Origin: Bacteroidota bacterium
Lineage (GTDB): Bacteria > Bacteroidota > Ignavibacteria > UBA10030 > SZUA-254
DNA: 64,000 nt
Direction of reading: 5' to 3'
Assembly (NCBI GenBank): GCA_036522515.1
Contig: DATDFQ010000019.1
Coordinates: forward strand, 1-64,000
Shown here one piece after another: positions 1 to 64,000 of the stretch. The first letter of the stretch is position 1; every line of letters begins with the position of its first letter. A program made the position numbers and the translations under genes. The notes under the pieces were generated by a model that searched no databases, was not told where the DNA came from, and saw only the letters and a program-made list of their open reading frames with translations.

Positions 1-884
1 GCGAATCCAAACTCCGGCACCGTGGCTCCGAATATCGCCACGACAGGCGTCCGGACGGCCACGGCAAGATGCATCGGGGCGCTGTCATTGCAAACAAGCG
101 CGCGGCATCGCCGGATCAACTCCGCGGATTGAAGAATGGAGAGTTGCCCCGCCGCGACAACCACCCTGGGGACGCTCTCAGGTGAAAGGAATGGCGTGAG
201 GAGGCGTGAATCTTCCTCTCCGCCCACAACTACCACCCTCAACCCTTTTCCGACAAGTTGCTCTGCAAGCGAGGCGAACCGTTCGGGAGGCCACCGTTTC
301 GTATTCCAAACCGTTCCCGGGGCGATGGCGATCAACTTACCGCCGGCGGCGACTCCGCTTTTCTGAAGGAAGCGGTCTACCGCCTCCCGGTCGGATGGGG
401 AAGGATCGAGCTCCGGAAATTGGCTCAAGGCGGGCGGAATCCCGACGACATTGAGCAGGTTCAGATTGCGATCGATCTCATGCGCCGTAGATTCGTACTC
501 TATCACATCGGTCAGGAAGAATCTCCCTGCGCTCGTATAAAACCCGATGCGCCGCGGAATACCCGCGAACCGCGCAAGTGCGGCGCTGCGAAGCGACCGA
601 TGAGGAATAAAGGCGGTGTCGTAATTCTTCCCCCGAATCGAGCGGCTGAGCCGGATCAATCCCCCGAGCCCCGAATCAGCACCCCTCTTGTCGAAGACAA
701 GCACACTCCTGAGAGAGCGGTTGTTCCGGAGTGAATCCGCCGTCTTCGGGATTACCAGCATGTCGATCTCCGCTTCCGGCAACGAGGCCTTCAGAGACTG
801 AACCAGGGGAAGCGTCAGAATCACATCGCCCAGAAATGCCGTCTGGACGACAAGGATGTTTTGCGGCTCAACTGCGGGATTCAT
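1..884 (-). CDS. Glycosyltransferase family 9, ADP-heptose:LPS heptosyltransferase-like (partial, 3' end outside window)
   Basis: The reading frame starts at ATG 884 and stays open to the window edge (about 294 codons), so the C-terminus is missing. The N-terminus reads NILVVQTAFLGDVILTLPLV, the glycine-rich first strand and loop of GT9 heptosyltransferases. Near the truncated end there is CNDSAPMHLAVAVRTPVVAI, the conserved (N)D(S/T)x(P)MH(L)A nucleotide-sugar site, followed by the FGAT stretch. GT9 enzymes such as WaaC/WaaF add ADP-heptose to the inner LPS core on the cytoplasmic face of the inner membrane. The start overlaps the end of the lipid A acyltransferase gene by 17 bp, which implies co-transcription and a shared role in LPS assembly. 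WaaF is the likeliest subtype, but core heptosyltransferases cannot be told apart from this fragment. Confidence 0.9.
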   Translation of the reverse strand, partial: MNPAVEPQNILVVQTAFLGDVILTLPLVQSLKASLPEAEIDMLVIPKTADSLRNNRSLRSVLVFDKRGADSGLGGLIRLSRSIRGKNYDTAFIPHRSLRSAALARFAGIPRRIGFYTSAGRFFLTDVIEYESTAHEIDRNLNLLNVVGIPPALSQFPELDPSPSDREAVDRFLQKSGVAAGGKLIAIAPGTVWNTKRWPPERFASLAEQLVGKGLRVVVVGGEEDSRLLTPFLSPESVPRVVVAAGQLSILQSAELIRRCRALVCNDSAPMHLAVAVRTPVVAIFGATVPEFGF

Positions 885-1800
885 CCACCCGCTCCTGTTC
901 GCGATGGACGCTCTCCCAGGTGTGCTTCCATCGGCGGTGCATCCACAGCCAGTGGTCGGGGTAAAGTCGGATATACCGTTCGAGGAGAGCGGTGTGGCGC
1001 CGCGTCAGCTCAATGATGTTTTCCTCCGTGGGTTCCGCAAGGTCATCGGTGCGTACTTCCTCAAGAATCACCTCGTACGTCCCGTCAGGTTTCCGGATCA
1101 TAAAGCCCATCTGGAGGGGCGCCCGGTTGCGCAGCGCGAATGCCGCCGGACCCTGGTGCGTGGCCACGCTCCGGCCGAAGAAATCCACAAACACACCCTC
1201 CATCGGGCCGCTCTGGTCGGGTGCGATCGCGACGACCCCCCCTTCGCTCAACATCTTAATGATCCCCCGCACCGACATCCCCATGGGGATCACGCTGTTT
1301 CCGAAGAGACAGCGGTGCCTGTTGATCACCCGGTCGATGAACTTGTTTGCCTGTGTCTGAACGATGATCGAGAAAGGAATTCCGGTGAGATGCGCGACAC
1401 CCAGGGCGATGAGCTCCCAGTTTCCAAAATGCCCCGAGAGCATAACCATGCCCCTTCCGGCGGAGTACCCTTTCGCGAGGACTTCGGGATTTCTGACGGT
1501 GACGAGTTTACGGAGTATCGCGTCCGTAAGATGGGGAAACCAGAGGAGCTCCACGAGGGTGATGCCGTAATTCCGGAACGCGCCTTTCACGATGGCCATC
1601 CTGGCCGACTCGGTCATTTCCGGGAACGCGAACCGGAGGTTTTCCAGGGCGACGCGGCGCCGGGAAGGGATGAAGTAGAATGCGAGGCTGCCGACATAAC
1701 CGCCGAGACGCTGGGCCGATTTGAGCGGCAACGTGAGGATTGCCCACTTGAAGAGCTGGAAGGCGGCGTACTCCAACCGGTGCTGCATGGAAGCGGTCAA
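868..1800 (-). CDS. Lipid A biosynthesis acyltransferase (LpxL/HtrB family)
   Basis: This 310-aa protein has the usual length for Kdo2-lipid A late acyltransferases, which transfer a secondary acyl chain from acyl-ACP to lipid A at the inner membrane. The catalytic HX4(D/E) motif is visible as SGHFGNWE (His about 124, Glu about 129). Downstream are PDQSG and a VDFFGR..THQGPAAFALR stretch typical of the family. An N-terminal hydrophobic helix (FQLFKWAILTLPL) fits the membrane anchor. The start ATG overlaps the stop of the GWxTD gene (1797-1800), and its 3' end overlaps the heptosyltransferase start, so translation of all three is probably coupled. Which acyl chain or position it modifies (LpxL or LpxM) cannot be decided from sequence. 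Confidence 0.93.
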   Translation of the reverse strand: MTASMQHRLEYAAFQLFKWAILTLPLKSAQRLGGYVGSLAFYFIPSRRRVALENLRFAFPEMTESARMAIVKGAFRNYGITLVELLWFPHLTDAILRKLVTVRNPEVLAKGYSAGRGMVMLSGHFGNWELIALGVAHLTGIPFSIIVQTQANKFIDRVINRHRCLFGNSVIPMGMSVRGIIKMLSEGGVVAIAPDQSGPMEGVFVDFFGRSVATHQGPAAFALRNRAPLQMGFMIRKPDGTYEVILEEVRTDDLAEPTEENIIELTRRHTALLERYIRLYPDHWLWMHRRWKHTWESVHREQERVDESRS

Positions 1801-3242
1801 TGCATCCGCTGCGCGTAGCGGTCGTACCAGGATTCGTCGTGGAGTTCGTCCCGGTGCGTGGAATGGACCTGCTCGTATTCCCCCATCCCCGTCCGGTCGA
1901 CGAACACGAAGATCACACCCCCCTGAAGGTTGTTGTAGTGCCAGATTTCGTAGGGGAGGCTTTCCCCGGAGCTCGGAAAGCGCTCAACCTCGTCGGCAGG
2001 CCCATAGACGATATACACGCGACCCCTGTCCGTTTTCCATCCCTCACGCTGACCGACCGTGAGATTCCTGACCGCATAGTCGATGCGGTGAAAATACTCT
2101 TCCTTGTACTCGTTCGTGGGCGTCATCGGGTCAATATCTCTTCTGCGCCAGAATTCGAAGAGAAACTTCCGCTTGGCGGGCACGTCCGTCAGCGTCTTGT
2201 ACTGTTGTTGCTCAAGATCCGATGCGACATATTTCGCGCAGGCGAATTCGCGGTCGAGCGCCGAATCCCCCATCACCACATACTCGCTCGTGGAGACGTC
2301 CATTGCGGCGAATTGCGCGTTGCTATCGGCCGGAACACCGGGCCGGTAGACAAAGAATTTCTTCGCGGTAAAGGCGAGCGTGTTTTTGGCCGAATCGAGA
2401 AGGGAAATCCGGAAGATATACGTCCCGCCTCTGAGAGAAGAGATGTTGAGCGTCCCCACCTCGACGCTCGAATTATGGAGACGCGACTTCGGCTTGTCGT
2501 GCGAGACGACTTCCCTCCCCGCCGCATCGATGGCCGCCGAGTGAATATCGAGGTCCGCGGAACTCCGGCCCTGGATGAGATTGTAGAGCTCGGTGTAGTA
2601 GTAAATAATGGGAAGTCCGATTCCGTACAGCCTGCTCGCGTTCGGGACGACTTCGAGCGTGTTCTTGTAATACATCGATTGCTTGTTGGTCGACTGCTGG
2701 ATCGAAGTGCAGAACTCCACATCGCTGAAGGATTCCCTTTCCCTGGAAAACTCTGGGAGCGGAAGCGGAGCCGTCAGGCTGTCTCTCCTGGATGGATCGG
2801 CCACGTCGTAGGCGGAAATCGAGAAGCTATAGCTCCCCGAGGGGAGGCCGAATCCCTCGATCCCGACCAGCTTCTGGCCCGCGATGAGCCTCGAGGTGTC
2901 GTCGATCGTGTGGGGAACCGTCCATTCCTTCTTTGTGACAATCGCCGAATCCTTGCGCACTTCCAGCCTGATATTCACCGCGCCGATGAATCTCCCCGAG
3001 TCGGGTTTGTAGGCGAGAATGTTCTCCAGGATGTCGTAATAGAGCTCGACGTACGTCTGCGTCGAATCTCCGTAGAATCGCGCGACGTCCACATCGAGTT
3101 GGAAGGATCCCCTTCCCCGGATCGTCCCCTGGGAATCCGAGAGGGCGGCACCGAGGAGAATCATGAGAGAGACGAGGAACAACAACCTGCCAAATTGCCG
3201 GGCATTTGCCGGGTGGGAGGTCTTAAAACGGGTATTTCGCAT
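1797..3242 (-). CDS. GWxTD domain-containing protein
   Basis: A 481-aa exported protein with an N-terminal hydrophobic segment (LLFLVSLMILLGAAL, about residues 19-33) after a basic leader. The C-terminal third has GWKTDRGRVYIVYGPADEVE (about residues 395-420), the hallmark of the GWxTD domain found in FCB and related phyla; its biochemical function is unknown. The middle part looks like beta-rich Ig-type repeats (LRGGTYIFRISLLDS, LPSGSYSFSISAYD). It is first in a tightly overlapping set with the two LPS genes, which hints at an envelope role. No Shine-Dalgarno sequence precedes the ATG; the bases directly upstream form a short UUCG-loop hairpin instead. Confidence 0.85.
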   Translation of the reverse strand: MRNTRFKTSHPANARQFGRLLFLVSLMILLGAALSDSQGTIRGRGSFQLDVDVARFYGDSTQTYVELYYDILENILAYKPDSGRFIGAVNIRLEVRKDSAIVTKKEWTVPHTIDDTSRLIAGQKLVGIEGFGLPSGSYSFSISAYDVADPSRRDSLTAPLPLPEFSRERESFSDVEFCTSIQQSTNKQSMYYKNTLEVVPNASRLYGIGLPIIYYYTELYNLIQGRSSADLDIHSAAIDAAGREVVSHDKPKSRLHNSSVEVGTLNISSLRGGTYIFRISLLDSAKNTLAFTAKKFFVYRPGVPADSNAQFAAMDVSTSEYVVMGDSALDREFACAKYVASDLEQQQYKTLTDVPAKRKFLFEFWRRRDIDPMTPTNEYKEEYFHRIDYAVRNLTVGQREGWKTDRGRVYIVYGPADEVERFPSSGESLPYEIWHYNNLQGGVIFVFVDRTGMGEYEQVHSTHRDELHDESWYDRYAQRMH

Positions 3243-3266
3243 CCCGAAATATCGAAATATTTCCGG
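3243..3266 (-). promoter_or_regulatory. UUCG-loop hairpin directly upstream of GWxTD start codon
   Basis: Read on the minus strand, CCGGAAATAT-TTCG-ATATTTCGGG abuts the ATG at 3242. It pairs over about nine base pairs with one bulged G and a TTCG tetraloop. It occupies the place where a ribosome site would be expected, so it could influence initiation. Its function is inferred only. Confidence 0.4.
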
Positions 3267-3298
3267 ACAGGAGCAAGATGGATGTCATCCAAAACGCA

Positions 3299-3397
3299 TG
3301 TCATCCTGAGCACATGTCATCCTGAGCGCAGCGAAGGATCTCCCCGCCCTCGGACCGGGAGATTCTTCACTCCACTTCGTTCCGTTCAGAATGACAA
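3299..3397. repeat. GTCATCCTGAGC-type intergenic palindromic repeat
   Basis: Two head units of TGTCATCCTGAGC, then GCAGCGAAGGATCT, and an opposed end AGATTCTTCACTCCACTTCG...CAGAATGAC, forming a long imperfect inverted repeat. Related copies sit near 3456, 16330, 24877, 36868 and 47075, always between genes. No coding potential is seen. Confidence 0.7.
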
Positions 3398-3435
3398 AAA
3401 CCAGAGGGGCATCCCGATCGCTCGAGATGCCCCTC
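3396..3435 (-). terminator. Intrinsic terminator of the giant adhesin gene
   Basis: On the minus strand a perfect 10-bp stem, GAGGGGCATC / GATGCCCCTC, with an extra inner CGA/TCG pairing, is followed by TGGTTTTTGTC. It lies about 62 bp after the stop codon at 3498, which is the expected position for a rho-independent terminator. It separates the 12-kb gene from the LPS cluster. Confidence 0.8.
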
Positions 3436-3455
3436 AGTGAGAGCTGTAACCTTAC

Positions 3456-3489
3456 AGATCCTTCAGTCGCTACGCTCCTTCAGGACGAC
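3456..3489. repeat. Divergent copy of the GATCCTTCG..CTCAGGATGAC repeat
   Basis: AGATCCTTCAGTCGCTACG then CTCCTTCAGGACGAC is a variant of the same family, just downstream of the giant gene's stop codon. It is shorter and less symmetrical than the other copies. Confidence 0.5.
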
Positions 3490-3497
3490 AGAAGCGG

Positions 3498-6400
3498 TCA
3501 CTTGATCAACAGCATCTTCTTCACGGTCGTGAACTGCTGGCTGGCGATTCCGTCTTCCGGATCCGCGACCGATTCAGAGATCAACCGGTAGAAGTAGACG
3601 CCCGATGCGAAGTTGCTCGCGTTGAACTCGACTTCCTGCGTCCCGTCTTCCAGCGTCGCATGATCGAGAAGTGTCGCCACTTCCTGGCCGAGGATGTTAT
3701 AGATCTTCAGCGTTACCACCGACTGATCCATCAGGTCGAACTGGATCGTGGTCGTCGGGTTGAACGGATTCGGATAGTTCTGGTAAAGCTTGTAGGACTG
3801 CGGCGTCTCGACGATCGGCTTGTCAAGCGGGACCAGCATCGCCGGGACCACTCCGCCGTTCGCATGCAGGTAAGGAACAGCCGCAAGCTGCTTGGTACCC
3901 TTCATGTGCAGCTTCACCGTGAAGTCGATCGTGTCTATGGCGCCCTCGAACCCGCTGTTGATCCTCTGGATCGTCTGGTCGAGCACCCGGAAGACCGAGG
4001 TATCCACAAACACATGGACGCCACCCTGGTACCTGCCCATCATCAGCGTGTCGGCCTTTGCCGCGATCTCCTTCACCATCAGGCCGTTATAGGGATTGGC
4101 TGACGTGTCGCTGAAGATCAGTTCGCCGAATCCGAGGGGAGTCTTCAACAACATGCTCGAGACGATGTTCAGTCTCAGCGCGAGCATATCCGCGATCAGC
4201 CTGTTGTTCTGCTTCGCCGGCGGGATCGATTTCTGACGCTTCAGGATTGGTTTCCCGTTCGACGTAAACGTGTCGAAGCCGCGTGCAAAGCCCGTGTGGA
4301 GGCCCGTCTTATCTTTCAGCGATTTCAACACATCAGTGTACTTCGCCGCGAGTATCCACCCGTACTGCTTCGCGCTGTCCGCGCTCCGGTCGCGTCCGAC
4401 CAACAATCCGTTCGCCCCGAAGCCGGTCTGTGCGAATGCCTCGAACAGAGCATTGACTCGGTTCGGCATCGGGAACTTTGGATCGTTTCTCGTGAAGAGG
4501 GGGTTCTTCTTCTTTGTGCCGACGATTGTCGCCCCATTCTCCCAGTAATACTTCCCGACCTTCTGTATCTTCCCCTTGTCTCCAAACCCGTGGATGTACA
4601 CCGAGTCGCCGTGATGAACCGGTGAAGTGAATGTGAAATCCCACTTCTTGTTCTTGCCGTCGGGCGAGAGATGGGTCGAGGGCGGAGTAGTGAAGAATGG
4701 ATAGTTCTGCAGGATCGCGTTGCCGAACTCGACATGGAGTCCCGTCACTGTCGCTGTGTCATCCACGAAGAGCGCGATAAAGTCGGCTTTGTCCGTCTTG
4801 CGCTTTACGAACTTACCAACTTTGCCCTTGTTATCCTTATCGAGGGCTATGCTGTCCTCCTGGAACGACCGGTACATCTGGCTATACGACGGAGACGCGT
4901 TGACAAAATCCACCGTCCCATTCTGTCCACCTGAGAGAGTGAACATGACCGAGTTGCCCGATCCGGCAGCGGGGGTACCATTGAGAATGTAACCGAGATG
5001 GATCCAGCCGGTGCTGTCCGCTTCCCTGGCTACATACTGGTTGTCGGCAATGTTTGAAATAGTGAGCACAGTGTCATTTATTGACCCGATCAGCGTCCCA
5101 CCTGTGTCACGTACCTCGAGATACCATGATTTCGCAGACCGGTCAAACGCAGTGCTGAAGTTACCGTCGTTGTCCTTGAACTTCCGGACGGTGACTGAAT
5201 TCCCGGTGAATGCTCCGACATGGTTAATGAAGTCGGCGCTATCACTGACTCCGCCCGAAACGACGAGCGTGTCAAACCGGGTGCTTGTGGCGACTCTCGT
5301 GCCGTTGTGAATCTTACCTAGTCGCGTCCACCCGAATGAAGTGCTATCTGCCTCGACGGCAATGTATGTACCGGCTTCTAGGTTCGAAACAGTGAGCACG
5401 CCATTGTTCGGATTGCCGCCTGCGATTGAATCGGCGGATACCACCGAATCCTTGTAGAGGAAGAGCCTCCATTTCTTAAGAGTCTCGTCCCCCGCCGTAC
5501 CAAAGAGGCCATCGGCATCCGAGTACTTACGAACGGTAATCGTGTGCGTGATAAACAGCGGTGAATCCACGGCAGCTGCGGTCCACCGTGAGAAGCTGTT
5601 GACGCCGGTCGCAGTGATGAAGTGAGATCCGGTGTTTACAGTCCCGGTCTTACCGGTCCACGTGGCTCCGCTGTTCGTCGACTTCTCCAGGAGCAGATTC
5701 GTTTCGGGGATACCGTTCAGTTCGGTTGTCGAATACCCGAGTACCGTTGTGGCATTCAGGGTCGAATTATTCGTCGGAGTGACGTCATAATACCGCTTGA
5801 TAGACTGGTGTCCGTTTCCGGTCGAAGTAGAACCGGCTCCGGTTTTTCGGAGGACCGTCGTCGAACCGGGAGCGCCGCCAGCGGCATTAATCGAGTATCC
5901 GATCGCTCCGAACGTCTGGTTGACGTTCTGGAGAGCCGTACGTGTGGCACTCACATTGCCCTGAACGGGGTTTGATCCCTCGCTCATTGCGCCCGCGGGA
6001 TTCAGGTTCATCGTCGTCGAGCCGCCCATAGTGATAGTCCCCACTACCGGCCGGGTAATATTGGTCGGCAGGCCGGACGAATCGTAGGTAAAGGTTCCGG
6101 TTGTCTGCACGGTCCCGCCGGTGATGCTCACATCGGAGTTAAATGTAGCGCCGCCCGGGCTCAAGGAAAGAAGCCCGCCTCCGAGGGACATTGGATTTCC
6201 CGAAACGGTGTGCGGACCTGCGCCGTCGAACACGAATTGCGAGGTAGTTGCTATCGTGACGCCGTTGTTGACGTAGTTCCCATGGAAGAGGAACGGATAG
6301 CCCGTCAACATCAGCGAATCCTTGGCGCCCGCGTTAACAGTTACGTTTCCATGAATCGTCGTCGCACCCGTCCCGAACCAGAAGTAAGTCGGCGCGGTGT

Positions 6401-9400
6401 GCGTATTACTCAGGACGATATTGGGATAATAGTAGTTACCACCGCCGCTGATATCGAACGTCCCATTGGCGGAGTTGACATCGAACTCTATCGTCCCGTA
6501 GTCGCCATCGACGGCACGGCTGAGGATTCTGTGCATCGTGTTGAATGCAGAGGTGTTGTGATACCAATATCCGCCCGTGCGAATCTTCATGGAATCGGAC
6601 AAGGTCGCGAACTTCACATTAGCGCTGAAGAGGGTCTTGTTATCATAGACCGTTCCTCCGCCGGCGAGAACGAAATCATAATTCCCGGTCGTGCTATCTC
6701 CAAACCAGAGAGCTGCGTTTGCAGAACCGCCCGGCGGGTTATTGTTCGGCGGGATCCAGAGTCCGATTGGGACTGTGTTACCCGGGTAACCGATGGTAAT
6801 CTGCCGGCAGGAATCGCTGATGGTAGGTCCAAGCCTGATCGTGTAGGCGGTGGCTCTGAAATCATGATCGAGAATAACTGAATCCCTCATATGCGGTATT
6901 CCCGTCGCCGAAACACCCCTGACAACCGTCCACGTCGACGTCGAATCCCAGGCCAGCGTATCAATCGTAGACACGTGAGGAGCAGCATTGGAAACCTTAA
7001 ATGTCGAAGGCACGCCGACACCGAATATATTCGATGTCGCACTCGTGAGAGTCCCCGATGTCGCAATCAATGAATGTGAACCTGATCCAACGATCTTGGC
7101 ATCGTTAAACGTGGCAACGCCCGCGACCGGTGTTTTTGGCGTCGTGACCGTGAACGTACCGGTGCCTGTCGCCTTCGCCAGACCCACATTGGTCACATAG
7201 TCTTTATCGATATTATTGTTGGCATCATCCGCATTCAATACGGTACTGAATGTTTGGCCCGACTGAACGCCTGGAATGTTGGCGGCGAAGGCAAGCTTGG
7301 TCGCCGTGACGTCAATCGCTGTCCCGGGAGCTCCAACAACGTCGCTCCCTCCGGCAGCCATGATCGAGCCGCTAAGGGCATCAGTTGTCACATCCGTATT
7401 CTGGTTGATAAGGAACTCGAAGACCTTCCCGTCGGCACCCGCAGGAAGTGGATTCTTGAGATAGACATACACGTTCATGGAGTCGACGTGATTGTCCGCG
7501 ACGCTGAATAACGGCGGACCCGCCCATGAGATGTTATTGGCAGTAATAGTCGCAGTTGTATCAATATGAGTCGAGTTTTGGAACAGATCGACTCCCTGGA
7601 TATAAGTGGACCAATCTGGTACAGTATTTGTCACCCCTTTGCGCAGTGAGAGATTCTTCACAATCGTCGGCACGACGTCGGTATCAGCCGTACCCCCACC
7701 ATCTCGAACCAAGAACTGGAACAGTCTCTTTTCTCCGGGCTTGGTATTGATGAGCGAAGAGATCGTCGCCGGTACCGGGAAGGCGCCAATGACGATATCT
7801 GAATTTCTGGCGTGGCTACTCACCATTGGATGGCTAGGATCTGATGCGGTCCACCGCGAGAAAGACGTAACACCCGTCTTCGTCACCGTCTTGGCCGCCG
7901 CGTTCGCTGTCCCAGCCTGATTCGTCCAGGTAACACCCAGATCTGTCGACTTCCAGAGTCCCATCGACGATGTGAGAGTGTTTCCGTTGAGCTCCGATGC
8001 GGAAGAATCGAAATGGAACACAAGCGTTGCATTCAGGCCCGTGTTGTTCGTGGGTGTAATGTCGAAGTAGCGTTTGATGGATGGTCCAAGCCCCTGAGCT
8101 GTCCCTGTGACTCGGGTGACAGTCGTCGCCCCAAGGGATGGTCCCGGGGAAGGATTGATCTCGAGGCCGATGTTTCCGAACGTATAATTCACCAGTGCTC
8201 CGTCCGCCGAGGGTAGATTACCTGTGACAGTCGTGGTCGATTGGACGTTTCCGATCACTACATTGCCGCCACCTGCTTCAGAGAGCGATCCCGTAGAAGA
8301 GAGGGTGACTGTGTTGGCTCCGGTCACCAGTTGTCCCAGCGTGATGGTTAATGTGCCGTCTTCGGTAATATTGCCGCCCAGGGAAGCCGTTCCCGCTGAT
8401 TTGTTCACCGTCAGATTACCGAAGGAACCGGAACCCGACACGGCCTGACTGCCCGTACCATTGAGCGCGATTGTGCCGCCGGAAAATCCACTCGTGTTGA
8501 CGAGGTCTCCCTTGATATTAAGCGTGCCGCTGACGGTTTTCGCACCACCGCTCAGCTTCAGGCCTGAATAAGGAATGGTGTTGTCGAGCGTCTGCGCACC
8601 CGCACCGGAGTATTCGATGAATGACCCGGCGGCGAGAGAATCCTTGTTCCAGGTCGCATAGTTGCCTGCCAGCGTCGCCGCATCGATCCTCTGAGTGGCG
8701 CCGCTCAGGACGTAAATCGTGTCAGCAGCGGCCCCTCCCGTCAAGATATTTCCGTTTGGATCGAATGTACCGCGCGCGAGCGTGATGTTATTATTTAGAG
8801 TGACTGCACGTCCGAGTTTTACGGATGTGACATTGCTATCGAGTATCTTTTCCGTTGCAGCAAAGGTAAGAACTCCCGAACCGCTGATTGTTTGCGTGGA
8901 CGTACCGCTCAGTGTAATTGAGCCGGTCCCATTGAATGTCAGCGAGTCGTTACAGATGATATCCCCGTTGAGATTGAACGTGCCAGTCATTCCAATATTG
9001 AACAATCCATTGGTTACTTTGAGTGTATCGATGGAAAGGGTGCCGGCTCCAGACGGTGAGGATGTATTATCATTCACGTCTTGTTCGTAGTTTGCATATG
9101 TGCGGCCTGAAAACGAAGGAGTCCCGCCTTTCTGCTTATACCGGAACAAGCTCCCTTTCTGGAAGGTGACTTTTGAAGCGGGCGTGGATGATGCAAATGG
9201 ATTTGATCCAGAGTGTTGTTCAAATACAGAACCGGCTGCGAAAACCACAATGCTGTTCGGCGTGCCTGATGGGCCAAAAAGATTGCCGGTGCAAAACGTA
9301 TCGACTTTGCAAAGACTTCCGCTTTGGAAAGTCACAGAATTCCCATCCGCGGTGAGAAGTTGATGCCCCGTCGCGGCACTGATCCCTTTGGTAATAAATG

Positions 9401-12400
9401 ACCCGGAAACACTGCCCGTCGCTCCAGTGAGAATTGAAATCGTAATCGCACTGTTTGCGCTATCGGTTAAACTGGAACCGGCATCGATTTGAAGATCGGC
9501 CCCGGCCCCGCCGCCAATATTGAGCGTGTGCACCGCCGCAGTCGTGAACACTACGTTCGAATTATTTGTGACCTGAAGCTTTGATATTGTCTGAGGCGAG
9601 GTATAGTCGAGATTCACCACAGCGGCTGAATTGAAGACCAGTATGTCGCTGGTCGCCGGGGATGTTCTGCTGGGCGTCCAGTTTCCAGCCGTGCTCCAGT
9701 TACCGTTTACCGGTCCGCTCCAGGTGAAGGGTGTCCCGGTTGTAGTCTGGTTCCCTGTCGCGCCGGGTGCAAGATAATTTTCGACACTGGCATTAAACTC
9801 ATAGACGGCCACATGGTAGGTCGTACTCGGAGAAAGGCCAGTCACAGTCACAGAGTTTCCCGTCCCGCTAAAAACGACGTAATTGCCAGTTCCGATTTGC
9901 GTCCCACTGCCAAATACCGTGTTCGCCGTGTAGGACGTGCCATCGACCGGGTCGGAATTGACCGCACTGCCGGCCTTCATCAGGACGATTCTGTTTTCGC
10001 CGTCGCCGTTCGTCCAACTCACTGTCACCGAGACATCAGCAACGGACGGGAAATTAACAGCTGACGCTTGGACTGTCGGCTGTGCATCGTAAATCGGGGC
10101 AATGGCGGTACTTGTTCCATTTGTCAAACCACTGCCATTTGATGTCGTCAGCGTGACACTCGCTCCGGGGGCGTTAAATTTGAAGGCCGTGTATGTCACG
10201 ACACCCGAGGAGGCCGAGACCACATTCCCGCTCGTCGAAAGGGCTCCGCTATTGGTGAGCGTTACCGATCCTGAGTAATCGAGGTCTGTATTGTTATTGA
10301 CGTCACGCGCAGTTACAACTGGCTGTTGGGCGAGCACAGTACCCACAGTAGCCGACGTAGAGGGCTGCGTCGTGAAGTCGAGTTTCGTCGCTGTGACTTC
10401 GATGCGGTTGTTGTCCCCTGTAACGGAGCTTGCCGCACCCCCTCCGTTGGCCGCCGCGAATAGAGAACTTCCAGCGCCTGTCGTCACGGAGGAGACCGTG
10501 TATGAATTCTGTTGATTGTCCGTTACCGCAGTCTTGAACGTTACCCTGAGGGTAAGGTCCTTCGTCGAGTTGTCGGCAGCTGTCGATGAGAAGCCGGAAA
10601 AAACAATCGGAGAACCCGAAACGGCTACCTCTGCGAGCTCGGTCGCACCATCATAGAGCGCCGCCCTGTCGAGGAAGGCTACATTTGTGGTGGTGAAACT
10701 GATTGCCGTCAATACCGTTCCCAGCGCATCAGCGTCCGGTGACCCCGACCCGCCGTCCCTGACTGTCACTCCGAATGCGGCCAATGAATTCCCCGCGGTG
10801 ATGTCGCTGATCCCTGTAAAGCCCGAATAGGCGATGTTTGCCGGGTAACTGAAACCGCCCGTCGCAACGACATCGGACAGATTACTAATTGTCGATGCGT
10901 TCGCAGTCGGCGGAGCCGGCGAAGTCTTGTAATTATATGTCGGACCATTAGCACCATCCCATGCGAATGGAATTATTGAAAAATTGTATTGCAGATTCGT
11001 CGATAGCCCAGAGATTGTCGTGGATGTCGTAGCACCCGAGGTAATGACCGCAGCAACAGTGGCATCCCCGATGGCATTACTGACTGCGTAAGCTGTTGCA
11101 TCACTCGGCAGGCCGGTTGGGTCGCTTCCCTGCCGTTGAAGGATCAAGTACCCATCCGCCCCCGTAGCTGCCGTCCATGTGAGACCGATGCTTGTCGTTG
11201 AGGCCGAAGAGGCCGCAAAGGAGCCTGCCGGTGTCGTCGGTTCGACCTTTAGCGTGTAAAACGTTCCGTCCGGTGAGACGCCTGTCCCGGTTGGGTTGGT
11301 GGCAAATCCACGATAATAGATCAACGTTCCGTCCGGCAGACCGCTCACGGGAACGGTGAAAACTCCCGTCGTACCCGCTGTCGAATTCGCGTTTGAGCTC
11401 GGGTTAGGCGACGTTCCCCAGTAGACGCCACGGTCCGTGATGCCAACCCCCCCGTCTGACGTCACGTTCGCACCAAGCGTCGCGGTCGTCGTTCCAATAC
11501 TTGTAGCGGTCGGCGAGGATAGTGTTGGGGTCGACGCAGTCATCTGACTGCCCGTAAGCGATGAAGAGGTAAGATAGTCCGCAGTAGCGCCTGTCCCATT
11601 ATATTCAAAAACGGCATAGTAATATGTTGTTGCAGATGAGAGACCTGTCACCGGCACGCTCGTTCCGCTGCCATTGAAAACGACGAATTCACCGGCTGCA
11701 ATGGTGTTTCCACTCCCGAATGCGGCATCGGCGGTGTAGCCTGTACCATCCGACGGTGTCCCAGTCACCGCGCTTCCTGCTTTCGCAACCACAAGGTGAT
11801 TGGCCCCAGTTCCGGCGCCGCTCGTCCAGCTAACCGTCGTCAAATCTCCGGTTACCCCACTGAATAACATAGAGGTCGATGCCGCGGTTGGTTCACTAAC
11901 ATCCCCCAGGGCAAAATCGCTCATCGTTGTCAATCCAGTCACGGTATAATTCGGGGTCGTGGTCGGATAACTCACGATCGATCCATCCCTCTTCAGAATC
12001 ACGGGTGAGCCGGCAGGGGTAAATCCGGTCGGATCCAGCGTCACGTTATACGTAAACCCACTACCGCCGGTCTGAGAGATCGTCCAGTAACGGGACATGT
12101 AAAGAGACGTACCTGCTGGAAGGGTTCCCGTAAGTGCGGATTCAGTCTGTTCTGCTGTCACTGTGCTTGTGCCTGTCAAGGCTGTATAGTCGAGACTGGC
12201 CGCGCGGAAGTTGCCGCCCTTTCCGATTGGGAACGCCTTCGAGCCGGTACCGGCATACACGCGGGCGAGCTTGCCATCGACATACGATGAAGCCGATCCG
12301 GCTGTCGCCGATCCTGCGGACCCGATCGTGAGGGTGTTAGCCCCTGTTGATATGAGTCCATTCGTCAGCGTCAGTGTCCCTGTGACAGTCGGGTTTCCAG

Positions 12401-15400
12401 TGAGAGTAGCGCCGAAACCGTCGTTCATCTCCAGGTTACCGTAGGATCCCGCACCTGAGAGTGTATGGGCTCCTGCACCACCCGAGAGGAGAATCTTCCC
12501 TGACCCGGTATGTGAAGTGGAATTTGAGACATTTTCATTGGCGGTGAGAGTAAACCCGCCGTCTGCAAGTGTGCCGCTCGTCATTGTGAGCGAACCTCCA
12601 AGGGCCAGAGACCCCTGGAGTGTCGTGCCGTTGGAATTATTGAGTGTGAGGTTATTGAGCGCTGTGACACTGCTCGGAACATTGACTCCCGAGCCTGAAC
12701 CGGAGATGACTATGGATGAGGTGCCACCCGCACTCAGATTCGTGGGCGTTCCACCGATCGCATTTTGAAGCGTCAGAGTGTTGGCACCGACTGTGAATGT
12801 ACCGCTCGTAAGTGTGAGGGTGCCCGTAATCGTTGGACTCCCGGTGATGGTCGCATTCATCGCATCGTTAAGATCCAAATTGCCATATGTTCCCGAACCG
12901 GAGAGGGTATGTGCCCCACCGCCCCCTGAAAGGAGGATTTTTCCCGCACCACTGTGGGTAGTTGCGTTTGCAACATTCCCGTTTACCGTCAGAGTATTTC
13001 CGCCATCCGCCAAACTGCCGGTCGTAAGCGTGAGCGTGCCCGTGACGGTCGGGCTCCCGGTAAGAGTCGCACCATTTGCGTCATTAAGTTCTAAGTTGCC
13101 ATACGTGCCCGACCCGGAGAGCGTATGCGATCCTGAACCTCCGGAAAGCAAGATCTTCCCTGATCCACTATGCGTAGCCCCGTTGGAGATGTTTCCGTTA
13201 ACGGTAAGCGTAAACCCGCCATCTGCCAACGCGCCACTCGTGAGTGTGAGACCTCCGCTCAAGGCAAGGGCCGCCTGGAGTGTCGAACCGTTGGAATTAT
13301 TCAATGTGAGATTGTTCAGGGCCGAAACACTGCTCGGGAGGTTTACTCCGGAACCCGAACCCGAAATAACAATCGAGGATGTGCTGCCCGCGCTAAGGTT
13401 CGTTGGTGTGCCAGCAATTGCGTTTTGAAGGGTAAGCGTATTGGCTCCGACGGTGAACGTGCCCGTCGTGAGCGTGAGCGTGCCGGCGACGGTAGTACTG
13501 CCCGTCAGCGTAGCGTTCTGCACGTCATTAAGCTGCAGATTGCCGTAGGATCCAGACCCAGAAAGCGTATGTAATCCGGAACCGCCAGAGAGCAGGATCT
13601 TTCCCGAACCGCTATGCGTCGTCGCATTGGAGACATTTCCATTGACGGTGAGGGTAAACCCGCCGTCTGCCAGCCCGCCGCTCGTAAGCGTTAGCCCGCC
13701 GCTCAAGGCGAGAGCCGCCTGAAGGGTCGTGCCATTGGAATTATTCAATACTAGATTATTCAGGGCTGAAACGCTACTCGGAATGTTGATTCCGGCACCC
13801 GAGCCCGCAATGGTAATTGAGGAGGTACTTCCTGCGCTCAGATTCGTCGGAGTGCCCGCAATAGCGTTATTGAGCGTCAGAGTATTACCACCGACTGTGT
13901 ACGTACCAGAGGTGAGCGTGAGGGTCCCATTGAGGTTGAGACTGGCTTGCGCTGCCGAGCCGTTCGAATTGTTGAGAGTGAGATTATTTAATGCAGAGAC
14001 ATTACTAGGAACATTTATTCCAGAACCCGAGCCCGCGATTGTAATTGAGGAGGTACTTCCTGCGCTCAAATTTGTCGGTGTACCCGCAATCGCGTTATTG
14101 AGCGTCAGTGTGTTGGCGCCGACTGTGTACGTTCCGGAGGTAAGTGTGAGGGTCCCGTTGACGTTGAGACTGGCTTGCGCTGCCGAGCCGTTCGAATTGT
14201 TGAGTGTGAGATTATTTAGAGCTGAAACACTGCTTGGAACATTTATCCCAGAACCCGAGCCTGCGATGGTAATTGAGGAGGTACTTCCTGCGCTCAAATT
14301 TGTCGGTGTACCCGCAATCGCGTTATTGAGCGTCAGTGTGTTGGCGCCCACTGTGTAGGTTCCGGAGGTAAGCGTGAGGGTCCCGTTGACGTTGAGACTC
14401 CCTTGCTGACTCGTCCCGCTGGAATTGTTGAGAGTAAAATTGTTTAGATCGGTGACTGATGAAGGAATATTAATGCCAGAGGTAGACCCAGAGATCGTAA
14501 CCGACGAACTGCTTCCGGCACTGAAGTTGCTTGTTGTGCCGGAGAGTGGAGTCTGGAGCGTTAGCGTGTTTGCTCCCACTGTAAAAGTCCCACTGGTGAG
14601 AGTAAAGGAAGCACCCGAGATTGTAATTGGAGTTGCGAGACTCACCCCCCCAGACGTGTTATTAATAGTCAAGGCACTTATAAAATTTATCGCCCCCGAA
14701 CCGGATATTGTCTGCGCGACAGCGCCGTTAAACGTGACCGATTGACCAGATGGTATTGTGAGACCAGCTCCATTGTGAGTGAAGTCTCCTCCGATGGACA
14801 ATGCACCCGTCATTGTCGAAGTAAACGTAACCCCCGTATTGATGAAAAAATTTCCCTTGATGGTTAGCGCACTACCACCGCTTGCCGTATATGTTGCTGC
14901 ACCGGCAGTACGTGTGAGTTTAAGGCTTGGGTAGGTGCGTCCGGATCCTGCGATAGCTACACTGCCTGTTCCAGGCGAATCATATTCATAGATACCTCTT
15001 TCGGTCACACCCGGGGCAGTCGAACATACAAAGCTGGTTCCAGAGGAGCTTCGTATTGTATTGTGCGTGAATTTGGCGCCATTTTTGATCACCAAGATAC
15101 CACTGTTAGCACTATCTACGACGACCCCCAAGCCCGCGCCAGCTCCGGATGAGTTGGTAAAAACGGCTCCGCTGTCGAGAGTAACATCATTCGTGCCCGC
15201 AGCTCCATCACCAACGCCCAGACCAGGGCTCGCAGTGTTGCCACTAGGTACTATAAGATTGATCGTAACCCCGGGAGTAGGCGAAACATACAAACGGATG
15301 ATACGTCTAGCCGTCGCATCAGAAGGTAGATTGACAGTGTAAGCCCCGGTGACGGTAGAGTTGTCCAGTTTAACAGTGTCAGAGTAAACTGGTACCCCCG

Positions 15401-15572
15401 AAGGACTCCAATTATTTACATCGCCCCAACTGCTTCCATCTCCCCCCCCAGTTGTCCCAACCCATGTCTTGGTACCGCCGAATAAGGCAGCGCCCATTAT
15501 CGACAGAGAAAACATTGTCGCGACCAAGAATGCGAGGATGCGTAAGGGAAATCGTAATTTTATTTGCTCCAT
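3498..15572 (-). CDS. Giant (4024 aa) repeat adhesin-like protein with T9SS C-terminal sorting domain
   Basis: The start has a strong ribosome site (AGGAGG, 7 bp before ATG) and a signal peptide (RILAFLVATMFSLSIMGAA). Residues about 290-1030 are Ser/Thr/Gly/Asn-rich repeats (LTLTSGTYTVGANTLTL, ITIAGSGSGINVPSSVSALN), probably a beta-helix or beta-solenoid; part is a clear 76-residue tandem repeat. Further along are fibronectin-like modules (AVFEYNGTG, AVYEFNA; about 1220-1930), two more NWSTAGNW/WDSTSTW-type beta-solenoid starts (about 1950 and 2870), and two SdrD/Cna-B-like segments with DADGLFGTAGDE and DNDGNFSTAFDR (about 3350-3560). Then comes the YR(S/T)F module and the sorting domain (NYPNPFNPTTTIQFDL to the end). 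The likely role is a cell-surface or secreted adhesin exported by the Sec pathway and then T9SS. Its ligand is unknown. Confidence 0.88.
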   Translation of the reverse strand: MEQIKLRFPLRILAFLVATMFSLSIMGAALFGGTKTWVGTTGGGDGSSWGDVNNWSPSGVPVYSDTVKLDNSTVTGAYTVNLPSDATARRIIRLYVSPTPGVTINLIVPSGNTASPGLGVGDGAAGTNDVTLDSGAVFTNSSGAGAGLGVVVDSANSGILVIKNGAKFTHNTIRSSSGTSFVCSTAPGVTERGIYEYDSPGTGSVAIAGSGRTYPSLKLTRTAGAATYTASGGSALTIKGNFFINTGVTFTSTMTGALSIGGDFTHNGAGLTIPSGQSVTFNGAVAQTISGSGAINFISALTINNTSGGVSLATPITISGASFTLTSGTFTVGANTLTLQTPLSGTTSNFSAGSSSSVTISGSTSGINIPSSVTDLNNFTLNNSSGTSQQGSLNVNGTLTLTSGTYTVGANTLTLNNAIAGTPTNLSAGSTSSITIAGSGSGINVPSSVSALNNLTLNNSNGSAAQASLNVNGTLTLTSGTYTVGANTLTLNNAIAGTPTNLSAGSTSSITIAGSGSGINVPSNVSALNNLTLNNSNGSAAQASLNLNGTLTLTSGTYTVGGNTLTLNNAIAGTPTNLSAGSTSSITIAGSGAGINIPSSVSALNNLVLNNSNGTTLQAALALSGGLTLTSGGLADGGFTLTVNGNVSNATTHSGSGKILLSGGSGLHTLSGSGSYGNLQLNDVQNATLTGSTTVAGTLTLTTGTFTVGANTLTLQNAIAGTPTNLSAGSTSSIVISGSGSGVNLPSSVSALNNLTLNNSNGSTLQAALALSGGLTLTSGALADGGFTLTVNGNISNGATHSGSGKILLSGGSGSHTLSGSGTYGNLELNDANGATLTGSPTVTGTLTLTTGSLADGGNTLTVNGNVANATTHSGAGKILLSGGGGAHTLSGSGTYGNLDLNDAMNATITGSPTITGTLTLTSGTFTVGANTLTLQNAIGGTPTNLSAGGTSSIVISGSGSGVNVPSSVTALNNLTLNNSNGTTLQGSLALGGSLTMTSGTLADGGFTLTANENVSNSTSHTGSGKILLSGGAGAHTLSGAGSYGNLEMNDGFGATLTGNPTVTGTLTLTNGLISTGANTLTIGSAGSATAGSASSYVDGKLARVYAGTGSKAFPIGKGGNFRAASLDYTALTGTSTVTAEQTESALTGTLPAGTSLYMSRYWTISQTGGSGFTYNVTLDPTGFTPAGSPVILKRDGSIVSYPTTTPNYTVTGLTTMSDFALGDVSEPTAASTSMLFSGVTGDLTTVSWTSGAGTGANHLVVAKAGSAVTGTPSDGTGYTADAAFGSGNTIAAGEFVVFNGSGTSVPVTGLSSATTYYYAVFEYNGTGATADYLTSSSLTGSQMTASTPTLSSPTATSIGTTTATLGANVTSDGGVGITDRGVYWGTSPNPSSNANSTAGTTGVFTVPVSGLPDGTLIYYRGFATNPTGTGVSPDGTFYTLKVEPTTPAGSFAASSASTTSIGLTWTAATGADGYLILQRQGSDPTGLPSDATAYAVSNAIGDATVAAVITSGATTSTTISGLSTNLQYNFSIIPFAWDGANGPTYNYKTSPAPPTANASTISNLSDVVATGGFSYPANIAYSGFTGISDITAGNSLAAFGVTVRDGGSGSPDADALGTVLTAISFTTTNVAFLDRAALYDGATELAEVAVSGSPIVFSGFSSTAADNSTKDLTLRVTFKTAVTDNQQNSYTVSSVTTGAGSSLFAAANGGGAASSVTGDNNRIEVTATKLDFTTQPSTSATVGTVLAQQPVVTARDVNNNTDLDYSGSVTLTNSGALSTSGNVVSASSGVVTYTAFKFNAPGASVTLTTSNGSGLTNGTSTAIAPIYDAQPTVQASAVNFPSVADVSVTVSWTNGDGENRIVLMKAGSAVNSDPVDGTSYTANTVFGSGTQIGTGNYVVFSGTGNSVTVTGLSPSTTYHVAVYEFNASVENYLAPGATGNQTTTGTPFTWSGPVNGNWSTAGNWTPSRTSPATSDILVFNSAAVVNLDYTSPQTISKLQVTNNSNVVFTTAAVHTLNIGGGAGADLQIDAGSSLTDSANSAITISILTGATGSVSGSFITKGISAATGHQLLTADGNSVTFQSGSLCKVDTFCTGNLFGPSGTPNSIVVFAAGSVFEQHSGSNPFASSTPASKVTFQKGSLFRYKQKGGTPSFSGRTYANYEQDVNDNTSSPSGAGTLSIDTLKVTNGLFNIGMTGTFNLNGDIICNDSLTFNGTGSITLSGTSTQTISGSGVLTFAATEKILDSNVTSVKLGRAVTLNNNITLARGTFDPNGNILTGGAAADTIYVLSGATQRIDAATLAGNYATWNKDSLAAGSFIEYSGAGAQTLDNTIPYSGLKLSGGAKTVSGTLNIKGDLVNTSGFSGGTIALNGTGSQAVSGSGSFGNLTVNKSAGTASLGGNITEDGTLTITLGQLVTGANTVTLSSTGSLSEAGGGNVVIGNVQSTTTVTGNLPSADGALVNYTFGNIGLEINPSPGPSLGATTVTRVTGTAQGLGPSIKRYFDITPTNNTGLNATLVFHFDSSASELNGNTLTSSMGLWKSTDLGVTWTNQAGTANAAAKTVTKTGVTSFSRWTASDPSHPMVSSHARNSDIVIGAFPVPATISSLINTKPGEKRLFQFLVRDGGGTADTDVVPTIVKNLSLRKGVTNTVPDWSTYIQGVDLFQNSTHIDTTATITANNISWAGPPLFSVADNHVDSMNVYVYLKNPLPAGADGKVFEFLINQNTDVTTDALSGSIMAAGGSDVVGAPGTAIDVTATKLAFAANIPGVQSGQTFSTVLNADDANNNIDKDYVTNVGLAKATGTGTFTVTTPKTPVAGVATFNDAKIVGSGSHSLIATSGTLTSATSNIFGVGVPSTFKVSNAAPHVSTIDTLAWDSTSTWTVVRGVSATGIPHMRDSVILDHDFRATAYTIRLGPTISDSCRQITIGYPGNTVPIGLWIPPNNNPPGGSANAALWFGDSTTGNYDFVLAGGGTVYDNKTLFSANVKFATLSDSMKIRTGGYWYHNTSAFNTMHRILSRAVDGDYGTIEFDVNSANGTFDISGGGNYYYPNIVLSNTHTAPTYFWFGTGATTIHGNVTVNAGAKDSLMLTGYPFLFHGNYVNNGVTIATTSQFVFDGAGPHTVSGNPMSLGGGLLSLSPGGATFNSDVSITGGTVQTTGTFTYDSSGLPTNITRPVVGTITMGGSTTMNLNPAGAMSEGSNPVQGNVSATRTALQNVNQTFGAIGYSINAAGGAPGSTTVLRKTGAGSTSTGNGHQSIKRYYDVTPTNNSTLNATTVLGYSTTELNGIPETNLLLEKSTNSGATWTGKTGTVNTGSHFITATGVNSFSRWTAAAVDSPLFITHTITVRKYSDADGLFGTAGDETLKKWRLFLYKDSVVSADSIAGGNPNNGVLTVSNLEAGTYIAVEADSTSFGWTRLGKIHNGTRVATSTRFDTLVVSGGVSDSADFINHVGAFTGNSVTVRKFKDNDGNFSTAFDRSAKSWYLEVRDTGGTLIGSINDTVLTISNIADNQYVAREADSTGWIHLGYILNGTPAAGSGNSVMFTLSGGQNGTVDFVNASPSYSQMYRSFQEDSIALDKDNKGKVGKFVKRKTDKADFIALFVDDTATVTGLHVEFGNAILQNYPFFTTPPSTHLSPDGKNKKWDFTFTSPVHHGDSVYIHGFGDKGKIQKVGKYYWENGATIVGTKKKNPLFTRNDPKFPMPNRVNALFEAFAQTGFGANGLLVGRDRSADSAKQYGWILAAKYTDVLKSLKDKTGLHTGFARGFDTFTSNGKPILKRQKSIPPAKQNNRLIADMLALRLNIVSSMLLKTPLGFGELIFSDTSANPYNGLMVKEIAAKADTLMMGRYQGGVHVFVDTSVFRVLDQTIQRINSGFEGAIDTIDFTVKLHMKGTKQLAAVPYLHANGGVVPAMLVPLDKPIVETPQSYKLYQNYPNPFNPTTTIQFDLMDQSVVTLKIYNILGQEVATLLDHATLEDGTQEVEFNASNFASGVYFYRLISESVADPEDGIASQQFTTVKKMLLIK
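12380..13740 (-). repeat. Internal repeats of the giant gene, LADGG/GKILLSGG unit
   Basis: The encoded protein repeats a unit with LADGGFTLTVNGN, SGSGKILLSGGSG and TLSGSGSYGNL four to five times, alternating with the VGANTLTL unit. Copies are similar but not identical at DNA level, so this is an older amplification than the 228-bp block next to it. Confidence 0.7.
13740..14640 (-). repeat. 228-bp tandem repeat block inside the giant gene
   Basis: The same string (plus strand GTAATTGAGGAGGTACTTCC) begins at 13813, 14041 and 14269, with a diverged copy at 14497, an exact period of 228 bp (76 codons). The copies at 14041 and 14269 are nearly identical over their first 90 bases. In-frame repeat units like this can expand or contract by recombination. 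Confidence 0.85.
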
Positions 15573-16245
15573 AAAACCCTCCTACAGGGAAAGTGAGATG
15601 CCCCGCGGTGAAACGGGGTGCGCTTCTGGCGCGGTGGATGATATATTTATTTTCGATGCCAAAGATACTTATCTAGTGTTAAGCGGTTATGATGCCTGCA
15701 TTAATAAATTGATTTCCGGAAGAGGGAGTATTTGCATCCGGTCTCTTCACCGTGTCATCTTTGATGGGATTAGGACTTCAGGATTCTGCGAGGGAGGGAT
15801 CAAGGCGGGAAAGAAAGGGGCAGCCCAAAGTAAAATCGACGCTCCGCCTACCGGCAGAAGACTCACCGGCTTCCGATGATGGAAACCGTTGAGCGCATCT
15901 TCTATGAAGTTAAACCGGTAACAACAATCCACTCAGTGTCCCGATTGGTTTCGTACGATGGTCAGGCAACACGTCAAACTCACCCCGAAGAGGAAACATG
16001 GGTAGCATACCTGTGGAACTTTAAGAAAGATTGCAACTCTTGTAAAGACCCCGAACTATGGGGAGAACGTGTATGCCCCTGATTGAAGCCGAATGTTGCG
16101 GTGACACTGAAATGAAAATCAGTTCTTCGCGGAAACAATTTCACCCAGAGCCAGATGTGCTCGGTCCCTTGGCGAGCAGAGGATCCCGGGGTGGGATCAG
16201 ACGCTACGAGCTCGGTGTAAGTAATCCTTCAGGAAGAACAGATTA

Positions 16246-16274
16246 AAGATAACCAAAGTAATCTAGAGTGTCAA
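16246..16274 (-). promoter_or_regulatory. Sigma70-like promoter driving the giant gene's leader
   Basis: On the minus strand a perfect -35 TTGACA (16269-16274) is followed after exactly 17 bp by TATCTT (16246-16251). It begins 17 bp beyond the terminator of the preceding gene and predicts a start site near 16239. That gives an untranslated leader of about 665 nt for the giant gene. Confidence 0.65.
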
Positions 16275-16290
16275 GCGTTTTTGGAGGAAA

Positions 16291-16326
16291 CCCGCTCCTA
16301 TCCCCAAATAAAGGGATGGGAGCGGG
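16291..16326 (-). terminator. Hairpin terminator after the OB-fold T9SS gene
   Basis: Arms CCCGCTCCTATCCC and GGGATGGGAGCGGG form a 14-bp stem (one G-T pair) with an 8-nt loop, followed on the minus strand by TTTCCTCC. The U-tract is short, so termination may be partial. It lies about 100 bp past the stop at 16429. Confidence 0.6.
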
Positions 16327-16329
16327 ATC

Positions 16330-16420
16330 CTTAACTTCGTTCAGGATGACAATCCTGGGAGATCCTTCGCTGCGCTCAGGATGACAGGCCTGGGAGATCC
16401 TTCGCTACGCTCAGGATGAC
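16330..16420. repeat. Two tandem GATCCTTCG..CTCAGGATGAC repeat copies
   Basis: The units GGGAGATCCTTCGCTGCGC and GGGAGATCCTTCGCTACGC, each ending TCAGGATGAC, are preceded by a partial copy CTTCGTTCAGGATGAC. They belong to the same family as the repeats at 3299 and 24877. Confidence 0.75.
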
Positions 16421-16428
16421 GCTTCGCG

Positions 16429-19400
16429 TCACTTCAACAGCATCATCTTGTGGACGGCGGTGAACTTTTCTGCGTTCATTCGCACAAAATAGACACCGCT
16501 CGATACCGATACCCCCTGCTGCGTGTTGGAATTCCACGTTACCGGGTAGTAGCCGGCTTCACGAACCTCGTCAACAAGCGTGGCAATCTTCTGTCCCAGC
16601 ACGTTATATACGGCCACCTCAAGATGAGCCGCTTCGGGCAAACCGACCATAAACGTCGTAGTCGGATTGAAGGGGTTCGGATAATTCTGTCCGAGCGAAT
16701 ACTCTCGCGGGAGAGCCGCTCCGCTCGCAACATGGAGAACGAGTTTCTCCGTCCCGGCCTTCAAACCGAGACTCGTACCTACACCCTTCAGTTCGAGTGT
16801 CTTCATCCTCTTCCCGTTCTCTGCGTCAGATAACGTGAAATGGCTTCCATCTCTGCCGACGATGTTCCAGCTTACGGTCAGCGGGCCATTGTTGGCCTTG
16901 AGGCTGATCGCGAAGTTCTTACCGTCTTTCATCACGGCGGGATAGGTTTCAAGGATCCTTCCGGTGCTCCATCGCGCCTCGAAGCCCTCAACCGGGGCCG
17001 AGGGTGGAAGCTCGAAGTCTCTCAAAGCGATCTTCCCTTGCGCGTCCTGCGCAAAGTATAACGACTGGCTGTTCCCATCCCTATCGGTGATCCTGATCGA
17101 ATTGAAATCCGCCATCGGCGAAGGTTCGGACTTCGGTATATTCCCCGAAGTGGACTCGACAAGGTAGCCGCTCGCATCCGCCTTCACCCAGAAACCTCTT
17201 CCGGGAGTCAACGTCGTCACGGTGGAATACCCGCCGGAGTAGCCGAAGAATTTCCCGAGGTGGTTCCCTCCGTTTGTCGTGATTCCGGATGTGAGGATCG
17301 GATCGCCCAGTGCCCCGATGAGATTCCATCCAGCCGTGAGCGGGATCGTATCCAACGACACCGGCAGTCCGAGGCGGGCGATATTCCTTGCGCCGTTAAA
17401 CCGGAGCCAGTACCCGGTGCCGATCGCAAGCGAAGGGCTCAATACATACGAGCCGCTGTACGCGAACGCGGGAGAGGCCCTGCCCGGGAAGAGCGAATCG
17501 ACGAGATAGCCGGTGGATGCGGGAAGCTGTTTCTTACCGACTGAGACGATGTTCCAGGTATTATCGTAGGAATAAAGATCGCCCACGACGATATCGCGGT
17601 TGGTCCTCGGGACAATCTTGTAGCGGTTGAAACTGTAGAACCCGACGCCAATGAGGGTGTCGACCTTGTCGTTGTTATGGATAATGCGCGAGCTTCCGGT
17701 GGTCGAGGTGTCCGATTCACGGTTTCCGAGACTATTGATCCCATCCCGTCGCACCAGCATCTCTCCGCTTCCATCCTCGACGCCCCATTCCGTCGAGTCC
17801 GAGAAGATCGGGGTGACTTGATCGACGTGCGCGTTCACAACCTTTACGAGCATGCCCTCGTACGGTTCCGCATTCAGATCTCCGTTTCCGTGCAATCCGA
17901 ATGTTCCCGTGGTGATGGTGACCGGAGCCGGGACCGGCTTGTTGTGCGCGTTGATGGTCACGATCGAATCAAAGATTCGGGTCACGTCAAACTGCTCCTG
18001 GATCGTCCCGGTGACGGTGACGCTGTCGCCAAGCTTCAGCGAATCCAACGGCGGGTGGTTGGCTGTATCCTTGACCACCCAGATTCCGTTCCAGGGGGCC
18101 GTTCCGTTCTGAATATACCACGACGACGTCCCGCCGGAATTCAAAGGCGTAACGTTGATTTCCGTGCCGCTCGCGGTGACGATTCCGCCGATGGTCGTCA
18201 CTCCGCCGAGGAAAGGCGAGCGCCCGTTGGGATACGGTGTATATTGAACATCGTGGATTGTGAGGGGCCGATCGAGAACCTGGTAGAAGAAAAATCCCTT
18301 GCTCGTATCGCTCCCGAAATTAGAGCTCGAGTTCGCAAGGAGATTGGAATTGCCGTGGTCATCCACACCTCTGACGTAGTAATGTATGTTCGTATTCGCC
18401 GGGAATGGATTGCCGTCAGGATCGAGAATCAACGCCTCATACGTTGAATCGGGACTGATCATCGTCATGGCATGTGACTGGAACGCAGCATTATTGACGC
18501 TATAAAAAAGCGTGGCGCCGGCGATGGGGTAACCTCCGGACGTGAGCCTGACCACGGCGTGCACTTTGACGGTGTCAGTCGATTTCGGAATCACGGGGAA
18601 CCGCCTGTGTGTGATGACCGTCGGCAAAGAGATTCCGACCTTCAAATCCCCGGGGAAAAGGGGGTTGATCCGGTACCCTCGGGGGTTTTCGCCGCCCGAG
18701 TTTGTGAGCATCGTGCCTGAAATCGTATCGATCACCGCGCCGATCGGGGGAAGGTGGAACGAAGTGTCCCCGGGAATCGTGGGTGTTTCATTGCCAAATG
18801 TGAAATAGTGCGAAGCATCGAGCTCTGCAATGTAGTTGCCCGAGTTATCCTTCATCGAAAATGCGCCACGTGTGAAATTCACGTAGTCGAACACATTCAG
18901 ATGGAGCATCCGGACCAGGCTTCCTTCGTACGGCTCGCCGGTCGTGAAATTGACAGTCCCTCCGGGGTAACCGCCGGTGTAAAACGTCGTCGCGGGAAGG
19001 AGCGTAGGCGCGGGAATAGCATGATTGCTGGAGAGAATATCTATTGCGATGCCCGGAACAGGGCGCAATTGGGTGGTGGTATTGATATGGCCGTCCGTGG
19101 GGAACTCCTCTATTCTGACGGTCAGCTGAATCACATCCCCGCGGGCCGGATTATTGAAGCCGTCAAGCCGGGCCTGGGCGGTGTCCGGTACACTTCCGTC
19201 CTGTCCTACGCGCACCAGCGCACCCCCCCACAGGTTTGAATTCGCCGCAGTGTCGTGAACAAGCATTGTCCAGCCGTGCTGCGTAAAGGTGATCCCGCCA
19301 TGAGGAGCGTCAGCGGCACTCGGGGTGATCACGATACAGGTGACGACAAGGGTGTCGCCCGTATGCGGAGACGCCTGGCAGGTCCAGCGCGATCCGATGT

Positions 19401-19608
19401 AGGTCCCGCCAAGTGAATCGGCGACATGAAGGGACTCCGGAGTAACGAACTGGATGTCGTGGACCGTGGATGACGCGAAGGTCATCATCGAGTTCGTCAG
19501 CCGGTTGTATTTCGTGACCATTTGCTTTCCGCCGGACTTACTTGTCCCGTTCAACGGTGCGGCGAGGGCAAGCATGAGGAGGAGAACAAGCAGGGGCAAG
19601 TGTTTCAT
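16429..19608 (-). CDS. T9SS-exported protein with OB-fold repeats
   Basis: A 1059-aa protein starting after AAGGAG (6 bp before ATG). The signal peptide is LPLLVLLLMLALAAPL. The middle (about residues 450-690) has OB-fold modules as found next to secreted nucleases and YhcR-type proteins: TIGGIVTASGTEI, LKLGDSVTVTGTIQEQF, EPYEGMLVKVVNAHV. An earlier EPYEGSLVRML segment suggests a second set. Then comes the WNL/GYW doublet (NTWNIVSVGK, GTGYWLRF, GWNLIGAL, GRGFWVKA), the ELPP..EGFEARWSTGR module and the sorting domain with QNYPNPFNPTTTF, ending in MMLLK. No nuclease catalytic domain is present, so the OB-folds may only bind ligand. It has its own promoter (19699-19727) and terminator, so it is probably monocistronic. 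Confidence 0.85.
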   Translation of the reverse strand: MKHLPLLVLLLMLALAAPLNGTSKSGGKQMVTKYNRLTNSMMTFASSTVHDIQFVTPESLHVADSLGGTYIGSRWTCQASPHTGDTLVVTCIVITPSAADAPHGGITFTQHGWTMLVHDTAANSNLWGGALVRVGQDGSVPDTAQARLDGFNNPARGDVIQLTVRIEEFPTDGHINTTTQLRPVPGIAIDILSSNHAIPAPTLLPATTFYTGGYPGGTVNFTTGEPYEGSLVRMLHLNVFDYVNFTRGAFSMKDNSGNYIAELDASHYFTFGNETPTIPGDTSFHLPPIGAVIDTISGTMLTNSGGENPRGYRINPLFPGDLKVGISLPTVITHRRFPVIPKSTDTVKVHAVVRLTSGGYPIAGATLFYSVNNAAFQSHAMTMISPDSTYEALILDPDGNPFPANTNIHYYVRGVDDHGNSNLLANSSSNFGSDTSKGFFFYQVLDRPLTIHDVQYTPYPNGRSPFLGGVTTIGGIVTASGTEINVTPLNSGGTSSWYIQNGTAPWNGIWVVKDTANHPPLDSLKLGDSVTVTGTIQEQFDVTRIFDSIVTINAHNKPVPAPVTITTGTFGLHGNGDLNAEPYEGMLVKVVNAHVDQVTPIFSDSTEWGVEDGSGEMLVRRDGINSLGNRESDTSTTGSSRIIHNNDKVDTLIGVGFYSFNRYKIVPRTNRDIVVGDLYSYDNTWNIVSVGKKQLPASTGYLVDSLFPGRASPAFAYSGSYVLSPSLAIGTGYWLRFNGARNIARLGLPVSLDTIPLTAGWNLIGALGDPILTSGITTNGGNHLGKFFGYSGGYSTVTTLTPGRGFWVKADASGYLVESTSGNIPKSEPSPMADFNSIRITDRDGNSQSLYFAQDAQGKIALRDFELPPSAPVEGFEARWSTGRILETYPAVMKDGKNFAISLKANNGPLTVSWNIVGRDGSHFTLSDAENGKRMKTLELKGVGTSLGLKAGTEKLVLHVASGAALPREYSLGQNYPNPFNPTTTFMVGLPEAAHLEVAVYNVLGQKIATLVDEVREAGYYPVTWNSNTQQGVSVSSGVYFVRMNAEKFTAVHKMMLLK

Positions 19609-19698
19609 GGGATACTCCTTACGTATGTGTGGAGGTGGAAAATGAGTTCTGGAGTACGCAAAAATTCGACGGGTACGGCGGATAGTTGTAGCTACGCC

Positions 19699-19727
19699 AA
19701 GATAATACTTTGAGTTTCAATTATCAA
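19699..19727 (-). promoter_or_regulatory. Sigma70-like promoter of the OB-fold T9SS gene
   Basis: Minus-strand TTGATA (19722-19727), a 17-bp spacer, then TATCTT (19699-19704). The -10 hexamer is identical to that of the promoter at 16246, which supports both calls. Confidence 0.6.
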
Positions 19728-19842
19728 GTGTTTTCTGAGGAAAATCGAGATTTAACCAAATGTTAATAGAGGCGTATTCGCAAAATTATTTCTCTGCCGG
19801 AGAGGGAAGTCCAAGGGACCAGGGGGGTTTATGGGTGGGAAC

Positions 19843-19915
19843 AAAAAAAGTGTGAGCCCGGCTTGTCGAATCAAGGGGAGGCGACTTGATTTCGACGTGG
19901 ACGCCGAACCCACAC
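19843..19915 (-). terminator. Strong bipartite intrinsic terminator
   Basis: The outer arms GTGTGGGTTCGGC / GCCGGGCTCACAC pair over all 13 positions (three G-U). An inner stem GTCGAAATCAAG / CTTGATTCGAC has one bulged A. Seven T residues follow immediately on the minus strand. It ends the transcript that includes the two beta-propeller genes. Confidence 0.88.
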
Positions 19916-19980
19916 CGTTTTGGATATTTGCTTCCTACTTGAAAAACAATTAGAGCGGGGGATGTGTTCCTTGGTTTAAC

Positions 19981-22359
19981 TCATCTGAGCAGGAGCATCT
20001 TCCTGATCTGATGAAATTGCCCCTCATTCACCGATAATCGGTAGAAATAGACGCCGCTCGCAAATCCGTTCGCGACGAAGGTCACTTCCTGGTCCCCCTG
20101 GTCGAGCTGCTGATTGTCCAACAGCGTCGCCACCTCGCGCCCCAGCAGGTCATAGACTTTCAGGGTAGCCGTCCCTTCTTCCGGCAAATTAAACTCGATC
20201 GTCGTGGAAGGGTTGAACGGGTTGGGGTAGTTCTGGTAGAGCTCGTAATGCACGGGGGCCTCGTCGACCGATCCGGGGGCGAACGCAAGGGGGCTCACAA
20301 GAGGCGCGGCACCGGGCTGGAGATAGGTAATGCTGTCGACCAGCTTAGCGCCCGTTACGACGAGCGGGACGTTGCTTACGACCTTGAGCGGGCCCTGGAA
20401 TGCCGTATCCAGGCGCGTGAGAACCGTGTCGAGCAATTGCCAGTTCACCGGGGGGTATTGCCGCCAGTAAGTGAGTAAATTGTCCACGAGCGCGGCGATT
20501 TCCCGGAGGCTTTTCCCCTGAAGCGGGATGCCATTGACCGTGTCCGGAAGCTGGTATGTGAGGTCCCCATAGGTCGGAGGCGTCACTTCCGCATCGCTCG
20601 CTCCGATGTTTATCCTCAGGGCGATCAGTTTGCCGAGAAGCTGGTTGTCGTACTTGCTCAACTTCGGATTTTTCTTTTCACCGAAGAATGGTTTTTCCGA
20701 AAAAATGTCGAATCCCCGCGGCGTGCCGGTTTGTGGAACGAATGCCGCAATCGCACTCCCCTTGTTCAACCGGATCCAGCCGTACGAGGAGGCGCTGTCC
20801 GGCCTGGCGTTTCCAAGGACAAGCCCTCCGGGAGCGCCCGCAAAGCCATTCTTGATCTTCGGGTATGCGCGAATAAAAGCGGTGTCGCGCACGTTCGCAA
20901 TGTTCGGAATCGCTCCCGGCGGTTTGAGCGTGACCCCTTTGCCGGTCAAGTTCTCCTGAGTGAACGTCCGGTATTTTACATGGCTCTGATCGACATACTT
21001 GATCGTTACCATGTCGGAGCCCTTTTTGAGGTTCTGGCTGCTCCCCGTTACGAAGACAGCGCCTCCGAATGTGGCAATGGCCGAGGGGACGTCGTCCCGG
21101 TTACCCGGCCCATTGAACCGCAGCTCGCTGCTCTGATTGCCCGTTCCTCCATTGTACTGGACGAGGGCATAATCCTGACCCACGCCCGCACCGCCGCTCG
21201 GGCCCAGAACATACGGATTATTCCCTCCCAGCATCGCAACAGCCCCGTCGTTATCGTTCGCCGTTCCGTTGTAAGACGAGACCCAGTTCACGGCGCCGTT
21301 CGCCTGGTTCATCCGGATTGTCACAAAATCGTTGAACGAGCCGACGTTCAGGCTGCGCCCTGTGACATAGACCCGGGATGTGCTCTGGAGAGAGATCGCG
21401 TACGCATTGTCGTCCCCTGCTACCCCGCCGTCGTAGCGCGAGTTCCAGTTTTCCGCCCCGGTCGCGGCGTCGTAATTCACAGTCAGAAAATCATACCCGG
21501 TGCCGGCCCCTTCGCTGCTCCCGGTGACGAAGACATCGCTGGTGCTGCGGATAACGATCGCCCGCGCGATATCGTTGCCCGGTCCTTTATAGCTCGCCTG
21601 CCAGACGGTATCCCCGGTTGCGGCGTTATATTTGATGGTCGTGTAATCCATCGTCGTATCGACGCTGAGCCCGGTGACATAGAGATCGGAGGAACCCCGG
21701 AGTGCCATTCCGTATGATTTGTCCATGCCGTTGCCGGGTCCGTTGTAACGGTCGACCCAGGCCAGAGTGCCCGATGGATCGTACTTGATTGTGGCGTAAT
21801 CGAAGCCGGTACCGACTCCCATGCTCCACCCGGTTACATAGACGTTCATGGAATCGTTGACGGCGATTGCGGTAGGTTTGTCTTCGCTGTGACCCGGACC
21901 GTCATACCGTGCGGGCGAAGCCCACGCGGGGGCTCCGTTGCGGTCATACTTGATGGTGACGATGTCAAATCCGGTCGAACCGCCTCCATCGCTCGCGCCG
22001 GTGACATAAACGTTGTGTGCGGTATCGACGGCGATGGCGACCCCCTTGTCGTCGCGGCCGGCGGCTCCTCCGTCATAGTACGCGACCCAGAGCTTTTCTC
22101 CCTCCGGAGAATACTTGATCGTCGCGATGTCTATGCCGGAAGTGAAGCGGGTCGCCCATCCGGTGACGTAAACATTTCCCGAATCGTCGGTCGCCATGGC
22201 GGCGGAGCCATTGTCTCCGCCCTTCAACCCCCCGTTGAAATGCGCCACCCATTCGCGGACGAGCTGCGCCGATCCCTTCGTCGTGAAGAGAACCAGGCAA
22301 AGCAACACCACCGCGCCGGAGCACGGCACGAAGCGCGTACGCAACCCCCGATGTGCCAT
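19981..22359 (-). CDS. SBBP-type beta-propeller repeat protein with T9SS sorting domain
   Basis: About 792 aa. I prefer the ATG at 22359 (GAGG six bases upstream) over the GTG at 22371 that overlaps the previous stop codon. After a signal peptide (AVVLLCLVLFTTKGSAQ) come eight repeats of the form (N/D)VYVTG...GxDxxTIKY...G...W...Y(N/D)G (about residues 50-440), matching the SBBP beta-propeller repeat family. The YRTF/LALRLNI module follows (YRTFTQENL, ASSYGWIRL, GTPRGFDIF, KLIALRINIGAS). The C-terminal sorting domain has QNYPNPFNPSTTIEFNL and ends RKMLLLR. The likely role is a secreted or surface-bound propeller of unknown ligand. It is probably co-transcribed with the preceding gene, whose stop codon lies just upstream. 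Confidence 0.85.
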   Translation of the reverse strand: MAHRGLRTRFVPCSGAVVLLCLVLFTTKGSAQLVREWVAHFNGGLKGGDNGSAAMATDDSGNVYVTGWATRFTSGIDIATIKYSPEGEKLWVAYYDGGAAGRDDKGVAIAVDTAHNVYVTGASDGGGSTGFDIVTIKYDRNGAPAWASPARYDGPGHSEDKPTAIAVNDSMNVYVTGWSMGVGTGFDYATIKYDPSGTLAWVDRYNGPGNGMDKSYGMALRGSSDLYVTGLSVDTTMDYTTIKYNAATGDTVWQASYKGPGNDIARAIVIRSTSDVFVTGSSEGAGTGYDFLTVNYDAATGAENWNSRYDGGVAGDDNAYAISLQSTSRVYVTGRSLNVGSFNDFVTIRMNQANGAVNWVSSYNGTANDNDGAVAMLGGNNPYVLGPSGGAGVGQDYALVQYNGGTGNQSSELRFNGPGNRDDVPSAIATFGGAVFVTGSSQNLKKGSDMVTIKYVDQSHVKYRTFTQENLTGKGVTLKPPGAIPNIANVRDTAFIRAYPKIKNGFAGAPGGLVLGNARPDSASSYGWIRLNKGSAIAAFVPQTGTPRGFDIFSEKPFFGEKKNPKLSKYDNQLLGKLIALRINIGASDAEVTPPTYGDLTYQLPDTVNGIPLQGKSLREIAALVDNLLTYWRQYPPVNWQLLDTVLTRLDTAFQGPLKVVSNVPLVVTGAKLVDSITYLQPGAAPLVSPLAFAPGSVDEAPVHYELYQNYPNPFNPSTTIEFNLPEEGTATLKVYDLLGREVATLLDNQQLDQGDQEVTFVANGFASGVYFYRLSVNEGQFHQIRKMLLLR

Positions 22360-22370
22360 TGAACGCCTCA

Positions 22371-24770
22371 CTACTTGATGAACACCATTTTCCTGACCTG
22401 CGAAAAAGCGGTACCGTTTTCCGATAGCCGTTCAGCCAGAAGCTGGTAGAAATAAATTCCTGTCGACATTGAGGATGCGTCGAAATCGACGAGTTGACGG
22501 CCTTCGTCGAGGTGTGTGCGGTTCAACAATCTCGCCACCTCCTGGCCAAGGACATTATAGACCTTCAATGTCACAATCGACGGCTGTTTCAACTCGAACT
22601 CGATCGTCGTGACCGGGTTGAACGGGTTGGGATAATTCTGCAGCAAATCGAATGTCCCAGGAGCGGGAGGTTCAGCCGTGGGCTGGAACTGCGCCTGCCT
22701 GGCCGCGGAACCCGGAGCCGCCCCCGGCAGCAGGTACGGTATCGAGAGAAGCGCGACGGTCGGCTTGAGCCGGATCGGACTGGTCGAGATCGTATCGATT
22801 TCCTGCGCGAAGCCGTTGTTGATCAGGACGAGTGATGCGTTCAATTTTTCGTAATTCACGCGCGGGTGCGCCCGCCAGTAGGTCAGAAGCGTATCGACCG
22901 TATTCGCAACCTCGCGGAGCGAGCGGTTGTTCAGAGGATTCTGAGCGTCCGAGGTGTCGACGAAGATCACGTCGCCGAACTCGCTCGGGGTGATTCCCAG
23001 GTCGCTTGCGGCAATGTTCAATTTGAGCGTCAGGAGCTCCCCGGAGATGGCGTTGTTATACCGCTTGTTGGAGGGATTCCTCATCAATCCGACAAAGAAC
23101 CTCTCGAACAACCGGTCGAAGGGGCGTGGGGTTCCGTTTTGGGGAAGCGCGTGCTTGAGATAAAACGCGCTCGTGAAGAGCTGCCAGCCGTACCGGCGGG
23201 CGCTGTCGAGCCGCTCGATGCCGTTGCGTATTCCATTCGCGAACGCCCCCCTCGCGAAGATGGAATCCCGGATGTTCCCCTCGTTCGGTTTGGCTCCGAT
23301 GAATCCGGTGAACTTGTTCCTGAACTTTTCCGGCTTGCGCGAGTATCCGGCCTGTGTGATCGTGCGGAAGCAGCCTCCTGCGAGCCGGCCGTTGGCACCG
23401 ATCCGGTGACTGAAGATATCCGTCGACCCGTCACCCCGTTGATAATCCGGCCACGCGATAATCGCGCCCATTACGCCGTCGCTGCAAATCTGGGGGAGAA
23501 ACTGGTCGCGTGGCGGAATGGCCACGGGCACCCCGTCGAACTGCCAGGCGGGAGCTCCGTCGGGACCGAGGCACTGAGTGTAGATGTCGAAGTCCGTTCC
23601 CCGCTTGTCCTGCCAGGTGATGATCGCTTCCCCCGACTGGACGATGAGCTGGGGATTGTATTGATGACCCTTTGCCGTGCAAACGGCCTGGCCTTTTCCG
23701 CCCCAGAGGATCGTGCCCGCCGGGTCCACCCGTTGCGCGTAAATGTCATAGTCAGACCCGCGCCTGTTATCCTGCCAGACGGCAATCGCGCCGCCGGATC
23801 CATCCGAAGACATCCGGGGATAATACTGCAACCCGCTGACTGGCGCGAGTTGGACGCCGTCCGCGGTCCAGAGCGTGTGCCCTGTGCCATCGATCCGCTG
23901 CGCGAAGATGTTATCGAAGAGGGATGAACGGCGGTCCTGCCAGGAGGCGATTGCGCCGCCGACGCCGTCGGGGACAAGGTCAACGTTCCATTGGGTGTTC
24001 GTGGCGGAACAGAGGGGCTCTCCATCGGCGATCCAAATCCGTTGACCGTCGGGGGAAATCCGTTGAGAATAGACGTCTGAAAATCCGGTTCCTGCGCGAT
24101 AATCCGTCCACGCGATAATCGCTCCGTTCAATCCATCGGGAACGAGCCTGGGCTCGACCTGGTCACCCGGCTGGACGCAGACCGGTTCTCCGTTGGTCGA
24201 CCAGAGCGGCTGCCCGGCCGCGTTGAGCCGCTGAGCATAGATATCAAAATCGCCGTTCCGTTTATCCTGCCAGACGATGATGACTCCCCCCTGGCCATCC
24301 GGGACAAGCTGGGGGTTGTACTGGTGACCCGCGGCGTTGGAGACGAGCACCCCGTTTGAAAACCAGCGAGACGACCCGTCTGGTCCGATCCTCTGCGCGA
24401 AAATATCGTAGTCCACACCGTACCGGTTGTCCTGCCAGGTGATAAACGCGCCTCCGGCCTGGTCGGAGAGTATTTCGGGATAGTACTGCAGGCCCGGCGT
24501 GTTCGCAAGTTGAATCCCGTTTCCATCCCACATCGGATTACCGGATGATCCGATCCGTTGGAGGAAAAGCTTGTCCGCCGATCCATTCCGCCGGTCCTGC
24601 CAGACGAGGATTGCGCCGGAGCGGCCATCGGGGGCGAGACGGATATTCCACTGATTTCCAATTGCTGACGAGACGCGGACGCAACTATCCGGACGGCAGC
24701 CCCAATCGGCAACGAGACGGCCGTGGAGCAGGAGGAAGGCTATGAGGATCGGGGTGAGAAGTCGTATCAT
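22371..24770 (-). CDS. WQDxR-repeat beta-propeller protein with T9SS sorting domain
   Basis: A 799-aa protein with a signal peptide (LLTPILIAFLLLHGRLVA). Eight repeats follow a pattern of (I/V)xWQDxRxGxxDIYAQRIxxxGxxxW (for example ITWQDNRYGVDYDIFAQRI and IVWQDKRNGDFDIYAQRL) over about residues 30-460, most simply read as one beta-propeller. A divergent copy of the YRTF module follows (CFRTITQAGYS, ARRYGWQL, GELLTLKLNIAAS), then a sorting domain with QNYPNPFNPVTTIEFEL ending RKMVFIK. No catalytic motif was seen. Its stop codon TAG overlaps the alternative GTG start of the next gene, so the pair forms an operon ending at the terminator at 19843. The ribosome site is weak. Confidence 0.85.
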   Translation of the reverse strand: MIRLLTPILIAFLLLHGRLVADWGCRPDSCVRVSSAIGNQWNIRLAPDGRSGAILVWQDRRNGSADKLFLQRIGSSGNPMWDGNGIQLANTPGLQYYPEILSDQAGGAFITWQDNRYGVDYDIFAQRIGPDGSSRWFSNGVLVSNAAGHQYNPQLVPDGQGGVIIVWQDKRNGDFDIYAQRLNAAGQPLWSTNGEPVCVQPGDQVEPRLVPDGLNGAIIAWTDYRAGTGFSDVYSQRISPDGQRIWIADGEPLCSATNTQWNVDLVPDGVGGAIASWQDRRSSLFDNIFAQRIDGTGHTLWTADGVQLAPVSGLQYYPRMSSDGSGGAIAVWQDNRRGSDYDIYAQRVDPAGTILWGGKGQAVCTAKGHQYNPQLIVQSGEAIITWQDKRGTDFDIYTQCLGPDGAPAWQFDGVPVAIPPRDQFLPQICSDGVMGAIIAWPDYQRGDGSTDIFSHRIGANGRLAGGCFRTITQAGYSRKPEKFRNKFTGFIGAKPNEGNIRDSIFARGAFANGIRNGIERLDSARRYGWQLFTSAFYLKHALPQNGTPRPFDRLFERFFVGLMRNPSNKRYNNAISGELLTLKLNIAASDLGITPSEFGDVIFVDTSDAQNPLNNRSLREVANTVDTLLTYWRAHPRVNYEKLNASLVLINNGFAQEIDTISTSPIRLKPTVALLSIPYLLPGAAPGSAARQAQFQPTAEPPAPGTFDLLQNYPNPFNPVTTIEFELKQPSIVTLKVYNVLGQEVARLLNRTHLDEGRQLVDFDASSMSTGIYFYQLLAERLSENGTAFSQVRKMVFIK

Positions 24771-24827
24771 GGAATCAATGTGTAGCCCGGTTTCGTTTGA
24801 GATCCATCATTTCGTTTGAACCTGCCA

Positions 24828-24855
24828 AGAAAAAAGACGCAAGCTAAAGCTTGCG
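24828..24855 (-). terminator. Intrinsic terminator built from a GCAAGCTAAAGCTTGC repeat
   Basis: The minus strand reads CGCAAGC-TTTA-GCTTGCG followed by TCTTTTTTC, a textbook terminator after the BNR gene at 24929. The hairpin, with the neighbouring GGTAGC, belongs to the same intergenic repeat family as the copies at 36960 and 42420. Confidence 0.85.
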
Positions 24856-24876
24856 GCTACCGATGCCGCCGGCTGC

Positions 24877-24924
24877 GAGATCCTTCGCTTCGCTCAGGAT
24901 GACAATTGTTGCCCAGGATGACAA
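24877..24924. repeat. GATCCTTCG..CTCAGGATGAC repeat copy
   Basis: GAGATCCTTCGCTTCGCTC then AGGATGACAA, plus a partial second GCCCAGGATGACAA. It lies directly after the stop codon of the BNR gene. Confidence 0.7.
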
Positions 24925-24928
24925 CTTA

Positions 24929-27900
24929 TTATCTGATCAGCAAAACTTTCTGTACTTCCGTAAAACTTGACTGCGCGGAAGACGCATTCATTCGAATAAA
25001 GTACACGCCGCTGCTCGCCGGGGGGCCGTCCCCGGATGTACCTGTCCATTCGGCTTCATATGCGCCCGCCGGAAGGCTTCCCTCAACGAGCTTCGCGACT
25101 TCTTCGCCAAGAATGTTGTAAACGCGAATACTCACACGCGCATCGGCCGCGAGCGAATATCGAAACTGGGTGATGGGGTTGAAGGGATTCGGATATGCGC
25201 GACCCAACGAAAATGATTCCGGGACTTTGCCGTGTTCCCGTGCCTCTTGCACTCTCAGCGTGTAAGTCACCTGGTCGGAACGAGGCAACATCGCGCTGCC
25301 CGCGCCCGCGAGGTGCAATTCACCCACCTCCTTATCGCCCCGGTTTTCAAGGATAATATAAGTGAATTTATCTTCATTGTCTATACGCCACGATATTTTA
25401 ATCCTCGCCGAGGCCGATGAGAGAAGGATTGGAAAATTCGCCGGATTTTTGAGGTTCGCAGAGTGAACCGCCACCATGCCGCCGGACGCGAACCGGACGT
25501 CAAAACCCCCTTCCGGGGCCGGGGGAGGCATGTCGAAGTATCCGGGGTTGATACCGGGATCCTCCGCCCCGAAGCGAAGAACTTGCCGGTGACCCCCTCC
25601 CTCCTCTACCGTGAGCGTATTGAGGCCACGAAGAGGGTCGGAGACCGGAACCGCTTTCGGAACCGCGGAGGCTCCCGATGCGAGGATCAGACTGCCGGAG
25701 GCTCTCGCCCTTACCCAGTAACCATGCCCGGGTTTGATGCTATCCGCGACAAAGTAGCTTTGATCGTAGCCGAAAAAACTCGACGTGAAAAGCGTATCCG
25801 GGATGGGGAGGAACGATGCCACAGAAACCGGTGACGCAAGAGCTCCGATGATATTCCAGCCGGAGCTCACCGCAACGGTATCGAGCGTGCGGGGACATCC
25901 CACGACGGTGACCTGCTCAGACTTCAGCCAGTAACCGATCCCATGTCCGATCGTATCGGAAAGTTGGTAACCTCCGTGATAGGCAAAAGCGCGAGAGAGC
26001 GCGTTCGGAAACAATGTGCTCTTTCTACGGTCGCCCGCGTCGACCGGAAGCGACATGAGCAGCCAGCCGCCGTTCCCGGAGTAGGTGTACCAAACGCTCT
26101 TGCACTCGACGATCTCAAGCGCGGACTCCGACGGGCCGCCGATGATCACTGTTCCGGTGTTGCGCATGTCGACGCTTATCGCCGACCGGGTCAGGGTGTC
26201 TCTCAGGATGTACGTCCCCGCGGAGAGGCTCTCAGGATTCCACGAAAGGGTCATCGGATACCCCGACGGCCCCGGCTGTATCTCGAGCAGAAAGATGTTC
26301 CCAGGGTGGGCATCCGAGACCGTATCCCGGAAATCGATTTTTGTTTCGGAACCGGCGGGGAGTCTCCACCGGACGTCGAACGTCCCGGCGCCCGGCTTCG
26401 GCGGGAGAGCGATTTCCCCGAACGCGGGGTCAATCCCCTCGGTTGCCCCCTGGCGCGCGCCGAATCTCAGCGAATCGAGGCCGGCGCCGTTATCCGATAT
26501 GAACAGCGCTCCGGCGAAACCCCCGGGCCTGGTGATCGTGAAGAGAGAGTCGCTCACCCTGTTCACCGTCGTATCGCCCAGATCGGTGATCCGGACCTTG
26601 CACTCGGTCGATGGCTCGTCGGGAACGACCCATTTGTAGCTTCCCGCGGAACCGGGAACCTTCGTGATGTATTTCCAGTCCACGCCGCCGTCGGGGGAGT
26701 ACTCGAGCCGCAGCGTCGGAATCTGATATGCGAGCCAGTCGATCGTGCGCGTCGATCCGGCGGACCAGCGTTCACCGCCGAGCGGATCGTGGAGCGCAAG
26801 GGGGTTGACATAAATCGTAAAATTCGTGTCGCTCTGATCGGAGACGAACGGAACCAGGTCGTCGGTGATCCTCACCCGGCAGGTCGCCGAGACAATCGCA
26901 GGCGGAGTCCAGTTGTAGGGAGATTGCGAGGGCCCGATGCTGTCGGCGATGGTGGTCCAGCTGGAACCATTGTCGGTTGAGAAGGCGATCCGGAGTGAAA
27001 GGAGGTTCGATGCGGTCCAGGAAATCGGATGCGGTGAGCCGGCCTGGAGCACCTCGCCTCCGTTCGGTCCTGTCACATGCACCGAAGCCGGGTACTGGAG
27101 GCGCCAGAGGCCGTCGATCTGGGAAGCGACGACGCTCAGAGAATCGACGGCAAGCAGGCCGTAATTGATAAGCGAATTCGGGCCGAAGCCGGCGGCGAAC
27201 AGGCGCCAGGAATTCCCATAGTCGGCTGAAACGTAGATCCCACCCGGGTTGGCGCCGTAAACCCCCATATACACGTATCCGGGATTGGCCATGGAGCAGG
27301 TGATCCACCAACCCGGACCGGTGGAAAGCGGAGTCGTGAGCGTGTTCCAGTTCTCTCCCCCGTCGGTGCTCTTGACGACTCCCCCGCCCCCTGCGAATCG
27401 GGTCGCATACATTGTCCGGGGATGGAACGGATCGATCGCGATCGAAGGAATCTCGCCGTCGCTTGACATGACTTTCCGCCAGGTGAGCCCGTGATCGGTG
27501 GTCTTCCAGATGCCCGTGGTGTAATCGCCGAGGAAGAGGATGTTCGCGCTGTCGGGCCTGATCTCTCCGTCGCACCATGCGTTAAAGAGTCCGACCGTCG
27601 TTCTCACGAGCGTCCAGGTGGAGCCGAAGTCCGTGCTCCGGTAGATGGAATCCATCCCCATCGTGTACATCGTATCGGGATGTTCCGGCTTGAACTCGAC
27701 CGGCTTTCCGTAGTAGGTGAAGGACCCGTTCCAGGTCAACGTCCAGCTTACGCCGCCGTTCGTCGATTTCAGGATCCGGTCGGGGGAACTGCTGGCCGAT
27801 TCGACCCCGACGACCAGTTGGAGGGTATCGTGAGGATTGACGGCGATCGACTTGATCGCATTATCCGTCGTCCCTGATTGGGAAACGAGGCTCCCAAAAG

Positions 27901-28096
27901 GGTGCCAGGTATAACCGCGGTCCCGGCTGACGTAGAGTTGGCGGCCGCCCGGCGCTCCGTAGATGATATTACGGTTGAGCGGATTCGACGCGAGCGCATC
28001 CCCGAGAACCGTCGAAGAGGCAGATACCTTGGCTACCCAGGTCTGTCCCGCCGCGATCTGCAGGCATGCGAATATCAGCACAACGTACTTGAGCAA
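24929..28096 (-). CDS. Sortilin/sialidase-like BNR-repeat protein with T9SS sorting domain
   Basis: A 1055-aa protein; no ATG fits, and the best start is TTG (LKYVVLIFACLQIAAGQ signal peptide). Residues about 40-340 carry BNR/Asp-box motifs (STNGGVSWT, STDFGSTWT, TTDHGLTWR, STDGGENWN, SADYGNSWR), giving a sortilin/VPS10-like propeller. Two Ig-type modules follow (STDNGSSWTTIAD, SPDGGVDWKYITK, each closing with CRVRITD or CKVRITD). Then come a FGARQG...LPPKPGAGTFDVRW module, the WNL/GYW doublet (GGWLLMSLPV, GIGYWLKS, GWNIIGAL, GHGYWVRA), its partner module and a sorting domain with RAYPNPFNPITQFRYSL. Sialidase catalytic residues are not evident, so a binding or structural role is likelier. The gap to the upstream gene is only 31 bp. 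Confidence 0.83.
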   Translation of the reverse strand: MLKYVVLIFACLQIAAGQTWVAKVSASSTVLGDALASNPLNRNIIYGAPGGRQLYVSRDRGYTWHPFGSLVSQSGTTDNAIKSIAVNPHDTLQLVVGVESASSSPDRILKSTNGGVSWTLTWNGSFTYYGKPVEFKPEHPDTMYTMGMDSIYRSTDFGSTWTLVRTTVGLFNAWCDGEIRPDSANILFLGDYTTGIWKTTDHGLTWRKVMSSDGEIPSIAIDPFHPRTMYATRFAGGGGVVKSTDGGENWNTLTTPLSTGPGWWITCSMANPGYVYMGVYGANPGGIYVSADYGNSWRLFAAGFGPNSLINYGLLAVDSLSVVASQIDGLWRLQYPASVHVTGPNGGEVLQAGSPHPISWTASNLLSLRIAFSTDNGSSWTTIADSIGPSQSPYNWTPPAIVSATCRVRITDDLVPFVSDQSDTNFTIYVNPLALHDPLGGERWSAGSTRTIDWLAYQIPTLRLEYSPDGGVDWKYITKVPGSAGSYKWVVPDEPSTECKVRITDLGDTTVNRVSDSLFTITRPGGFAGALFISDNGAGLDSLRFGARQGATEGIDPAFGEIALPPKPGAGTFDVRWRLPAGSETKIDFRDTVSDAHPGNIFLLEIQPGPSGYPMTLSWNPESLSAGTYILRDTLTRSAISVDMRNTGTVIIGGPSESALEIVECKSVWYTYSGNGGWLLMSLPVDAGDRRKSTLFPNALSRAFAYHGGYQLSDTIGHGIGYWLKSEQVTVVGCPRTLDTVAVSSGWNIIGALASPVSVASFLPIPDTLFTSSFFGYDQSYFVADSIKPGHGYWVRARASGSLILASGASAVPKAVPVSDPLRGLNTLTVEEGGGHRQVLRFGAEDPGINPGYFDMPPPAPEGGFDVRFASGGMVAVHSANLKNPANFPILLSSASARIKISWRIDNEDKFTYIILENRGDKEVGELHLAGAGSAMLPRSDQVTYTLRVQEAREHGKVPESFSLGRAYPNPFNPITQFRYSLAADARVSIRVYNILGEEVAKLVEGSLPAGAYEAEWTGTSGDGPPASSGVYFIRMNASSAQSSFTEVQKVLLIR

Positions 28097-28127
28097 TGTC
28101 CGACGCCGCGGTGCCTGAATTCCGGAC

Positions 28128-31100
28128 CTATCTGAGGAGGATCATTTTCTTGACATCGACGAACCGCTGGGACGTCGAATTCTCGTCCTGCTCGTCCTTC
28201 ACGCCCTCGGCGATCAGCCGGTAAAAATAAACCCCCGAGGCGAAGTGCGCCCCGTCGAAGTCGATCCCCTGGACTCCTTCATCGTAGAGCTCCTGGTCGA
28301 GAAGCACCTTCACCTCGCGCCCCAGAATATCATAGATCTTCAACGTCACGAGCGCCGGCTGGGGAAGATCGAACTGAATGCTCGTCACCGGGTTGAACGG
28401 ATTGGGATAGTTCTGGTACAGGGCATATGCCAGGGGAATCCCGGGGGGCACGCTTCCGGCGGAGAGGAAGGTGCGGGGAACCGTCCCCGGCGTGAGACGC
28501 AGATAACTTACGTCGCTGACCGGTTTAACGCCCGGCAACGCGATTTTCTCGAAGAACGAAATCGTATCCTTGAAATTGCTTGACTCCGCGAACGCGCTAT
28601 TGATCTTCTGAAGAGTCGCGAGCAACTCTGCCAGCGATGGAGACGGGACGATTGCCGTCAGCGGCAGACAGGAAATGAGCGTGTCGCCGGCATTCATGAC
28701 ATCCGATACCAGCATGCCGTTGAAGGAATTGGCGGAATCGGAAGTGTCGAAAAACGTCAACTCACCCAACCCGACAGGAAATTTGTTCGTCTCACTCGCA
28801 CCGAGGTTCAGCTTGAGCGCCAGCAATTGAGCGAACAGGTTGTCATTTTTCTTCACGGGCGAGAGGTCTGTCAGCTGGCTCTTGATCGAATCACCCGTAA
28901 TCAACTTGTTAAGGCACGTCGGGCCCTGCGTATGCTGCGTTCCGGTTTTCGTATCGATGAATGACTTGATCACGCTTGCGTACTTCTTAAGTTTCACCGA
29001 GCTTGCGCCCTTCGGCCCCCGGGGCACGCCGACGATAAGCGGTGTGACATCCGAAAAGTATGTCTCATCCTGTCCGAACCCCTTGGGGAAGAGCTCCTCC
29101 CCCACGTTGTTGAGATTCGGGCTGGGCAAGCCGGTCTGGTTCAGATCGATGCGGCTGAGGGAATCGGGCACCACCCCCTTCTGCTTCGTCGCCACCGCAT
29201 TATCGGACCAGAGATACTTGAGGGCTATCTTCTTTCCCTTGCGTCCCACCCCGTCCATCTGAATCTCCTGATGGGCTGCGACCGAGCCCCCGAACGTGTA
29301 GGTCCAGACTTTTCTCTTGGGATCGATGATACGGCCGGTATACGCCACGGTATCGGCCTTCGCCTTCGAGGTGTAGACGGTCATGTGATCGATCTCCATG
29401 TTGAACGACAACTGGAGATGAGGGGTAAGGATCGCATTCGCGGGCGCCGTAATGCTGAATTTGAAGAATACCTTGTCCGCCTTCCTCTTCATGCTCTTGT
29501 GTTTCAGCTTGTTATCGACCGCCGTCGCCCATTCCCTGGGTGTCGCGGTCCGAAAGGTCGTGCTGTCGCGTCCGCCGCCGAAGACATCGACGGAATCCGG
29601 GGATGTCGAGGCGTCGTGCACGAAGATCACATGCCCCGAGGCGCTGTCGGTCGAGGTTGGGATATAATTTACCGCGAACCCAAGGCTCGCCTGCCGGGGA
29701 ATGGCAGCGTTCGCGGGACTGACGGTAAACTGGGGGTCGTCCGATCCCGCTGCGCTAATCGTCAGCGTATCAGTCCCGGTGTTGGTCACCGTGACGGTAT
29801 CGGTCTTCATGTGCCCGACCAGGACATTGCCGAACGAAAGCGACGGCGGCGCCACCGAGAAGACCGGAGCGGGAGTATGAACAGTCAGCTTCTGTGTGTT
29901 CGATAATCCCCCTCCCGGCGACGGGCTGAAGACGGTGATCAGGAACGATCCCGTCGAATCGATATCGGAGGCGAGGATCGTCGCTTGGAGCGTTGTCGGC
30001 GAGATAAACGTCGTCGCGCGATTGCTTCCCGCGAACCGCACCACCGAGCAGGGCACGAAGTTTGTCCCCGAAACGGTCACAGTGAAATCGGGCTCGCCGG
30101 AAGAGTAGCTGTTCGGAGAGAGACCGCTTGCCGCCGGGACCCCGTGAGGCCTGACGATCAGAAAATTGTTGCCGGTCGAGAGCTCCGACGCCGAGGCTCC
30201 GCCCGAGACCGCCACCTGGAGGTTGGTCGCACTGAGCTTCGTCTGAGAATCGCCTCCGGTCCCCGGAATGGCGTCGAGGGCAAAACTGGAGGGCGGGAGA
30301 GTAAGCGTCACGTTGTAAGTGCCGTCATCGAGGAATCCGAACCGGTAATGTCCCGCGCTGTCGGTCGTTGTCGTGGCGAGAATGGTGGAGTCGCGGTGAA
30401 GAACGACCGTGGCAAGTTGAACGGGCGTCCTGTCCCCTGCCGTCCCGGCGCTGCTGTCGCAATCGTCGAGGACCGTTCCGCTGATCGCGTGGTAGAAAAA
30501 GGCGGTTTTCCCCACCCACGATCCCCACGCGTTCGTTCCCTTCGCCCAGAGGCCCACGGGCCAGGCGGAGCTTTTCAGGTCTGTCGTGTCGGAGGGGTCG
30601 ATCGAGATCCCCTCGTAATCGCCCCACCGCTGGCCTGAACCACACCGGTAACCGACGCTTCCGGGCTTCAGAAGAAGGCTCGGCTGTATGTTCGTGTCGG
30701 ACTTCCGTTTCCCGGAAAAATATGCCGATGCATACTCGTTCGCATTGCAACGTCCGAAGGAGAAATAGACGCTTCCGGCGCCATCCACCGTCACGCCGGG
30801 ATAGAAGTACCAGGTGTTCTCTGCGCCGAAGGTCTCATCCGTGGCGATGGTCGCATCGGACGTCTTGATCTTGTAGTACCGGACCGCCGAGACGGGGCCC
30901 CCATTGATGGTGACACCGATCGTATGAGTCGCGTAGAGATAGCCGTCCCTCCAGACGGGATCCTGCGTCCTCGCGTCGCCCAATTTGATCTTGCTGTTCG
31001 AGGGGAGCGTGCAATCCTTCTGGGGGGCGTCGGGAGGGGCGCTGTAGCCGGAAACGGGGATCTGGGCGACCTTGTCGAGGACCGGATCGAACGGGCCGCC

Positions 31101-32117
31101 GGTAATATGATAGAGCCCGACGGCATTCCCGCCGGCGAAAGGAGTGATCAATAGGCGCCCCTCATCCGTATGGGAGAGAGAGACGCAAGGCTTCATCGTG
31201 AATGCGCTAATCCCGGTACCCGGGACGCCCAGGATATCGATGTATGGCACAGGGTTCCCGATATACATCAGGCCCTTCGGGACGATGCGCGTTTTCACAT
31301 ACTGAAAGGTCGCGGTCGAAGTGGGGAACGAAAACATGTTTGCGGTCATGTAGAGCGAATTGTCGTCCATGCCGAGGCCGGGAAAATCCGCCCAGTTGCC
31401 GGTCGCACTGTCGCCGTCCACTGCCATGTTGAACTGGTAGATATACCATGAACCCAGCGCGTCGGATGTCTGGGAAATCGCCACAAAATAATTCGCTTCG
31501 GTGTTGTCGATCAGCTCGTCGTAGAGGAGCACAAACCGATTCTCCAGAACGTCGTACAACACCTTCGGGTCGAAATAATCCGAGGTAACCCTTGAGCCGA
31601 AGAACACGTCTGCGCGTATCGTCGTAGCGGCGGCGCCGGTCTTCGGGCGGATCCGTATGGTGCTATTCCCGGTGGAGATGACGTGGGTGGGACCGACCGC
31701 CACCATCGCGTCGCAAGGGATCGAGAAATCCTGTATCGTCCCCTCAAAGTTTGTGGTAAGGAACGGCGCCTGGATGGATTGAAGGTTTCCGTTCACCGGC
31801 GGCATACCCTGCCGGGCGCTCCGGTCGATCGTGAGAATCCCCCTCCCGTCGAACTGGACGGGGGTCGCCGCCTTCATCGCTTCCCATTGCTCCTCGGTCA
31901 GCGGCGATTCGGGATGGTCTTCGTTCTCGCCCTTCATGTGGATCGAAAGGGGCTGCAGCAATTCGGGAGAAGAGAGCGCCGCGGCCGAGGGAACCAACCT
32001 GGGCGTCACCATCGTGCCCGAGCGGACTCCCCGGATCCCTCCGGATGCCATTCCGGCCCCGGTGAAGAAGAGGGCTGAAATAAGGATGAAGGGGGAAAGT
32101 TTTATCAATGTTTTCAT
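28128..32117 (-). CDS. Multidomain surface protein (Cna-B-like, TIG, Hydin-type Ig) with T9SS sorting domain
   Basis: The preferred start is the ATG at 32117 (MKTLIKLSPFILISALFF signal peptide; about 1329 aa). A longer open frame upstream runs into an intergenic hairpin cluster and is unlikely to be translated. In order there is an N-terminal region of about 500 aa with no family I can name; a carboxypeptidase/Cna-B-like domain (TDSAGHYRFGFLDDGTYNVT); an IPT/TIG domain (FTVTVSGTNFVPCSVVRF); an ASPM/SPD-2/Hydin-type domain (LSFGNVLVGHMKTDTVTVTN); the YRTF-type module (TFRTATPREW, NNVGEELFPKGFG, LFAQLLALKLNLGAS); and a sorting domain with QNYPNPFNPVTSIQFDL ending KKMILLR. It is probably a large surface-attached or secreted protein. 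Confidence 0.83.
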   Translation of the reverse strand: MKTLIKLSPFILISALFFTGAGMASGGIRGVRSGTMVTPRLVPSAAALSSPELLQPLSIHMKGENEDHPESPLTEEQWEAMKAATPVQFDGRGILTIDRSARQGMPPVNGNLQSIQAPFLTTNFEGTIQDFSIPCDAMVAVGPTHVISTGNSTIRIRPKTGAAATTIRADVFFGSRVTSDYFDPKVLYDVLENRFVLLYDELIDNTEANYFVAISQTSDALGSWYIYQFNMAVDGDSATGNWADFPGLGMDDNSLYMTANMFSFPTSTATFQYVKTRIVPKGLMYIGNPVPYIDILGVPGTGISAFTMKPCVSLSHTDEGRLLITPFAGGNAVGLYHITGGPFDPVLDKVAQIPVSGYSAPPDAPQKDCTLPSNSKIKLGDARTQDPVWRDGYLYATHTIGVTINGGPVSAVRYYKIKTSDATIATDETFGAENTWYFYPGVTVDGAGSVYFSFGRCNANEYASAYFSGKRKSDTNIQPSLLLKPGSVGYRCGSGQRWGDYEGISIDPSDTTDLKSSAWPVGLWAKGTNAWGSWVGKTAFFYHAISGTVLDDCDSSAGTAGDRTPVQLATVVLHRDSTILATTTTDSAGHYRFGFLDDGTYNVTLTLPPSSFALDAIPGTGGDSQTKLSATNLQVAVSGGASASELSTGNNFLIVRPHGVPAASGLSPNSYSSGEPDFTVTVSGTNFVPCSVVRFAGSNRATTFISPTTLQATILASDIDSTGSFLITVFSPSPGGGLSNTQKLTVHTPAPVFSVAPPSLSFGNVLVGHMKTDTVTVTNTGTDTLTISAAGSDDPQFTVSPANAAIPRQASLGFAVNYIPTSTDSASGHVIFVHDASTSPDSVDVFGGGRDSTTFRTATPREWATAVDNKLKHKSMKRKADKVFFKFSITAPANAILTPHLQLSFNMEIDHMTVYTSKAKADTVAYTGRIIDPKRKVWTYTFGGSVAAHQEIQMDGVGRKGKKIALKYLWSDNAVATKQKGVVPDSLSRIDLNQTGLPSPNLNNVGEELFPKGFGQDETYFSDVTPLIVGVPRGPKGASSVKLKKYASVIKSFIDTKTGTQHTQGPTCLNKLITGDSIKSQLTDLSPVKKNDNLFAQLLALKLNLGASETNKFPVGLGELTFFDTSDSANSFNGMLVSDVMNAGDTLISCLPLTAIVPSPSLAELLATLQKINSAFAESSNFKDTISFFEKIALPGVKPVSDVSYLRLTPGTVPRTFLSAGSVPPGIPLAYALYQNYPNPFNPVTSIQFDLPQPALVTLKIYDILGREVKVLLDQELYDEGVQGIDFDGAHFASGVYFYRLIAEGVKDEQDENSTSQRFVDVKKMILLR

Positions 32118-32160
32118 GAGCATCTCATTGGATGGGTGGATAGAAATTTGATTTTTATCT

Positions 32161-32259
32161 GGTTCCCACGCCCTGCGTGAGAACCAATGATTCGGCCGCT
32201 CCGCGGCCGGGGGACGCGGAGCGTCCCCAATCTCCGCTCCCACGGAGACCGTGGGAGCG
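32161..32259. repeat. Cluster of four 3-nt-loop hairpins
   Basis: Four adjacent inverted repeats: GGTTCCCACGC-CCT-GCGTGAGAACC, GGCCGC-TCC-GCGGCC, GGGGACGC-GGA-GCGTCCCC and CGCTCCCACGG-AGA-CCGTGGGAGCG. All have three-base loops. The last two resemble the GGA-loop and AGA-loop hairpins at 42323-42371 in order and loop sequence. They lie between two T9SS genes and would form a highly structured RNA. Confidence 0.8.
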
Positions 32260-32287
32260 AGAATTAAAGATTAGGAAGACGCAGCCG

Positions 32288-35200
32288 TCATCGAACGAGT
32301 ACGAGCTTCTTGACCTGGCGGAAATTTCCGCCCTCCTTCTCTTTCGCGGCGAACTCGTAATAATAGACACCGGAAGAGAGCCGGCTCGCATCAAAACCAA
32401 CGCTAAAGTACCCCGCCTGATACTCCTGATCCTGCAGCAGGGTACCGACCACTTCACCCAGAACGTTGAAAATCCGCAAGGTCACCGCCGCCTGCCGGGG
32501 AACGGCGAACGGAATCGTGGTGACAGGATTGAACGGGTTGGGAAAATTCTGTTCCAGTGAGAACCGGTCCGGGACGGGCCTCGAAGGAGCGATCGTCAAA
32601 AGGAGTTGAGGCACCTCTCCGGTGAAAGTGGCCTTTCCGGTTCCCGAAAGCTGCAGCGCATTCCCGCCGGAAACGCCGGCTGACCGGAGCGAGAAGGTCG
32701 TCTTTTCGCCTGCAGCTATACTCCAACTCACCGAGAGGGGCAAGTGCGCCGTCTGAATCTGGATCGGAAGCACCGCCGGTTTCGCCTGAACGGACGTGTA
32801 GGTTTCGACGGACCTGCCTGACCGGAACCGTACGTCAAACGCCTCAGGAGGAGGCACCGGAGGAAGCGAATACATTTCGACGTCCGGAGAGTCGCCCTTC
32901 TGGGCGCCGAAATAGAGAGTTTTCCTGTTGCCCGACGCGTCCGCGACGGTCAGGCTGTTGAACGACTCCGGCAGCGAGATTGCGGCGACCTTGGGGGCCG
33001 CGCCCGAAGCCGAAAATGAGAGAGATCCGTTTTGATTCACCCTGACCCAGTACCCTTTTCCGGGCCTGATCGAATCGGCGATGGAATAGGCCGAGTCGTA
33101 GCCGTAGAATTTCGAATTGATGTTGTTGCCCGGATGCTGGACGACCGAGGCAGCCGCGACCGGGACGCTCAGTGATCCGATGATGTTCCATCCCGCGGTT
33201 ACGGTGACGGAGTCGGAAGACAGGACGATTCCGGTGACGGAATCGGTGTGCGCCGAGTCGAATTTCACCCAGTACCCGTAACCGTTCGAAAGGCTGTCGT
33301 TCGGGGGGACGAAATAACCGGACGAGTAGTTAAAGGCTCGCGAGCTTGCACCGGGGAAAACGACCTCCTTCTTTCCGTTCGGAACGAGCGAGGGAAGAGA
33401 AAGCAGGTTCCATCCCTGCGTAAGAGCCATCGCCGTCGTGACCATCGGCGGGCCGCCCGTGCCCGTCCCCTGAACGGCAACCGTATCCGGCGAGCCGGGG
33501 GCGTCATGGGTGAAAATTATGGATCCGGTCTCAAGGCCCGGCGCGAGGGGCGAGAATGTCACGTAGAATTTCTGGGAGGCGGAAGGCGCGATCGTACCGG
33601 TCGTGGGGGTCACGCTGAACCGGCCATTCGTAGAGGCGACCGCGCTCACAGAAAACGACAGGTTTCCCGGGTTGGAGACCGTGAGGCTGTCCATTTTCGA
33701 ACCGCCGTCCGAAACGGATCCGAAATTCAGGCTCGAGGGCGCCACCGAGAAGACGGACGCAGAGGTGACATGGATCGAATCGGTTCCGCCCGCTTCGTAG
33801 TAGCGCGCGACAAACTCCTGGAGGTAAAGATTCGCAATACGGCGATCCTGGATGATGAGCGTGTTCTCGTCGTTGGATGTCTCGGCGCTGTTCGACCAGT
33901 TATGGGATCCGGTGACCAGGTATTGCGTTCCGGAAATGTCATCGCCGTCGATCACCGCATACTTGTGATGAAGGAGCCCGGTTCCTCCCTTGAGATGAAC
34001 GTCTACCCCATTGGATTGCAGGTACGCGAACTGGTTGCCCGTGTCGGTGTTGTTATCGATGACGAGCCGGGCTTTCTTCCCCAAGTTCTTCCTCGTAATG
34101 ATCGTGTCGGCGATATCCTTCCTCGTGAACGTGAGGATGCATGCGGCGATGGAACTCTGCGCTTTGGCCATCGTGGAACGGATCTGCGACGTCGTATGGT
34201 CGCTGGGGCTGAAATAGACGCTCACCGGGACGCCGCCGATCGTGAAATGGTGCGGAACGATGTCGGTCTTGCGTCCGCCGAAGCGCGAGTTCGCCTGATT
34301 CGGCGTCTCGGTGCTGCTCCCCCACATCAGATTAAACTCCGTGGTGTAAGCGCCTGCGAGCGCCTGGTCCTGGATCTCGATCGAGTTCTGCCTGTCCGAA
34401 AGTGTTCCGGATGAGGTTGGATTCCAGGAACCGGTCCAGACCCAGACGCTCTCGGGAGCGCCCCCGCGGCCGTCGATGACAAAAAACTTGTTGTGAGAGA
34501 GGGCCTGCCCGTTCCAGACCAGATCGTACTTGTCGGTGATCAGGGGAATACCGTTGCCGACAAGCGTGGGGAACGCGCTGCCGCCTGTGCCGTAGTTATC
34601 GTCCTCGCAAATGACCCTAATGCTAACTCCACGGTTCTTCGCAGAGACGAGGTGGCTCGCGATCACGGCCCCCTGGTTTGTGGCGCTCAGGCTGTACAAC
34701 GCCAAATCGATAGACCGCTGGGCATGGTCGATACGGTTGTTGATGAGACTAACCAGGTCCTGGTTTCCCAGCGCATTTTCTCCGAAGGAGACGGAGGTGT
34801 TTACTGTCTTGTTGAAATAAACGTTGATCACGCCGGTCGAGGCGGGTGGCGAAGAGGTGCTCACGACGAGATCGCCTGACCTGCTTGTATCGGAGCTCAC
34901 CGAGAATGCCTGAACGTGATAGATCGTGGCGGGGGAAAGCCCGGTCAGATCGATCGCGTGGACGGTACGATGAATGGTGTCCGGCGCGACGACCCCGAGC
35001 TCATACGCTGTGGTCGTCCCGTAGCGCAGACGTGAAGTACCGTTATTGGCGGTCACCCAGTTGATCCTGAGCGATGTTTGCGTGAGGTTCGTCTCGTACG
35101 GGAGCGTCGTGATGATCGGTCCCGCTGCAAGGATGTCGGTTGAGCCCCTCGGCATCAACTGGTAGCCTCCGATAAACGGAGAGCTCGACTTGAACTGACC

Positions 35201-36778
35201 GACGACCCCGACGATATCGAACGTGCTCTGCGGGGCGGGTCCGTTTGCGAAATCCACATTATTGTCGATGCGGACCGCGAGCGTGTCTGTGGCGTCGTGC
35301 AGCCGGTAATTGGCCCCGGAGCCGGAGACCGCCCAGGAGGCAATCGTATTATTGGAGAGATCCGTCACCGTAACGCCGTTGATCCGCACCAGCAGCGCTT
35401 CGTACGATTCGAGGCCCCCCACGCCGTCGTGGGTCACCTGGGAGTTCGTGAGCACCACGGGCGTCACGGTGTTGCCGGTGCTCACGATCGAATCGAGCGT
35501 CGGGAACGTCATTTCGGTCAACCCGTTAAACGGATCGATCTTGCCGGTGACGATCACCTCGTCCCCGGTCTGAACCGCGGTCGAAAAATTGGAGCCGAAG
35601 ATTCCGATGCCTCCGGTGTTGTCCTGGATGTACGACGGGCTTCCGAACTGGTTGGCGACCGTCACGATGCCGCTGACGGTGACGAGGTTGCCCGCCCGCA
35701 GGAGGACCCCGTTGGCGTCGTTCGCCTTGACCTCTCCGACCGTGATCGGCAGGCCGAAATTCGTGATCTTCGGGATCGGAATTGTATTGTCGTAATCGCT
35801 GACCGATTTCGTCTGCACGTTGATGGGGTAGAACGCGGTGCTGTCCGCGCCGGTGACGTTCATGATCGTGATGACCGTCGTGTCCACGTTGAACGTGATC
35901 GAATTGAAATAGATCGTGTCGCCGCTGACCGAGGTCGTTGCGGTGATGTTCGTCGCGTTGACGTCCCCGGTCGAGTGGGACCAGGCAAAGTTACGGGGGA
36001 TAATGATCCGCATATCCGTGATCGTAAACGCGGTATCGCGGTGGTAGTCGATCGTCAACGTGTAGGCGACGCCGTGCTTGGTGGTATCAGGATCGATCGT
36101 CGCAAACCCCGATCCGTCCGCATGGGCATGAAGGGCGCTGATCCAGGCGGTGTTGGTAGGGGAGTTGCCGAGGCCCTGGGAGGCGGTGGTATTCTGAAGC
36201 CAGTTCCCCGTCGAACTCAGCTGGCTCGTGTCGTTCCCCTGGAACGCCATGCTGGTGTTGGATGAGGAGGCGCCGGTGAAATGCACCTGCGGCGATGATC
36301 CGGCGTTTGCCGAACCCCACGAGACGTCGAATATATGGGTGGTGGCTGAATTGCGGATCTCGATTTCGTCGCTTGCGCCCGAGAAGAGAAACGAGGTCCC
36401 GGTGAAATAGGTAGAGTTCGAGGTCTTAATTACCAGCGTGTAGTCGGAGGGGTCTGTATCCTCGGGCGTGGATATACCGGAGAGGCCGATGACGATCAGG
36501 GTCCCTTTCCGCATGACGCTCCAGAACGGGATGTTATTGAATACCAGCGGCGCTTGCGCGACACCGCTCCCGTTGAAATCGCGGATACTCCAATTCCGGA
36601 GATCGAGGCTGTCCTGAACGACCAGGAGCTCGACCCACTCATCGGTAGAGAGGCTGGAATTATAAACTTCGTTGACGATGATGGACTGGGCCTTCACGGA
36701 TTGTGGCCCGACGAACAACGCTACGAGCAGACTAAGTACAGCGAGAGAGAACCACCCCTTCGATATCAACTTTGTCAT
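32288..36778 (-). CDS. Secreted phospholipase D-family protein with lamin-tail and OB-fold domains, T9SS sorting domain
   Basis: A 1496-aa protein with signal peptide (SLAVLSLLVALFVGPQSVKA) and ribosome site GAGAAGG. Residues about 33-180 are a lamin-tail-like domain (IIVNEVYNSSLSTDEWVELL). About 346-555 is an OB-fold region (GNLVTVSGIVTVANQFG, GDEVIVTGKIDPF). A fibronectin-like segment follows. Residues about 655-1000 form a PLD-like domain with two intact HxKx4D motifs, HNKFFVIDG (about 763) and HHKYAVIDG (about 935), the latter followed by TGSHNWSNS. Then come a Hydin-type Ig domain (LNFGSVSDGGSKMDSLTVSN), the WNL/GYW doublet, its partner module and a sorting domain with QNFPNPFNPVTTIPFAV. 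Both catalytic motifs are present, so this is probably an active extracellular phosphodiesterase. Nuclease or phospholipase is equally possible. Confidence 0.88.
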   Translation of the reverse strand: MTKLISKGWFSLAVLSLLVALFVGPQSVKAQSIIVNEVYNSSLSTDEWVELLVVQDSLDLRNWSIRDFNGSGVAQAPLVFNNIPFWSVMRKGTLIVIGLSGISTPEDTDPSDYTLVIKTSNSTYFTGTSFLFSGASDEIEIRNSATTHIFDVSWGSANAGSSPQVHFTGASSSNTSMAFQGNDTSQLSSTGNWLQNTTASQGLGNSPTNTAWISALHAHADGSGFATIDPDTTKHGVAYTLTIDYHRDTAFTITDMRIIIPRNFAWSHSTGDVNATNITATTSVSGDTIYFNSITFNVDTTVITIMNVTGADSTAFYPINVQTKSVSDYDNTIPIPKITNFGLPITVGEVKANDANGVLLRAGNLVTVSGIVTVANQFGSPSYIQDNTGGIGIFGSNFSTAVQTGDEVIVTGKIDPFNGLTEMTFPTLDSIVSTGNTVTPVVLTNSQVTHDGVGGLESYEALLVRINGVTVTDLSNNTIASWAVSGSGANYRLHDATDTLAVRIDNNVDFANGPAPQSTFDIVGVVGQFKSSSPFIGGYQLMPRGSTDILAAGPIITTLPYETNLTQTSLRINWVTANNGTSRLRYGTTTAYELGVVAPDTIHRTVHAIDLTGLSPATIYHVQAFSVSSDTSRSGDLVVSTSSPPASTGVINVYFNKTVNTSVSFGENALGNQDLVSLINNRIDHAQRSIDLALYSLSATNQGAVIASHLVSAKNRGVSIRVICEDDNYGTGGSAFPTLVGNGIPLITDKYDLVWNGQALSHNKFFVIDGRGGAPESVWVWTGSWNPTSSGTLSDRQNSIEIQDQALAGAYTTEFNLMWGSSTETPNQANSRFGGRKTDIVPHHFTIGGVPVSVYFSPSDHTTSQIRSTMAKAQSSIAACILTFTRKDIADTIITRKNLGKKARLVIDNNTDTGNQFAYLQSNGVDVHLKGGTGLLHHKYAVIDGDDISGTQYLVTGSHNWSNSAETSNDENTLIIQDRRIANLYLQEFVARYYEAGGTDSIHVTSASVFSVAPSSLNFGSVSDGGSKMDSLTVSNPGNLSFSVSAVASTNGRFSVTPTTGTIAPSASQKFYVTFSPLAPGLETGSIIFTHDAPGSPDTVAVQGTGTGGPPMVTTAMALTQGWNLLSLPSLVPNGKKEVVFPGASSRAFNYSSGYFVPPNDSLSNGYGYWVKFDSAHTDSVTGIVLSSDSVTVTAGWNIIGSLSVPVAAASVVQHPGNNINSKFYGYDSAYSIADSIRPGKGYWVRVNQNGSLSFSASGAAPKVAAISLPESFNSLTVADASGNRKTLYFGAQKGDSPDVEMYSLPPVPPPEAFDVRFRSGRSVETYTSVQAKPAVLPIQIQTAHLPLSVSWSIAAGEKTTFSLRSAGVSGGNALQLSGTGKATFTGEVPQLLLTIAPSRPVPDRFSLEQNFPNPFNPVTTIPFAVPRQAAVTLRIFNVLGEVVGTLLQDQEYQAGYFSVGFDASRLSSGVYYYEFAAKEKEGGNFRQVKKLVLVR

Positions 36779-36867
36779 AAGCCTTCTCTATAGTGTACAA
36801 AAGTATGCCCCCCGTTATGAAGATCCCGATCAGAAGCATATCGGGACGACGATGCGAGAAAATCTGT

Positions 36868-36927
36868 CACCCCGGGCGCAGACGGAGAGTCCCTATCGGA
36901 AGATCCTTCGCTGCGCTCAGGATGACA
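36868..36927. repeat. GATCCTTCG..CTCAGGATGAC repeat copy
   Basis: CTGTCACCCCGGGCGCAGAC opposes AGATCCTTCGCTGCGCTCAG then GATGACA, an imperfect inverted repeat of the same family as at 3299 and 47075. Confidence 0.65.
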
Positions 36928-36959
36928 AGATCAGAACCGTATGCCCGGTGGAATCGATG

Positions 36960-37006
36960 TCCGCGACCTACAGGTCGCGGACCGCAGCCTGAAGGCTGCG
37001 GCTACC
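36960..37006. repeat. Two adjacent hairpins of the GCAGGCTAAAGCCTGC family
   Basis: TCCGCGACC-TACA-GGTCGCGGA is followed directly by CCGCAGCC-TGAA-GGCTGCGG and the shared tail CTACCG. It sits about 20 bp after the stop codon of the gene at 37029. Confidence 0.75.
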
Positions 37007-37028
37007 GAGACCTCTGCAGCCGTTACCC

Positions 37029-38588
37029 TTACTTGAGGAGCACCATCTTCTTCAACGACTGGAATTGCAGCAGACCCGTCGCCGGGTCTTCGACGCTCAG
37101 GTGGTAGAAGTAAATTCCGGACGCCAGCCGGGATGCGTCGACCGTCACTTCCTGCGTTCCGCCCTCCATCTGCTCGTGCTCGAGAAGCGTCATGACCTGC
37201 TGCCCGATCGTGTTGAATATGCGGAGGGTGACGAACGAAGAGCCGCCCAGTTCGAAATCGATCGTCGTGGTCGGGTTGAACGGATTGGGATAATTCTGGC
37301 TGAGAATGAAATCACCCGGCGTGGCGTTCACCGCGATCTTCGGCCGGACGGCCGGAGCGGGCGGCTTCGACGGCTTTCCCGGGGGGAAGAGAAATGAGGT
37401 GCTGTACACCGGCTGAGACCCCCTGAGGACCAATTTGTCCCCATCGACGAACGAGAGCGTGTCACCCGGGTTGAACCCTCCGCGGAACGAGTTGTTGATC
37501 TTCGAGATGACCTCGTCGAGCAGCGGGATATTCCAGTCTTTTTGGGACCATAGCGTCATCGCAGAATCGGCTCGCGCCGCGATCTGGAGGATTGTCAATC
37601 CGCGAAGCGAATTATCCTCATCGTACACCAGGTCCGCGAACCCGTAGGGGGTCTGTTGGAGTTCGCTCGAGACGATCCCCACCTTCAGAGCGATCAGGTC
37701 CGCGAAGAATCTGTTGTTCTGCTTGGCGGGAGTAAGCTTCTTCTTCTCTCCGAACATCGGCTTTTTGGCAACTCCCCGAACGAACGACGAATCGAGTCCG
37801 CGCGGGGCGCCGCTATGCCCGCCGGTGCGATCCTCGAGAGTCGTCTGAAGATCGGCAAAGTTCTTCCCCATCTCCGTCTTGAAATTCCATTTGGTGAGGC
37901 GGGCCCAGCAATACTCCTTGCTCAGGACCGGATCCGGCTTCCATTTATCGGGAGAGGTCTCGAACATGTAGGGGATCCCGACGCGCATCCCCCCCGCCTG
38001 GTCGCTCTGGCTCGAGCCCGGCGCGAATCCTCCGAACGTGACGACCTCCCAGAGGAGGTTGGAGGCGTTCGGGATTCCTTTCCCGCGCTTGACAGGCTTG
38101 AGCAGCTTTCCATCCGTCCTGGGAATCAGATCCGTCGGATTGAACGACCGGTAGGTGACCGTATCCGCGGGTCTGGCCAGGAGAAAATCGTTCTCGGCGC
38201 TGATGCATCCCCCGGCGACGAAGACGATGAGCGTGGTGCTGTTCAGTTTTCGGGAGATGCTGACCTGACCCGAGTCTCCGAGCTGCGCAGTGTAGCCGCG
38301 CAGCGCGTCGATGGACAAATACTCGGGCGGAAAAACGACCTGGATGGTATAGTTCTGATATCCCGGCAGCGAAGTGAACCGGAACGCACCCTCAGAATCG
38401 GTATAGAGGGTATCCATCCCGAGGTTCTCGACTGGGGTTTTCAGGACCAGCATCCCCTCAAGCCCCCTTCCATCGATATTGCCGCGCAAGACACGCCCGT
38501 AAATCTGGCAGTGGTTTGCCGTGACCGCGGTTTGAACAACGAAGAACAAGCCTCCGACGAGAAGAAGAAACATCGTACGGAATTGCAT
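37029..38588 (-). CDS. Carboxypeptidase-regulatory-like domain protein with T9SS sorting domain
   Basis: A 519-aa protein, short among its neighbours. The signal peptide is FLLLVGGLFFVVQTAVTA. Residues about 28-135 look like a carboxypeptidase regulatory-like or Cna-B fold (YGRVLRGNIDGRGLEGML, TDSEGAFRFTSLPGYQNYTI). The rest is nearly all the YRTF module (YRSFNPTDLI, EYCWARLTKW, GAPRGLDSSF, NNRFFADLIALKVGIVSS), so this is the most stripped-down example of that architecture. The sorting domain has QNYPNPFNPTTTIDFEL and ends KKMVLLK. Upstream is a 65-bp AT-rich gap that may contain a promoter (TTGAAT..), but no clear hexamer pair and no ribosome site. Confidence 0.82.
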   Translation of the reverse strand: MQFRTMFLLLVGGLFFVVQTAVTANHCQIYGRVLRGNIDGRGLEGMLVLKTPVENLGMDTLYTDSEGAFRFTSLPGYQNYTIQVVFPPEYLSIDALRGYTAQLGDSGQVSISRKLNSTTLIVFVAGGCISAENDFLLARPADTVTYRSFNPTDLIPRTDGKLLKPVKRGKGIPNASNLLWEVVTFGGFAPGSSQSDQAGGMRVGIPYMFETSPDKWKPDPVLSKEYCWARLTKWNFKTEMGKNFADLQTTLEDRTGGHSGAPRGLDSSFVRGVAKKPMFGEKKKLTPAKQNNRFFADLIALKVGIVSSELQQTPYGFADLVYDEDNSLRGLTILQIAARADSAMTLWSQKDWNIPLLDEVISKINNSFRGGFNPGDTLSFVDGDKLVLRGSQPVYSTSFLFPPGKPSKPPAPAVRPKIAVNATPGDFILSQNYPNPFNPTTTIDFELGGSSFVTLRIFNTIGQQVMTLLEHEQMEGGTQEVTVDASRLASGIYFYHLSVEDPATGLLQFQSLKKMVLLK

Positions 38589-38653
38589 AGGTGATCGCTT
38601 CTTTCTATGGGTGATGTATGTGTATTTAAATTTAATTATTCAATTCAAAACTT

Positions 38654-41600
38654 CTATGGGGGGCCTGAACCCGTCCGCTCCACGGAGCCGGCGGCGCGGG
38701 ACACGGCCGAAAAGAACAATGTCCCCCCGCCCGAAACCTTGACCCAGTATCCCTTCCCCGGCTCGAGCGTCCGGGCGACGACGTACCCGTTTTCGTAGCC
38801 GAAATAATTTGAGGAGACGATTCCCGGGGGGACCTGGACAATCTGTGAACCTGAAATCGGATAGGCAGGCGAGCCGATCAGGTTCCATCCATCCGACACC
38901 TTCACCGAATCGACAGACTCAGCGACGCCCGAGATCGTGTCTGCTTCCGCCGAGCGAAGCCTGCACCAGTACCCCGTTCCCGGTTTGAGCGTGTCCGCGG
39001 GGAGATACCCTCCGTCATACCGGAAAGCCGGCGAGATCGCGCCCGGGAAGAGTGAGTTCAAGGTCCGGCCGGCGACGCTCAACGGGAAGGATACCAGGTT
39101 CCAATTCTCAGAAAGCGAATACCGCATCTCGACCGTCGAATTTCCCAGGACGTGCGCGGCGTCCGAGGCGGTCCAACGCGAGAACGAATGGATTCCGGAA
39201 AGGCGCACGGTGCGGGAAAGTGTGTCGGCGATCGACCCTGCCGGCGCAGACCAGGTTGCGCCTACGTCGGCGGATCTCCACAATCGAAGGGATCGGGGAT
39301 CCTGTCCGTTGAGCTCGGAGTCATCGTAGGAAAAATCGAGAGAGGCATCCAGGCCGGCATTCACAGAAGGGATGATTTCAAAGTAGCGAAGGATGGACGG
39401 ACCCGAGGCGGCGCCGGTCACGCGGACCACCTCGGTGGATTCGGGAGCCGAGCCATCGGCGAGTATCGTGCAACCGATCCCGCCGAAATTCTGTGGCGCC
39501 GATCGGGCCACGAGGCGCGTTGCCTCGACCCTTCCGGTAACGGTTTCGCCGGGAAGTTCCACCAGCGTGCCTCCCAGGGAGAGGCGGTACGGATCGGGAA
39601 TGGCGAAGCCCTGTTCGATCGAAAACGTATGTCCGGACGCGACCTCGATATCCGCAAATCCGGCGCTTCGGCTCCCCCGAACCGATTGACTGGAGGAAGC
39701 GGAGCCTGCCGGAAGTCCGCCGATGTTCACGCGGTACGACGATCCGGCCGCGTCGCCCGTGTGCAGAAGAATTGTCCCTTCGTTCGTGATTCCCCCCCCA
39801 TCGAGGTTGATCGCACCGTGTCCGCCGCCGGCTGGAGATTGCTGCACGAGCAACTGCGCGTCCGGCTCGACGGTGATCCCGCCCGTGAGCGTCGGAACCC
39901 CGTTCGCGGACGAGTTACCGATGTCGCCGGAATTTGTATCCGCGGCATCGCCGATCCAGAATGTAGAATGGCTTTTCACGATCAGGCTTCGGAGCACTAT
40001 TGTTGTTTTTTTCGATGCGGACCAGACACACACCTTGGAGTTCACGCCGTCACCGACCGTAAGATTCCCGAGCCGTAGCCCGGCGCTGTTCCTGAGTGTG
40101 TCGGAAGATATACTTACTAATTTGACGAATCCTTCGTTCATATTCAAGCCTGAGCTACCATTTCCAATAATATTGCTGGTCGAGGTGGAAATGCCTTGTT
40201 TCAGGACCAGAGTGGCCCCCCCGTTCCCGTTGGAGGTAAGCTTCGACCTGCCCCCCTGGCCGCTGCCGGATCCCCCGGAAATGCTCAAATTGCCGTTTAT
40301 CGTCAACTGGGGCGTTCCGGACTGGTCAAACCGCAGGGTGGGCCCGAGGGAAGTCCCGGACCCCGTCATGGTGAGATTCCTGCACCGGGCGTCGGGAAGA
40401 TCGACCGTCACCGTCACACCGGGCGTCGAAAAGGTGACATCGCTTGAGTCTCCCGGCACCTGGCGGCTCGACCAGGTATTGGTGTCGCTCCAGTTTCCCG
40501 ATGCGGCTGCCTCAAAGGTGAGAAGCGGAAGATTCCCCATGTCGGATGCCGTCCGGGGCTTGAGTCTCTGGAATCCATTCGAATACGAAAGTATGCCGAC
40601 CGCATCACGCGGAGCGGAAGGAATCTGCGTGCCGGAGAGCGTGTTCAATCCGGCGAAACTCTCGACTCTCAATGTGATCGTATCCGATCCGGGGGTGTGA
40701 TACGAGTAACTCGTCCCCGGACTGAACGCCCCGCTTGATGAGGTCGAGAGAGCCAGAATCTTCACAAGCTTTCCTTCGTTCAAATATCCGGAAGCCTCGG
40801 GAAGGGGAAGCGTCAGCGTCACCGGCGCAATAGTTGAATTTCCGAGAGACGTATCCGTAAATGAAAATCCCGGTCCGCCGATATGATACGCGCCCTCAAC
40901 GGAAACAATAGTCCCCTCCACTCTCACATTCCTTCCGGCGTTGTACGCCGGGAGTCCACCTGCAAGAAACAGGCCAATGCCGCCGGACGCGTCCTGAAGA
41001 AAACCCTGTCCGTTTGCGAATGTGTTCGTGCGGACGTTCAGCGTGCCTGAGACCCGGACTCCGTAGCCGGCGACGTCGGGTAGCGGGTGTGATTTCACGG
41101 CGGAAACCGGGGCGTCTCCGACGAAGTATCCCCCGGGGGAACTGCGGGTCGAGGAATATTTGGACGAATCGTCGAGTGCCGAGATAAAATATTCGACAAG
41201 GGTTCCCGCCGGGCCGTGCTTTCCCGAGGGAATCACCCCACGGAACTGCGTTCCGCCCAGAGGCGCCATCGCGACGGAGGAATCGAACGCGCCACCGTCC
41301 ACCCTGATCGAAATCCTCGCGGATGAGACAACGCCGTCGGCGTCGGAAATGCTCGCCGTCACTGTGTCCGTACCGCCGGGGTCGGCGACGTGGGGCGACC
41401 GCGCGACATTCGATATCACCGGCGGCAGATCTCCGAGCAATGGGGGGTTCTCCGGAGGCGAGGAGAGATTTTGCGGACCCTGGACATTCGTGATCACGAA
41501 GTCGGACCGGTTGTCTCCGCCGTCCCATCCGTTTCCCGACAGCGAGTCGCTTCCGCCCCCGGACATCGACGAGAGCGTCGAGGAGGCTTGCGCTTTCCGC

Positions 41601-42139
41601 TCGGCGCTTGTCGTGTTCGAGAGCGCCCCTGCGGGCAACGACCCCTCGAATTGGTTTGCGCTCCCGTAGCCGACAAAATCGATCACGTTCGCTCCGGCCG
41701 GGCCTGAAATGGTGACCGTGTCGCCCGCGAGAGCGACCTTCCCCCCTGTTGACGCGAGGGAGATCGTGCCGGCGGCATCGGGAGCCGGCAGCGGAGCCGT
41801 CCCGCCCGATCCCTGCGCCTCCTGCACGAGGAAGAATTGATGGGCGGGGATGGTTCCGGAGAAGACGGTTTTTTGCCAGGTGGACCCTGTTCCGGAGGCC
41901 GATTGGTACTGGACGGACCAGTGCGTCATCGTAACGGGAAATGAAGTGGGATTGTAGAGTTCGACGAAGTCGTTCTTGTAGAACGCACCGGCGTTTCCGC
42001 CGCCGCCGTAGACTTCGCTGATGACCGGGTGTGTCGCAATTTGCGCTTGAACATGATTAGTGAAGCCGCTCAGGGAGAGGATGAGAATGGAACGGCTCAG
42101 CAGGTATGGGATTCTGGATTGCCATCGCTCGACTTTCAT
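38654..42139 (-). CDS. Lamin-tail / OB-fold / beta-solenoid surface protein lacking the T9SS sorting domain
   Basis: An 1161-aa protein with an excellent ribosome site (AAGGAGG) and signal peptide (LLSRSILILSLSGFTNHVQA). Residues about 35-195 are a lamin-tail domain (VISEVYGGGGNAGAFYKNDFVELYN shape, GGKVALAGDTVTISGP, FVGYGSANQFEG). An Ig-like segment and an OB-fold (VRVSGTLNVRTNTF, GGIGLFLAGG) follow. Next is a G8/beta-solenoid-like section (WSDTNTWSSRQVPGDSSDV) resembling the giant protein. The end is the WNL/GYW doublet (ENWNLVSFPL, GTGYWCRL, GWNLIGSPAYP, GKGYWVKV). It then stops, with no partner module and no PNPFNP sorting domain, unlike all relatives here. It may be a 3'-truncated gene or a protein that stays in the periplasm. 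Confidence 0.83.
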   Translation of the reverse strand: MKVERWQSRIPYLLSRSILILSLSGFTNHVQAQIATHPVISEVYGGGGNAGAFYKNDFVELYNPTSFPVTMTHWSVQYQSASGTGSTWQKTVFSGTIPAHQFFLVQEAQGSGGTAPLPAPDAAGTISLASTGGKVALAGDTVTISGPAGANVIDFVGYGSANQFEGSLPAGALSNTTSAERKAQASSTLSSMSGGGSDSLSGNGWDGGDNRSDFVITNVQGPQNLSSPPENPPLLGDLPPVISNVARSPHVADPGGTDTVTASISDADGVVSSARISIRVDGGAFDSSVAMAPLGGTQFRGVIPSGKHGPAGTLVEYFISALDDSSKYSSTRSSPGGYFVGDAPVSAVKSHPLPDVAGYGVRVSGTLNVRTNTFANGQGFLQDASGGIGLFLAGGLPAYNAGRNVRVEGTIVSVEGAYHIGGPGFSFTDTSLGNSTIAPVTLTLPLPEASGYLNEGKLVKILALSTSSSGAFSPGTSYSYHTPGSDTITLRVESFAGLNTLSGTQIPSAPRDAVGILSYSNGFQRLKPRTASDMGNLPLLTFEAAASGNWSDTNTWSSRQVPGDSSDVTFSTPGVTVTVDLPDARCRNLTMTGSGTSLGPTLRFDQSGTPQLTINGNLSISGGSGSGQGGRSKLTSNGNGGATLVLKQGISTSTSNIIGNGSSGLNMNEGFVKLVSISSDTLRNSAGLRLGNLTVGDGVNSKVCVWSASKKTTIVLRSLIVKSHSTFWIGDAADTNSGDIGNSSANGVPTLTGGITVEPDAQLLVQQSPAGGGHGAINLDGGGITNEGTILLHTGDAAGSSYRVNIGGLPAGSASSSQSVRGSRSAGFADIEVASGHTFSIEQGFAIPDPYRLSLGGTLVELPGETVTGRVEATRLVARSAPQNFGGIGCTILADGSAPESTEVVRVTGAASGPSILRYFEIIPSVNAGLDASLDFSYDDSELNGQDPRSLRLWRSADVGATWSAPAGSIADTLSRTVRLSGIHSFSRWTASDAAHVLGNSTVEMRYSLSENWNLVSFPLSVAGRTLNSLFPGAISPAFRYDGGYLPADTLKPGTGYWCRLRSAEADTISGVAESVDSVKVSDGWNLIGSPAYPISGSQIVQVPPGIVSSNYFGYENGYVVARTLEPGKGYWVKVSGGGTLFFSAVSRAAGSVERTGSGPP

Positions 42140-42467
42140 AAGAGTGCCTCCTTCTCTTAGAAATGATGGGGCAGTATGGGTTAAGTGTACGGGTTAAATG
42201 GGCATCGACCGAATATTCAGAGCGCCTCCTTCTCCTTATGGTGAACTGATCGTGAGTTAATTGAACGCAGGCTAATGCCTGCGGCTACCGGTTTTATCAA
42301 GATCGTTCGGCCCTGGCAGGGCGTCGGCGCGGAGCGCCGACATATGCGTTCCCACGCAGAGTGTGGGAACGAGAATCGCCGGTTCGGTATCGGAATCCGC
42401 GACCTGAAGGTCGCGGACCGCAGGCTAAAGCCTGCGGCTACCGTTTCCGCTGAGGTACAGGTAGCCG
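42140..42467. other. 328-bp intergenic region packed with hairpin repeats
   Basis: It contains at least six short inverted repeats (42262-42435), two copies of GTAYGGGTTAA 13 bp apart (42174-42184, 42187-42197), and a duplicated ribosome-site-like string GAAGGAGGC(A/G)CTCT at about 42130 and 42226. A gene is not evident; a 119-codon frame here has no protein-like features and crosses the repeats. Confidence 0.7.
42262..42435. repeat. Composite hairpin cluster (six inverted repeats)
   Basis: In order: GCAGGC-TAAT-GCCTGC, GCCCT-GGC-AGGGC, GTCGGCGC-GGA-GCGCCGAC, CGTTCCCACGC-AGA-GTGTGGGAACG, CCGCGACC-TGAA-GGTCGCGG, GCAGGC-TAAA-GCCTGC. The first and last pair with the family at 24838/36960; the middle ones match the cluster at 32161. 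All are perfect or have a single wobble. Confidence 0.85.
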
Positions 42468-44723
42468 TCACCGCAACAGAATCATCCGGTGTGTTTCGAT
42501 GAACTCTTTGGTGATCACCCGGTAGAAGTAGATGCCGGTGGGCACGGGAGAACCAAAGCTGTCTTTTCCGTCCCAACCGGGCGCACCGCTCGTCTGGTCG
42601 TGGAGGCCGGGCTCGAAATTTCCCGCGTCGACAACGCGCATCAGCCGTCCGAGGGCGTCATAGACCTTGATCACGACACTCGACCGGATCTTCAGCTGAA
42701 ACGGAATCAGCGCGAAGGGGGTTTGCTTCGGGATGAACGGATTGGGGAGGCTCTGTCCGACATGCTCCACTTCGTAGTTGGGCGGCGCCGGAGGAGGCGC
42801 GGGAGGAGCGCCTCCGCCGTCGGAAGTGACGAGAATGCAACCGTTCGATCCGACGATCCAGCCATGGTCATTGTCCGTGAAGGAAACGCCATAGAGAAGC
42901 CGGGCGGACGTCGTCGCCTGGACGATCCAATCGTCTCCGCCGTTCGAGGTATGGAGAATCGTTCCGGAGCTCCCGACAACCCAGCCCGAATTCTTGTCGA
43001 CAAAGTCGAGGGCAAGAAAATGCTGCGTCCCGAGGAACGGGGTGATCTCAGGGTGCCAGGTGAGCCCGCCGTTCGTGGACTTGATCAGCCGGTGAAACCT
43101 TCCGACGGCCCAGCCGGTGTCGGAATTAATGAACTGGATTTGAAAGAGGGCTCTGGCATCCCTCGCGACCTCGGTCCAGGTCGCGCCTCCGTCGGTCGTC
43201 TTCAAGATCGAAGTCGTGTCCGAATTCGCGCCGAAGACCGACGTGATCCAACCGGTCTGATTGTCAACGAAGAAGACCGAACTGAGGGTGAGCGAAGTGT
43301 CGAGCGCGGTTTCAGACCAGTCAGTCCCCCCGTTCGAGGTGTGGAGGATGGTGCCCCGCTGGCCCACGACCCAGCCGTTCTGGGGGTCGGGAAAGTAAAT
43401 GGAGAGGAGCGCATTCGACGAATCCAATTCGACTTTCGACCAGGTGAATCCGTCCGTTGTGCCGATCAGGGTTCCGGCGTCTCCGGCGGCCCAGCCCTTG
43501 CTGTCGGAGGTGAAGTAAGTCGCCCGGAGGGCGCTTCTCGTCGGCGTGGCCTCCTTCGCCCAGGTGGCTCCTCCGTCCGAGGTGCGGATCACCGTTCCCT
43601 GGGCTCCCACCGCCCACCCGAGGACCGGATCCCGGAACGTCGTCCCAAAGAGGTCGACCGTCACATTATTGCGAAACCGGGTCCAGACACCTCCCTGATT
43701 GACCGTGTACTTGATCTCTCCGTTGTCGCCGACGATCCAGCCGTTGGAGGCATCGCCGAAGGACAGGTCTCTCAGAGAGTTCACGGAGTCGAGCACCGAG
43801 GAGGACCAGGAGGTTCCGCCGTTCGAGGTCTGGAGGAGAACCCGCCCCCCGACCGCAAGTCCGACCGTCGGAGAAACGAACGTGATGCGGGACAGAATTG
43901 TCGAAGTGCCCGTGAACTGCCGGATCCAGTTGGCGCCTCCGTTTGTCGTCGCGAGGACGAGGCCTGAGGAGCCGGCGACCCACCCGGTGTCACGGTTGAC
44001 GAAATAGACGGACTGGTAATCCCGGATAAGCTGGGACGAGTCGGGGACATTGAACCAGGTGTCTCCCCCGTTCGTCGTCTTGAGGAGTGTCGCGAAATCG
44101 CCGACGCAGTAACCTGTCGTGCGCGTGGGGAAAAAGACGGATCTCAGGTCCTGGGTGGTATGGCTCACGAGCAACTTCCACTGGATTCCGCCGTCTGTCG
44201 TCCGAAGGATCGCCCCGGAATCGCCCGCGCAAAAACCGACATTTCCGCCGGCGCCGGCCACCGAGTTCAGTCCCCTGCCGCCCGCCGGTGAATTCCTCGC
44301 AACCCAATCCGTGCCGCTGTCGCTTGTGAAGAAGATGCTTCCGGAGCTGCCGACGATCCAGCCGGTGGAGGGGTTCGGGAAGAAAACGGACTTCAGGTTG
44401 ATTTCGGGGTTTGCGGTGACTTCAAGGGTCCGCCAGGTCGCGCCCCCGTCGACGCTTCTCAGGCAGGTGCCGAGTTTGCCGACCGCGACGATGGTATTGG
44501 CGTCGATCGCATCGACGCCGAGGAGGTCATTCCCTTGCGGGAGGGGATTCGCCCAGTTCCATCCGGTCTTTGGGCCGGTCTGGGAAAAGGAAAGAGTTGC
44601 GGCTGCCAGAATGAGAAAACCCGATAACACCGCACGGCGGACCGTCGATCTGGTCGTCGGTGTTCCAGGGCTTCGCGGCGCCCCCGCGGTCCCCATCCGG
44701 ATTGTGTTCCGCTGCCCGGCCAT
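42468..44723 (-). CDS. YCF48/BNR-repeat protein (13 repeats) with divergent FlgD/T9SS-type C-terminus
   Basis: A 751-aa protein with an N-terminal hydrophobic segment (LSGFLILAAATLSFSQ). It has 13 repeats of about 45 aa, each with a GxTWxxx or GxDWxxx Asp-box (GATWRTLEV, GTDWVARN, GIQWKLLVS ... GDDWIVQATT) and GW(I/V)VG strands, as in YCF48-type BNR propellers. Thirteen repeats suggest one large or two stacked propellers. The C-terminus is unusual: SLPNPFIPKQTPFALIPFQL and WDGKDSFGSPVPTGIYFYRV, closer to a FlgD-type Ig domain, ending RMILLR. Known YCF48 acts in photosystem II assembly, but extracellular relatives are common and no photosynthetic role is implied. It starts 14 bp after the upstream paralogue. 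Confidence 0.83.
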   Translation of the reverse strand: MAGQRNTIRMGTAGAPRSPGTPTTRSTVRRAVLSGFLILAAATLSFSQTGPKTGWNWANPLPQGNDLLGVDAIDANTIVAVGKLGTCLRSVDGGATWRTLEVTANPEINLKSVFFPNPSTGWIVGSSGSIFFTSDSGTDWVARNSPAGGRGLNSVAGAGGNVGFCAGDSGAILRTTDGGIQWKLLVSHTTQDLRSVFFPTRTTGYCVGDFATLLKTTNGGDTWFNVPDSSQLIRDYQSVYFVNRDTGWVAGSSGLVLATTNGGANWIRQFTGTSTILSRITFVSPTVGLAVGGRVLLQTSNGGTSWSSSVLDSVNSLRDLSFGDASNGWIVGDNGEIKYTVNQGGVWTRFRNNVTVDLFGTTFRDPVLGWAVGAQGTVIRTSDGGATWAKEATPTRSALRATYFTSDSKGWAAGDAGTLIGTTDGFTWSKVELDSSNALLSIYFPDPQNGWVVGQRGTILHTSNGGTDWSETALDTSLTLSSVFFVDNQTGWITSVFGANSDTTSILKTTDGGATWTEVARDARALFQIQFINSDTGWAVGRFHRLIKSTNGGLTWHPEITPFLGTQHFLALDFVDKNSGWVVGSSGTILHTSNGGDDWIVQATTSARLLYGVSFTDNDHGWIVGSNGCILVTSDGGGAPPAPPPAPPNYEVEHVGQSLPNPFIPKQTPFALIPFQLKIRSSVVIKVYDALGRLMRVVDAGNFEPGLHDQTSGAPGWDGKDSFGSPVPTGIYFYRVITKEFIETHRMILLR

Positions 44724-44737
44724 GCCCGCTCAAACCC

Positions 44738-47017
44738 TCATCTCAACAACAGCATCTTGTGAACGTCTATGAATTTGCCTCCGTCGACTACGAGCCGGTA
44801 GAGGTAGACGCCCGAGGGGAGATCCCTTCCCCGCGCATTCCTCCCGTTGAACAGAAGCGAGTGCCGTCCGGGCTCGAGCTTCTCATCCCGGACCAGCGTG
44901 GCGACCTCCTGGCCGAGGAGATCGTATATTTTCAGGGAAACCGTGCCTCCTCTCAGGAGATCGAAGGCGATCACCGTCGAAGGGTTGAACGGGTTGGGGT
45001 AATTGGTCGAAAGCGGAGCCTGCCTCGGCGCGAGCGGCGCACCCGCCTGGATGAACGCGGGGCTTGTGTTCTTGAGAATCGCGCCGTTTGAGCCGACGGC
45101 CCACGCATTGAGAGGATTCAGCACGGCGAGCGCGTAGAGGTTCCTGCTCGTACCGGACACCTGGCCGACCCAGGTGCTTCCGCCGTCGGAGGTGTAAAGC
45201 ATCACTCCCCCGATCCCGCACGCCCATGCGTGCGTGGCATCGTAGCATTGGATCGCGGTCAACGAGCGGACCGTGCCTGAAATTTGAGCGGCCCAGGAGA
45301 ATCCTCCGTCGGAGGTGTGCAGAATCGTGCCCCGATCTCCCACGGCCCACCCGTCGGTCTCCGAGGAGAAGTTTACCGCGCGCAGGGTGCGTGTCGTGTT
45401 CGTCGGCTGCGTAACCCAATCGGCTCCGCCGTTTGTCGTGGCGGAGAGAACGCCGCCGGAACCCGCCGCCCAGCCGTATTCCGAATTCAGAAATTGAATG
45501 CCGTAAAAATTCTTTCCGGTGCGCGTGAAGATCGGGGACCAACTCACACCCCCGTTCGTCGTCCGCAATATCTTGCCGGCGTTGGCCGCGAGATACCCGG
45601 TCTGCGGGTCGATAAACTGGATGGCGTTATAGTTCAGACTGTTGCCGGTCGGCGACGGGACCCAGCTCGCGCCGCCGTCGATGGTCTTGAGCAGAAGGCC
45701 GCTCTTCCCCGCCGCCCAACCGTTCAAAGCGTCGCGGAAATAGAGCCCTGTCAGGTTTTTCAAGAGGCCGGAGGATTGTGGCGCCCAGGTTCCCCCGCCG
45801 TTTGTGGTATGGAGGACCACCCCGCGGTTTCCGACGACCCATCCGTTGAGCGTGTCGGGGAACGAGACTGCGAGCAGGTTCGACGAGATCTGGACTTCAT
45901 GCGACTTATGCATCCAGGTCACGCCGCCGTCGGTCGTCGCGAGCATTTCTCCGCCCGTCCCCACGACCCAGCCGTTATTCAAATCGGCGAACTTCAGACC
46001 GGTCAGCGAGCGGACCGAGCCCGAGTTCTGGAGATTCCAGATCCCGCCGGCATTCACGGTCTTGTAGATTTTTCCCCTGTCGCCCACGATCCAGCCGTTA
46101 TTCCGATCGAGGAATTGCACCCCGTACAGAAAGCTGGCGGTCACGGGAGCGAAACTGATCCAGTGATCACCGCCGTCAATTGTGGCGATGATCGTGCCGG
46201 TCTGCCCGACGGCAAAGCCGTGCGTGCGGTCGACAAACGAAGCGGAGCTGAGATGGCTGATGGTCCCGGGATTTTTCGCGGTCCAGGTTGCGCCTCCGTC
46301 GGTCGTCGCAAACACCGTGCCGCTGTCTCCGACGACCCAACCGTAGGAGGGATCGACGAACCGGACGTCGTTCAGGTTCTTCGAGGTGGGGAGGACGGTC
46401 CGGTTCCAGGTGATGCCCCCGTCCACCGTCGAAAGAAGAATTCCGACGTGACCCACGACCCACCCGCGGAGATTGTCAATAAAGAAGAGTCCATAGAGGG
46501 CGGACGAGGTATTCGAAACCAGCCGGTGCCAGGTCGCGCCCGCATCGGTCGTCCGGACGATCGAGCCGAACGAGCCGACCGCGAATGCCGAATCGGGGCT
46601 GACCAGATTGACCGCCGAGAGGAAACCGCTCACACCCCCGGTGACGATCCGCGGGTTCCAGGTCGTCCCGGCGTCGCTCGACATGAGGCTTGTGCCGAGC
46701 TGCCCGACGAACAGGACGGAATCCCGGTTCAGAAGATCGACCCCGTAGAGGTTATTCCCATTCAAAACGGGGTTTTGCCATTGCCAGGAAGGCATCAACG
46801 TGTCAGCGGCAAGGTCCAGGTCATCTACATAAAACACCGAATCGCCGTAAAGAACTCCCGGATCGGAATTATCCTGGTTGTAGAACGCATCGGTCGTATC
46901 CGCGCCGTCCTGCGCCTTGCAACGGCTCGTCCCCGCAAGGAAGAGCGCGAGAGCCGCGAGCATCAGAAACGCGAACCGGCTCGCACGCACCCGCCCTTTC
47001 ATATTCTCTCCATTCAT
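44738..47017 (-). CDS. YCF48/BNR-repeat protein (13 repeats) with T9SS sorting domain
   Basis: The chosen start is the ATG at 47017, five bases after GGAGG (about 759 aa); a longer frame begins ten codons upstream without support. The signal peptide is SRFAFLMLAALALFLAGTSRCKA. There are 13 Asp-box repeats (GTTWNPRIVT, GATWHRLVS, GITWNRTVLP ... GSTWVGQVSG) separated by GWVVG or GWAAG strands. The sorting domain has TNYPNPFNPSTVIAFDL and ends KMLLLR. The same repeat number as the downstream neighbour, and the 14-bp gap, point to tandem duplication followed by divergence of the C-terminus. It is probably a secreted or surface propeller of unknown ligand. Confidence 0.87.
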   Translation of the reverse strand: MNGENMKGRVRASRFAFLMLAALALFLAGTSRCKAQDGADTTDAFYNQDNSDPGVLYGDSVFYVDDLDLAADTLMPSWQWQNPVLNGNNLYGVDLLNRDSVLFVGQLGTSLMSSDAGTTWNPRIVTGGVSGFLSAVNLVSPDSAFAVGSFGSIVRTTDAGATWHRLVSNTSSALYGLFFIDNLRGWVVGHVGILLSTVDGGITWNRTVLPTSKNLNDVRFVDPSYGWVVGDSGTVFATTDGGATWTAKNPGTISHLSSASFVDRTHGFAVGQTGTIIATIDGGDHWISFAPVTASFLYGVQFLDRNNGWIVGDRGKIYKTVNAGGIWNLQNSGSVRSLTGLKFADLNNGWVVGTGGEMLATTDGGVTWMHKSHEVQISSNLLAVSFPDTLNGWVVGNRGVVLHTTNGGGTWAPQSSGLLKNLTGLYFRDALNGWAAGKSGLLLKTIDGGASWVPSPTGNSLNYNAIQFIDPQTGYLAANAGKILRTTNGGVSWSPIFTRTGKNFYGIQFLNSEYGWAAGSGGVLSATTNGGADWVTQPTNTTRTLRAVNFSSETDGWAVGDRGTILHTSDGGFSWAAQISGTVRSLTAIQCYDATHAWACGIGGVMLYTSDGGSTWVGQVSGTSRNLYALAVLNPLNAWAVGSNGAILKNTSPAFIQAGAPLAPRQAPLSTNYPNPFNPSTVIAFDLLRGGTVSLKIYDLLGQEVATLVRDEKLEPGRHSLLFNGRNARGRDLPSGVYLYRLVVDGGKFIDVHKMLLLR

Positions 47018-47074
47018 AGTACCCTCCGACACAGTGTGACCCGACATCCGCCATCCATGACCAAACCCCTTAGC

Positions 47075-47201
47075 GTGTCATTCTGAGGAGCGAAGCGACG
47101 AAGAATCTGTCTTTGCTGTTTCGACGCCGTAGGGGATCCTTCGCGGAGTCTACACTGAGCGAAGCGAACGTGCTCAGGATGACAACCGCGCAGGATGACA
47201 A
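47075..47201. repeat. Long GTCATCCTGAGC-type inverted repeat
   Basis: GTGTCATTCTGAGGAGCGAAG...AAGAATCTG faces GGGGATCCTTCGCGGAG...GTGCTCAGGATGACA, followed by a partial extra CGCAGGATGACA. A GCGAAGCGAACG insertion interrupts the right arm. It lies between the usher and the BNR gene pair. Confidence 0.7.
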
Positions 47202-47210
47202 TCTCTTTTC

Positions 47211-49805
47211 TCATCTCGACAACAGGAAATCTACTCCCGCCACTTCGTCCCCCTCGGCCTTTGCATGCACCTCGACGACACGGAACAATTCCTTTGCGAT
47301 ATAGCCCTGCTGGGTGACCTGGGACTGCTCCAGCGAAACCCTGTAGGTCCCCGGCGGCACTCCGATGAACTCAAACTCGCCGGTGGAATACGTGATGGCC
47401 GTGAGCGAGAACGCCTTCTCATCAGCGGGCGCATTCTCCGCCCGGAGAGTCACGTTGAGCCCTTCCGCCGGGAGCACTTTCTTCTCTCCCGTAAATTCGA
47501 TCTTTCCCCGGACGATGCCGCCCACAACGATCGGGAGATCGACCTGGCTGAACTGATTCGGCTCCGAGAACGCGGCCACGTTCAGATACCGCGGAACCCA
47601 GAGGGGGTTGTCCAGCGTCTGGGGTTCCAGCGTCATCACATACTCCTCATAGGGGAGAGTATGCTGGAGGCCAAATCCGATCCCGGGCGTGTATCGCAGA
47701 TACTGATTGCCGAAGAGGCTGGAACTCCTGATGCGGGCTTTCGTGACGACTTCTTCGCCCGGATCGCGCACACCGTTGGCGTTGGCATCGACAAACGGCT
47801 GAACGTTCAGGCCGCCGAATCCGACTCTCGAGTTGAGGTAGTCGAAGAAGAAATGGTTCGACGCGGAGGAATATCCGATGGAGCCGGTGACACTCTCCGA
47901 CGCCCGGAAGCCGCCCTGCCCTCCGGAAGCGACCACCGCACGGAACAGGCTGAACGGAAAATAGTAGGAGACCTGGACGCCGGCCAGCGTATTCTGCGCT
48001 TCGAACGCTCTCTGGTAGAAGACGTCGAGCCAGAATTCCCGCGTAACGCGCTTGCTGAAATCGATGCGGAGATCCCTGAAACCCCCGTCGGTATGGAAAT
48101 ACCGGGTGGCACCGCGGAGCAGAAAGCCCGAGGGAGCCCGGATCGCGAGCGAGACCGAGGTGAAGGCGTCCAGGACCGTCTCACCCTGAGGATCGACCTT
48201 CCACGACCGGCGGTGAGTGATGCGGGGAGTGAAGATGCCGAGCTGCCCGCCCAGAGAGATCTGGAAAATCCGTTCGCGGCCCGACGCGAACATGGTCTGC
48301 CTTCCGAGGAGATCGAGGCCCAACCTCGAGCCGCCGATCCGGAGCGGCAGGTTCACCGTCGCGGTCCCTTCATCGGTGATGTTCCGCGGATTGTAAAAGA
48401 CGTTTCGCGCAAACCACGAATAGGTGAGCGACCCGCCCGCCGAGGTCGGATAGCTGAGGCTCAACTGCGCCGTGGAGAACGCCGTGGGCGCGTAGGTAAA
48501 GTCGCCGAACAGCGACCCCGTAATCCTCGCGGTCGTCGTGAAGAGCGGATGGAACTTACGGTTCACGTTAAAGAGCGTGGGAGAATAGTAGTCGATCCCC
48601 GTCCCGATCGTGAGCGCGTCATTGACGCCCCATTGGATCACGCCGTTCCCGTACCACTCGTCGTTCAGGAGCCGCATCTCGCCGCCGGCGAGGCTGTACT
48701 GGACCTCCCCGGGCGGGATCATCGTGGGCGGAACGACGATCCGGTAGTCGATATCGTACTCGACGCCGAACTGGTCGTACTTTTTCACGGTGTAATTCGT
48801 GACGCCGTAGGTAATCAGAGTCGGAAAATTGAAGCGGCCCGAGGCGGTTCCGGCCTGGAAATCGATCAGGGATCCGCCGTAATACAAATCGGAAAGCTCG
48901 CCGGTCTGCAACTGTCCCTCGATGTTTTCCGTCACGAACAGAAGCCTGCGCGGCGCCGGCCTGTTCGTAATCTCAGCGCCGAACACGCTGGAGGGGACGA
49001 GTCCGGTCGTGATAATATCCCCCAGGTTGATCTGCCTGACGGCAGAATTGTCGAGGAACGCGTAGCGCAGGCGCGAACTCACGTCATTCCATGTCGGGTC
49101 ATGATGGCTCTGGCCATCAAACCGCGTATCCAGATCGCCGTACAGGAACTGGTTGCCGAGCCGCAGTGAAAAATCCTGCCGCGGAATCCCGTGCTGCGAT
49201 TCCTGCGCCCCAAACGAATAGTCCAACCTCCCGACTCCGAAAGCGGAGACCTGACGGGGCAGCGTGTACTCCGCCAGCGGAATTTTTCCCAACAGGAATT
49301 TTCTTCGCCGGGCGTATTCCCTGTCGCGCTCGAGAAAAATCGGAAGCGCCTCCTTGGTGGTCAGGGTGATATCGAGCCGCCGCGGGTTATACTTCAGCTG
49401 GAGACCGAACAGGGCTTCAAACAGGTCGATCCGAAGAAAGAGGTCCCCGGGACGAATCACGGCGTCGTTCGGAGCGATTGAGGGGGATTTGCCCCCGACT
49501 TTCGCGGACGGGGCGCCGGCGTCGATCCGGTAGGAGTTGTCGGGGCGAATGTAGAAGCCGTCCACAACCCCGGTGGCGGCGTTGTAGTTGTAGTTGAGAC
49601 GGAGAAACTTGAACAGCGCGACCATGGGAACATAGACCTGTGTTCCGCGCGCAATGATATCGAATTCGGTTCTGCCGATCCCCCTGATCGTCAGCGTCAC
49701 GGGGACCATCTGCACCGTATCAGCCGCCGGCCTGGTCTGCGCGCGGCCACTCATGGCGCCGAGAGTAACAAATATGAGAAGAGACAAGATCCATTTCGCC
49801 CTCAT
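47211..49805 (-). CDS. Outer-membrane usher-like protein (chaperone-usher pathway)
   Basis: An 864-aa protein preceded by GGGAG (7 bp) with a signal peptide (ILSLLIFVTLGAMSGRAQ). Residues about 30-155 form an N-terminal domain (VYVPMVALFKFLRLNYNY, LFEALFGLQLKYN). From about 170 there are alternating aromatic/polar strands of a barrel. Residues about 285-350 match the usher middle (plug) domain pattern (ENIEGQLQTGELSDLYYGGS, ITYGVTNYTVKKYDQFGVEY, IPPGEVQYSLAGGE). Near 672 is FVDANANGVRDPGEE. A carboxypeptidase-like domain closes it (about 775-864, GEFEFIGVPPGTYRVSLEQS). With a chaperone and a DUF4402 subunit gene directly upstream, I infer a pore for fibre subunits. An unrelated surface barrel remains possible. 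Confidence 0.78.
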   Translation of the reverse strand: MRAKWILSLLIFVTLGAMSGRAQTRPAADTVQMVPVTLTIRGIGRTEFDIIARGTQVYVPMVALFKFLRLNYNYNAATGVVDGFYIRPDNSYRIDAGAPSAKVGGKSPSIAPNDAVIRPGDLFLRIDLFEALFGLQLKYNPRRLDITLTTKEALPIFLERDREYARRRKFLLGKIPLAEYTLPRQVSAFGVGRLDYSFGAQESQHGIPRQDFSLRLGNQFLYGDLDTRFDGQSHHDPTWNDVSSRLRYAFLDNSAVRQINLGDIITTGLVPSSVFGAEITNRPAPRRLLFVTENIEGQLQTGELSDLYYGGSLIDFQAGTASGRFNFPTLITYGVTNYTVKKYDQFGVEYDIDYRIVVPPTMIPPGEVQYSLAGGEMRLLNDEWYGNGVIQWGVNDALTIGTGIDYYSPTLFNVNRKFHPLFTTTARITGSLFGDFTYAPTAFSTAQLSLSYPTSAGGSLTYSWFARNVFYNPRNITDEGTATVNLPLRIGGSRLGLDLLGRQTMFASGRERIFQISLGGQLGIFTPRITHRRSWKVDPQGETVLDAFTSVSLAIRAPSGFLLRGATRYFHTDGGFRDLRIDFSKRVTREFWLDVFYQRAFEAQNTLAGVQVSYYFPFSLFRAVVASGGQGGFRASESVTGSIGYSSASNHFFFDYLNSRVGFGGLNVQPFVDANANGVRDPGEEVVTKARIRSSSLFGNQYLRYTPGIGFGLQHTLPYEEYVMTLEPQTLDNPLWVPRYLNVAAFSEPNQFSQVDLPIVVGGIVRGKIEFTGEKKVLPAEGLNVTLRAENAPADEKAFSLTAITYSTGEFEFIGVPPGTYRVSLEQSQVTQQGYIAKELFRVVEVHAKAEGDEVAGVDFLLSR

Positions 49806-49836
49806 GCATCAGCTCCCTGTTCAGCCACGGCCACCC

Positions 49837-50721
49837 TCAGGGAAGCGTGATTTCTTGGGTGTACTTGACCGGATCGGTCTTGATCAGATACTCGTTCTGC
49901 ACACCCGGCCTGCGCGTTGCGAAGGTCACTTCCAGGCTATAGGTCCCGGCCGGGACTGTGGACACGTCAAGGAGGTAAGGATAGTCGATATCTTTGTAGA
50001 CTGCGACCTGATGATCGTCGCTCTTCACGATCTGGCCGTCGTGGTTTCTCAACCGGAGAGACATGGTCCCCCAATACGAAGCCGTCCCGGTCCTGTTAAG
50101 ACCGATGCCAAGAAGGAGTTTTCCCTTGAGCGGCGATCCCGTCACGTGAGTGATCGTAAGCCCCGTCGTAACGTGGCCGACCCGGTAATGGAGAGGGATA
50201 TCGATCTGGGAGATGTATTGCAGGTGCATCTGGAGATTGCCGCCGGGAGCGGTCGCCGCTTTGTTCTTCAATTCCCGGTCGAAGGAACTTACCACGACCC
50301 GCGCCCAGTACTCCCCCGGTGCCAGGCCCGGAGGGGGAGAAATCATGACGCGCACCAGCTGCGACTCCTTGGGTCCGAGCACAAACCGCTGTGGAAACGC
50401 CCTGATCCATGTGACGGCCGCGGGCTCGTTCACATAAGGCGAATCGACATAGTGCATCGCAAATTTACCGCTATCGCCCGCGACGGGATAGCCGTACTTG
50501 AATTCCACCCACGCCTCCTGGCGGGTTTCGGTCGGGTTGGTCACGCTTACCGAAACCGTCCTGCTCGGGAGGGTGAGGAAGAGATAAAGGGGATAGACAT
50601 CGACGCCGGCGAGAAGATTCGCCGGGGTGAGCAGCGCGAGGAGTAGTCCGGCAATCCACGCGAAGCGCGAAACAAGGAAGGGGCTTCTTCTGCTCTTGGT
50701 ATCTCGCAATGTTTCCATCAT
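49837..50721 (-). CDS. Periplasmic pilus-assembly chaperone-like protein
   Basis: About 294 aa from ATG 50721 (an ATG at 50718 and a TTG at 50727 are also possible; no strong ribosome site). The signal peptide is AWIAGLLLALLTPANLLAG. The mature N-terminus VDVYPLYLFLTLPSRTVSVS and the later FPQRFVLGPKESQLVRVMIS and PGEYWARVVVSSF follow the first Ig domain of PapD-type chaperones (proline, 'P..F.L.P...Q.VRV' strand, 'GEYWA'). ISQIDIPLHYRVG matches the start of the second domain. Such chaperones donate a strand to fold pilin subunits in the periplasm. It lies 31 bp upstream of the usher-like gene and downstream of the pilin-like gene. Confidence 0.8.
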   Translation of the reverse strand: MMETLRDTKSRRSPFLVSRFAWIAGLLLALLTPANLLAGVDVYPLYLFLTLPSRTVSVSVTNPTETRQEAWVEFKYGYPVAGDSGKFAMHYVDSPYVNEPAAVTWIRAFPQRFVLGPKESQLVRVMISPPPGLAPGEYWARVVVSSFDRELKNKAATAPGGNLQMHLQYISQIDIPLHYRVGHVTTGLTITHVTGSPLKGKLLLGIGLNRTGTASYWGTMSLRLRNHDGQIVKSDDHQVAVYKDIDYPYLLDVSTVPAGTYSLEVTFATRRPGVQNEYLIKTDPVKYTQEITLP

Positions 50722-50890
50722 TCCCAAGTGTGTTAGTAGGTGATGCTCGCCGGGTGATTCCAGAACGCGCCGGAAGGCAGAGAGGATTGGTGAGGCTATT
50801 CCGGTGAAGAGACTGTTTCGTTGGCCCTTCTCGCCCCCAGGGAATCAAAACTTTCAAAGGGAGGTGCGACAGTCGCGCGTTCCTCTAATT

Positions 50891-50943
50891 AAATGAAGAG
50901 GTACCTCTGATCATTTTTCATAACCATTGGTACCCCTTCATTT
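50891..50943 (-). promoter_or_regulatory. 15-bp inverted repeat between pilin-like and chaperone genes
   Basis: On the minus strand AAATGAAGGGGTACC, a 23-nt spacer, then GGTACCTCTTCATTT. All 15 positions pair (one G-U). It lies 27 bp after the stop of the pilin-like gene. The downstream run is AATTAGAGG rather than a U-tract, so a stabilising or processing hairpin that keeps pilin mRNA more abundant is likelier than full termination. An operator is an alternative. Confidence 0.6.
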
Positions 50944-50969
50944 GGAAAACAGTACAAAAGAACTAAAGC

Positions 50970-51521
50970 TCAGTTCCCTGTGTAGGCTGCGGAACCGATG
51001 ATCTGACCGGTGTACCCGCCGGCGAATGCCGTCTGGGGAACCAACAACGTCGCGCCGAGGAACAATCCCGTCGCTCCGCCGCCGCCGATCGTAAGATTCA
51101 CTGCGCTACCGACAACCGGGCCTGCTGCTGCAAACGGAGCGGTCGGATCGTTGTCATAGTTCCATCCGAACGTCCAGTTGCCTGTGGGGATGCCGCCGTT
51201 TTCGTCATCCGACTGTAACTGCGCCGGAAGTACCATTGTGATAACGACGTTCGAGCCGGCGTTTCCATCGACTTCAAAACCGACCGGTCCGACGACAATT
51301 CCCGCGCCTTCACCAGGTCCCGGAGGATCCTTGAATCCGCCCGGTGTGATGACGTAGGTCTGTCCCGGGGACAACACGCCCCAGTCGCCGTCGACGTTGA
51401 CGAGCGTCAAGGCATTCTCAACACTTGCCGTTACCAGCGCTTCTGCTTCGCTCTGCGCGAGTACGACATGGTTCAGCCCGATGAATAAGACGAGGGCCAG
51501 CGCCAACATGAAGCTTTTCAT
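50970..51521 (-). CDS. DUF4402-type fimbrial (pilin-like) subunit
   Basis: A 183-aa secreted protein with an AGGAGT ribosome site and signal peptide (MLALALVLFIGLNHVVLAQ). The mature protein follows the DUF4402 layout: an N-terminal strand with A(L)VTASVENALTLVNVDGDW, LSPGQTYVITPGG, a central VGFEVDGNAGSNVVITMVLP, and a C-terminal GATLLVPQTAFAGGYTGQ and SAAYTG. DUF4402 proteins are small Ig-like subunits that often sit beside periplasmic chaperone and usher genes in Proteobacteria. The following genes are chaperone- and usher-like, so I infer a surface fibre subunit. It lacks cysteines in the mature part. No convincing promoter was found upstream. Confidence 0.83.
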   Translation of the reverse strand: MKSFMLALALVLFIGLNHVVLAQSEAEALVTASVENALTLVNVDGDWGVLSPGQTYVITPGGFKDPPGPGEGAGIVVGPVGFEVDGNAGSNVVITMVLPAQLQSDDENGGIPTGNWTFGWNYDNDPTAPFAAAGPVVGSAVNLTIGGGGATGLFLGATLLVPQTAFAGGYTGQIIGSAAYTGN

Positions 51522-51743
51522 GTTTTACTCCTTACTGGATGGTTAGTGATATGGTGGATTAGAGAAATTTAGAATTACAAAAATTGACTACTCTTTGAAT
51601 GCTTGTTAAAACCGATATTCATTAGGACTGTCTCATTGGAGGCGTCTGATACACTCCTTTCTGATGATCATCATCGGGTATTGCGGGTGTACACTCGTGA
51701 CGAGTTGCATAGGCCAACCGCAGGTTCCCTTGCCTCCTTGCCG

Positions 51744-51778
51744 GGTTGCGTGGCCGCTTCAAGAGCGGCCACGCAACC
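51744..51778. repeat. Perfect 15-bp inverted repeat
   Basis: GGTTGCGTGGCCGCT-TCAAG-AGCGGCCACGCAACC lies 21 bp after the stop codon of the gene at 51799. No U-tract follows on either strand, so it is either a weak or factor-dependent terminator, or an mRNA 3'-end hairpin. Confidence 0.7.
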
Positions 51779-51798
51779 ATGCAGGAACCCGTAAGGGC

Positions 51799-53772
51799 TT
51801 ACTTCAACAACATCATCTTCTTAACGCTTGTGTAATAATCGCCGGACACCGCCCCGTCGTCATCGATCGCCTGGGCGACAACCCGGTAGAAGTAGACTCC
51901 GGATGTCAGTCTCGAGGCGTCGAAATCGACAGAGGTCGTTCCCGCGTCAAGGAGCTCATGATCGTAGAGCGTGGCGATCTCCTGACCCAGGATATTGTAG
52001 ATCTTCACCGACACGAACGCGTCCGTCGGGAGCGCAAACTCGATCGTCGTCGTCGGGTTGAACGGGTTCGGGTAATTCTGCCGGAGCGTGAAAGTCCCGG
52101 GAATCGGATTCGGATCCACGAACGGCCTGTTGATCACAAACGGAGTGGCTTCCGTCCCCTTGTGGAGGTAGGCGACATCCGAAGCCGACCGCACGCCGGT
52201 CACGACCGTCTTCGAACCGAACGACACGGTGTCGAAGGGTCCGCTGAACGCGCTGTCGATCGCCCGGATGACGTTGTAAAGCTGCAGGAGGCTATCCGGG
52301 TCGCTGCCGACAATACTTTGCGACTGGCACGACAGAGCGCTGTCGCAGATAATCGCAAGATGGTCAAGCGTCTGCCCGTTATACCTGCCGCCGACATACG
52401 TGAACGCACCGAGCCCCGGAGCGGTCTTCGCGTTTGCGCTCGCTGCGATGTTGAACTTCAGCGCAAGCACTTCCGAAACAAGCTTGTTGTTGTGCTTGTC
52501 GGGCGGGAGGCTCTTCTGCACTTTCACGATATCCTTCAGGCTGGTGTCGAAGATGTTGAGGCAGCGGGGGGCGCCTGAGCTGACAAATCCGGCCGCCTTC
52601 TTGCTGTACAGCGTCTTCGTCGCGTCTTTCCACTTCGGATGCGTGACTTCCTTGAAGATGGGAGCGAGTTTTTCATCCACACCCGCCTGCGCAGAGATCC
52701 CGAGCCTGATTCCTACGGGTTTCCCCTTTCCATCGATCTCAGGGAACGCGCCCTGGGAGTAAAGCTCTTCGCCCACGTTATTGATGTTGGGCATCTTCAG
52801 CAGAAGCTGCGAGGCGTTCAGAGTCGCCGGACCGAGCTTGCCGCCGATGATCGTATTCGTGCCGTCCAGCCACCAGTATTTCTTCGCCGCCGGCAATTTG
52901 CCCTTGTTTCCGTAGGTGCAGATGTCCACCGAGGCGCCCACCGGTCCGGCGGGAACCGTGAAATCCCACTTCTTTTTCTTGAGTGGCGCATCGGGGCTAT
53001 TGGCCACCGTGAACGGACCGAAGCTCACCGGGGATTCATCACCTCCGCCCGGAGGAGGAATCACCGCCTGGTCGAATTCGACGTGGAGCGCGACCGCGTT
53101 CTCGGGCGGGATGTTGGGATTATTGAAGGTGAAGCAGCCGAAGCTCGCATACGCCTTCCGTTTTTCCGCGGTTGACACCTTCGCCTTGCTATTAAGAGAG
53201 AGTGCAATCTCTTCGGGCAGGAACGTGCGGTAGGTCGACTTATCCTGCGTCTTGATGAAGATATACTGGTCGCCGAGAGACTTCGCCGGATAGGTGAAGG
53301 AAGTCTGAGTCGCCATGTTCACATCCGGGAACAGGTTCGATCCCGAACCGTCCTGGAGAGTCCATTTGCCGCCTGCGGAGTCGGTGAGGTTCGCGGGCCA
53401 CGAGAATGTCACGGAGTCGCCCGAGGAGTCGCTCTTGAAGGAGATTCTCCAGCGGTCGGATTGGGCCGTGGATACTCCCTTGTGCAGGTTCTTGATCAGT
53501 CCCAGAAGGCATGTGTCCTTGCCGGTGCCGGATAGGATCGTGATCGACCGTGCGTCAAAAGATCCACCCGGAGGTTCGACCGGTTGCTCCTCTTCTCCCA
53601 ATGCCGAATCGATGTGGTTTGTCGCTGCCGGGTCAAAACCGATGACGATGTTCACCGCGCCTACGTTGTCGGTGACGTGAATCGGCACCTTTACTTTCTG
53701 CGCCATGACGGTCTGGGAGAGCATCAACACACCCAAACACATCAGGACGATAAATCCGCTAGCCTTCTTCAT
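51799..53772 (-). CDS. T9SS-exported protein carrying the YRTF/LALKFNI module
   Basis: A 657-aa protein with GAGG five bases before the ATG and a signal peptide (FIVLMCLGVLMLSQTVMAQ). The N-terminal 170 residues are a beta-rich domain reminiscent of cohesin-like folds (VPIHVTDNVGAVNIVIGFDP), but I cannot assign it firmly. The complete module follows: YRTFLPEEIALSLNSKAKV, an ALHVEFDQAVIPPPGG segment, KKWDFTVPAG, NNVGEELYSQGAF, GAPRCLNIFD, NNKLVSEVLALKFNIAASAN and INxAF-type helices. The sorting domain has QNYPNPFNPTTTIEFAL and ends KKMMLLK. It is the gene before the chaperone-usher-like locus and may share a transcript with it, since no promoter is evident between. Confidence 0.82.
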   Translation of the reverse strand: MKKASGFIVLMCLGVLMLSQTVMAQKVKVPIHVTDNVGAVNIVIGFDPAATNHIDSALGEEEQPVEPPGGSFDARSITILSGTGKDTCLLGLIKNLHKGVSTAQSDRWRISFKSDSSGDSVTFSWPANLTDSAGGKWTLQDGSGSNLFPDVNMATQTSFTYPAKSLGDQYIFIKTQDKSTYRTFLPEEIALSLNSKAKVSTAEKRKAYASFGCFTFNNPNIPPENAVALHVEFDQAVIPPPGGGDESPVSFGPFTVANSPDAPLKKKKWDFTVPAGPVGASVDICTYGNKGKLPAAKKYWWLDGTNTIIGGKLGPATLNASQLLLKMPNINNVGEELYSQGAFPEIDGKGKPVGIRLGISAQAGVDEKLAPIFKEVTHPKWKDATKTLYSKKAAGFVSSGAPRCLNIFDTSLKDIVKVQKSLPPDKHNNKLVSEVLALKFNIAASANAKTAPGLGAFTYVGGRYNGQTLDHLAIICDSALSCQSQSIVGSDPDSLLQLYNVIRAIDSAFSGPFDTVSFGSKTVVTGVRSASDVAYLHKGTEATPFVINRPFVDPNPIPGTFTLRQNYPNPFNPTTTIEFALPTDAFVSVKIYNILGQEIATLYDHELLDAGTTSVDFDASRLTSGVYFYRVVAQAIDDDGAVSGDYYTSVKKMMLLK

Positions 53773-53852
53773 AGGAACCTCTTTAATTTAGTATGGATGA
53801 TGGGTGATTAGCGATTGAGATGGCGCCGGGCTTTCGCAGTCTCATCAGAGAG

Positions 53853-53880
53853 GATCCCGTCCCGGACCCGGGACGGGATC
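53853..53880 (-). terminator. Palindromic hairpin after the 53893 gene
   Basis: GATCCCGTCCCGG and CCGGGACGGGATC are separated by two bases, forming a very stable stem 13 bp past the stop at 53893. It is followed by CCTCTCTG on the minus strand; the poor U-tract makes the terminator call tentative. Confidence 0.5.
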
Positions 53881-53892
53881 TTCTCCAGACCG

Positions 53893-56800
53893 TTACTTCA
53901 TCAACATGATCTTTCTGACCGCGCTGAAGTCGCCGGCGGTCATGCGGACCATGTACATTCCCGACGGGACGTTCAAGCCATGTCCGTCTTTCGAATCCCA
54001 CTCCATCACATGGTAGCCTGCCTCCTGCTCGCCGCTCATCAGAGTCGTGATCTTCCGGCCCAGCACGTCGTACACTGTGATGTCGACCACTGCCGCTCTC
54101 GGAATATCAACGCTGAAGTGCGTCGTCGGGTTGAAGGGATTCGGATAATTCTGGGATAGTGCAAACACCTTCGGTACTGACAGTCCTTCCGTCAGCTTCA
54201 GCACCAGCTTCGTCACGTTTGCATCCGTGATCGTCACCTTCCCGCTTCCATCGATGACACCCAGCATCTTGCTGTCCTTCGCCGCAACGGCCATGAGAGC
54301 AAGCTTCTGTGTGCCGCCGCGAGCGGCTTCCCATCTGACAATGAGCGGATACACGGCACCCTGCATCGAAATCGGGTACTCGTAGGTCTTCGAGGGATCT
54401 GCCTGCGCGGGATAGACCTCAACCATCCTGCCCGAGGAGAAGCGCACGTTCAATGCGCCTTCGGGTGCGGAAGGAGGCATCTCGTACTTGCCGGCAGCTG
54501 CCGCGCTGAGGACGCCGTCGGAGCCGACATAGAGCGTCTGGGCGCGTCCCATCTTGTCCTGGATCGTGACCTTGTCGAGCGCCGCAAGCTCTTCGATTCC
54601 GGGAGCCTGCTTCGGCACCGCACCGGTCCCGACGATATGCAGCGTCCCGGGTGCGCTGGTTTTCACCCAGTATCCTTTTCCGGGAGCGATGGTCGTCGCC
54701 ACGGTGTAGGAACCGCTGAATCCGAAGAAGGGCGATGTGATGATTCCGGGGGGCGTCGTCGTCAATGAGCTGACCAGCACGGGAGACGAGACAGAGCCGA
54801 CCATATTCCAGTTCGCATCGAGAGCGTCATCAACGGATGTCAGATGACTTCCCGGCGCATCGAGAGTCTGGGAGCCGCTGAATTTCAACCAAAACCCGGG
54901 CCCGTTCGCCAGGGTCTGTGTCGACTGGTAGCTTCCGTGGTATGCGAAAGCGCTCGGCGAAACCGCGGTCGGATAAAGGAACGACTTCGCGTGACTCGGA
55001 GGAGTCTGCCCAACCGAGACGAGGTTCCATCCGTCTGTCCCTGCGACCGTGTAAAGCACCGGGTAGTACGTGACGCACAAGCCGGCGTGCAGGTGGCTCT
55101 GGGCGGGGAATCCGTCCTTGTTAAAGTAATTGAACGGGGCGATCGGACCCGGAGGATGCTTCAATGAATCCGAGTTCAAACCGGTCAGGTTCAACGTATC
55201 GAGGCCGCCGATTCCGATCGAGGTGTACTGGAACTGTATCGTCCCGGCCGCGCGATCAAGAACCACACGGAAGACGTCGTTATCCGCGATCGCTCCGGTC
55301 GCGTCGAAATCACCGCTCGAATCCCACTCGGCGATAAACTTGCCCGGGAAAGCCGTGGTGCTCGTCCGGACATGTCCGAACGTCGCGATCGGGGAATCCT
55401 GCTTGCTGATCCAGTCCGCCCAGAACGGGGCGATCATATTCTTCGGCATGAAGCCCGCGGCGCGGCGTGTGGTATCGGGCCGCCCCTGGTGCTGGCGCTG
55501 CGGAAGGTCGAACCCGTCGGTAGCAAATCCGTTCGAGTTGACGTCGAGCGTATCGGTCACACCCTTCGAGAGCGCGATTGCGCCGTTCACGCCGACCCAC
55601 GCGTAATTCAACGTGTCGCCGAAATAGATGAACGAACCGCCGAGCGAGTAGGGACCGGCTGTTCCGTCGTCACCCGGATGCGTGTTGGTCGTTCCGGGAG
55701 GCAGGAACCACTTGGAGGTATCGATCACCGTGCCCGTCCCGACGATGCTCATCGGGGTGCAGGCGACTGTCGTGTCGGCCCTGTAGTAGGTGCTGTTAAA
55801 GTCGACAACCTTGTATCTGAAATCCGAAGAGGAATCCGCAAGGCCGGTCGAATCGTATGCATACACCTTGTACCGCACGATTCTGTTCTTCGCATTGGTT
55901 CCGGGGAGGGATCCAAGGAAGGTGTCGCCTCCGATATTGTCGAGCGATGCGGAACCGCTCGAGAGCGTATTTCCGGCGAGGTCCGTAACCGTATATTGCA
56001 TGCTCGCCGTTTGAATGCCGGCGTGCGTCGGTTGCTCGGCGTCGCAGTCGAATATTTCCGCGGTAATGGTCTGGCTGTTCGTCGAGATCGTGTTCACGGG
56101 ACCGTCGACGCTATTGATCTTCGGAGGAACGTTCGTGGTGGGAGTCATGATGTACCACACATCGTACACCGCGCCCGCCGTGGTGTCGTCCACCAGAGGT
56201 CCGCGCGCCACCCACCCCTTCTTGATTGCAGAGGCCGGGGTCCCCGCGCAGTTGGAGGGCCCTGAATCGTGCTCATAAAATTTCCAGTTACGCGCCGGGA
56301 ATGGCGGGTACGGAGGATTGTTGCCGTTGGCGCCGAACTGCGTCGGGGCCGGGTCAGGATACGCCTGCGGTGCCGCCTGCGAATTCATCTTGAGCGAGAA
56401 GAAGAACGTCTCGCCGATGTCGATCGTATCTTTTACGCCGGCGGAGTGATGCTTGATCTGGAACCCGCCCGGGATGATGTCCATCGGGACTTCTGTAACA
56501 CCCTGAGAAACAATCTTGACCGGAACGCCGCTCAGACCCCATACGCTCAGGCCGAACGGTTCGAACGACGGGATTGTCCCTCCGTTCGTTTCAATCGTCG
56601 AGTGCCAGTTGGTGTCGGTTGCGTCTTCGATGAAGGGCGCAACGCCGTTCTCAAGATCGGCGGTGCTCAGCCAGTAACCCCAGCTCCTGCAGGGCCGCGG
56701 GTAATCATAACCGGGACCGTGACCGGGAGAGATGTTGGATTTGAAGATCCGGACGATGACCTGGGAGTCAAGAGCGGAAATCGTCGAGCCGGCGGGCTGC

Positions 56801-57114
56801 TGGAAGAAAAACGTGTCGACAGTGCCGCGCGCGGGAGCGACGAACCATTCGCCCATGACATCCTTGTGACTGAATCCAAAACGAGAATCGATAGGAAAGT
56901 GCAGCGGATCGAATCCAAACTGTGCTCCTCCGCTGCAGTTATCCAGCACGCTCTGAGCCGCACGCTCCTTGTTGTACTTTTCGATCAATTTCTGAGCGGA
57001 ACTGCCGCGAGGGATGGGGATAACTTCCTGATTGGGGGAGACGAGGTATTTCTTCTGCGCAAGGGAGAAACAACTAAATAGAACTACGCAGAGGAAGGCT
57101 GTAAAAAACCGCAT
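53893..57114 (-). CDS. T9SS-exported protein with Ig-like region and WNL/GYW doublet
   Basis: The preferred start is the ATG at 57114 (AAGGAG 8 bp upstream; about 1073 aa); a longer frame begins seven codons earlier. The signal peptide is FFTAFLCVVLFSCFSLAQ. About residues 330-440 look Ig-like (VNTISTNSQTITAEIFDCDA, YKVYAYDSTGLADSSSDF). About 500-680 has a jelly-roll feel (GKFIAEWDSSGDFDA, VFRVVLDRAAGTIQFQY). The WNL/GYW doublet follows (DGWNLVSVGQ, GPGFWLKF, NWNMVGSV, GKGYWVKT), then the partner module (YEMPPSAPEGALNVRFSSGR) and a sorting domain with QNYPNPFNPTTHFSVDI ending RKIMLMK. No enzymatic motif is recognised. It is driven by the promoter at 57243-57271. Confidence 0.83.
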   Translation of the reverse strand: MRFFTAFLCVVLFSCFSLAQKKYLVSPNQEVIPIPRGSSAQKLIEKYNKERAAQSVLDNCSGGAQFGFDPLHFPIDSRFGFSHKDVMGEWFVAPARGTVDTFFFQQPAGSTISALDSQVIVRIFKSNISPGHGPGYDYPRPCRSWGYWLSTADLENGVAPFIEDATDTNWHSTIETNGGTIPSFEPFGLSVWGLSGVPVKIVSQGVTEVPMDIIPGGFQIKHHSAGVKDTIDIGETFFFSLKMNSQAAPQAYPDPAPTQFGANGNNPPYPPFPARNWKFYEHDSGPSNCAGTPASAIKKGWVARGPLVDDTTAGAVYDVWYIMTPTTNVPPKINSVDGPVNTISTNSQTITAEIFDCDAEQPTHAGIQTASMQYTVTDLAGNTLSSGSASLDNIGGDTFLGSLPGTNAKNRIVRYKVYAYDSTGLADSSSDFRYKVVDFNSTYYRADTTVACTPMSIVGTGTVIDTSKWFLPPGTTNTHPGDDGTAGPYSLGGSFIYFGDTLNYAWVGVNGAIALSKGVTDTLDVNSNGFATDGFDLPQRQHQGRPDTTRRAAGFMPKNMIAPFWADWISKQDSPIATFGHVRTSTTAFPGKFIAEWDSSGDFDATGAIADNDVFRVVLDRAAGTIQFQYTSIGIGGLDTLNLTGLNSDSLKHPPGPIAPFNYFNKDGFPAQSHLHAGLCVTYYPVLYTVAGTDGWNLVSVGQTPPSHAKSFLYPTAVSPSAFAYHGSYQSTQTLANGPGFWLKFSGSQTLDAPGSHLTSVDDALDANWNMVGSVSSPVLVSSLTTTPPGIITSPFFGFSGSYTVATTIAPGKGYWVKTSAPGTLHIVGTGAVPKQAPGIEELAALDKVTIQDKMGRAQTLYVGSDGVLSAAAAGKYEMPPSAPEGALNVRFSSGRMVEVYPAQADPSKTYEYPISMQGAVYPLIVRWEAARGGTQKLALMAVAAKDSKMLGVIDGSGKVTITDANVTKLVLKLTEGLSVPKVFALSQNYPNPFNPTTHFSVDIPRAAVVDITVYDVLGRKITTLMSGEQEAGYHVMEWDSKDGHGLNVPSGMYMVRMTAGDFSAVRKIMLMK

Positions 57115-57242
57115 AGGCACTACTCCTTTCAGCAACTCTTGTTGATTGATAGTGTGTGGTGCGAAGAGTTTTAAGAAAAAGGTGAAAATCCGAGCTCTAC
57201 TACGTGCTGCACTTGGTCGAGATACGACCTGGGGACAGATTG

Positions 57243-57271
57243 AATATATATTTTTTCAGAAATATTGTCAA
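57243..57271 (-). promoter_or_regulatory. Sigma70-like promoter upstream of the 53893-57114 gene
   Basis: Minus strand TTGACA (57266-57271), exactly 17 bp, then TATATT (57243-57248), in an AT-rich island. The predicted leader is about 120 nt. This is the clearest promoter in the window. Confidence 0.75.
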
Positions 57272-57366
57272 GCCTTTTTTTCAAAATTCTGCAGATTTGA
57301 AGGATTATATTTTTTTGCGAATTTTTCAGAGCGCGGGAGCACGCACCAAGCCGAAGCCAGAATGCC

Positions 57367-58446
57367 CTAAAAACCGACACTCAGAGTAACGACATGGTTG
57401 CCGCTGAAGTAACGAACCCAGCGGTAGGCATAGTCGACCGACACCCTCACTTCGTTGACGACGGTATGGATCCCTATTCCGCCTGATGGCCCGTAAATAT
57501 ACTCATTTCCGGGGTCCTGGGGGGATACGGTCATGCCGGCCCTCAGGGCGACAAGGTTGTCGTAGAGGTACTCCCCCCCGAACCGGTACTCGTCTTCGGA
57601 GTAGTTGTTATTCTGGAATACCGAGCTGAATCTCAGCGTGTTCCGATCGCTCGGGTTAAACGTATATCCCAGACCGAATTCGATTGTCGAAGGAAGCTCG
57701 GCCTGCGCCGCCTGGATTTTTACCGGCGAGATCCCCCGCGAGGCATCCCCGATATCCGCGTTTCTCAAGAGACCGGATCCGTCGTATTTCAATCCCGGCC
57801 CGACATTCTTCACCGCGACTCCGAGGCTGAGCCCTTCGATGCCTCCGAGGCCCAGGTATTGCACGCCGGCGCTGAACGCCACGCCCGATGCCGACACGCG
57901 GTCCATGCTTTCATAGATGATGTTCGTCGTGATCCCGACAAAAATCTTTTCGGACACCTGACGGGAGAACGTTCCGCCGACGACGACGAAGGTGGGAGAC
58001 GCGGTCTCTCCCGTCCCGTCGGGGGCGTCTTCCGTCGTCACCGGTATCGATCCCACCACGAGCGATTTCAGAGACAACCCGAGATGGCCCAGGCTCCCGA
58101 CGCGCGTGCTCACCCCGGCATACTCAACGTTGATATCGGCAAGGTAGGTCATATGAGAGAACATCAGGTCTGTGCCGTTTTCCTGGCGCGCGAGACCCGC
58201 GGGATTCCAGTACATCGCTTCCACGCCGGTGGAGGTCGCGAGTCCCGCCCCCCCGAGCGCAATGGAGACCGCACCGACGGGAATCAACAACTGGGAAGCG
58301 CCGGCTGTGCCCGATTTATCCCCCCGCCCGGCGAAGGCGCCGTTGAGCGGCAACATGAGGAACGCCGCGAACAGGAGAGCCGCCGCGGCAATGCTCCTTC
58401 TGCCGGAGACGCGAGCCATTGTACGGGGCGTCAGCATCGGACCCAC
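57367..58446 (-). CDS. PorV/PorQ-family outer-membrane protein
   Basis: A 359-aa protein of typical family length. The signal peptide (AAAALLFAAFLMLPLNGAFAG) is followed by SQLLIPVGAVSIALGGAGLA and EAMYWNPAGLARQENGTDLM, the diagnostic N-terminal block of the PorV/PorQ/UPF0164 barrels related to FadL. The rest alternates amphipathic strands and ends in a phenylalanine (VTLSVGF), as expected for BAM-inserted barrels. In characterised T9SS, PorV binds the C-terminal domain of cargo and shuttles it to the attachment complex. The start is uncertain: GTG 58446 or ATG 58437. A strong GGGGGGAG site upstream instead lines up with an ATG (58456-58454 region) whose frame closes after seven codons. It is 7 bp downstream of the preceding gene. 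Confidence 0.86.
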   Translation of the reverse strand: MGPMLTPRTMARVSGRRSIAAAALLFAAFLMLPLNGAFAGRGDKSGTAGASQLLIPVGAVSIALGGAGLATSTGVEAMYWNPAGLARQENGTDLMFSHMTYLADINVEYAGVSTRVGSLGHLGLSLKSLVVGSIPVTTEDAPDGTGETASPTFVVVGGTFSRQVSEKIFVGITTNIIYESMDRVSASGVAFSAGVQYLGLGGIEGLSLGVAVKNVGPGLKYDGSGLLRNADIGDASRGISPVKIQAAQAELPSTIEFGLGYTFNPSDRNTLRFSSVFQNNNYSEDEYRFGGEYLYDNLVALRAGMTVSPQDPGNEYIYGPSGGIGIHTVVNEVRVSVDYAYRWVRYFSGNHVVTLSVGF

Positions 58447-58453
58447 GGCTTCA

Positions 58454-61400
58454 TCACCGGCTCCCCCCTGCCGCCTGCTCTTCGCGGACGATCATCAGCT
58501 TCAGCGTTTTCTCACCAAGGTCGATTCCATTTGCGTCGCGCAGTTCGAGGTGCGCGAGGTAGAGTCCGCCTGCCGCCGGCAGGCCGTTTTCGTTGTTCAA
58601 ATCCCACGTCGCGAACTGGGAGTCGTCGTCCTTCCGTATCGTCCTCACGTGCACCCCCGCCAGGTTGAAGATGCGGATGACTGCGGCCCGGGGGAGATGA
58701 TTAAAGGTGACGAACCGCTGAAACCGGCTGAGCTCCCTGCTGTTCATGCCGTAGTACGGGTTCGGAAAAACGTTCACACGGTCGACTTCGCGCCTCGCCG
58801 CCGAAAGGTCGTTCGTCAGCACCGGTGAGGACTGGAAGATCTTTTCGTCGAGATCGCGGATCTCCTTGTACGCCTCGAAACGGACGATCGTCCCGGCCGG
58901 GGCGGGCACCCCGTCCCCGTCGACGTCGGCGAGGTAGGCCCGCCAGATCGAGCTGTAGATATTCCTCACAATACAATTCGACCAGATGTATGCTTTTGTC
59001 AGCGCCGAGTCGGACCGGAAGACGATATCGTCGTGGTAGGTCCCTCCCAGGGTGGCAAAGCTGTCAACCATGATCGTCACGGGATAGTAGGCCTTCACCG
59101 GAATGTCGTTGTACTCGAGGCCGGGAAATGGGACCGGCCGCCATACGCTGTCGGACCCGGTGTTGTTCATCGCGGTATAGAGCTGGCGGTAGGTGGTATC
59201 GCCCCCGTTGACGATGACATGCCAGGCCGTGAACGGGACCCTCACCCACCGCGAGCTGCGGGGCAGGCTGCCGACGAACACCGCCCAGCTCGAGTCGCCG
59301 GTGAACCGAAGCTCGACGTCGAGATCGAGCGCGCTTCCTCCCCGCAGGGTGTCGAGATCGGATGTCCCCGCCGCCACGACCATGTAGTTTTTCCCGGGGT
59401 TCGGAGTGTTGAAGACGAAGTTTCTCGCGGGTTGATAATGGGACTCCACTTCGAAGACCCCCTTCATCGCGAAGAGCGGGGAGGTCGCCTGCACGGTCAT
59501 CCCGCGGGTCTCGATTCTCGCGGGAATCGTGTCCAACCGCACGCGGTGAAGAAGCGTGTCGTTCAAGGTCGAGTCGATGAAATCGAATCTCGGCTTCTTG
59601 TCCAAAAACTCCTGTGTGTTGCGCGGGACATGGAACAGAATCTTGTAGGTATGGCCGTCCGGCCGGGTCGGATCCAGCCAGGCGACGTTGACGACGGCAT
59701 CGTTGATCCCCACATTGTTCCTGATACCGGGTATCAAATCCCCCGCGCGGTAGGGATAGACCGTGCCGGGATTCGGGCTGTGGGGTGTCGATGTGTGAAG
59801 GACGAGCGGCGACTCGATTCTCCGTTTCGAGATCGAGGGGTCGGGATTCTGCATCACGGCCGAGACGGCATAGTAGTATTGCTGGCCGTTCACGAGCGTT
59901 CCTCCCCGGAAGAGGTCGGATGTGACGGTGACGAAACGCGGGGAAGATACGACAAAAGCCGGTAGCTGCTTCGCGCTCCCGATTCCGGCTCCCGGCAGGG
60001 GGAGTTGATAGAGACGGTATGTCTCGAAGCGATATCCCTTCGAATTGTACGATTCGATCCTTCTCGTCTGCGCGGTATCCTTCTCCCAGTCGAGGATCAG
60101 CTTGTTTTCGAGTTCGACGATTCTCAGGGAAGGAACCGGAATCGGGTCCGGGCTTTCAAAATTGAGGTTGAACGCATCCTGCGCGGCATCGTCCGTCGCT
60201 TCAAGGGGGGTGATTCCGGAGCGGGCGTCTGTCCCCATCGCGCCCATCAGAGCGCTGACAACCTCCTGCGTGTCGCCGAGCGCCATGGAAGCGGGACCGG
60301 AGGAAATGACAAAACGGCGATCGCCCGCCTGATCGAACCGTCCGTCCACCCACCCTTCCTGCGTGAGCGGATCGCCCGGGAGCTGAAACGGAGTGCATTC
60401 CCCAGACGTGGGATCGATAAGGCATTGCGGCGGCGAGGTGAACGGAGCATACCCGCGGAGAATATTCCACCATCCCAGCGTCCCCGTGTACGAGCCGAGC
60501 AGGAAATCGACGGTGCTGGTGGTTCCGTTAAAATAGAAGAATGCCGCCGGAGGCAGATTCGCATACCCGGGGACACTCTTCAGGTCCCAGTGCGCCGAGG
60601 AACCAGGACGGACGACTCTCGGACCTGCGAGCAGATCGTAGCCTGCCACCGGGGGCACGAGCCCGAAGCCGGCATATTTCGAATCGACGTCGACAGAATT
60701 GTAGTCATAGCCCAGCCCCCGGGGGAGCGAACTCCCCGCGTAATCATCGACGTAGTCTCCGATGTCGGTGTCCGCCCACTTCGCAAGATAGAGGGAGTCG
60801 ATGCGGGCGTTCGCGGGGGTGGTCGCAGTTCCCTTGTAGATGAGCCGGCACCGCTGGTAGACGACATTCTTGAGATCATCGGCACTGGCGAATGCCCAGC
60901 AGGTGACCTGCATCTCCAACCCGATTGGCGGCGATCCGTACAAACGGCCTGTCGCTCCCGGGTCCAGATCGTTCGAGACGAACCAGAGTACCTGGTCGGC
61001 GTTCGCAAGGCCGGGTTCGTCGGACGTTGAATCGGCGCTCGCGTCAGGAGCGGGCTGGTACCCCGGGATTCCGTTTCGTTCATAGTAGGGCGCCCCCTTC
61101 TCCCATGGCCATTCGAGCCAATCCTTACGGTACTGGTCCCTCAATGTCTGGATCTGCTCGCCGGTCACGCGCGAGGGCGCCACGCCGTAGAACTCGGAAG
61201 CGTCCTCCTTCAGGTCGGCCGTCCCCCACTCGCGCCTGATCCGGTAAATCCGGACGTCCGGATTCTCGGGGTTTTCGGAGACGCCCGGCCTGACGATCCG
61301 GCCGGGAACCGTTCCGGAATTGTACGACTGGCCCCCCACGCGGAGCGCGGGAAACGAACCGTCGAAGACCTTCCCGCACCAGAGGAAGCCCGCAGCATAG

Positions 61401-61705
61401 ACGACGGTCCCGGTTCCACGGGGGAATGTGACACCCGCGGAGAAGTCATCCGGCCGGCGCTCCATCATGCCGTTATCGGTCGCCCACATCGAAACATTAT
61501 TGATATTCATCAGGCTTGAGCGCGGCGAGCCGAGCAGGCCCGAGCTCCGCCTCGGCGGAGAAGGCGGTTTCTTTCCGGGCGCGCCGGTTCTGGCAAGAGG
61601 GGGCGCAAGGAGAAGAGCCGCGAGGGCGAGCATCGGAAGCAGCGGCCGCACCGCTCCAATGCGGAAGCGTTCTCCCTGGAAAGGCTTTAATCCCCTGGGA
61701 TTCAA
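58454..61705 (-). CDS. Large exported protein with VFPNPYYG-type C-terminal domain, next to PorV
   Basis: A 1083-aa protein; the frame opens at a TTG, and an internal start before the hydrophobic segment LLPMLALAALLLAPPLA cannot be excluded. The body shows beta-rich segments with YYAVSAVMQNPDPS and GHTYKILFHVPRNT (fibronectin-like) but no family I can name. The C-terminus has VNVFPNPYYGMNSRELSRFQ, FNLAGVHVRTIRKDD and WDLNNENGLPAAGGLYLAHL, a FlgD-like Ig domain resembling the T9SS sorting domain but with PNPYYG in place of PNPFNP, ending LMIVREEQAAGGSR. In Ignavibacteria-type genomes such proteins often neighbour a PorV-like barrel, as here. It is probably secreted; whether by T9SS is unclear. 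Confidence 0.82.
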   Translation of the reverse strand: MNPRGLKPFQGERFRIGAVRPLLPMLALAALLLAPPLARTGAPGKKPPSPPRRSSGLLGSPRSSLMNINNVSMWATDNGMMERRPDDFSAGVTFPRGTGTVVYAAGFLWCGKVFDGSFPALRVGGQSYNSGTVPGRIVRPGVSENPENPDVRIYRIRREWGTADLKEDASEFYGVAPSRVTGEQIQTLRDQYRKDWLEWPWEKGAPYYERNGIPGYQPAPDASADSTSDEPGLANADQVLWFVSNDLDPGATGRLYGSPPIGLEMQVTCWAFASADDLKNVVYQRCRLIYKGTATTPANARIDSLYLAKWADTDIGDYVDDYAGSSLPRGLGYDYNSVDVDSKYAGFGLVPPVAGYDLLAGPRVVRPGSSAHWDLKSVPGYANLPPAAFFYFNGTTSTVDFLLGSYTGTLGWWNILRGYAPFTSPPQCLIDPTSGECTPFQLPGDPLTQEGWVDGRFDQAGDRRFVISSGPASMALGDTQEVVSALMGAMGTDARSGITPLEATDDAAQDAFNLNFESPDPIPVPSLRIVELENKLILDWEKDTAQTRRIESYNSKGYRFETYRLYQLPLPGAGIGSAKQLPAFVVSSPRFVTVTSDLFRGGTLVNGQQYYYAVSAVMQNPDPSISKRRIESPLVLHTSTPHSPNPGTVYPYRAGDLIPGIRNNVGINDAVVNVAWLDPTRPDGHTYKILFHVPRNTQEFLDKKPRFDFIDSTLNDTLLHRVRLDTIPARIETRGMTVQATSPLFAMKGVFEVESHYQPARNFVFNTPNPGKNYMVVAAGTSDLDTLRGGSALDLDVELRFTGDSSWAVFVGSLPRSSRWVRVPFTAWHVIVNGGDTTYRQLYTAMNNTGSDSVWRPVPFPGLEYNDIPVKAYYPVTIMVDSFATLGGTYHDDIVFRSDSALTKAYIWSNCIVRNIYSSIWRAYLADVDGDGVPAPAGTIVRFEAYKEIRDLDEKIFQSSPVLTNDLSAARREVDRVNVFPNPYYGMNSRELSRFQRFVTFNHLPRAAVIRIFNLAGVHVRTIRKDDDSQFATWDLNNENGLPAAGGLYLAHLELRDANGIDLGEKTLKLMIVREEQAAGGSR

Positions 61706-61758
61706 AGAGCTGGGAGGAAATTCACTGAAGAAAAGAGAGGGGAGTCCGGAATTAATTG

Positions 61759-64000
61759 TTATTTCAGTAACACCATTTTGATGGTACCCACGACGCGGCG
61801 GCCGTCGGTTTCGCCGCCGCCCACCTGCTCTGCGATCATCCGGGCGTAGTAGATCCCGCTCGGCACCTGCCCCGCCCGATCGCCCGCGGCATACCAGGAG
61901 ACCGAATAGACGCCCGGGAAGAAATCCGCATCCGCGAGCGTCGCGACCTCTCTGCCGAGCATATCGAAGACGGTAATCCGGATGTGCGCCGAATGCTCCG
62001 TGGAGAACCGGACGCGCGTCGACGGGTTGAACGGATTGGGATAGTTCTGGGATAAGACGAATCCGCGCGGGAGCCCCGGCATGATCGGCTTCACATCCAG
62101 GATCGGGAAGGCGCCGTAGAGAATCAGAATGAGCGAAGAAATGCTCGGATTCGAAACTGAAAGCGTCGAATCGATATCCATCCGTTTGTGGACGGCGAAT
62201 CCGCCGAATTCATCCATCACGACGAGGCTGTCGCAGATTCCCCGAATATATCCCGCAGGCCACGAGAACTGCATCGGGTACGACCCCGACCCTGGCTCGA
62301 ACCTCATTTTAAATGTGTCGATCTGCGTATAGGTACTGAAGGGGAGATAATTCACGCGGAGCCCTTCTCCGATCAGATAGGGCGCATGGAGGTCGACGAA
62401 CCTGATATCGAGCAGGCCGTTGTTCGTCATCGGGGGAAGTTCGTACTCGCCCAGAGTCGGATCGATCCCGTTCGTCGCCTGGGGACTGATGCCGAAGAAC
62501 GCCGTGTCCCTTCCGGGCCCGGTCTCGCCGATCGCGATGGGGATCGCCCAGTTCGCCGCGCCCACCCGGGTGGTCCGGAAATTGGCGGTGGGTGAAAACG
62601 GCCCCCAACCGACGGAATTCCTTGCCCTGACACGCCAGTTATACCGCGTGTACGAGGAGAGCATCCTGCCGAGGACCCAGCTGGTGTTCGTGAGGTCGGA
62701 ATCGTTCGAGAAAAAGTTTGTAAACAGGGCGTCCTTGGAGACCTGCAGTTGATAATTGACGGCGCCCGAAGGCTGGGTCCAGACGAACGTGGGCGTGACC
62801 GGCACATCCACCGCGCCGTCGCCGGGCTGGACGGGCGCCGGAGCCGAGGGCGGGGCGAGCGTCGAGAACGACCAGTACGCCGAGTAACCGCTCGACCCGG
62901 AATCGTTCCTCGCGCTCACGCGCCAGAAATAAGTGGTGCTGTTGAGCAGGGGGCCGACCTGTCTCTGAGATTGGACGAGCGTGGAGTCCTCGAATGCGAT
63001 CAGCAGGAATGTCGAGTCGTACGCCACCTGAAGCTTGAACGAATTCGCGCGGGAGCTCGTGTCCCAGATGAACACAATATTCGTGGGCAGGCCTCCCTGT
63101 CCGTTCGAGGGGCTGAGCAGAACCGGGACCGGCGGTTTGGTGATGGAGCTCGTCGTGAAGTTCCGGATCGACGAAACACCGGACCCGGAATCGTTTACGG
63201 AATAGACGCGCCAGAAATATGTCGTGTTGGCGGCGAGAGATCCCTCCTGCCGGCTCGTCTGGGTCACGGTGTCGCTCCGGAAGATCGTGCCGAACGAGAT
63301 ATCAAGAGCAAGCTGAACGACGTATTTTGACGGAGCGCAGAGGCCGCTCGTCGCCCAGCTCAGGAGCACCGACGTGGGCTGGTTCGTCGCAGCGTCCGGA
63401 GGCGCGAGGAGCGCGGGGGGCGCGGGCGCCTGCAGCGGCGAAGTGAAATTCAGGGCGGCCGAAAACGGGCTCGAACCGATTGTGTTCAATGCGCTGACGC
63501 GCCAGTAGTACTTGGTGCACGCCAGGAGCGGCCCGACCGTCCTGAACGTATCGGTCAGGGACGAGTCGTCCACGATCGGGGCCGTGAAGGCCTGGTTGAC
63601 GTCCACCTGGACGCGGTACTTGGTCGGATTGTTGAGGGATGAGCTCCAGACCAGCTGCGGGCTAAACGTTGAGACCGTACTGCCGGTCAAGGGGGAGCGC
63701 AGGACGGGGACACTCGGTGGCAGGAGCGCCGTGGTGAACTTTCGAGTCGCGGTGTACGCGCTTCCGAATGATGGATTCTGCGCCAGCACCCTCCAGTAGT
63801 AGTCGGTCAGACCGAGAAGGTTATTGAGAACGACCGTGGTGTCGGTAACGGTCGTGTTCAGGACGAGCTGGCCGAAGAGCGAATCGCGCGCGACCTGCAC
63901 GCGGTAATCGATACTGCAGTCGTCCCTCCCCGTCCATATCAAACGCGCGTTCGCGGGGACGTCCGTCTGACCGTCGGCGTACTGCACGATCACCGGGACC
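61759..64000 (-). CDS. Fibronectin type III repeat protein with T9SS sorting domain (partial, 5' end outside window)
   Basis: At least 747 codons; the frame is open to the window edge, and the first possible start (GTG 63993) falls inside a repeat, so the gene continues upstream. Five FN3-like repeats of about 100 aa are visible with P(V/A)PVLLSPSNGQGGLPTNIV, (Y/F)xLQVAxDxxF and TTYFWRVSA patterns; the edge cuts a further one. A module FFGISPQATNGIDPTLGEYE followed by LPPMTNNGLLDIRF resembles the partner module of the WNL proteins. The sorting domain has QNYPNPFNPSTRVRFST and ends KMVLLK. It is likely a secreted or surface adhesion-type protein, 53 bp upstream of the VFPNPYYG gene and probably in one operon with the PorV-like gene. 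Confidence 0.87.
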   Translation of the reverse strand, partial: VPVIVQYADGQTDVPANARLIWTGRDDCSIDYRVQVARDSLFGQLVLNTTVTDTTVVLNNLLGLTDYYWRVLAQNPSFGSAYTATRKFTTALLPPSVPVLRSPLTGSTVSTFSPQLVWSSSLNNPTKYRVQVDVNQAFTAPIVDDSSLTDTFRTVGPLLACTKYYWRVSALNTIGSSPFSAALNFTSPLQAPAPPALLAPPDAATNQPTSVLLSWATSGLCAPSKYVVQLALDISFGTIFRSDTVTQTSRQEGSLAANTTYFWRVYSVNDSGSGVSSIRNFTTSSITKPPVPVLLSPSNGQGGLPTNIVFIWDTSSRANSFKLQVAYDSTFLLIAFEDSTLVQSQRQVGPLLNSTTYFWRVSARNDSGSSGYSAYWSFSTLAPPSAPAPVQPGDGAVDVPVTPTFVWTQPSGAVNYQLQVSKDALFTNFFSNDSDLTNTSWVLGRMLSSYTRYNWRVRARNSVGWGPFSPTANFRTTRVGAANWAIPIAIGETGPGRDTAFFGISPQATNGIDPTLGEYELPPMTNNGLLDIRFVDLHAPYLIGEGLRVNYLPFSTYTQIDTFKMRFEPGSGSYPMQFSWPAGYIRGICDSLVVMDEFGGFAVHKRMDIDSTLSVSNPSISSLILILYGAFPILDVKPIMPGLPRGFVLSQNYPNPFNPSTRVRFSTEHSAHIRITVFDMLGREVATLADADFFPGVYSVSWYAAGDRAGQVPSGIYYARMIAEQVGGGETDGRRVVGTIKMVLLK

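Follow-up and report, generated by a model that had tools for sequence, protein, structure and literature searches.

A chaperone-usher pathway is encoded on the minus strand of the window, the whole 64,000-nucleotide stretch of Bacteroidota DNA that was analysed. The first-pass annotation had proposed such a pathway with a DUF4402-like subunit, and this classification is supported by predicted folds, by profile homology and by gene content. We put the probability that the locus encodes a functional chaperone-usher pathway from a separate clade with DUF4402 subunits at about 0.86. By analogy with known systems, the machine probably builds a thin surface fibre. Chaperone-usher pili are customarily divided into three classes, with most known examples in Proteobacteria, Cyanobacteria and Deinococcota, and type V fimbriae are the textbook fimbriae of Bacteroidota. 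A fourth, DUF4402-based lineage would extend chaperone-usher pili to Bacteroidota, Gemmatimonadota and Neomarinimicrobiota and would give DUF4402 a function. Standard pilus-family models miss this widespread branch, and its ushers are currently annotated as 'carboxypeptidase-like regulatory' proteins. DUF4402 is named in none of the openly licensed PMC papers searched, and that literature yielded no description of such a chaperone-usher system in Bacteroidota; it may have been described elsewhere.

Gene Organization and Identification

The order of genes on the minus strand is a large T9SS-type cargo gene (53893-57135), a T9SS cargo gene (51799-53772), the gene of the DUF4402-like fibre subunit (50970-51521, an ORF of 183 aa), a hairpin, the gene of the PapD-fold periplasmic chaperone (49837-50727), the gene of the outer membrane usher (47211-49805, an ORF of 864 aa), YCF48a, YCF48b and the gene of a lamin-tail protein. 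The chaperone has 296 aa when read from TTG, and ATG codons at 50721 or 50718 are alternative starts. The subunit, the chaperone and the usher each begin with a hydrophobic stretch resembling a Sec signal. Coordinates and strand of the three ORFs agree with the first-pass annotation, and every motif quoted there was found in the translations.

Compared with a congener, dN/dS was 0.08 for the subunit, 0.12 for the chaperone and 0.10-0.13 for the usher, with the synonymous sites of the latter two genes near saturation. The three genes evolve under purifying selection. A decaying or non-functional remnant would be consistent with the fewer subunits than in most relatives, but dN/dS values of 0.08-0.13, open frames and the presence of the usher in 15/15 genomes of the bacterial family of the window make such a remnant hardly credible.

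Single-sequence searches of the three proteins against Pfam and NCBIfam returned nothing above cut-off, and no usher- or PapD-like match was among the results for the chaperone and usher. PDB, Pfam and NCBIfam were searched with single sequences and with profile HMMs, but neither identified these two proteins; short matches to unrelated proteins were discarded as chance. Because none of the three proteins reached a Pfam or NCBIfam cut-off, the earlier recognition of the genes by eye exceeded routine annotation. Among homologues, PapD_N matched 9/20 chaperones, DUF4402 matched 22/28 related subunits (E ≤ 0.1, best 4e-23) and the Pfam family Usher PF00577 weakly matched 2/19 ushers. The matches of the homologues, together with the fold matches, settle the identity of the three genes.

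Structure and Homology of the Usher

The predicted model of the usher (pLDDT 83) contains 24 barrel strands in residues 189-646 (47868-49241). A beta domain between barrel strands 6 and 7 (residues about 288-358; 48732-48944) is the plug, and in profile alignments this region is collinear with the canonical plug region. PapC and FimD ushers have 24 strands and a plug after strand 6. Residues 32-150 (49356-49712) form a folded alpha/beta domain in the model, taken as the putative periplasmic N-terminal domain that would recruit chaperone-subunit complexes, with weak similarity to Cu_amine_oxidN1. The C-terminal beta domains (residues about 651-864; 47214-47855) weakly match CarboxypepD_reg. When the model was searched against PDB with Foldseek, the first 18 matches were FimD or PapC (E 2e-26 to 2e-14), and unrelated barrels began at 1e-5. 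VIA gave Z 20.5 over 549 residues against FimD and about 15 for unrelated barrels. The usher with a 24-strand barrel and plug that had been claimed at first reading is borne out by this model, whose best fold matches are FimD and PapC and not an unrelated barrel.

Profile-profile comparison aligned the usher family collinearly with seven classical ushers over 549 columns (E 8e-17), and an alignment centred on the window usher reached E 8e-12. The decoys for both usher and chaperone were reversed and block-shuffled alignments, and those of the usher reached 7e-4 at best. EcpC alone gave no usable profile match to the usher family. The window usher had no match to PF00577 at E ≤ 10, and PF00577 was above cut-off in 0/198 Bacteroidota genomes, with a positive E. 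coli control.

Structure and Conserved Residues of the Chaperone

The AF2 model of the chaperone (pLDDT 88) has two Ig domains, which bears out the PapD-like chaperone of the first-pass annotation. The best Foldseek matches were CfaA, CsuC, EcpB, Caf1M and FimC, with pilus chaperones at E 1e-9 to 1e-7. VIA gave Z 13-14 (about 13 over both domains), and structures of WxLIP proteins tied for the best score (Z 14.3). This tie, together with matches of WxLIP_PGBD to 4/20 chaperone homologues, would fit a WxLIP-like surface protein instead of an assembly chaperone. However, WxLIP is a Gram-positive family, an usher accompanies the gene in 77/78 loci, Foldseek puts pilus chaperones first and PapD_N matches more of the homologues, and we consider a WxLIP-like protein very improbable. 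An assembly chaperone is also indicated by profile-profile comparison of the family with classical chaperones (E 9e-9; best decoy 1.5e-5) and by a second comparison with canonical chaperones (E 1.6e-6), although these matches separate from decoys less well than those of the usher.

P112 and R143, the latter in the strand-F1 motif YWxR, are invariant in 55/55 chaperones, R126 is invariant in the family, and position 263 in strand F2 of domain 2 is Tyr in 52/55. P112 aligns to the D1 proline that is conserved in canonical chaperones (PMC4654587). In strand G1, positions 167/169/171 are hydrophobic in 55/55 and positions 166/168/170 are mostly polar; this alternating pattern matches the requirement of donor-strand complementation. 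The counterparts of the classical Arg8/Lys112 pair (positions 48 and 178/179) are not basic, being mostly Asn/Ala/Thr/Ser and Ala/Gly/Leu, respectively. In non-classical chaperones, which do not have the classical Arg/Lys pair, the C-terminus of the subunit is held by two strand-F residues, an Arg from domain 1 and a Tyr from domain 2, and in CsuC this anchor is Arg89/Tyr196 (PMC4654587). R143 and Y263 are candidate counterparts of the two CsuC residues. The anchor assignment of R143 remains a model, because R143 and the position aligned with EcpB R89 are two residues apart on the strand and the chaperones of the Polaromonas branch have Arg at the EcpB position.

Subunit and Stem-Loop

The window subunit scored 15.2 bits against DUF4402 PF14352 (cut-off 25.2; E 0.035). 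Its signal-like N-terminal stretch is followed by a hydrophobic extension (residues about 24-41), a candidate donor strand judging from its sequence, and its C-terminus has a GxY...AAY strand. A C-terminal GxY...hxY strand was present in 197/231 subunits. In a profile comparison of DUF4402 with classical subunits, the signal peptide and N-terminal part made up most of the alignment, and this match is not counted as evidence; the sequence pattern of the subunit would fit an incomplete Ig fold with an N-terminal donor strand.

The DUF4402 HMM had no match in the genome of the window. Since it missed the window subunit itself, this absence carries little weight, and a family-specific profile was therefore used. 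The family-specific profile detected no further subunit gene in the genome, in support of the single subunit noted earlier, and no terminator or adhesin gene was found. This gene content would also suit an exporter that is derived from a chaperone-usher system and puts DUF4402 subunits on the surface singly or as short oligomers, where they might serve as a docking coat for T9SS cargo, in place of a long fibre. The obligate T9SS-type cargo neighbourhood in the bacterial family of the window points the same way. Yet the subunit retains an N-terminal hydrophobic extension and a C-terminal strand that resemble those of multi-gene relatives, and the hairpin between the genes of subunit and chaperone would fit a demand for surplus subunit. 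We believe that an exporter of this kind is unlikely, and we prefer a pathway that builds a fibre.

The long stem-loop (50891-50943, minus strand) lies immediately after the stop codon of the subunit gene (z -5.65 over 110 nt) and is a candidate attenuator or processing site. Comparable hairpins follow the last subunit gene in 12/13 other loci folded (z -2.6 to -5.3), including loci of Balneolaceae, a Bacteroidales MAG and Algoriphagus, and a U run often follows; the exception is locus L131 (z -0.87). The hairpin most likely acts through partial termination or mRNA protection, and the subunit would then be produced in excess of the chaperone and usher.

Proposed Mechanism

We assumed that the subunits exchange strands and that the fibre grows through the usher here, because this is the mechanism of the chaperone-usher family. 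The subunit, the chaperone and the usher would cross the inner membrane via Sec, with the stem-loop probably keeping the subunit more abundant than its two partners. Strand G1 of the chaperone would complete the fold of the subunit, whose C-terminus would be held by the chaperone, probably via R143 (F1) and Y263 (F2), as in non-classical chaperones. The chaperone-subunit complex would then dock on the usher, and the plug would exit the 24-strand pore. Finally, the N-terminal extension of each incoming subunit would displace the chaperone strand in the preceding subunit, giving a homopolymeric surface fibre.

Conserved T9SS-Type Gene Block

In the bacterial family of the window, the one-subunit operon is embedded in a conserved T9SS-type gene block. 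The T9SS itself is present in the genome (SprA, E 6e-52), and with cargo genes around the operon, the earlier claim of a T9SS-bearing lineage and a location among T9SS cargo holds. The cargo gene directly upstream of the subunit matches Por_Secre_tail (E 2e-9), and the large T9SS-type cargo gene forms the upstream end of the block. Directly downstream of the usher lies YCF48a (44738-47047), which encodes a YCF48/BNR-repeat protein with a T9SS-type tail, followed by YCF48b (42468-44723), which encodes a second YCF48/BNR-repeat protein, and by the gene of a lamin-tail-domain surface protein (38654-42139), all on the minus strand.

In each complete locus of the family, a single subunit gene precedes the chaperone gene, and a T9SS cargo gene stands upstream of the subunit in 9/9 family loci that reach that far. 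YCF48a is the next gene after the usher in 13/13 family loci with downstream sequence (the window counted). The two genes often overlap or lie within about 60 bp of each other; in the window the spacing is 163 bp. YCF48b and the lamin-tail gene then follow, except in one genus and at contig ends. A block that stays fixed at 30-50% protein identity suggests a joint function, and the product of YCF48a is a candidate partner of the chaperone-usher system. Co-transcription of surface protein genes would account for the fixed block as well. It is conceivable, if rather unlikely, that a hybrid organelle is formed, in which a DUF4402 fibre exported by the usher and YCF48 proteins exported by the T9SS join at the surface and the T9SS delivers the adhesive part. 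The constant neighbourhood of T9SS cargo is a direct test case for the cooperation of two secretion systems.

Comparison with Known Systems

The system shares with the classical FimCD and PapDC systems a 24-strand usher with a plug between strands 6 and 7 and C-terminal domains, a collinear usher profile and a chaperone with two Ig domains. Unlike in the classical systems, the subunits are of the DUF4402 type and are all encoded before the chaperone and usher, the Bacteroidota members are without the Arg8/Lys112 anchor and do not reach PF00577, and the window has no adhesin gene after the usher. The alternative systems EcpB/EcpC and CfaA have in common with it the D1 proline and F1 arginine of the chaperone, and EcpB and CfaA are among the top fold matches, whereas their subunit and usher sequences are distant from the DUF4402 system.

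The first-pass annotation had suggested a branch of the archaic clade. A divergent member of this clade (sigma; Csu/CupE) would be consistent with the Arg (F1) and Tyr (F2) anchor residues without the classical pair, which are common to alternative chaperones too, with the place of CsuC among the best fold matches of the chaperone, and with a clade known from several phyla (PMC4654587). In contrast to the SCPU subunits of Csu/CupE, the related subunits match DUF4402, and SCPU was found in 2/28 of them, marginally (E 0.05 or worse). PF00577 also stayed below cut-off. A tree of 22 ushers had long branches and a single archaic row, which came from an SCPU-bearing plasmid operon of Palleronia. In this tree, the classical, alternative and archaic ushers stood apart from all DUF4402 ushers (98% SH-aLRT), and the archaic Palleronia usher grouped with the classical ones. 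The DUF4402 ushers thus appear to form their own clade, a placement that is tentative because of the long branches and the single archaic row. Overall, we regard an archaic affiliation as improbable and favour a distinct DUF4402 clade.

Type V FimA/Mfa fimbriae belong to the same phylum, Bacteroidetes. Their precursors are matured stepwise by a protease, and no chaperone or usher is known for them (PMC5789003). The system of the window, by contrast, has a chaperone and an usher, and its subunit has no lipobox cysteine of a type V lipoprotein precursor; it contains no cysteine at all, signal region included.

Distribution of Related Loci

Usher relatives were found in 60/296 genomes sampled across Bacteroidota and chaperone profile matches in 83/296, the weakest of which were partial. 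The 63 named loci come from Balneolaceae, Algoriphagus, Cecembia, Rhodonellum, Bacteroidales MAGs, Gemmatimonadetes and one Neomarinimicrobiota fragment; they were scanned for with a Balneolaceae-centred alignment and are biased to Balneolaceae. Upstream sequence of 700 bp or more was available for 78 ushers. All of them had the chaperone gene directly upstream except one, which is the latter half of a disrupted frame, and the two genes usually overlapped by 4 bp or lay less than 100 bp apart. This linkage is not circular, because only the usher was used to find the loci.

DUF4402 subunit genes stand upstream of the chaperone in related loci. Among 59 loci with at least 5 kb of upstream sequence, 39 had four subunit genes, 11 had three and five had one. 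The description of the locus as 'minimal' therefore fits the bacterial family of the window and a few others, but not the loci elsewhere, most of which have three or four subunits.

DUF4402, chaperone and usher genes also occur together on plasmids of Polaromonas and Pseudoalteromonas, where the ushers are annotated as 'carboxypeptidase(-like) regulatory'. In a small database, the usher profile matched the plasmid proteins at E 1e-58 to 2e-83, and E values of 2e-18 to 4e-23 were obtained with the chaperone profile. The DUF4402 system spans Bacteroidota, Gemmatimonadota and plasmids of Pseudomonadota. The Polaromonas operons (NZ_MG869618, NC_007950) have the same three parts as the window but differ in a chaperone Arg near the N-terminus, in EYRS replacing YWxR, in having several subunits and in the IS6 elements nearby. 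Some relatives carry SPOR or TPR tails, which suggests that there are ushers tied to peptidoglycan or other partners.

C-terminal tails of related ushers

Among the 19 ushers related to that of the window (47211-49805, minus strand) in alignment A1, nine carried a SPOR domain at the C-terminal end, for example those of loci L034, L036, and L048. SPOR domains bind peptidoglycan. TPR repeats formed the C-terminal extension in about four of the 19 (e.g., L046 and L051). To our knowledge, no usher tied to the cell wall by such an extension has been described. In a Pseudoalteromonas xiamenensis plasmid (L116), the DUF4402 chaperone-usher operon was flanked by free-standing SPOR-domain genes, an arrangement that recalls the ushers elsewhere with a SPOR domain at their C-terminal end.

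Probable mobility and neighbours of related operons

IS6 elements were found near the operon in two Polaromonas plasmids (L115 and L117), one of which is conjugative. Because of these elements and the plasmid location, this operon can probably move between hosts. In the Balneolaceae, inspection by eye showed small proteins with a single membrane span (MGRAMLII...) encoded 5' of the subunit genes, ahead of the operons (L036, L039, and L045); judged in the same way, they look like minor pseudopilins. Very large repeat proteins, also recognized by eye, preceded the operons in L037 and L039. In two Balneola loci (L037:1830-6780 and L045:10089-15035), the usher, again judged by eye, lay beside one more repeat-type protein, a small gene resembling those for lipoproteins, and a pair similar to MotA/MotB.

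Chaperone, subunit, and cargo genes

The fold score of the window chaperone (49837-50727, minus strand) was tied with structures of the Gram-positive surface protein WxLIP, and some homologues of this chaperone were matched by the domain model WxLIP_PGBD, which hints at a common ancestry of WxLIP and pilus chaperones. One genome (L043) had two chaperone genes (L043:2961-3851 and L043:5099-5899) and five subunit genes within a single operon. Conserved cysteines (CYE... and FNTC) were present in many subunits of the window's bacterial family (L033, L132-L134, L136, and L142) and were missing from the window subunit (50970-51521, minus strand) and that of its congener. Elsewhere in the window, a T9SS-type cargo gene of 4024 residues (3498-15572, minus strand) was succeeded by a series of other cargo genes reaching approximately 38.6 kb.
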